Below, one piece after another: positions 1 through 23,621 of a stretch of 23,621 bases of DNA. The stretch covers positions 1 through 23,621 of IMG/VR virus record IMGVR_UViG_3300029787_000337; one strand, written 5' to 3'. A program made the position numbers and the translations under genes. Every line of letters begins with the position of its first letter. The stretch's first letter is position 1. This DNA is from a virus. The notes beneath the pieces were generated by a model, which did not search any database, was not told the DNA's origin, and was given only the letters and a program-made list of their open reading frames with translations.

Positions 1-318
1 GTGGATTACATTGGAGTCAGTGTGCCAACAGGCAGTGAATCAAATGTAAGAGTAGGCACAGGCCGATTCGGTGCGGCAAACAGATACGCACCAGAGGAAC
101 TCAACAGGCCTGATATATCTCCAGGACAAAGAAATGCCATTTTAGGATCACCCAATCCAACCTTGGCAAAAGAGAGTGCTGGATCAATAAACTATGTGCC
201 AACCGACTCTCTGATATCTATTACAGTGGTGCCAGTGTACTCAAGAAACAAAGTCTCCAGATTCAACCTCAAGGACTTTGCATCTGGCAAACTTACTAGG
301 AATGAAGGATTCATCTAA
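1..318 (+). CDS. Tail/baseplate structural protein, C-terminal part (5' end outside window)
   Basis: The open frame runs in from the left edge, so this is the last ~105 residues of a longer protein. The GTG at base 1 has no ribosome binding site inside the window and should not be read as the start. The end of the protein has a hydrophobic strand (SLISITVVPVYSR) followed by NKVSRFNLKDFASGKL and a final GFI. This resembles the terminal beta strand and tail of T4-family tail-tube-cap or baseplate proteins. Its place directly before the gp53-like gene fits a gp48/gp54-type tube initiator, but no motif proves that. The stop codon shares one base with the next ATG (TAATG), so translational coupling with gene 53 is likely. 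Structural role is fairly safe from context; exact identity is not. Confidence 0.5.
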   Translation: MDYIGVSVPTGSESNVRVGTGRFGAANRYAPEELNRPDISPGQRNAILGSPNPTLAKESAGSINYVPTDSLISITVVPVYSRNKVSRFNLKDFASGKLTRNEGFI

Positions 319-617
319 TGGCTCAATACGCAAAAACATCTCCATATTACACAACAGGACAAGGCACTGAGACACTTGGCCTATTGAGTAAAAGACTTTT
401 TGCCTTTGAAGCAGATGATATCCTATATGAAATAGATTCTTTTTACGAAAGACGTCCTGACCTCCTCGCTTTCGATCTTTATGGTACAGCAAAACTATGG
501 TGGGTGTTCATTCATCGAAACATGGATGTAATTACAGATCCTATATATGATTTCACAGCAGGCACCCAAATACGTATTCCAAAAAAAACTACACTAGCAA
601 CATATTTGGGGATATAA
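318..617 (+). CDS. 53: Baseplate wedge protein gp53-like
   Basis: This 99-residue protein matches the compact form of T4 baseplate wedge subunit gp53, the piece that links the wedge to the central hub. Visible features are the YxxRPDLLAFDLYGTAKLWWVF block (residues ~43-64), corresponding to the family's 'lYG.p.lwWvl' core, then an Asp/Pro segment (TDPIYDF) and a closing basic 'IRIPKK' strand typical of a LysM-like end. T4 gp53 is about twice as long, so only the core is present, as I recall for marine relatives. The start is set by TAATG overlap with the upstream stop and a GAAGGA Shine-Dalgarno-like sequence at ~303-308. The next gene starts 3 nt after its stop. Confidence 0.8.
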   Translation: MAQYAKTSPYYTTGQGTETLGLLSKRLFAFEADDILYEIDSFYERRPDLLAFDLYGTAKLWWVFIHRNMDVITDPIYDFTAGTQIRIPKKTTLATYLGI

Positions 618-620
618 TAG

Positions 621-2843
621 ATGTCTTACAATAGACTTATAAATTTCCAAAACTTTAAAAACACTGCTGAACAAACCAAGAAAGAGTCAGTGCGTGATAC
701 TAAATTTTTACGTAACACTGGTGATGATAGTCAACCATCAGATATAAGGTTGGTGTTGGATGACATTGAGCAAATAAACAGAAAAAATAGTTTAATTCAA
801 CAGACAGGAGCTCCCCAGAGCAACTTTGCGCCATTTGGCACAGTGCTGGCCAGTGAGTCTTCAAGCAATTATCAACCAAATGTAGATGCCCCTCCAAGGC
901 AAAATCCTTTGCATGACTTTGAACCAATAAACTACATACTATCTCTCAGTTGTATTAGTAGGACAGATTTTAACACTAACGGTAATGCAAGTGAAATACT
1001 AATTGCTAAAAGTGGTGGTAAGGGTCGTCAAGGCGCCGGAGTGCTTGGCAACGATTACTACATTGACAATTTGGCCGTTACAAATACTGTATCTCCTACA
1101 AATGAAGGAAAATCCGGAAGTGTATATCAAGTTACATTTGAAGTTACAGAACCATTTGGCACATCTTTTATTGATGCTTTAATTATAGCATCTAAAAGTT
1201 TAGGATATGACAATCATCTTAAAGCAGTTTACAAATTAAACATTGAGTTCAAGGGTGTTAATGATGCAGGCAATCCTGCTAGTGAGCCTGTTGGATTTAG
1301 TTCGCGTATCATACCAATACACATTTATGCAGTGGAAATGCGTGTGGAAGCAGGAGTAACAACATATCAATTGCAATGTGTGCCAGCAACCTATTTGGGT
1401 CTTACAGAAGTACATGGCGTCACACAAGAACAAATCACAGTGTCCGGAGACACTGTGGGTGATGTGCTTGAAAACTTTTTTGAACAATACAACAACACGC
1501 TACAAACATTGGCAGAACAAAAACGTATTGACCAACCAGATGAGTATGAATTTGCAAGATCAGAATCCGCCAGTGCAATTATTAATTCAAAAATTCCATA
1601 TGATCAACAATCAGCATCGTCCAACGTATTGAACATATCAAATGTTGAAGCAGGTCCCCCTAATAGAAGTGGCAGAATGATCAGTGTGCCAAGAGGCACA
1701 TCAATTCAAGCTTTTATAGAAGCACTGGTTCGTGAGAGCGAATTCTATAGAAGCCAATTTGACCAAGATGGACAACCAATTGCAAAAAACAAATTTTTAC
1801 AAGCACTCAGAACAAAAACTAGATTGGAAATATTATCCACCACTGGCGGTGGCGGTGGCAACAGACCAAGATATAAATTTTTCTGGATATTAAGGCCATT
1901 CAAAGTCAGCGAAAATTATTTTAAAAAAGACGCACAAACATCTGACATGAGCAATGTACTTCCTGTCCGTGAGTACAATTATTTGTACACTGGCAAAAAC
2001 AAAGACATATTAGATTTCAATGTCATATACAGATTTGGCTTCTATCAAGCTATTCCATATCTCAAACAGTCTGGTGAAGGTCAATCCAACGATGCTGTGT
2101 CTGGTGAAAGTGCAGGAGAGGCAGTTGAAGAAGACACTACAGGACAAACTGGCATTGGCACATCACAAGTTACAACAGAAGCAACACGAACATCAAAAGA
2201 TGGCTTTATCGCTGATCTAAACACAGTCAATGGTGAAGTGGCCACAATATTCGAACAGGTGATACAGGATCCTTCTGCAGATTTGTTGGTCACACAGATG
2301 GAAATACTTGGAGATCCTGTGTGGATTGAACAAAAAAGTGTTTTAAATGAATCTTATCAGGATTCATATTTACAAGATTCTCCATGCATAGATAGATTTG
2401 GAGCTGTTACAACAGATGAATATGAAGTGTATGTCAAAGTTAATTTCAAGACACCAACTGATCTTGACGACAAAACAGGACTATTCAAAATTGCTGATGC
2501 GGCATTTTTCGAAGGGCAATACAAAGTGTTCATATGTGAATCAAGATTTGCTGGTGGATTGTTTACAAATGTTTTACAAATGGTGAGAATGAGACATCAA
2601 CCAACAGATGCAGAAAGAGAAAGTATTAGTGAACAAACAACAACAGGAAATTATTTGGGAGAAACAAGTGATACTGCTGGACAAGATGTTGATGCCAGCA
2701 ACACAACAGGAAATGTGAGTTTAGGTATAGGTGGTGAATTTGAGGAAGGACCAAATTTCCTAGATAGATTGCCTGTACCTAAAATAACCGTTGAAACAAT
2801 AGGCACTAGGAATAGGGTAAATCCAAGAATACCAAACAATTAA
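621..2843 (+). CDS. Probable baseplate hub protein (gp27-like position)
   Basis: A 740-residue protein just before the spike gene, where a gp27-type hub ring would be expected. The N-terminal ~95 residues are polar and possibly extended. Residues ~105-260 contain an all-beta block with 'TFEVTEPFGTSFIDALI', which resembles the first tail-hub barrel of gp27/gp44-type proteins. A Gly run (GGGGGG, ~residue 408) precedes 'YNYLYTGKNKDILDF' (~450). Residues ~550-670 carry 'LLVTQMEILGDPVWIEQ', 'FKTPTDLDD' and 'FEGQYKVFICESRFAGG', the pattern of a tail-hub C-terminal barrel. The last 70 residues are low-complexity. It is nearly twice the length of T4 gp27 (391 aa), so homology to gp27 is inferred from position and fold-like motifs. 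GGGGA upstream serves as ribosome binding site. The gp5 ATG follows after 2 nt. Confidence 0.6.
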   Translation: MSYNRLINFQNFKNTAEQTKKESVRDTKFLRNTGDDSQPSDIRLVLDDIEQINRKNSLIQQTGAPQSNFAPFGTVLASESSSNYQPNVDAPPRQNPLHDFEPINYILSLSCISRTDFNTNGNASEILIAKSGGKGRQGAGVLGNDYYIDNLAVTNTVSPTNEGKSGSVYQVTFEVTEPFGTSFIDALIIASKSLGYDNHLKAVYKLNIEFKGVNDAGNPASEPVGFSSRIIPIHIYAVEMRVEAGVTTYQLQCVPATYLGLTEVHGVTQEQITVSGDTVGDVLENFFEQYNNTLQTLAEQKRIDQPDEYEFARSESASAIINSKIPYDQQSASSNVLNISNVEAGPPNRSGRMISVPRGTSIQAFIEALVRESEFYRSQFDQDGQPIAKNKFLQALRTKTRLEILSTTGGGGGNRPRYKFFWILRPFKVSENYFKKDAQTSDMSNVLPVREYNYLYTGKNKDILDFNVIYRFGFYQAIPYLKQSGEGQSNDAVSGESAGEAVEEDTTGQTGIGTSQVTTEATRTSKDGFIADLNTVNGEVATIFEQVIQDPSADLLVTQMEILGDPVWIEQKSVLNESYQDSYLQDSPCIDRFGAVTTDEYEVYVKVNFKTPTDLDDKTGLFKIADAAFFEGQYKVFICESRFAGGLFTNVLQMVRMRHQPTDAERESISEQTTTGNYLGETSDTAGQDVDASNTTGNVSLGIGGEFEEGPNFLDRLPVPKITVETIGTRNRVNPRIPNN

Positions 2844-2845
2844 AA

Positions 2846-4342
2846 ATGGCAGAAAACAGAACAAAAAAAGTTAGTGATATAGAACAAAGCATTAGACAGT
2901 TTCCTGGTCCTTATGTTGGCTATGTTAAAAATCCAACAGACGTCAATAGGATGGGCAGACTGTTTGTGCATATTCCGGCACTGCATGGTGCATATGATGA
3001 GGCATCTAAAAAACAATCAGCACAAACGGTGCCATGTTCATATTGTTCTCCTTTTGCAGGACAGACTCCACTGCAGGACACAAGCAAAGATCCAAAAAAA
3101 TTTTCCAACACGCAGAAGTCCTATGGCTTTTGGATGGTGCCACCTGATATTAACACTAAAGTGCTTGTGATGTTTGCCAACGGAAATGTAAATGATGCAT
3201 ATTGGATAGGTTGTGTGTTTGATGACTACATGAACAACATGACTCCAGGCAAAGCATCAAGTACAAACTTTATTGATGACAATGAAGAAACCAAATACAG
3301 TGCGGATTTTAACAGTGTGCCTGTAGCTGAAGCACAACGCAAAGCCGAGTCATCAGATGTTGCGCCAAACACAAGGGCAAGAGAAGACACTAAATTTACT
3401 GTCAGACCAGTGCATGTCCCAGAAACTGACACACTTGTGTCCCAAGGATTGATCACAGATGACGTTAGAGGAGTAACATCCTCTTCAGCCAGGCGAGAAA
3501 CGCCATCACAGGTGTTTGGCATATCGACTCCTGGTCCGATTGATTTTGAAGGACAAAAAACAGTAAAAAGGGAATCTATCAACAGACACGGAAAAATTTA
3601 CAACGATTCTGGCAACGAATTCGATTTTAAAAATGTAGCACATTCAAGACTAGGAGGCAACACATTTGTAATGGATGACGGCACTCCCAAGTTACGTGAA
3701 GGCAACACAGACGTCACAGAAATAAAAGATGAAATGATAAGACTACGAACAAGATCCGGAGCACAGTTGTTGTTGCACAACACTGAAGGACTTGTGTACA
3801 TCATAAACAATGACGGCACAGCATGGATGGAATTTTCCAAAAATGGAAAAATTGATATCTATGCCAAAGATAGTGTAAGCATACACACAGAAAATGATTT
3901 CAATTTGAGAGCGGAACGCGATCTAAACATGGAAGCAGGCAGAAATGTAAACATCAAAGCCACAGGACAAAACACAGGTGACACACTGGTGAACTCCACT
4001 GCCAGTGCTACAACTGGGAGAGTGCGAATCGAATCTGCAGCCAATACCGAACTGTTCATTGGGTCAGATGGTCTTATTCGTGCAAAAGATATAAAAACAT
4101 TTGCTACCAATGACTTTTTAGTCAACACTACCAATGAAATACATTTTAATACTGAGGGCAAAGTGACCAGTTCTGTCCTATCTGCACTTACTACATATGA
4201 TATTACTGACAGTGACACAACACAATCTATAACAAAACGTGTGCCAACGAACGAGCCATATCGCGAACATGAAAATAAGCCAGCAAACACCAAACCATTA
4301 CTTACAGATAGAGAACAAGCAGATCAAAGGTTTTTAGGATAA
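2846..4342 (+). CDS. 5: Baseplate central spike gp5-like (OB fold + beta-helix, no lysozyme domain seen)
   Basis: A 498-residue cell-puncturing spike. Residues ~19-130 form the OB-fold domain that docks on the hub ring: 'GPYVGYVKNPTDVNRMGRLFVHIP' and later 'WMVPPDINTKVLVMFANG' and 'AYWIGCVFDD'. Residues ~135-250 are polar and Ser/Thr/Glu-rich. Residues ~298-440 are beta-strand repeats (LRTRSGAQLLL; GKIDIYAKDSVSI; ERDLNMEAGRNVNIKA), as in the gp5/VgrG triple-stranded beta-helix. T4 gp5 (575 aa) has a T4-lysozyme-like domain between OB fold and helix. No catalytic E..D..T pattern or lysozyme-like helical segment is visible here, so this spike probably punctures without digesting peptidoglycan. 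The gene has no clear Shine-Dalgarno but starts 2 nt after the previous stop. Its stop overlaps the PAAR ATG (TAATG), consistent with tip and spike being made together. Confidence 0.85.
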   Translation: MAENRTKKVSDIEQSIRQFPGPYVGYVKNPTDVNRMGRLFVHIPALHGAYDEASKKQSAQTVPCSYCSPFAGQTPLQDTSKDPKKFSNTQKSYGFWMVPPDINTKVLVMFANGNVNDAYWIGCVFDDYMNNMTPGKASSTNFIDDNEETKYSADFNSVPVAEAQRKAESSDVAPNTRAREDTKFTVRPVHVPETDTLVSQGLITDDVRGVTSSSARRETPSQVFGISTPGPIDFEGQKTVKRESINRHGKIYNDSGNEFDFKNVAHSRLGGNTFVMDDGTPKLREGNTDVTEIKDEMIRLRTRSGAQLLLHNTEGLVYIINNDGTAWMEFSKNGKIDIYAKDSVSIHTENDFNLRAERDLNMEAGRNVNIKATGQNTGDTLVNSTASATTGRVRIESAANTELFIGSDGLIRAKDIKTFATNDFLVNTTNEIHFNTEGKVTSSVLSALTTYDITDSDTTQSITKRVPTNEPYREHENKPANTKPLLTDREQADQRFLG

Positions 4343-4599
4343 TGCCAGGCATCTGCAGAGACAACGATACAGCAGTTGGAGATCTTATTCCAAGTCAGAC
4401 CAAAGTGTTTGCCAACGGAGAAGAAGTAATTGTAAATGGTGATGCAGTGGCATCACATGGCATATCACCACACAATGCCGCAACAATGGTTGCTGGTTCA
4501 ACTAGAATATTTGTTGATGAAAAAGCAGTGTGTAACGCTGGAGATTTAGCAACCTGTGGTGATGCGGCCACTGGAAGCACTGATGTATTTGCAGGTTAA
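4342..4599 (+). CDS. 5.4: PAAR-domain spike tip protein (T4 gp5.4-like)
   Basis: An 85-residue PAAR protein that caps the gp5 beta-helix and forms the sharp membrane-piercing tip. The whole protein is the domain: N-terminal MPGICRDNDT, a repeat-like 'VFANGEEVIVNGDAVASHG', then 'STRIFVDEKAVCNAGDLATCGD' and a final 'GSTDVFAG'. Candidate metal ligands are H39, H44, C64 and C72 (C5 is also present); PAAR tips usually hold one Zn or Fe with His/Cys ligands. The length is that of a minimal PAAR with no toxin or effector extension. It is translationally coupled to gp5 by a shared A in TAATG. Its own stop codon lies inside the TTAAATA motif that precedes gene 25. Confidence 0.9.
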   Translation: MPGICRDNDTAVGDLIPSQTKVFANGEEVIVNGDAVASHGISPHNAATMVAGSTRIFVDEKAVCNAGDLATCGDAATGSTDVFAG

Positions 4600-4602
4600 A
4601 TA
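4596..4602 (+). promoter_or_regulatory. Candidate late promoter for gene 25 (TTAAATA)
   Basis: TTAAATA lies exactly 6 nt before the gene 25 ATG (4609) and overlaps the PAAR stop codon (TAA 4597-4599). It shares the TAAATA core of T4-type late promoters. There is no Shine-Dalgarno between it and the ATG. The motif is weaker than the full TATAAATA octamer; support comes from the identical spacing at four other genes in this window. Confidence 0.45.
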
Positions 4603-4608
4603 TAAAAA

Positions 4609-5073
4609 ATGGCAGTAATATCTTACAAAGATAACAAACGTACAACAAGAACCACACAAGCATCGCAGGTGTTTAAAGGATTTTCTACACAGGGCAGAGA
4701 ATTTTTGGACTCCAAGTTGTATGATATTGAATTGGTAAAACAGGATCTATTAAATCATTTCAACATCCGAAAGGGGGAAAAGTTAGAAAATCCAGAATTT
4801 GGCACCGACATATGGAACTATCTGTTCGATCCATTGGATGATGAAACAAAAAACGCTGTAATTAGTGATGTTGAATCAGTTGTAAACTATGATCCTCGAG
4901 TCACACTCGATCAAATTGAAGTGCAAGAATTTGAACAAGGGTTGTCTGTAAAAATGACTGTTTTATACATTGGTTACGCTATTGGTGAGACCATCAATCT
5001 GCTATTCGATTCCGAACAAGGTTTATTGCAAGGCCCGGGACAATTTTTCAGTGCTTCCTCCGGAAGTTATTAA
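4609..5073 (+). CDS. 25: Baseplate wedge subunit gp25
   Basis: A 154-residue member of the gp25/GpW-like (TssE-like) family. This protein sits at the wedge-hub junction and begins the sheath. The diagnostic core is 'LVKQDLLNHFNIRKGEKLENPEFGTDIWNYLFDP' (residues ~42-75), equivalent to the family's 'G.r...P.fG..l...lF' signature. It is followed by an acidic helix (LDDETKNAVISDVESVV) and a sheath-like beta pair (VEFEQGLSVKMTVLYIGYAIGE region). It is slightly longer than T4 gp25 (132 aa), with a basic, Thr-rich N-terminus of ~25 residues and a Ser-rich end. In T4 gene 25 is in a different cluster (with 26, 51, 27-29, 48, 54); here it sits between PAAR and gene 6. The start at 4609 gives the best N-terminus and lies 6 nt after TTAAATA. 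Confidence 0.9.
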   Translation: MAVISYKDNKRTTRTTQASQVFKGFSTQGREFLDSKLYDIELVKQDLLNHFNIRKGEKLENPEFGTDIWNYLFDPLDDETKNAVISDVESVVNYDPRVTLDQIEVQEFEQGLSVKMTVLYIGYAIGETINLLFDSEQGLLQGPGQFFSASSGSY

Positions 5074-5092
5074 GTAGTCATATTTAGATTGC

Positions 5093-5100
5093 TATAAATA
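5093..5100 (+). promoter_or_regulatory. T4-type late promoter for gene 6 (TATAAATA)
   Basis: A perfect T4 late -10 octamer TATAAATA in the 33-bp gap between genes 25 and 6, followed by TTCAAT and the gene 6 ATG at 5107. T4 late transcription starts about 6 nt after this octamer, which would place +1 at or next to the ATG. No Shine-Dalgarno sequence is present. Recognition would be by a gp55-type late sigma factor, not encoded in this window. Confidence 0.8.
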
Positions 5101-5106
5101 TTCAAT

Positions 5107-8100
5107 ATGGCATCCACCACGAGACAAAATACTCTATTGGCCAACACAGTGTGGCAAAAACTGTACAGGACTTTTAAACAAGCTGACTTCAAGTCATATG
5201 ACTTTGACACCATAAGACGTACACTTATTGATTACCTACAGTTGAATTACCCAGAGTCCTTCAATGACTTTATAGAATCTTCAGAGTATGTGGCACTCAT
5301 TGACATGATTGCCTACGTGGCACAATCTATTTCATACAGGGTTGATCTAAATGCAAGGGAAAATTTTATTGATCTTGCTGAACGTAAAGAATCAGTGTTA
5401 CGTCTTGCAAGATTGATATCATATCAGTCACAGCGTAACACAGCAGGATCAGGCTTTTTAAAAATTTTATCTGTTACAACAACACAAGATGTTTTTGATT
5501 CCAATGGACAGAACATAGCCAATACTCCTATACTTTGGAACGATCTTACAAACGACAATTGGGAAGATCAATTTAATGCAGTGCTTAATGCCGCACTGCC
5601 AAGAAACCAGTTTATAAACAAGCCAGAACTTAGTGCAACCATATCTGGCATTGCATCACAACTATACCGAATAAATGGGGCTAATCTTGATGTGCCAATT
5701 GTTCCCTTCAGTGAAAACATAAATGGCATCAACATGCCTTTCGAAATAGTTCCTTGTTCATTTGCAAATGAAAGTTTCATATATGAAGAAGCACCAATTC
5801 CTGGCAACTCCATCACATTACTATACAGAAATGACACAAGAGGTTTTGGATCAAACAACACAGGATACTTTTTCCATTTCAGGCAAGGATCACTTAATTC
5901 TCAGGATTTTAGTATCACCAACACAGCGCCGAACACAGTGGTGTCTATTCAAGAAAACAATATTAATAACGATGATGTGTTTTTATACAAACTTGATCAA
6001 AATGGAATCATAGATCAACGTTGGACCAAAGTTCCTGCCATTGTAGGCAACAACATAATTTACAATCAATTAGCAAACAACATATTGAACCAATTTGCAG
6101 TTGTAACCAAGACAAACGATCAAATCGATCTTGTGTTTTCAGATGGAGTATATGGCACCTTGCCACAAGGAAACTTTAGATGTTATTTCCGACAAAGCAA
6201 TGGTTTGACCTACAATATTAACACCACAGACATGCAGAACATACAAGTGTCCTTAGATTATGTCAGCAAAAATGGACAAACCAACACACTTACTTTTTCC
6301 GCAAGTTTACAAAGTAGTGTAACTAACGCCGCAAGATCGCAGTCTGTACAAGAAATCAAAACACAAGCCCCTCAAAGTTATTACACAAACGATAGAGCTA
6401 TATCTGCAGAAGACTATCAAATTTTGCCTTTGACAAAAAACCAATCTATTGCAAAAGTTAAATCACAAGTTAGATCTTCTTCTGGCGTGTCAAGATTTTT
6501 AGATGTGTTAGATCCAACAGGAGTTTATTCTCCAGTAAATGTTGTATCAGATGATGGTTATCTATATCAAGAAGAAGGCACACAAACTTTTGATTTCCAA
6601 TTCACAACTAGGGATGATGTTGAAAAAATAATAAACACCACACTGGCAGATGCATTTACATCGCCTGCATTGAAACAATACTATTATAAAAATTATGGAC
6701 GTATTACAGCACCAGCATCAATTACATGGAACAAAAGCACACAAACCACTAATCAAGTGACTGGTTATTTTAAAGACACTGGCCCGGTGAGTGTTGGCAC
6801 AAGCGTAACAACAAATTTAAAATTTGTCACAAAAGGAGCGTTATTAAAATTTACACCAGTGTCCGGATCACACTTTATGCCACAGTCTGGCACAGTGATG
6901 ACTGGTGCAGGAGGGCATCCAGGATCTGCTGATGTTATTTGGAGTAAAGTTGTATCAGTTGATGGAGATGGATCAAATGGTGGACTGGGAAACTTGTCAG
7001 ATGGCACAGGACCAATAGTTTTAAATGATCTTGTTCCTACAGCTGGCATATTAAGCGAAATAATACCAAACTTTGTTGATAATATTACTGCTACACTATC
7101 AGATTCTATCATTGACAATGTTGTTGAATACAAAGACTTTGGTATTTCATATAATACAAGCAGTGAAACTTGGTCCATTGTTAGCGAAGATAACCTTGGC
7201 AGTGGTACATTTGATCTTAGTCAGCAGGGCGACACCAGCGGTGCAAATCTAGATAATAGTTGGTTGTTTAAGTTTGAAACAAATGGCGTAAGTTACACCG
7301 TGACTTATAGATCATCAGAATACATTTTTGAGTCAGCAACAAAAAATAAGTTTTATTTTGATCCAAATGCAAAAATTGTTGATCCAAAAACAGGCACAAC
7401 AATAAAGGACAAAATAAGAATTGTTAAAAGTAACACAGGGCCTGATTTTGCAACAAGTCTCACATATGATTATGATTGGCAAATAGTGGGCAATGTTACA
7501 GGCACAGATGGATACAATGACACAAGAAAAGTGAAAGTTGGCTTTTTTGATTCTGATGATGATGGCGTCATCGACAATCCAGACCTTTTTACAACGATAG
7601 TTTCACCAACTACAGATGTAAAAGACAAATACGTATTCTTTGAGACTGTGACAGTAAATGGCTTTGATCAAGAAAATGTTATAAGTCAAACAAATTTTTA
7701 TGTTACAAGTCTTTCTACGGATATTACAGATTTTTCTGTATATCCAGACAACCAATTATTTTATTTTCACTCTACAGATACTTTTACCCAATATGATAGC
7801 ACCACCGACACAACATCAACACCAACACAATACAAAGCAAAATTAGGTAGGCAAGATCTAATATACAATTATAGTCACGGTGCAAATAGGAATCGAAGAA
7901 TAGATCCTAGTGTATCAAATATTATTGACTTATATGTTATTACAAAATCATACGACGAATCATTACGCACATGGTTGAGAAACAACCAATCTACGACCAA
8001 GCCTGATGCTCCAACAATATTTTCATTAGAAGATCAGTATCTTGCAACTTTAGATGGATTGAAGTCAGTAAGCGATGAGATAATATTCAATCCTGGACAG

Positions 8101-8622
8101 TATTCATTACTTTTTGGTCCTGGGGCAAACGCAAATTTACAGGCACAGTTTAAGGTGGTCAAAAATCCATTAACCACAGTCAGTGATAATCAAATTAAAT
8201 CTAATGTAATTGCGGCAATAAATGATTATTTTAGGATTGACTTTTGGGACTTTGGCGATACGTTTTACTTTACAGAATTAGCGGCGTACATACACAACCA
8301 ACTAGCGCCTGACCTACTAAGTGTTGTGATCGTACCTGCTCAGACCGCCTCTGGTTTTGGATCATTGTTCCAAGTATTTGCAGAAGACAATGAAATCTTT
8401 ATATCATCAGCAACAGTGGATAACGTTGAAGTAATTAACTCTCTAAGTGCAGAAAAATTAAAAGCAACTGGTACAGTGGTTACAAGTGCTGATGTGGCCT
8501 CAACAACCACCGCTGGCACAGTAGCAACCACTAGCACGGCTTCGACATCAACCAGTACTTCAACCAGCACTGGCACAACGACCACAACAACATCGACGTC
8601 ATCTAGTGGAGGCTATTATTAA
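5107..8622 (+). CDS. 6: Baseplate wedge subunit gp6 (baseplate J-like), enlarged
   Basis: A 1171-residue gp6, the wedge protein whose dimers form the continuous inner ring of the baseplate. The N-terminus (~13-120) has 'FDTIRRTLIDYLQLNYPESFNDF', 'ALIDMIAYVAQSISYRVDLNARENF' and 'DLAERKESVLRLARLISY', the classic gp6 helical region. 'ISAEDYQILPLTKNQSIAKVKS' (~433) is the baseplate-J core. 'LQAQFKVVKNPLTTVSDNQIKSNVIAAINDYF' and 'FWDFGDTFYFTELAAYIHNQLAP' (~1010-1080) match the C-terminal ring domain. T4 gp6 is 660 aa; the extra length is an inserted beta-rich segment (~545-950), which includes an EF-hand-like loop at residues 815-826. The last ~50 residues are a Ser/Thr run. The start lies 6 nt after a TATAAATA promoter with no ribosome binding site. 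The stop overlaps the giant gene's ATG (TAATG). Confidence 0.9.
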   Translation: MASTTRQNTLLANTVWQKLYRTFKQADFKSYDFDTIRRTLIDYLQLNYPESFNDFIESSEYVALIDMIAYVAQSISYRVDLNARENFIDLAERKESVLRLARLISYQSQRNTAGSGFLKILSVTTTQDVFDSNGQNIANTPILWNDLTNDNWEDQFNAVLNAALPRNQFINKPELSATISGIASQLYRINGANLDVPIVPFSENINGINMPFEIVPCSFANESFIYEEAPIPGNSITLLYRNDTRGFGSNNTGYFFHFRQGSLNSQDFSITNTAPNTVVSIQENNINNDDVFLYKLDQNGIIDQRWTKVPAIVGNNIIYNQLANNILNQFAVVTKTNDQIDLVFSDGVYGTLPQGNFRCYFRQSNGLTYNINTTDMQNIQVSLDYVSKNGQTNTLTFSASLQSSVTNAARSQSVQEIKTQAPQSYYTNDRAISAEDYQILPLTKNQSIAKVKSQVRSSSGVSRFLDVLDPTGVYSPVNVVSDDGYLYQEEGTQTFDFQFTTRDDVEKIINTTLADAFTSPALKQYYYKNYGRITAPASITWNKSTQTTNQVTGYFKDTGPVSVGTSVTTNLKFVTKGALLKFTPVSGSHFMPQSGTVMTGAGGHPGSADVIWSKVVSVDGDGSNGGLGNLSDGTGPIVLNDLVPTAGILSEIIPNFVDNITATLSDSIIDNVVEYKDFGISYNTSSETWSIVSEDNLGSGTFDLSQQGDTSGANLDNSWLFKFETNGVSYTVTYRSSEYIFESATKNKFYFDPNAKIVDPKTGTTIKDKIRIVKSNTGPDFATSLTYDYDWQIVGNVTGTDGYNDTRKVKVGFFDSDDDGVIDNPDLFTTIVSPTTDVKDKYVFFETVTVNGFDQENVISQTNFYVTSLSTDITDFSVYPDNQLFYFHSTDTFTQYDSTTDTTSTPTQYKAKLGRQDLIYNYSHGANRNRRIDPSVSNIIDLYVITKSYDESLRTWLRNNQSTTKPDAPTIFSLEDQYLATLDGLKSVSDEIIFNPGQYSLLFGPGANANLQAQFKVVKNPLTTVSDNQIKSNVIAAINDYFRIDFWDFGDTFYFTELAAYIHNQLAPDLLSVVIVPAQTASGFGSLFQVFAEDNEIFISSATVDNVEVINSLSAEKLKATGTVVTSADVASTTTAGTVATTSTASTSTSTSTSTGTTTTTTSTSSSGGYY
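7549..7584 (+). other. EF-hand-like calcium loop in gp6 insertion
   Basis: Residues 815-826 of gp6 read D-S-D-D-D-G-V-I-D-N-P-D. This fits the DxDxDGxIxxxD/E loop of EF-hand and dockerin-like calcium sites, with Asp at positions 1, 3, 5 and 12, Gly at 6 and Ile at 8. It is a single loop within a beta-rich segment, so a structural Ca2+ site is more likely than a paired EF-hand. Confidence 0.55.
8466..8619 (+). repeat. Thr/Ser low-complexity tail of gp6
   Basis: The last ~50 residues of gp6 are almost all Thr and Ser with a few Ala/Gly/Val, ending SSSGGYY. The DNA is made of near-repeated AC-rich triplets (ACA, ACC, ACT, TCA, ACG, TCG). Synonymous codons are mixed, so it is not a clean microsatellite. 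GGAGG at 8608-8612, the ribosome binding site of the next gene, is embedded in its final codons. Confidence 0.8.
8608..8612 (+). promoter_or_regulatory. Shine-Dalgarno of the giant gene (GGAGG)
   Basis: GGAGG lies 9 nt before ATG 8622 inside the last codons of gene 6. It is the strongest ribosome binding site in the window. Together with the TAATG overlap it fixes the start of the 4330-codon gene. Confidence 0.8.
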
Positions 8623-11600
8623 TGAGTAAGTCAACTAGATCAAGTTCAAAATTATTACCTGAAATTTTCCAAACAGAAAAAAATAAAAGGTTTATCAACT
8701 CTACATTAGATCAGCTTATCGAACCAAGTGTGCTTGAAAGACTTAGTGCATACGTAGGACAAAAGTATCGTCCTTCTTACAAAACTTCTGATGTATATGT
8801 TGATGAGTCAACAGATCAAAGACAAAGTTATCAACTTGAACCGACTGTGGCATACAAATCGGATGGAAAAACAGTTGATTTTGCATCACAATACATCGAC
8901 GCTGTAAATGAAGTTGCGGCACAGGGCGGATCTTCACTCAAACATGATAGACTTTGGGAACAAGAATCATATGCATATGCACCACCAATTGACCATGACA
9001 AGTTTGTGAACTACAGACAGTACTATTGGATATCAAACAATCTTACTCCTATCACCTTGGTGCTTGGATCTGGAACTACCTCAACTATAGGTGTTACCAA
9101 CAATGCACAGGGTGCCTACGTGTTTTCAAATAAAGTAAATCAGGATAATCCCGACATAATTGTGTACAGGGGAAGCACATACAAGTTTGATATCAATGCT
9201 CCTGGACATCCATTTTATATCAAAACTCAATATGGCACAGGCAGTGGTGATCAATTTGAATCAACATATGTAGAAAACAATGGCGTTGCAGAAGGGACAG
9301 TCACATTGAAAGTGCCCGCTAATGATTCCTCATCTAATGTTGATAATGTTTTATTCTATCAATGTGGTAACCACATTGCTATGAAGGGTAGAATAATAAT
9401 AAAAGACCTTGAACTAGAAAGTTTTGACCCTGGAGAAGCCATTGAAGGTTGTAAAAGTTTCACAGACGCCACAGGATTCGAGCTAACTGACACTGTAAAT
9501 GTACAAATTACGTCAGGATCAACATCCACATATCTTAACAAAAAATATTTTGTAGATGGAGTAGGAGACAGTATCACTTTAACAGACATATCACAACATG
9601 AAGTGGTGGAATCATATGGTACAGAGACAGGCCAAATATTTGATGCTAATGGCACAGAAGGATTTGATACTGTTGGATTTGACAACACAACTAGTCAAAG
9701 CACAACTTTGGATTATTGGACCATTAATCGGGCATCACAAGATCTAAATGCTTGGTCAAGAGCAAACAGGTGGGTACACATTGATGCAATTAAAGCCACA
9801 GAAAAAAAATTAAACATAAGCATCAAAGTTACTGAAGGCATCAGGGCTAAACGTCCTATAATTGAATTTATACCAAATCTTGAACTCTTTAATCATGGCA
9901 ACACAGGTAGACTAATAGATGTCATTGACACCGAAACAACAGATGCATTGTCCAAAGTGCAAGGTGAAGAAGGTTATTTTGCAGATGGCACAGCGTTAAG
10001 AAAAGGCGATCTAGTAATTTTTACTGCTGATCCCAACCAACAAAGTAGAATATTCCAAGTTGATTTTGTCCAGGTATCTAATGAATTGGACTCTGGTACA
10101 GTATTACAATTAGTGTTAAATGAATCTTTTTTAGCATCCGAAATGCTAAGTGTCACAGCCAGACGAGGCAACAATAAAGGCGTAGTCTATCATGTAGAGG
10201 ACAATGTTTGGATCAAGTCACAACAAAAAACAGAAATCAATCAAAAGCCACTTTTTGATGTCTTTGATGATGATCATGTATCCCTCGGTAACTTAACAAC
10301 TTATGTGTCAAGTAATTTTGTAGGATCAACATTATTTGAGGTGGCAACAGACACAACACAAGGCACACCTGACACTGTGTATGGTACAAACGTAATTTAT
10401 GAAAGACTTGGACTAATAAATGATATAAGAATTAATGATACTTTTAATTCATCCAAATTTCAATATGTTGAAGAAGGAGTAATCATTGAAAAACCAATTA
10501 GACAATATCATCTACACAAATACACAAAAGGCTCGACAAATCTAATTAAATTAAACAACTGGCAAAAACATAAAGTTGTTGATAGTCAAAAAATTATAAG
10601 AACTTATGAATCAAATATTAAAGAACAATTTTTTGAAATAGATCATTATAATGATGCTTCAAATCTAAGTGATCTTATAGTGCAGGTTATACTTAATGGA
10701 GATGTTATTACGGCATACACTACCGAGACAGTCAACAATCGATTGTACGTCAAGACTGATGAAGTTATTGACCCAGGAAATATTATCACGGTCAAGTGTC
10801 ATAGTAAGACTGGTGCTCCATCTGGAAAAGGATTTTTTGAAGTGCCATTATCTCTACAAAGAAACTCCAAAAATAATAATTTTGAAAAATTTACTTTGGG
10901 AGATATTATTAAGCATTACAGATTAGGCACGTATGAAAATAGTAGCTTCACTGGCACATCAATTGGTCCAAATAATTCAAGAGATTTGTCTGACATGTTT
11001 GCATATGGTTCTTTGATTATGCAACATTCAGGATCGGACGTACTGGCACACATTTTACTTAAAGATGATGTTCTTAATCTAGCTAAAGCCATGCGGTACA
11101 GTGCAAGAGAATATGAAAAATACAAACAAAGTTTAATTGAAAGAAGTAAAACAATATCTTTAGACGCAGATATTGATGCTAATTTAGACGAATTAATTGC
11201 TTTAATAAATGCAAATAAAAATGACTCAATGGCTTTTGCAAACACAGACATGATTGGATACAGCAATGACAAAACAGTTAATTCTTACACAGTTGTTGAT
11301 TCACAAATTGTAAACTATCCAATAAGTCAAAAACATAATTTAAACACATTGTCAAAGCGGGCAGTGTATGTGTATCTAAACAAAATTCAACTTATACACG
11401 GCAGTGATTATGAATTCACTGACATCACTGATTCATCCAATCAGCATGGCGTAGAAATAAAAACTAATTTGTCTACAAATGATGTTATAAAAATTGTTGA
11501 ATACGATGCAACCAATAGTAGTTTTGTGCCTGACACTCCTGCCAAACTTGGACTGGCTCCGGCCTTTGAACCAAGCAAATTTAAAGATGACACATATCAG

Positions 11601-14600
11601 ACCGATGATGGACTAGGACTGGATGTGATTAAAGGACATGATGGATCCATAACAATAGCATATGGAGATTATAGGGATGACATTTTATTAGAATTCGAAA
11701 AAAGGATATACAATAACATAAAAGTAAGTTTTGATCCAGACGCAATCAATATAGATTATGGTTTTTATAGGGACAATGAGTATACTAGCAAAGAAGTAAA
11801 TGATCTTTTGGCAAGAGACTTTTTTTCCTGGTCCGGAACAAATGCAATTGATTATACTACCAATGACACATATGACGCAGCTAATGACTTCACTTGGAAC
11901 TATTCATCGTATACAAACGCAGTAGATCAAACTAGACTACCTGGGCATTGGCGTGCAATATACAAACAATGGTATGATACAGACACTCCACATTTGACTC
12001 CTTGGGAAATGTTTGGCTTCTCTGTGAAACCAGATTGGTGGGATACACGCTATGGCCAAGCACCATATACAAGTGGTAACTTGTTACTGTGGAATGATGT
12101 TGCCATTGGAAATATAGCAGAAGGATCGAGAAAAGGACATTACACAAGATATGCTCGTGGATCATCGATATATGACAGCATTCCAGTCACCGAAGCAGGA
12201 AAACTTGCCACTCCTGGCAACGCAGGTATATTGGGTGCATCAACCATACTTCAAAGGAACCAACAAGCCAATTGGGAGTATGGCGATTATGGCCCGCCAG
12301 AAACAGCATGGATAAGATCGTCAAGTTATCGATTTGCTGAACAAGTTGCAAAATTTTTAGCAAAGCCTGGAAAATATGCTGGTATACTTTTTGATGTTAG
12401 CAGGATCAACAAAAACACATTAGGCCAATATGTATATAATGGTCTTTATAGACAACCAGTAAATGATTATTTCTTGCCTTCATCTACTGTATCAACTGTA
12501 GGGTATATTAATGTGCTGTTTGATTATATCAAGCATCTTGGATATATACCTTCAACATATGTTGCGAATAGATTAGACAACATATCTGTACAATTATCCT
12601 ACAAGCTAGGAGGCTTCACAAACAAGGACAACATACAAATATCAGTTGGTAGTGTGTCACCTCAAAGCACATCACAAGGCGTGTTTTTACCACAAGAAAA
12701 TTTTGATATATTGTTATACAAAAGTGCACCTATTGTTAGTGCAAACTACAGTGGTGTTATTGTACAAAAGACTGCAAATGGATTCAAAGTATCAGGATAT
12801 TCTAATTATACAAGAACATTTAACTATTTTGCCCCAAAAAAATTCAATGACTTTAATCTTGTTAGAGTGGGAGCAACCACTGAATCTTTTTCACAATGGC
12901 AGCCAGGTGGATTTTACAATCAAGGCATAATTGTAAAAAATGGTGGAATATTTTATCGTGCCTTACAAAGCGTAAGTTCAGGACAAAGTTTTGATGAATC
13001 AAATTGGAGCGAAATAGGAGCGGCCCTTCCACTAAAAGGTGGAGTAGCGGTGAGAAAATACAAAAACTATGACACAGTTGCAACCACTATACCATATGGC
13101 ACAGAATTTAAAAACACACAGGAAGTTGCTGACTTCCTTTTCGGATACAATGAATATCTAAAAGATCAAGGATTTGTATTTGATAATTTTGTAAAAGAAC
13201 TAAGTCAGCCTGCAAACTGGGAACTAAGTGTTAAAGAATTTTTATTTTGGACAACACAAAATTGGAGCAACGATGCAGTGATTACTTTATCGCCAGCAGC
13301 TGAATCTTTAAAATTCAAAAGAGAAAACACAATTGGAGACGATCTCACAGATACTGATCAATTTTATACAGTTTTACAACAGGATGGTTTACCGATAAGT
13401 CCATATAATTTAGCCACCAAAAGGCAAGATGGTGAATTTGTAATAAGTGTAAATCCTACAGAGGACGGAGTATATAATGCAGATATAAGAGCAATACAAA
13501 AAGAACATTTAATTTTACTGGATAATGCTTCACAGTTTAGTGATGTCATATTTGATCCTTCCTTGGGAAATAGACAGGATAGAGTAAAACTAGTTGGTTT
13601 CAGAACAGCAAATTGGAATGGTGATTTGTATGCTCCTGGTTATATTTTAGATCAAGCAAAAATAAGTGACTGGCAACAATATAAGGATTATAGAATTGGT
13701 GAGAATGTTGTGCATCAAGGAAAAAATTACACTGCAATTAGTAATCATACCAGTGGAGAAAATTTTGTAGGGACCAATTGGTCAGTAAAAGATGAATTGC
13801 CTAAACAACAAATGTTGCCCAACTGGGACGCAAAAGCTGAAGCATTCCGTGATTTTTATTCTTTAGATTCTGATAACTTTGATGCAGAACAGCAGAGATA
13901 TGCCCAGCATCTTATAGCATATCAACAGAGAGATTATTTTAACGACCTTGGTCTAGAAGAACTTACACAGTTTAAATTCTATCAAGGAATGTTAAAAGAA
14001 AAAGGCACCATATCACCAATACAAAAATTTAAGACACAACCGCAAACCGGGCAAACTGTATCATACAATTTGTTTGAAGATTATGCGTTTAGGGTAGGCG
14101 AATTTGGTGGACACAGAACACAACAAGAATTTGCTTTTACAGTTGATGAATCCAAGCACAGGAAAAATAGGTTGGTGTACAATATTCAAGAATCAAACAA
14201 AGATGATACTGAAACTGTACTAAACTTGAATGAACGTGCAAATGATCTTTTTATAAAGCCTTATGCATTTAGTGGTGCGCCTTTTATCATGTATGACTAT
14301 GATAATCATCAAAACACTACACAAGCAATTTTTAAATTTCCAGTTGCTGGATATGTTTTACCTGCTCAGGCCACAAAAACAGTATTCAACGAAAGTGAAT
14401 TACTTTTAGTTGATGCAACAGATCTAAAAGAAGGAGACACCATATGGATAGCAAATACACTAAGTGGTGATTGGGACATTAGGCGTGTAAATTCATTGAA
14501 TATAAACTCCAATATTTACAAATCCTTTGATAACACATTGCAAATATCAACCAACACTCCTCACGGATTAAACACTGATGATTATGTTGTGATTACAGAT

Positions 14601-17600
14601 ACTAATGATTCTATTGATGGCATATATCAAGTAAAACTTACTGACAGCACAGATGATCTGACCACTTTCAGTGTTGACTACAGCGGTACCTTTGATAGCA
14701 CAAATGCCATAGGAGTTGTATCTAAACTAAACAGTATAAGAATCAACGACATTGATGATCTTGAAACAATTACTCCTACAAAAGGATTTGCACTGGGGGA
14801 TTATGTGTATGTGGATAACAATTACACAAAACAATATCCTGACAACGGTTTATGGAAAGTGTATCAAAAATCTGCTAATACAGATTATTCCATTGGAGAA
14901 CAAACTTTTGCTGATGAAAGAGAGGCAGATGGAGAAATAGCAACGTCAGTTGCAGTCGACACTGACAATCTATATTTGGCGGTTGGTGCGCCAGGGGCAA
15001 ACAAAGTATTTGCATATCTAAGAAATACCACGGATGAAAATTTCACACTTAGAAATGAAATTGCATTAGACATTGGCAACTCAGCAGGAGGAGACAGGTT
15101 TGGTGAAAGTTTAACCATTACCAAAGATGGCTCCAGAATATTTGCTGGATCGCCTAGTACTGGAGACATTGTAAAATTAACTTTGACTGCAACAGCAAGA
15201 GTATACACTCGTGGCACAACTGTTATAGGTTCGGAAACTGGAGCCACTGGCACCATTATAGATGTTGATTGGGATACTGATGTAATTTGGGTAAAAAACA
15301 CAGGCAACACAGACTTTATTGCAGAGCCATTAGATATAGGTGATTCATCATCGACTATAACTGTTACAAAAGTTCAAGGCTCAGACAACCTTTCAACTGG
15401 CGCTGTGCATTGGATCAATAGAGATGCTAGATCAAGTTATGGCATTAACCAGTCAATTGTTCCACCAGAAGTTGAGGCGGGCGGCGAGTTTGGAAAATCA
15501 GTTAGTGTGTCTGGAGATGGCACATATTTGGCTGTAGGCGCACCAGGATCACCTGATGATTCAGTTACAAACGATCGTGGCGCAGTGTTTATATTCAAGT
15601 ACGCTAAAGATGGATCTTCAGCAAGATATGATCTTCACCAAACATTGATATCAGATGCAACAAGTCAAATCGATTCAAGATTTGGAGCCAATGTACAATT
15701 TGCGGAAGATGGCAATACTTTGGTGATATCTGCTCCTGATTATGATAATGACAGCACAACAGCCAATGCTGGCACAGTGTATGTGTACAGACTTAAAAAT
15801 GATACATTTTATGAACATGAAAAAATTACCCCAAATTTAATAGATGATGTGCGTTTTGGCACAGGACTTGCAATAAGTGAAAATGGCACAGACTTGATGA
15901 TAGGTGCGCCAAGATATACAGGCACACTTGGAGACCAAGGTGCAGTTTACCATTACATTGCAAAAAGTTCAACTCATGTTGCAGATGGAAGCACCACTGA
16001 ATTTACTGCAGGATTCGATATTGATCATTCCTATCATGTGGGTGTGTTTGTTGACAACACAGATTATCATTTAGTAAATGGTGACAGTAGCACAACCCCT
16101 AATTTTACTACAGATGGCACCAGCAACATAATAACTTTTGGTGTGGCTCCTGCATCAGGATCTAGTATTACAATACAACAGTATGTCATACAAGACACTA
16201 TTACTTCAGTCAAGCCAGAGACAAATGCACATTTCGGAAACAATTTAGCAATTAGAAACAATGCATTATTAATTCAAAGTAAGCTGGGTGATGCACAATT
16301 GATAACAACATTTGATAGCTTATCGGCAGATGGGTCCACTGTGTTAGTTGAAACAACTTTTGATAAAAACACAACAAAATTTGTAGCGCCACAGAGTGAC
16401 AGTGGACAAGTTTTTGTTTACAACAAACTAGATACTGAATTCAAGTATGTACAAAACTTACCAACTAGTGTCACATTACAGGAAAATGCAAACTATGGTG
16501 GTGCACTAGCATTATCGCAACTCACAGCTTACATTGGCGCTCCGAAATTAAACACAACTTTAACAAACAGTGGAAGATTATTCCTATTTGAAAAACCAAC
16601 TTCAGACCTAGGATGGAAAACAGCATACACGCAACCAGATGTTGTTAGAATAAAAAATGTTAACAATAGTTTCTTGTATAATAAAGATACAGGGCAAACA
16701 ATTAGTAATATTGAGTTAATTGATCCTGCAAAAGGCAAATTATTTGGAGAAATACAAAAAAACCTAAATTATGTCACTGCTTTCGATCCAGCAAATTATT
16801 ACTCTTGGGACGATGATCATAATGACGAATTTTGGTTAGATATATCACAGTTTAAATATTTTTGGTATGAACAAGGATCATTAGATGAAAAACTAAGTAA
16901 CTGGGGCAAGTTACATCCAAGCAGTATAGTTGAAGCAAACGTATGGATTGAAAGTGACATTACACCTACGCAGTATAATGCTTTATCTGGCACAAACGAA
17001 GGTGAAAGCCAAAACATATCAGGAACAGCAAGAACAAACTTTGTAACAAAACGTGTATTTGATGGCAATCGATCAACATTTGTAAACAAATATTATTATT
17101 GGGTTGCTAATAGAACAACAGTGGACGGCAGTAACACAGTGTCTGGATTGGAAATTGCCAATGCCATACAAAATCCATCTTTGTTTACAAATAATTTTGG
17201 CGCTGTAATTGGTGATAGGGCAGTGTTATTAAATTTGGATAGAACGCAACTTGAACAAGACAGGATAGCATTTAGGTTTGAAAACACCACAGTCAACGAA
17301 CAATTAGAAAAACACACCGAACATGTGTTAATTTCAAAAGATGACACCAACTCGGAAATCCCCAAACAGCTCAGTGATAAATTTTTTGATAGCTTGATAG
17401 GTTTTGACTATAACGGTAGATCCGTGCCTGATGTCAGTCAACCTGAAGGACTGAGATATGGTTCACTTAATAGGCCAAGACAGAGTTGGTATAAAGATAG
17501 AGTGGGAGCTTTGAAAATTATTGTTCAATTTGTTAATGACGAATTATCCAAAAAACCATTTGCTACAACAAAGGATCTAACAAAGTTTTTAGAAAAAACT

Positions 17601-20600
17601 CCATTGCCTAGTTTGACTTTGGGAGAATACGACAGAGCAGTAGACACTGATACGGATCTTACATATGTAAACACTACAGAATTTGATGCTGGCTATAAAA
17701 TATTAGTGTTGGCTGATACAAATGTTGCTGGAGGATGGTCCGTCAATGAATGGAGTGGCACAGAATTTTCACGCACATCACAACAAACATACGATACCAC
17801 TGATTACTGGGACTACAGTGATTGGTATGCAGATGGTTACAGTGCTGACACCGTAGCAAATCACGTGTTAGATAATGAACGCACAAGGTTGAATGGCACC
17901 TATAATGTAGGTGAAATTGTAAAAGTTAAAGCATCGTATGATGGCGAATTTAGAATATACATAAAAACATCTTCCAATTGGGACGTAATAGGAATAGAGG
18001 ATGGAACAATAAAATTATCCACAAAATTGTATGATTATGTTAACAATCAAGTTGGTTTCGGCGCTGATGCATATGGCACCTCCTTGTATGACGCAGAGGC
18101 TGTAACAGAACTAAGAAACATACTTGAAGGAATCAAAGCACTTGCAACTGATGAAGATGCACTGTTGTTTAACAAATTATTTTTCTTAGGAGTCCGTATT
18201 GCACAGCAAGAGCAGAAAGACATAGATTGGGTATTCAAAACCTCGTTTGTTAAATTAATAAATACATATTCAAATCTTGAACAACTTCGTGAATTTCAAA
18301 TTGATTCTTCCGATGCAGTGCAAAAATTTTTAGATGAAGTGTTGCCTTTCAAAACAAATGTAAGAGAAGATGTAACTGTATACAATAATGAAGATATTTT
18401 TGAGGGAGACATTACTGACTTTGACAATAAAACATATTTTGATAAAACAATCAATGAATACATAACTCCAACACTCAGACAAGATGACAGCACTTTTCCA
18501 GATGTTTATGACAGCAATCCATGGAAACAATATGCGGAAAACTTTAAGTTCAGCATTGGATCGATTGTAGTTGATAACACTGGCAGTGGATATACTACTA
18601 CTCCACGTGTGTTAATTACAGGAGGCGGCGGCTCTGGAGCAACTGCGACAGCAGTCATAGGTGATGGCAAAGTTACAAGCATCACATTAACTAATGCTGG
18701 TTCAGGATATTTCACCACTCCAACAGTAACACTGGAAGGTGGCGGTGGGTCGGCAGTTACTACAACAGCACTTGCACATGCCGAACTTAAAAACAACAAA
18801 GTAAGATCGATTGACAGCATGATAAAATTTGATAGGGTCAATAGCCTGAAAGAAATATCAAATAGCACCATAGCAGATTGGACAGCGTTTACATCATATA
18901 GTGCTGGTGCAAATATTAGGCATCTCAATGAAATATACAATGTGGTTAGTGATTTTACAAGTGGACAAACATTTGAAAATAATGTTGTTTTAAATGATTC
19001 TTCATCAGTAACAAGCAGTGCGCCTATCAAGAGATGGACTGCCACTGATAGGATCTACAGTTACTATTCTCCTACAGCTGGCATGACAGGTCTTATCGGT
19101 GATGGATCAACCACTTTAAATGCATATAGTCAATTAATGACTGGCATTGAATATCCTGGAGTAAAAATATCAGGACTTTCATTTGCATCTTCAACTGGAT
19201 TTGATCTTACTGGATATGACTTGGTAGAATACGATACAAACGTTATTGTTACTGAGGATAGTGATCCAGAAAATTTAGATCAAATATTAGACTCAAAAAC
19301 TTTCACCACTGAATTAGGAAGACGTGCAGAAGACATAAATGTGTCAGGCGATGCATTCATTTCAGAATATTCTGCTCACGCTCCTGAGGAAGTCCTGCCA
19401 GGTGGTTCATTTGACACAATGGATCTCAAAGTTTTTGCAAAACAAACTGATGGTGCATCTGATATCAGTAGGAAAAATTTTTATGGAGATGGATCCACAA
19501 CTGTGTTTACAACTCCTGAGCTAGGATCTGTAGATGGATTAAGAGTGTTTAAAAACAACGTGTTCCAAAGAAGAGACACAGAATACAGTTTGGATTATGC
19601 AAATAGGAAAATAACGTTTACCACTGCTCCATCTATAAATGACATAGTGTCTATCACTGCAATCAGAGTTGCAACCGACAACTTGCTAGGCAGTTTTGAA
19701 TTTATAGCACAGGATTCTGCAAACACATTCGCCACTGGGATAAACTTTGACATTGTCACACAAAGTTATGTACTAGTGAATGGTGTAAGGCAAACTGTAA
19801 GTTTGCAATTAAACAGTGATGCAGTCACTACTGATGTCAAATTTACAACAGCACCATCAATAGGTGATCAAGTGCAGGTGTACCTTTTTGATCTTCCAGC
19901 TGGTACCAAAGCGTTTAGTGAAGTAATATCCACAACATACAGTGGTATACAAACTGACTCCACAGAATTCCAAATACAAATTGATCCTATAGCATCCGTT
20001 ACTGGGCCATATCACCAAAAAGTAATTGTTGAAGGAGTTAGTGGATCAGATGGCAGCAATCGATACAGACTACAACCGCCACAGGTGGCTTATTATGAAG
20101 GAGATGGTTCCACAACCGATTTCCTAGTGCCAGATGAACCTCAACCAGGAACATCTGCAGATATCACAAACACTGAAGTGTGGAAAAATGGCATAGCACT
20201 AACTGGTGCTACACAATTTTTTATGAGTACTACATTAGGTGGCAAAAGAACTGTTACAATTACAAATGCTCCAGCTGACGGAGATGTAATTGCTGTGGTG
20301 TTCAAGTTCGGACACGACTATGAATTGGATGGATCCGGCAAACTAATTTTACAGTCTGGATGGAACGGTGTTGACTCAACAATAGATGCAGAAAGTATAG
20401 TTGTAACAACATTCTCAAATCATGACACACAAAAACTTCGCACTGAAGTGTTTAAAGGATCGGATGGATCACTTAACATACAAATCCAAGACAGAGGCAC
20501 CTTAGGAGTTACTTTAAATATTTTTGAAGAGGACTTTGGTGATGTGTCTGCCACTGGTGATTCTGTGACCGGCACAGCACAAGACAGAGGTACAATTATA

Positions 20601-21614
20601 GACAGTGATGTTATTGAATCTAATCTAGGCCTGATCACAGAGAATACATTTTCCACATCAGTTGTTGACAACGTCACTGCATCCAGAGACCTGGGGGACC
20701 TTGGCGTCTTGACAACAGCTTCAGAAGATTTTGGTTCTGTGTTGACAACTGTTTTAGTCCCTAACATTGTGGCTAAAAGATATAGGCTGAGTCAAACTCC
20801 ATTGCATTCAAGTTATGTTTTTGTAGCTGTTAACAAAATAAATTTAACAGCAAACCACGATTATAGACTTGAAGACGATGAAGTGGTAATACCACTAAGA
20901 AACTTAACAGACAGTGATGTAATATTAATTACATATGTGGGTGGAGCTGTAAGTAAACCTGCTATAGCATACAGGATATTCAAAGATATAATCAATAGAT
21001 ATCACTATAAACGTATAAGTGTGGCACATTCTACATTTTTAACTGCAGGTGTTCCAATAGATGCAACAGAAATAAATGTATCAGACGCATCTAAACTAGG
21101 AGACCCACAACTCTCAACAAACACTCCAGGAATAATATTCATAGGAACAGAGCGTATTGCATATTTTGACAAAGATGGCAACACATTGAAAAGATTGTTT
21201 AGAGGTACACTGGGAACTGGTGTGCAGGCACACAGCAAAAATGCAAAGGTTGTAGATGCAAGTGCTGTTCAAAACATGCCATACACAGACACAGAAAGCA
21301 CCACAAGTTTCACAAGTGACGGAAGCACAGTATCATTTGCTCTTTCATATCTTCCTATCAGCAAAAATGAACTTACTGTATTGATAGGAGGCGAAGTTAC
21401 AAATTTGTACAGCATCGGCTCTGATTCGACCACTGCAATTATTTTAGATACAGCACCAGCGTCAGGAGTTTTAATACGTGTGGTAAGGAAAACAGGTTCT
21501 GTGTGGTACAACCAAGGTTCTTCAAGTGCCGCAGATGGACTTGGCCTACAACAGTCTCAAAATGTTAATATAGCATTCCTGCAAGATAAGCCTGCAGATC
21601 TAAGTTTGATTTAA
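8622..21614 (+). CDS. Giant baseplate wedge protein, gp7-like with multiple inserted adhesive/beta domains
   Basis: One open frame of 4330 residues in the gene 7 position (T4 gp7 is 1032 aa). Blocks I recognise from marine T4-like gp7/large wedge proteins: N-terminus 'LPEIFQTEKNKRFINSTLDQL' and 'PPIDHDKFVNYRQYYW' (1-140); 'NAWSRANRWVH' (~375); 'DTPHLTPWEMFGFSVKPDWW' (~1118); 'EFLFWTTQNW' (~1540); 'YQQRDYF...QFKFYQGMLKEKGT' (~1765-1795); 'WLDISQFKYFWYEQGSLD' (~2740); 'IFIGTERIAYFDKDGN' with 'LFRGTLGTG' (~4170-4205). Between these lie a cupredoxin-like domain (~174-262), three chitin-binding-like modules (~1424, ~1684, ~3420), an HGL/FCCH-like beta unit (~1968-2040), a seven-repeat FG-GAP propeller (~2108-2660), GxGY repeats (~3311-3387), five DGST modules and short FG/LG repeats (~3970-4043). 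Role: wedge scaffold with peripheral binding surfaces. It may combine functions of T4 gp7, gp8 and gp10; that is inference. No signal peptide or membrane segment was seen. Confidence 0.75.
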   Translation: MSKSTRSSSKLLPEIFQTEKNKRFINSTLDQLIEPSVLERLSAYVGQKYRPSYKTSDVYVDESTDQRQSYQLEPTVAYKSDGKTVDFASQYIDAVNEVAAQGGSSLKHDRLWEQESYAYAPPIDHDKFVNYRQYYWISNNLTPITLVLGSGTTSTIGVTNNAQGAYVFSNKVNQDNPDIIVYRGSTYKFDINAPGHPFYIKTQYGTGSGDQFESTYVENNGVAEGTVTLKVPANDSSSNVDNVLFYQCGNHIAMKGRIIIKDLELESFDPGEAIEGCKSFTDATGFELTDTVNVQITSGSTSTYLNKKYFVDGVGDSITLTDISQHEVVESYGTETGQIFDANGTEGFDTVGFDNTTSQSTTLDYWTINRASQDLNAWSRANRWVHIDAIKATEKKLNISIKVTEGIRAKRPIIEFIPNLELFNHGNTGRLIDVIDTETTDALSKVQGEEGYFADGTALRKGDLVIFTADPNQQSRIFQVDFVQVSNELDSGTVLQLVLNESFLASEMLSVTARRGNNKGVVYHVEDNVWIKSQQKTEINQKPLFDVFDDDHVSLGNLTTYVSSNFVGSTLFEVATDTTQGTPDTVYGTNVIYERLGLINDIRINDTFNSSKFQYVEEGVIIEKPIRQYHLHKYTKGSTNLIKLNNWQKHKVVDSQKIIRTYESNIKEQFFEIDHYNDASNLSDLIVQVILNGDVITAYTTETVNNRLYVKTDEVIDPGNIITVKCHSKTGAPSGKGFFEVPLSLQRNSKNNNFEKFTLGDIIKHYRLGTYENSSFTGTSIGPNNSRDLSDMFAYGSLIMQHSGSDVLAHILLKDDVLNLAKAMRYSAREYEKYKQSLIERSKTISLDADIDANLDELIALINANKNDSMAFANTDMIGYSNDKTVNSYTVVDSQIVNYPISQKHNLNTLSKRAVYVYLNKIQLIHGSDYEFTDITDSSNQHGVEIKTNLSTNDVIKIVEYDATNSSFVPDTPAKLGLAPAFEPSKFKDDTYQTDDGLGLDVIKGHDGSITIAYGDYRDDILLEFEKRIYNNIKVSFDPDAINIDYGFYRDNEYTSKEVNDLLARDFFSWSGTNAIDYTTNDTYDAANDFTWNYSSYTNAVDQTRLPGHWRAIYKQWYDTDTPHLTPWEMFGFSVKPDWWDTRYGQAPYTSGNLLLWNDVAIGNIAEGSRKGHYTRYARGSSIYDSIPVTEAGKLATPGNAGILGASTILQRNQQANWEYGDYGPPETAWIRSSSYRFAEQVAKFLAKPGKYAGILFDVSRINKNTLGQYVYNGLYRQPVNDYFLPSSTVSTVGYINVLFDYIKHLGYIPSTYVANRLDNISVQLSYKLGGFTNKDNIQISVGSVSPQSTSQGVFLPQENFDILLYKSAPIVSANYSGVIVQKTANGFKVSGYSNYTRTFNYFAPKKFNDFNLVRVGATTESFSQWQPGGFYNQGIIVKNGGIFYRALQSVSSGQSFDESNWSEIGAALPLKGGVAVRKYKNYDTVATTIPYGTEFKNTQEVADFLFGYNEYLKDQGFVFDNFVKELSQPANWELSVKEFLFWTTQNWSNDAVITLSPAAESLKFKRENTIGDDLTDTDQFYTVLQQDGLPISPYNLATKRQDGEFVISVNPTEDGVYNADIRAIQKEHLILLDNASQFSDVIFDPSLGNRQDRVKLVGFRTANWNGDLYAPGYILDQAKISDWQQYKDYRIGENVVHQGKNYTAISNHTSGENFVGTNWSVKDELPKQQMLPNWDAKAEAFRDFYSLDSDNFDAEQQRYAQHLIAYQQRDYFNDLGLEELTQFKFYQGMLKEKGTISPIQKFKTQPQTGQTVSYNLFEDYAFRVGEFGGHRTQQEFAFTVDESKHRKNRLVYNIQESNKDDTETVLNLNERANDLFIKPYAFSGAPFIMYDYDNHQNTTQAIFKFPVAGYVLPAQATKTVFNESELLLVDATDLKEGDTIWIANTLSGDWDIRRVNSLNINSNIYKSFDNTLQISTNTPHGLNTDDYVVITDTNDSIDGIYQVKLTDSTDDLTTFSVDYSGTFDSTNAIGVVSKLNSIRINDIDDLETITPTKGFALGDYVYVDNNYTKQYPDNGLWKVYQKSANTDYSIGEQTFADEREADGEIATSVAVDTDNLYLAVGAPGANKVFAYLRNTTDENFTLRNEIALDIGNSAGGDRFGESLTITKDGSRIFAGSPSTGDIVKLTLTATARVYTRGTTVIGSETGATGTIIDVDWDTDVIWVKNTGNTDFIAEPLDIGDSSSTITVTKVQGSDNLSTGAVHWINRDARSSYGINQSIVPPEVEAGGEFGKSVSVSGDGTYLAVGAPGSPDDSVTNDRGAVFIFKYAKDGSSARYDLHQTLISDATSQIDSRFGANVQFAEDGNTLVISAPDYDNDSTTANAGTVYVYRLKNDTFYEHEKITPNLIDDVRFGTGLAISENGTDLMIGAPRYTGTLGDQGAVYHYIAKSSTHVADGSTTEFTAGFDIDHSYHVGVFVDNTDYHLVNGDSSTTPNFTTDGTSNIITFGVAPASGSSITIQQYVIQDTITSVKPETNAHFGNNLAIRNNALLIQSKLGDAQLITTFDSLSADGSTVLVETTFDKNTTKFVAPQSDSGQVFVYNKLDTEFKYVQNLPTSVTLQENANYGGALALSQLTAYIGAPKLNTTLTNSGRLFLFEKPTSDLGWKTAYTQPDVVRIKNVNNSFLYNKDTGQTISNIELIDPAKGKLFGEIQKNLNYVTAFDPANYYSWDDDHNDEFWLDISQFKYFWYEQGSLDEKLSNWGKLHPSSIVEANVWIESDITPTQYNALSGTNEGESQNISGTARTNFVTKRVFDGNRSTFVNKYYYWVANRTTVDGSNTVSGLEIANAIQNPSLFTNNFGAVIGDRAVLLNLDRTQLEQDRIAFRFENTTVNEQLEKHTEHVLISKDDTNSEIPKQLSDKFFDSLIGFDYNGRSVPDVSQPEGLRYGSLNRPRQSWYKDRVGALKIIVQFVNDELSKKPFATTKDLTKFLEKTPLPSLTLGEYDRAVDTDTDLTYVNTTEFDAGYKILVLADTNVAGGWSVNEWSGTEFSRTSQQTYDTTDYWDYSDWYADGYSADTVANHVLDNERTRLNGTYNVGEIVKVKASYDGEFRIYIKTSSNWDVIGIEDGTIKLSTKLYDYVNNQVGFGADAYGTSLYDAEAVTELRNILEGIKALATDEDALLFNKLFFLGVRIAQQEQKDIDWVFKTSFVKLINTYSNLEQLREFQIDSSDAVQKFLDEVLPFKTNVREDVTVYNNEDIFEGDITDFDNKTYFDKTINEYITPTLRQDDSTFPDVYDSNPWKQYAENFKFSIGSIVVDNTGSGYTTTPRVLITGGGGSGATATAVIGDGKVTSITLTNAGSGYFTTPTVTLEGGGGSAVTTTALAHAELKNNKVRSIDSMIKFDRVNSLKEISNSTIADWTAFTSYSAGANIRHLNEIYNVVSDFTSGQTFENNVVLNDSSSVTSSAPIKRWTATDRIYSYYSPTAGMTGLIGDGSTTLNAYSQLMTGIEYPGVKISGLSFASSTGFDLTGYDLVEYDTNVIVTEDSDPENLDQILDSKTFTTELGRRAEDINVSGDAFISEYSAHAPEEVLPGGSFDTMDLKVFAKQTDGASDISRKNFYGDGSTTVFTTPELGSVDGLRVFKNNVFQRRDTEYSLDYANRKITFTTAPSINDIVSITAIRVATDNLLGSFEFIAQDSANTFATGINFDIVTQSYVLVNGVRQTVSLQLNSDAVTTDVKFTTAPSIGDQVQVYLFDLPAGTKAFSEVISTTYSGIQTDSTEFQIQIDPIASVTGPYHQKVIVEGVSGSDGSNRYRLQPPQVAYYEGDGSTTDFLVPDEPQPGTSADITNTEVWKNGIALTGATQFFMSTTLGGKRTVTITNAPADGDVIAVVFKFGHDYELDGSGKLILQSGWNGVDSTIDAESIVVTTFSNHDTQKLRTEVFKGSDGSLNIQIQDRGTLGVTLNIFEEDFGDVSATGDSVTGTAQDRGTIIDSDVIESNLGLITENTFSTSVVDNVTASRDLGDLGVLTTASEDFGSVLTTVLVPNIVAKRYRLSQTPLHSSYVFVAVNKINLTANHDYRLEDDEVVIPLRNLTDSDVILITYVGGAVSKPAIAYRIFKDIINRYHYKRISVAHSTFLTAGVPIDATEINVSDASKLGDPQLSTNTPGIIFIGTERIAYFDKDGNTLKRLFRGTLGTGVQAHSKNAKVVDASAVQNMPYTDTESTTSFTSDGSTVSFALSYLPISKNELTVLIGGEVTNLYSIGSDSTTAIILDTAPASGVLIRVVRKTGSVWYNQGSSSAADGLGLQQSQNVNIAFLQDKPADLSLI
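9139..9408 (+). other. Cupredoxin-like domain with full type-1 copper ligand set (in giant protein)
   Basis: Residues ~174-262 of the giant protein: 'IIVYRGSTYKFDINAPGHPFYI' followed ~50 residues later by 'VLFYQCGNHIAMKGRIII'. The ligands are H196, C248, H251 and M254. C-x2-H-x2-M is the spacing of amicyanin (C92, H95, M98), and the His within 'GHPF' takes the place of the first ligand. Similar beta-sandwich modules with 'YYC..H..M' occur in marine phage and bacterial surface proteins. Whether copper is bound is not shown by sequence. Confidence 0.6.
12888..13016 (+). repeat. Chitin-binding-like (CBM5/12-type) module 1
   Basis: Residues ~1424-1465 read 'SQWQPGGFYNQGIIVKNGG', then 'IFYRAL', then 'SSGQSFDESNW'. 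This is the W...Y..G..V...g..Y.a.....SG..F....W layout of short carbohydrate-binding modules. It is the first of three such copies in the same protein. Confidence 0.55.
13662..13790 (+). repeat. Chitin-binding-like (CBM5/12-type) module 2
   Basis: Residues ~1681-1723: 'SDWQQYKDYRIGENVVHQGK', 'NYTAIS', 'HTSGENFVGTNW'. W1684 and W1720 bracket the module. This is the copy closest to the family consensus and lies ~260 residues after module 1. Confidence 0.6.
14944..16600 (+). repeat. FG-GAP (integrin-alpha-like) seven-repeat beta-propeller in giant protein
   Basis: Seven propeller-type repeats can be counted. Repeat 1 is 'DNLYLAVGAPGANKVF' (~2113). Repeat 2 is 'DRFGESLTITKDGSRIFAGSP' (~2156). 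Repeat 3 is 'GEFGKSVSVSGDGTYLAVGAP' (~2287). Repeat 4 is 'SRFGANVQFAEDGNTLVISAP' (~2352). Repeat 5 is 'VRFGTGLAISENGTDLMIGAP' (~2409). Repeat 6 is 'AHFGNNLAIRNNALLIQS' (~2536). Repeat 7 is 'ANYGGALALSQLTAYIGAP' (~2622). Two extra beta units are inserted, one between repeats 2 and 3 ('TGATGTIIDVDWDTDVIWVK') and a DGST module between 5 and 6. The propeller sits between conserved wedge blocks. Confidence 0.75.
18553..18780 (+). repeat. GxGY-P / GGGG tandem beta repeats in giant protein
   Basis: Residues ~3311-3387 hold two copies of V-x-N-x-GSGY-xTTP-x-V-x(3-4)-GGGGS-x-(A/V): 'NTGSGYTTTPRVLITGGGGS' and 'NAGSGYFTTPTVTLEGGGGS'. They are joined by 'GDGKVTSITL'. Such repeats form surface beta strands in phage tail proteins. 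Confidence 0.75.
18867..18992 (+). repeat. Chitin-binding-like module 3 (degenerate end)
   Basis: Residues ~3416-3457: 'ADWTAFTSYSAGANIRHLNE', 'IYNVVS', 'FTSGQTFENN'. W3420, the Y..G..I pattern and SGQ.F match modules 1 and 2, but the closing Trp is replaced (ENN). It lies ~1700 residues downstream of module 2. Confidence 0.5.
19480..21505 (+). repeat. DGST beta modules and short FG/LG repeats in C-terminal part of giant protein
   Basis: Three full modules begin 'YGDGSTTVF' (~19483), 'EGDGSTTDFLV' (~20098) and 'TSDGSTVSFALS' (~21312). Each continues with 'v.Vf.nG......Y.l.....itft.APa.GD.i.v'. Two others lie upstream (~15978 inside the propeller and ~19098). Between them, 20529-20752 has a run of short repeats centred on (F/R/L)G followed by V/I/L (EDFGDVSATG, QDRGTIID, SNLGLITE, RDLGDLGVLTT, EDFGSVLTT). 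These are modular beta domains typical of phage fibers. Confidence 0.65.
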
Positions 21615-22846
21615 ATTTTTATTAAAATTTTTCTTGGATGTGTTTCAGCATCATCTACTAATGCTCTACCTATCACACACAATGGATTTGGATTGCTTGA
21701 CGCAACTGCATGACCTGATGTGGATGATGTTACTAATGCATCACCTTTGTTTACTGATCCAACAACTTTGCATTGCACTTTACCTTTTAGTGCCACTGCA
21801 GGTCCGTCCTCATCGTGGTTCATTAGGTACGCCCATTGTTCACTGATGACTCCTGCAACTTTGGTATCATTTTCTTGATTGGATTCTGTAATCTCATGCG
21901 TGCCACCAATGATCATTACATGACCTTCATCATAAACAGCATCGGCTTTATATCTTTCTGCCAAGTCAGCATATTGTGCCTGTGTTGCAGTTCCTGTAAT
22001 AAGTCCACTGACTCTCATAGCATCATTGACCAATATTTCAGTTGAATCATTGGCAGTTATTACTTGAGTTCTCAAATTATTGATTGTAACCTCTGTTGAA
22101 TCACTGGATGTTATTTCATTACACTGTATTGAACCTAATACTTCAAGGCCTTCATTGACTGTAATAAATGTACTGTCTGTAGATAAAATCTCTCTTACAT
22201 CAAGTGTGGTTGTGTGAAGTGTGCCTGATAGTGTAACATTTCTAAAATCACCAGCATCTTTGTTGGCATCAGCTGTTACAACTTTTGAGGCTGCCACTGT
22301 GCCAGCTGTTAGTCCATCTAATAGTTCAAGTTCTGCTTCTGCCAATACAGCATTTCCAGCTGTGAATCCTGTGCCAGTAACAATACCACCAGAAGTTATT
22401 GCTCCAGAGAATTCGCTTGCTCCTGTTACTGATATGCCGCCATCGATATTTAAAACAGATGAATCTTCTGCAATCAATTTGCCTTGTATTGCTAGATTAT
22501 CCTTGACAGTAATAGTAACAGAATCGGATGATTCTAAGGAATTGACAATTAGGTCTGCACTTGCGGCAATGGACAGTGTGCCTGCTGAATCTGTTGAAGT
22601 AGTGATGCCATCACCACCGACAATTCTCAAAGTGTCATCTGGTGATATAGTAAGTGTAGCACTGTCATCACCTACAACTTTTACACCCACTTCTGAAAAT
22701 TTTGCTATTCTAGCCCCACCAGCTGTAGATCCATCATGCACTCTTATTGTGTCAAGCGTTGTGTCAACAGTTACTTCTCCAACTGCTCCTGTAAATGATG
22801 AATGTTCGGAAGTTGTTCCTCGTCTAAATTGTACTTGTGTTGCCAT
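21611..22846 (-). CDS. Tail fiber protein (Mtd-like N-terminus, repeat shaft, conserved fiber C-terminus)
   Basis: The only minus-strand gene, 411 residues from ATG at 22846; a TTG two codons upstream is possible but less likely. Residues ~5-55 ('QFRRGTTSEHSSF', 'GEVTVDTTLDTIRVHDGS') match the N-terminal domain of Mtd-type phage receptor-binding proteins. The shaft has five short units built on DS(T/S)xxxxV (108-114, 128-134, 224-230, 249-255, 267-273). Residues ~169-212 are the 'AELELLDGLTAGTV.ASKVV' module common in marine phage structural proteins. Residues 287-411 form a fiber C-terminal domain ('QYADLAERYKAD', 'GHVMIIGG', 'VAGVISEQWAYLMN', 'VVGSVNKGDALV', 'VIGRALVD'). Role: host attachment. 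It has its own TATAAATA promoter and converges on the giant gene, with stop codons overlapping over 21611-21614. No C-type-lectin variable end or retroelement was found, so there is no sign of diversity generation. Confidence 0.8.
   Translation of the reverse strand: MATQVQFRRGTTSEHSSFTGAVGEVTVDTTLDTIRVHDGSTAGGARIAKFSEVGVKVVGDDSATLTISPDDTLRIVGGDGITTSTDSAGTLSIAASADLIVNSLESSDSVTITVKDNLAIQGKLIAEDSSVLNIDGGISVTGASEFSGAITSGGIVTGTGFTAGNAVLAEAELELLDGLTAGTVAASKVVTADANKDAGDFRNVTLSGTLHTTTLDVREILSTDSTFITVNEGLEVLGSIQCNEITSSDSTEVTINNLRTQVITANDSTEILVNDAMRVSGLITGTATQAQYADLAERYKADAVYDEGHVMIIGGTHEITESNQENDTKVAGVISEQWAYLMNHDEDGPAVALKGKVQCKVVGSVNKGDALVTSSTSGHAVASSNPNPLCVIGRALVDDAETHPRKILIKI
21613..21632. terminator. 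AT-only inverted repeat between convergent genes (weak candidate terminator)
   Basis: AAATTTT (21613-21619) and AAAATTT (21624-21630) form a perfect 7-bp inverted repeat with a 4-nt loop, right over the ends of the two converging genes. The stem has no G or C, and only a short T run follows on the plus strand. As a bidirectional terminator it would be weak, but the position is what one would expect for one. Confidence 0.3.
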
Positions 22847-22853
22847 GTGCAAT

Positions 22854-22861
22854 TATTTATA
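22854..22861 (-). promoter_or_regulatory. T4-type late promoter for minus-strand fiber gene (TATAAATA)
   Basis: Read on the minus strand, TATAAATA is followed by 7 nt and the ATG at 22846. It is a perfect T4 late octamer with no Shine-Dalgarno between it and the start. It shares a 61-bp divergent intergenic region with the plus-strand promoter at 22895. Confidence 0.75.
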
Positions 22862-22894
22862 TCTAACAAAAAACTGCACATATAATTCTGCCTA

Positions 22895-22901
22895 CTAAAT
22901 A
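22895..22901 (+). promoter_or_regulatory. Late promoter CTAAATA for the 215-aa virion gene
   Basis: CTAAATA, a form I recall being reported for marine T4-like phage late promoters, lies exactly 6 nt before ATG 22908 (spacer GTTGAT). There is no ribosome binding site between them. It points away from the fiber promoter at 22854-22861. Confidence 0.65.
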
Positions 22902-22907
22902 GTTGAT

Positions 22908-23555
22908 ATGGACGAATCCAAGCAAAGTCAAACACAAACAAATGTGAAGCCTGATGAAAAACAAGGCATTGATATACAAGGATACATCAAAATATTTGAT
23001 CCCAAATCAGGTGATGTGTATGTAGACAAAAAGAATGCCATACATTATGAAAATTTTTCATTAGCACTTGCTAACTCTATTGCAAATAGATCCACTGGAT
23101 TTATTGAAGAGATGCATTTTGGTAATGGCGGCACATCTGTAGACAACACAGGAATTATTACATATTTGACTCCCAATTCCACAGGTGCAAATGCAAATCT
23201 TTACAACAAAACTTATTATAAAAGCGTAAATGACCAGTCATCACTGAACACAGATACTACAAGAAACAAAATTACAATAGCACATGTTGATGGCACAACA
23301 TACACTGATTGTATTGTGTCATGTCTTTTGGATTTTGGGGAACCCGCAGGACAACAAGCGTTTGACAACACAACCACAGTTAATGACACATTTGTGTTTG
23401 ACGAAATTGGCTTGTTTTCATGGGAAGGCACAGCAGGCACAGGTAACCTTTTGACACACGTAATTTTTCATCCTGTGCAAAAATCGTTGAATAGATTAAT
23501 ACAAATAGATTACACAATTAGGATACAGAGTTTAACAAACTTTGTTGATGTATAG
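22908..23555 (+). CDS. Conserved T4-like marine phage virion structural protein
   Basis: A 215-residue protein with a polar, Lys/Gln-rich N-terminus (~20 residues) followed by a compact domain: 'IDIQGYIKIFDPKSGDVYV', 'NAIHYENFSLALANSIANRS', 'IEEMHFGNGGTSVDNTGIITYL', 'TYTDCIVSCLLDFGEPAGQQ', 'FDEIGLFSW', 'HVIFHPVQKSLNRLIQIDYT'. I recognise this pattern from structural proteins in tail/baseplate clusters of marine T4-like phages, but I cannot assign a T4 gene number. T4 gp9/gp11-type wedge-pin or fiber-connector roles are possible from location only. There is no signal peptide or membrane segment. Transcription would start at the CTAAATA motif 6 nt upstream of the ATG. The next gene begins 20 nt after its stop. 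Confidence 0.7.
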   Translation: MDESKQSQTQTNVKPDEKQGIDIQGYIKIFDPKSGDVYVDKKNAIHYENFSLALANSIANRSTGFIEEMHFGNGGTSVDNTGIITYLTPNSTGANANLYNKTYYKSVNDQSSLNTDTTRNKITIAHVDGTTYTDCIVSCLLDFGEPAGQQAFDNTTTVNDTFVFDEIGLFSWEGTAGTGNLLTHVIFHPVQKSLNRLIQIDYTIRIQSLTNFVDV

Positions 23556-23561
23556 GAAGCG

Positions 23562-23568
23562 GTAAATA
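23562..23568 (+). promoter_or_regulatory. Candidate late promoter for the last gene (GTAAATA)
   Basis: GTAAATA is followed by 6 nt (TAATAT) and ATG 23575, repeating the spacing of the other promoter-start pairs. AGGAAG at 23553-23558 is too far upstream to act as a ribosome binding site. Confidence 0.45.
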
Positions 23569-23574
23569 TAATAT

Positions 23575-23621
23575 ATGTCATACACAATTAACAAAACAGA
23601 TGGCACAATTGTTGCAACTGT
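23575..23621 (+). CDS. N-terminus of a probable tail fiber/structural protein (runs off window)
   Basis: Only 15 full codons are visible, giving MSYTINKTDGTIVAT; the frame continues past the right edge. The 'YTINKTDGT.(L/V)' opening resembles N-termini of tail fiber-like proteins in marine T4-like phages. The start is supported by the TAAATA-N6-ATG arrangement shared with its neighbours. Too little is present to say more. Confidence 0.55.
   Translation, partial: MSYTINKTDGTIVAT

Follow-up and report, generated by a model that had tools for sequence, protein, structure and literature searches.

In phage T4 the gene of the wedge protein gp7 (phrog_964, 1032 aa) follows that of gp6 and precedes those of the outer baseplate. 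Giant proteins in this gene slot are already known from cyanophages, in which the protein annotated as gp7 and encoded after gp6 comprises 5195 aa in P-SSM2 and 4067 aa in Bellamy, while the S-RSM4 version has about 3515 aa. These cyanophage "baseplate wedge initiators" (phrog_2885) contain a recognisable gp7 core with the signature LPE...SKG and are followed by gp8. According to a published view VrlC replaces gp7 in pelagimyophages and cyanomyophages (PMC7029224); contrary to that view, the records of P-SSM2 and Bellamy still list a gp7, and it has the core signature. Likewise already known is phrog_10938, a PHROG of 3324 positions described as "virion structural protein". Named members of this very common family are RaK2 ORF070, 121Q gp582, GAP32_230, phAPEC6 gp245, PA5oct gp355, Atu_ph07 gp180 and SCTP-2 gp140, and most members are annotated just as hypothetical or virion structural. 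Here we add a map of core and inserted modules, the assignment of gp10-type modules, and ten complete relatives without recognisable gp7 and gp8.

The stretch of DNA analysed, referred to as the window, is the 23,621-base viral record IMGVR_UViG_3300029787_000337 of IMG/VR. The following genes were identified:

318..617, plus strand: gp53-like wedge protein (PHROG and Pfam profile matches)
621-2843: virion protein, part of the upstream set
2846..4342, plus strand: gp5-like spike/hub protein (profile matches)
4342..4599, plus strand: PAAR spike-tip protein (profile matches)
4609..5073, plus strand: gp25-like wedge protein (PF04965, E 1e-9)
5107..8622, plus strand: gp6-like baseplate wedge protein P0002, 1171 aa (phrog_10646 baseplate wedge, E 3e-291; T4 gp6 family phrog_219, E 2e-13)
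8622..21614, plus strand: giant virion protein of the phrog_10938 family, 4330 aa (open reading frame, profile match and relatives)
21611-22852, minus strand: tail-fibre-like gene encoding an Mtd N-terminal domain; it separates the giant gene from the conserved virion gene that comes next
22908..23555, plus strand: 215-aa protein of phrog_11259 (no function), whose relatives in other phages are also encoded beside the giant

The genes upstream of the giant gene thus form a baseplate set (gp53-like, virion protein, gp5-like, PAAR, gp25, gp6-like). Since the giant gene lies directly 3' of the gp6-like gene, it occupies, compared with the T4 map, the slot of T4 gene 7, as the original prediction had stated. 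The match of the gp6-like protein to T4 gp6 extends over 313 columns (hhalign 67%). This protein is itself enlarged, with 1171 aa vs 660 in T4, and its C-terminal tail is rich in Ser/Thr.

The giant gene is a single ATG-to-stop frame of 4330 codons without interruption, so that its predicted coordinates and its length, over four times that of T4 gp7, were confirmed. Its ATG overlaps the stop codon of the gp6-like gene by one base (TAATG), and a GGAGG ribosome site lies upstream. The G+C content along the frame is 33-40% with no internal step. An open frame of 13 kb at this G+C content is not due to chance, and the 4330-aa frame is real.

By hmmscan the giant protein matches phrog_10938 in four stretches (E 2.1e-291, 971 bits). 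A tblastn search with the first 1000 residues retrieved 83 phage records, in which the long matches were exclusively to large-genome myoviruses and the cyanophage matches were confined to the cupredoxin stretch. Relatives are present in every jumbo phage searched of the RaK2-like and related group. They are encoded after gp6 in PA5oct (3857 aa), RaK2 (3326 aa), Atu_ph07 (4449 aa), Phosso (4555 aa), Vibrio phage 2.275.O (3771 aa), GAP32 (3341 aa), 121Q (3323 aa), XaC1 (3332 aa) and fENko-Kae01 (3342 aa). Ten annotated jumbo-phage relatives were inspected, and in nine of them the giant directly follows gp6; the exception is SCTP-2, whose giant of 3807 aa is preceded by another, undescribed giant ORF and not by an annotated gp6. 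With this preceding ORF (L009:6630-15920, about 3096 aa, annotated hypothetical) the gp6 position of SCTP-2 is likewise taken by a giant gene.

When viral contigs were scanned for the hallmark PWEM[LF]GF, at least 597 confirmed relatives or loci were found. For the analysis 85 contigs were used, 80 of them among the hallmark-scan matches listed and five found first. Of these 85 contigs, 81 also encode a relative of gp6 and 40 encode relatives of the phrog_11259 protein; in the relative L006 a similar gene lies directly 3' of the giant gene. The phrog_11259 product was also considered as gp8, gp9 or gp11 and gave no profile match to any of these. The giant is a member of a widespread family of very large jumbo-phage virion proteins that had been catalogued before.

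The original prediction had also considered that the frame might join separate genes through assembly error. Complete frames on the 85 contigs amount to 46 and range from 3508 to 5011 aa, independent contigs are collinear with our frame (one 76.5% identical over 2912 residues, another 48% over 4171), and many of the relatives come from isolate genomes. This excludes the possibility of an artefact for all practical purposes.

Evidence for the presence of these proteins in virions comes from mass spectrometry, which reports presence and not location in the particle. PA5oct gp355 was detected in virions according to its record note. Seventeen peptides were reported for phAPEC6 gp245 (381.9 kDa; PMC7247149) and 21 for CBB_236, a structural protein listed beside the wedge protein CBB_237 (PMC5259590), both of which we assign to the family on the grounds of gene order and size rather than sequence. 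The homologue of fENko-Kae01 was detected by proteomics of filtered material, which is not conclusive for virion presence (PMC11218385). The jumbo-phage members of phrog_10938 hence have in common the family, the giant length, mostly the slot after gp6 and, where tested, the occurrence in virions. The proteins of RaK2 and 121Q are about 1000 aa shorter than the one described here and nearly lack the propeller region; compared with the RaK2-like proteins, the present member adds an FG-GAP propeller, a CBM and three XD-like modules.

Aligning 81 near-complete members shows which parts are shared. Core blocks were found in 78-81 of them and accessory blocks in 41-73, and the near-universal core covers residues 1-145, 361-900, 960-1410, 1490-1660, 1750-2000 and 2690-3300. 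The conserved core of the protein amounts to about 2200 aa, into which cupredoxin, chitin-binding CBM5/12 and FG-GAP beta-propeller modules are inserted:

8622..9056, plus strand: N-terminal conserved core, residues 1-145, starting with a gp7-type LPExF helix (similarity below significance)
9063..9422, plus strand: cupredoxin-like insertion, residues 148-267 (AlphaFold model and PDB search, Z 8.7, rmsd 2.2 over 99 residues)
9702..12851, plus strand: conserved core, residues 361-1410, with the hallmark PWEM[LF]GF (alignment of members)
12879..13031, plus strand: CBM5/12-like insertion a, residues 1420-1470 (Pfam E 0.0045, below cut-off)
13089..13601, plus strand: conserved core, residues 1490-1660 (alignment)
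13659..13811, plus strand: CBM5/12 insertion b, residues 1680-1730 (Pfam E 8e-7, above cut-off)
13869..14621, plus strand: conserved core with the motif FYxGxIxxKGT, residues 1750-2000 (alignment)
14919..16571, plus strand: FG-GAP beta-propeller insertion, residues 2100-2650 (PF14312, E 9e-22, three stretches)
16689..18521, plus strand: conserved core, residues 2690-3300 (alignment)
18522..18791, plus strand: glycine-rich GSGYTTTP repeat, residues 3301-3390 (sequence)
18864..19001, plus strand: possible third CBM5/12-like motif, residues 3415-3460 (by eye; no Pfam match)
19455..20426, plus strand: three tandem XD / T4-gp10-domain-3-like modules, residues 3612-3935 (profile comparison)
21294..21575, plus strand: T7 gp17 N-terminal-like module, residues 4225-4318 (PF03906, E 6e-4, below cut-off)

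The expectation of conserved blocks with different domains inserted between them is thereby borne out, as is that of a protein in the wedge position with adhesive insertions (cupredoxin, CBM5/12, FG-GAP propeller); the kinship of the blocks to gp7, which the expectation included, was not found. The cupredoxin-like domain is present in 67 of the 81 members, and related viral proteins are named YHYH-domain proteins. Its residues H196, C248, H251 and M254 look like a full set of type-1 copper ligands. This C/H/M motif is lost from the aligned copies in the relatives L002 and L006, and a copper site, if there is one, would be unusual in a phage baseplate protein. The equivalent of insertion b in the relative L077 superposes on a domain of the baseplate receptor-binding complex of phage Milano with 0.9 A over 45 residues. 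The propeller region could be aligned in 68 of the 81 members.

Two AlphaFold models of 1200 residues each are confident (pLDDT 84.7 and 82.0). PDB searches with both, which bear on a gp7/TssG fold of the putative gp6-binding core, gave matches confined to inserted domains, by which the folds of the core are not proven to be new. A comparison of the core with PDB sequences by phmmer and hmmsearch revealed nothing meaningful, and no significant match in sequence or structure was obtained between the core and T4 gp7 or any baseplate protein. T4 gp7 is not listed by VIA-align and Foldseek, and its absence there carries no evidential weight. The top Foldseek match of residues 1-1200, 9f4b_FA (gp10 of phage KP1), was left unused (TM 0.05-0.10, rmsd 33 A, probability 0.69). 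PDB matches to ubiquitin E1 and to a phage endosialidase were traced to a single beta module of L077. The BFVD search returned the giant family; weak matches to the Bellamy wedge initiator and a "Tail protein I" (probabilities 0.28 and 0.41) were not used as evidence.

By its position the protein would be a gp7, while kinship with T4 gp7 by sequence could not be shown. The gp7 models of Pfam and PHROG (PF21427, PF21428, PF21456, phrog_964) gave no hmmscan match in the giant, and a PHROG scan of the KGT block from 28 members returned no gp7 family. When every segment was compared by hhalign with T4 gp5 to gp12 and gp53, the probability for gp7 stayed below 1%; it reached at most 4.6% when the profiles were those of the gp7 core of T4, phiM12 and cyanophages. 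As positive controls, jumbo gp6 and T4 gp6 gave 67%, and T4 and cyanophage gp7 96%. The LPE...FYxSKG signature of cyanophage gp7 aligned with the giant in order, with P 0.009-0.03 at best, which is near the top of the decoys and non-significant.

It is conceivable, though in our opinion rather unlikely, that the giant is a true and extremely diverged orthologue of gp7, in which a 1700-residue insertion splits the gp7 core into two halves, one being the LPExF helix and the other the FYxxxxKGT motif. Both the N-terminal helix and the block with the KGT motif can be aligned to gp7 cores in the expected order, with P values of 0.009-0.07 that lie close to the best decoys and below significance. 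Order and register are as expected against the gp7 cores of T4, phiM12 and P-SSM2 (mostly P 0.009-0.05). Out of 25 comparisons the KGT element came first for the cyanophage-only profile and for two of the three merged gp7 profiles, and the gene slot is that of gp7. However, every score is below significance, the N-terminal match was not reproduced with a T4-only gp7 profile, and a gp7-core search in the PA5oct giant matches just an inserted module.

A fusion of wedge functions with gp8- and gp10-like ones had been suggested by the original prediction from the lack of separate gene 8, 9 or 10 candidates in the window. This lack has little weight alone, because the record is a 23.6-kb fragment and the gp8/9/10 content of the phage's own complete genome is outside its scope. 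The gp10-like part of the suggestion is supported in part, namely for three C-terminal modules. The C-terminal repeats (residues 3612-3935) match one another at P 1e-9 to 3e-5 and are homologous. Two of the three modules match T4 gp10 287-398 above all decoys, namely residues 3815-3935 (hhalign 75%, P 2.5e-5) and residues 3612-3705 (21%, P 1e-3); hmmscan with the Pfam model of gp10 domain 3 alone gave no match in the giant. By profile comparison these modules also correspond to the XD modules of CBA120 TSP4 and RaK2 gp528. The gp8-like part is not supported: neither a gp8 nor a gp9 profile (including PF09215) was detected in any segment of the giant by Pfam scans and hhalign, and in the relatives matches to phrog_438 (gp8) are confined to an inserted module.

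A model of the XD-like modules matches RaK2 gp528, gp531, gp532 and gp533, and in addition fibre-sized proteins from other jumbo phages and the cyanophage giant gp7. An independent study assigned the XD domains of RaK2 gp528 to T4 gp10 XD3 and suggested that they are platforms at which the tail fibres branch (PMC10253068). Since this class of modules occurs also in tail-fibre genes and in the cyanophage giant gp7, we regard it as a marker of docking modules and not as a fused gene 10. That gp7 has literally been fused with gp8, gp9 and/or gp10 into one chain that takes the place of these proteins is very improbable. The resemblance of the C-terminal modules to T4 gp10 domain 3 would fit such a fusion, as would the result that searches of ten complete relatives revealed no separate gp8. 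Against it speak, besides the missing gp8 and gp9 matches, the absence of the gp9/10 N-terminal domain and of Gp10_C, the N- and C-terminal domains of T4 gp10, from the giant in Pfam scans, and the fact that fibre genes often contain XD-like modules, whereas only about half of the members carry them. In addition, PA5oct encodes a separate Gp10_C protein three genes downstream of its giant, which argues against a whole-gene fusion. The fusion idea holds at the level of modules only.

A T4 gp9/10 N-terminal motif was detected in the G003 record (contig of L087) at 27839-27973 (E 1.7e-8, over the cut-off) within an open frame of 2458 aa, possibly a separate gp9/10-type connector in a relative. 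The refuting condition set by the original prediction, separate gene 8/9/10 homologues elsewhere, thus gave a mixed answer: relatives encode Gp10_C and this motif separately, but in ten complete relatives a separate gp8 was not found.

We consider it fairly probable that the giant is an outer-wedge scaffold of the jumbo myovirus baseplate, with looped-out domains that touch sugars and C-terminal modules that dock fibres. Synteny and virion presence suggest that it would join gp6 in all six wedges, which is the role of gp7 in T4, and the conserved core of about 2200 residues would make the wedge contacts. This reading is favoured by the result that in ten complete relatives no other gp7 or gp8 was found by searches that identify both in T4, P-SSM2 and Bellamy. 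Judging from domain identity, the optional looped-out cupredoxin, CBM5/12 and FG-GAP propeller domains may touch host or capsule sugars, while the XD-like modules may dock fibres in analogy to RaK2 gp528 and T4 gp10. A scaffold in the wedge slot with exchangeable sugar-binding and fibre-docking modules would be a testable model of an elaborate jumbo outer baseplate in which neither gp7 nor gp8 is recognisable. A more far-reaching idea appears unlikely to us, namely that of a one-chain outer wedge in this large jumbo-phage group: a polypeptide whose core fold is unrelated and whose length is 3300-5000 residues would have replaced gp7 and gp8 and would carry a gp10-type fibre platform together with host-binding domains.

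Adhesion and XD-like modules are typical of fibre proteins, and the giant might accordingly be a tail-fibre or whisker protein that is encoded beside gp6 by chance and located outside the wedge. This is distinctly improbable: the synteny with gp6 holds across widely diverged phages, the core of about 2200 residues is mixed alpha/beta and not a trimeric fibre repeat, and the fibre genes of RaK2 are located elsewhere.

With the cyanophage proteins mentioned above the giant shares the slot, the scale and some inserted modules including an XD-like one. The differences are that the jumbo-phage giant has no significant match to the gp7 core and that gp8 does not follow it. Direct BLAST to cyanophage gp7 and gp8 gave short repeat-module matches and nothing more. 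Giant wedge-slot proteins with module types in common are hence found in two groups of phages, the cyanophages and the RaK2-like jumbo phages. In P-SSM2 gp7 (L104:7006-22593) one XD-like module lies near the C-terminus, and the wedge-slot giants of both groups thus draw on common module types.
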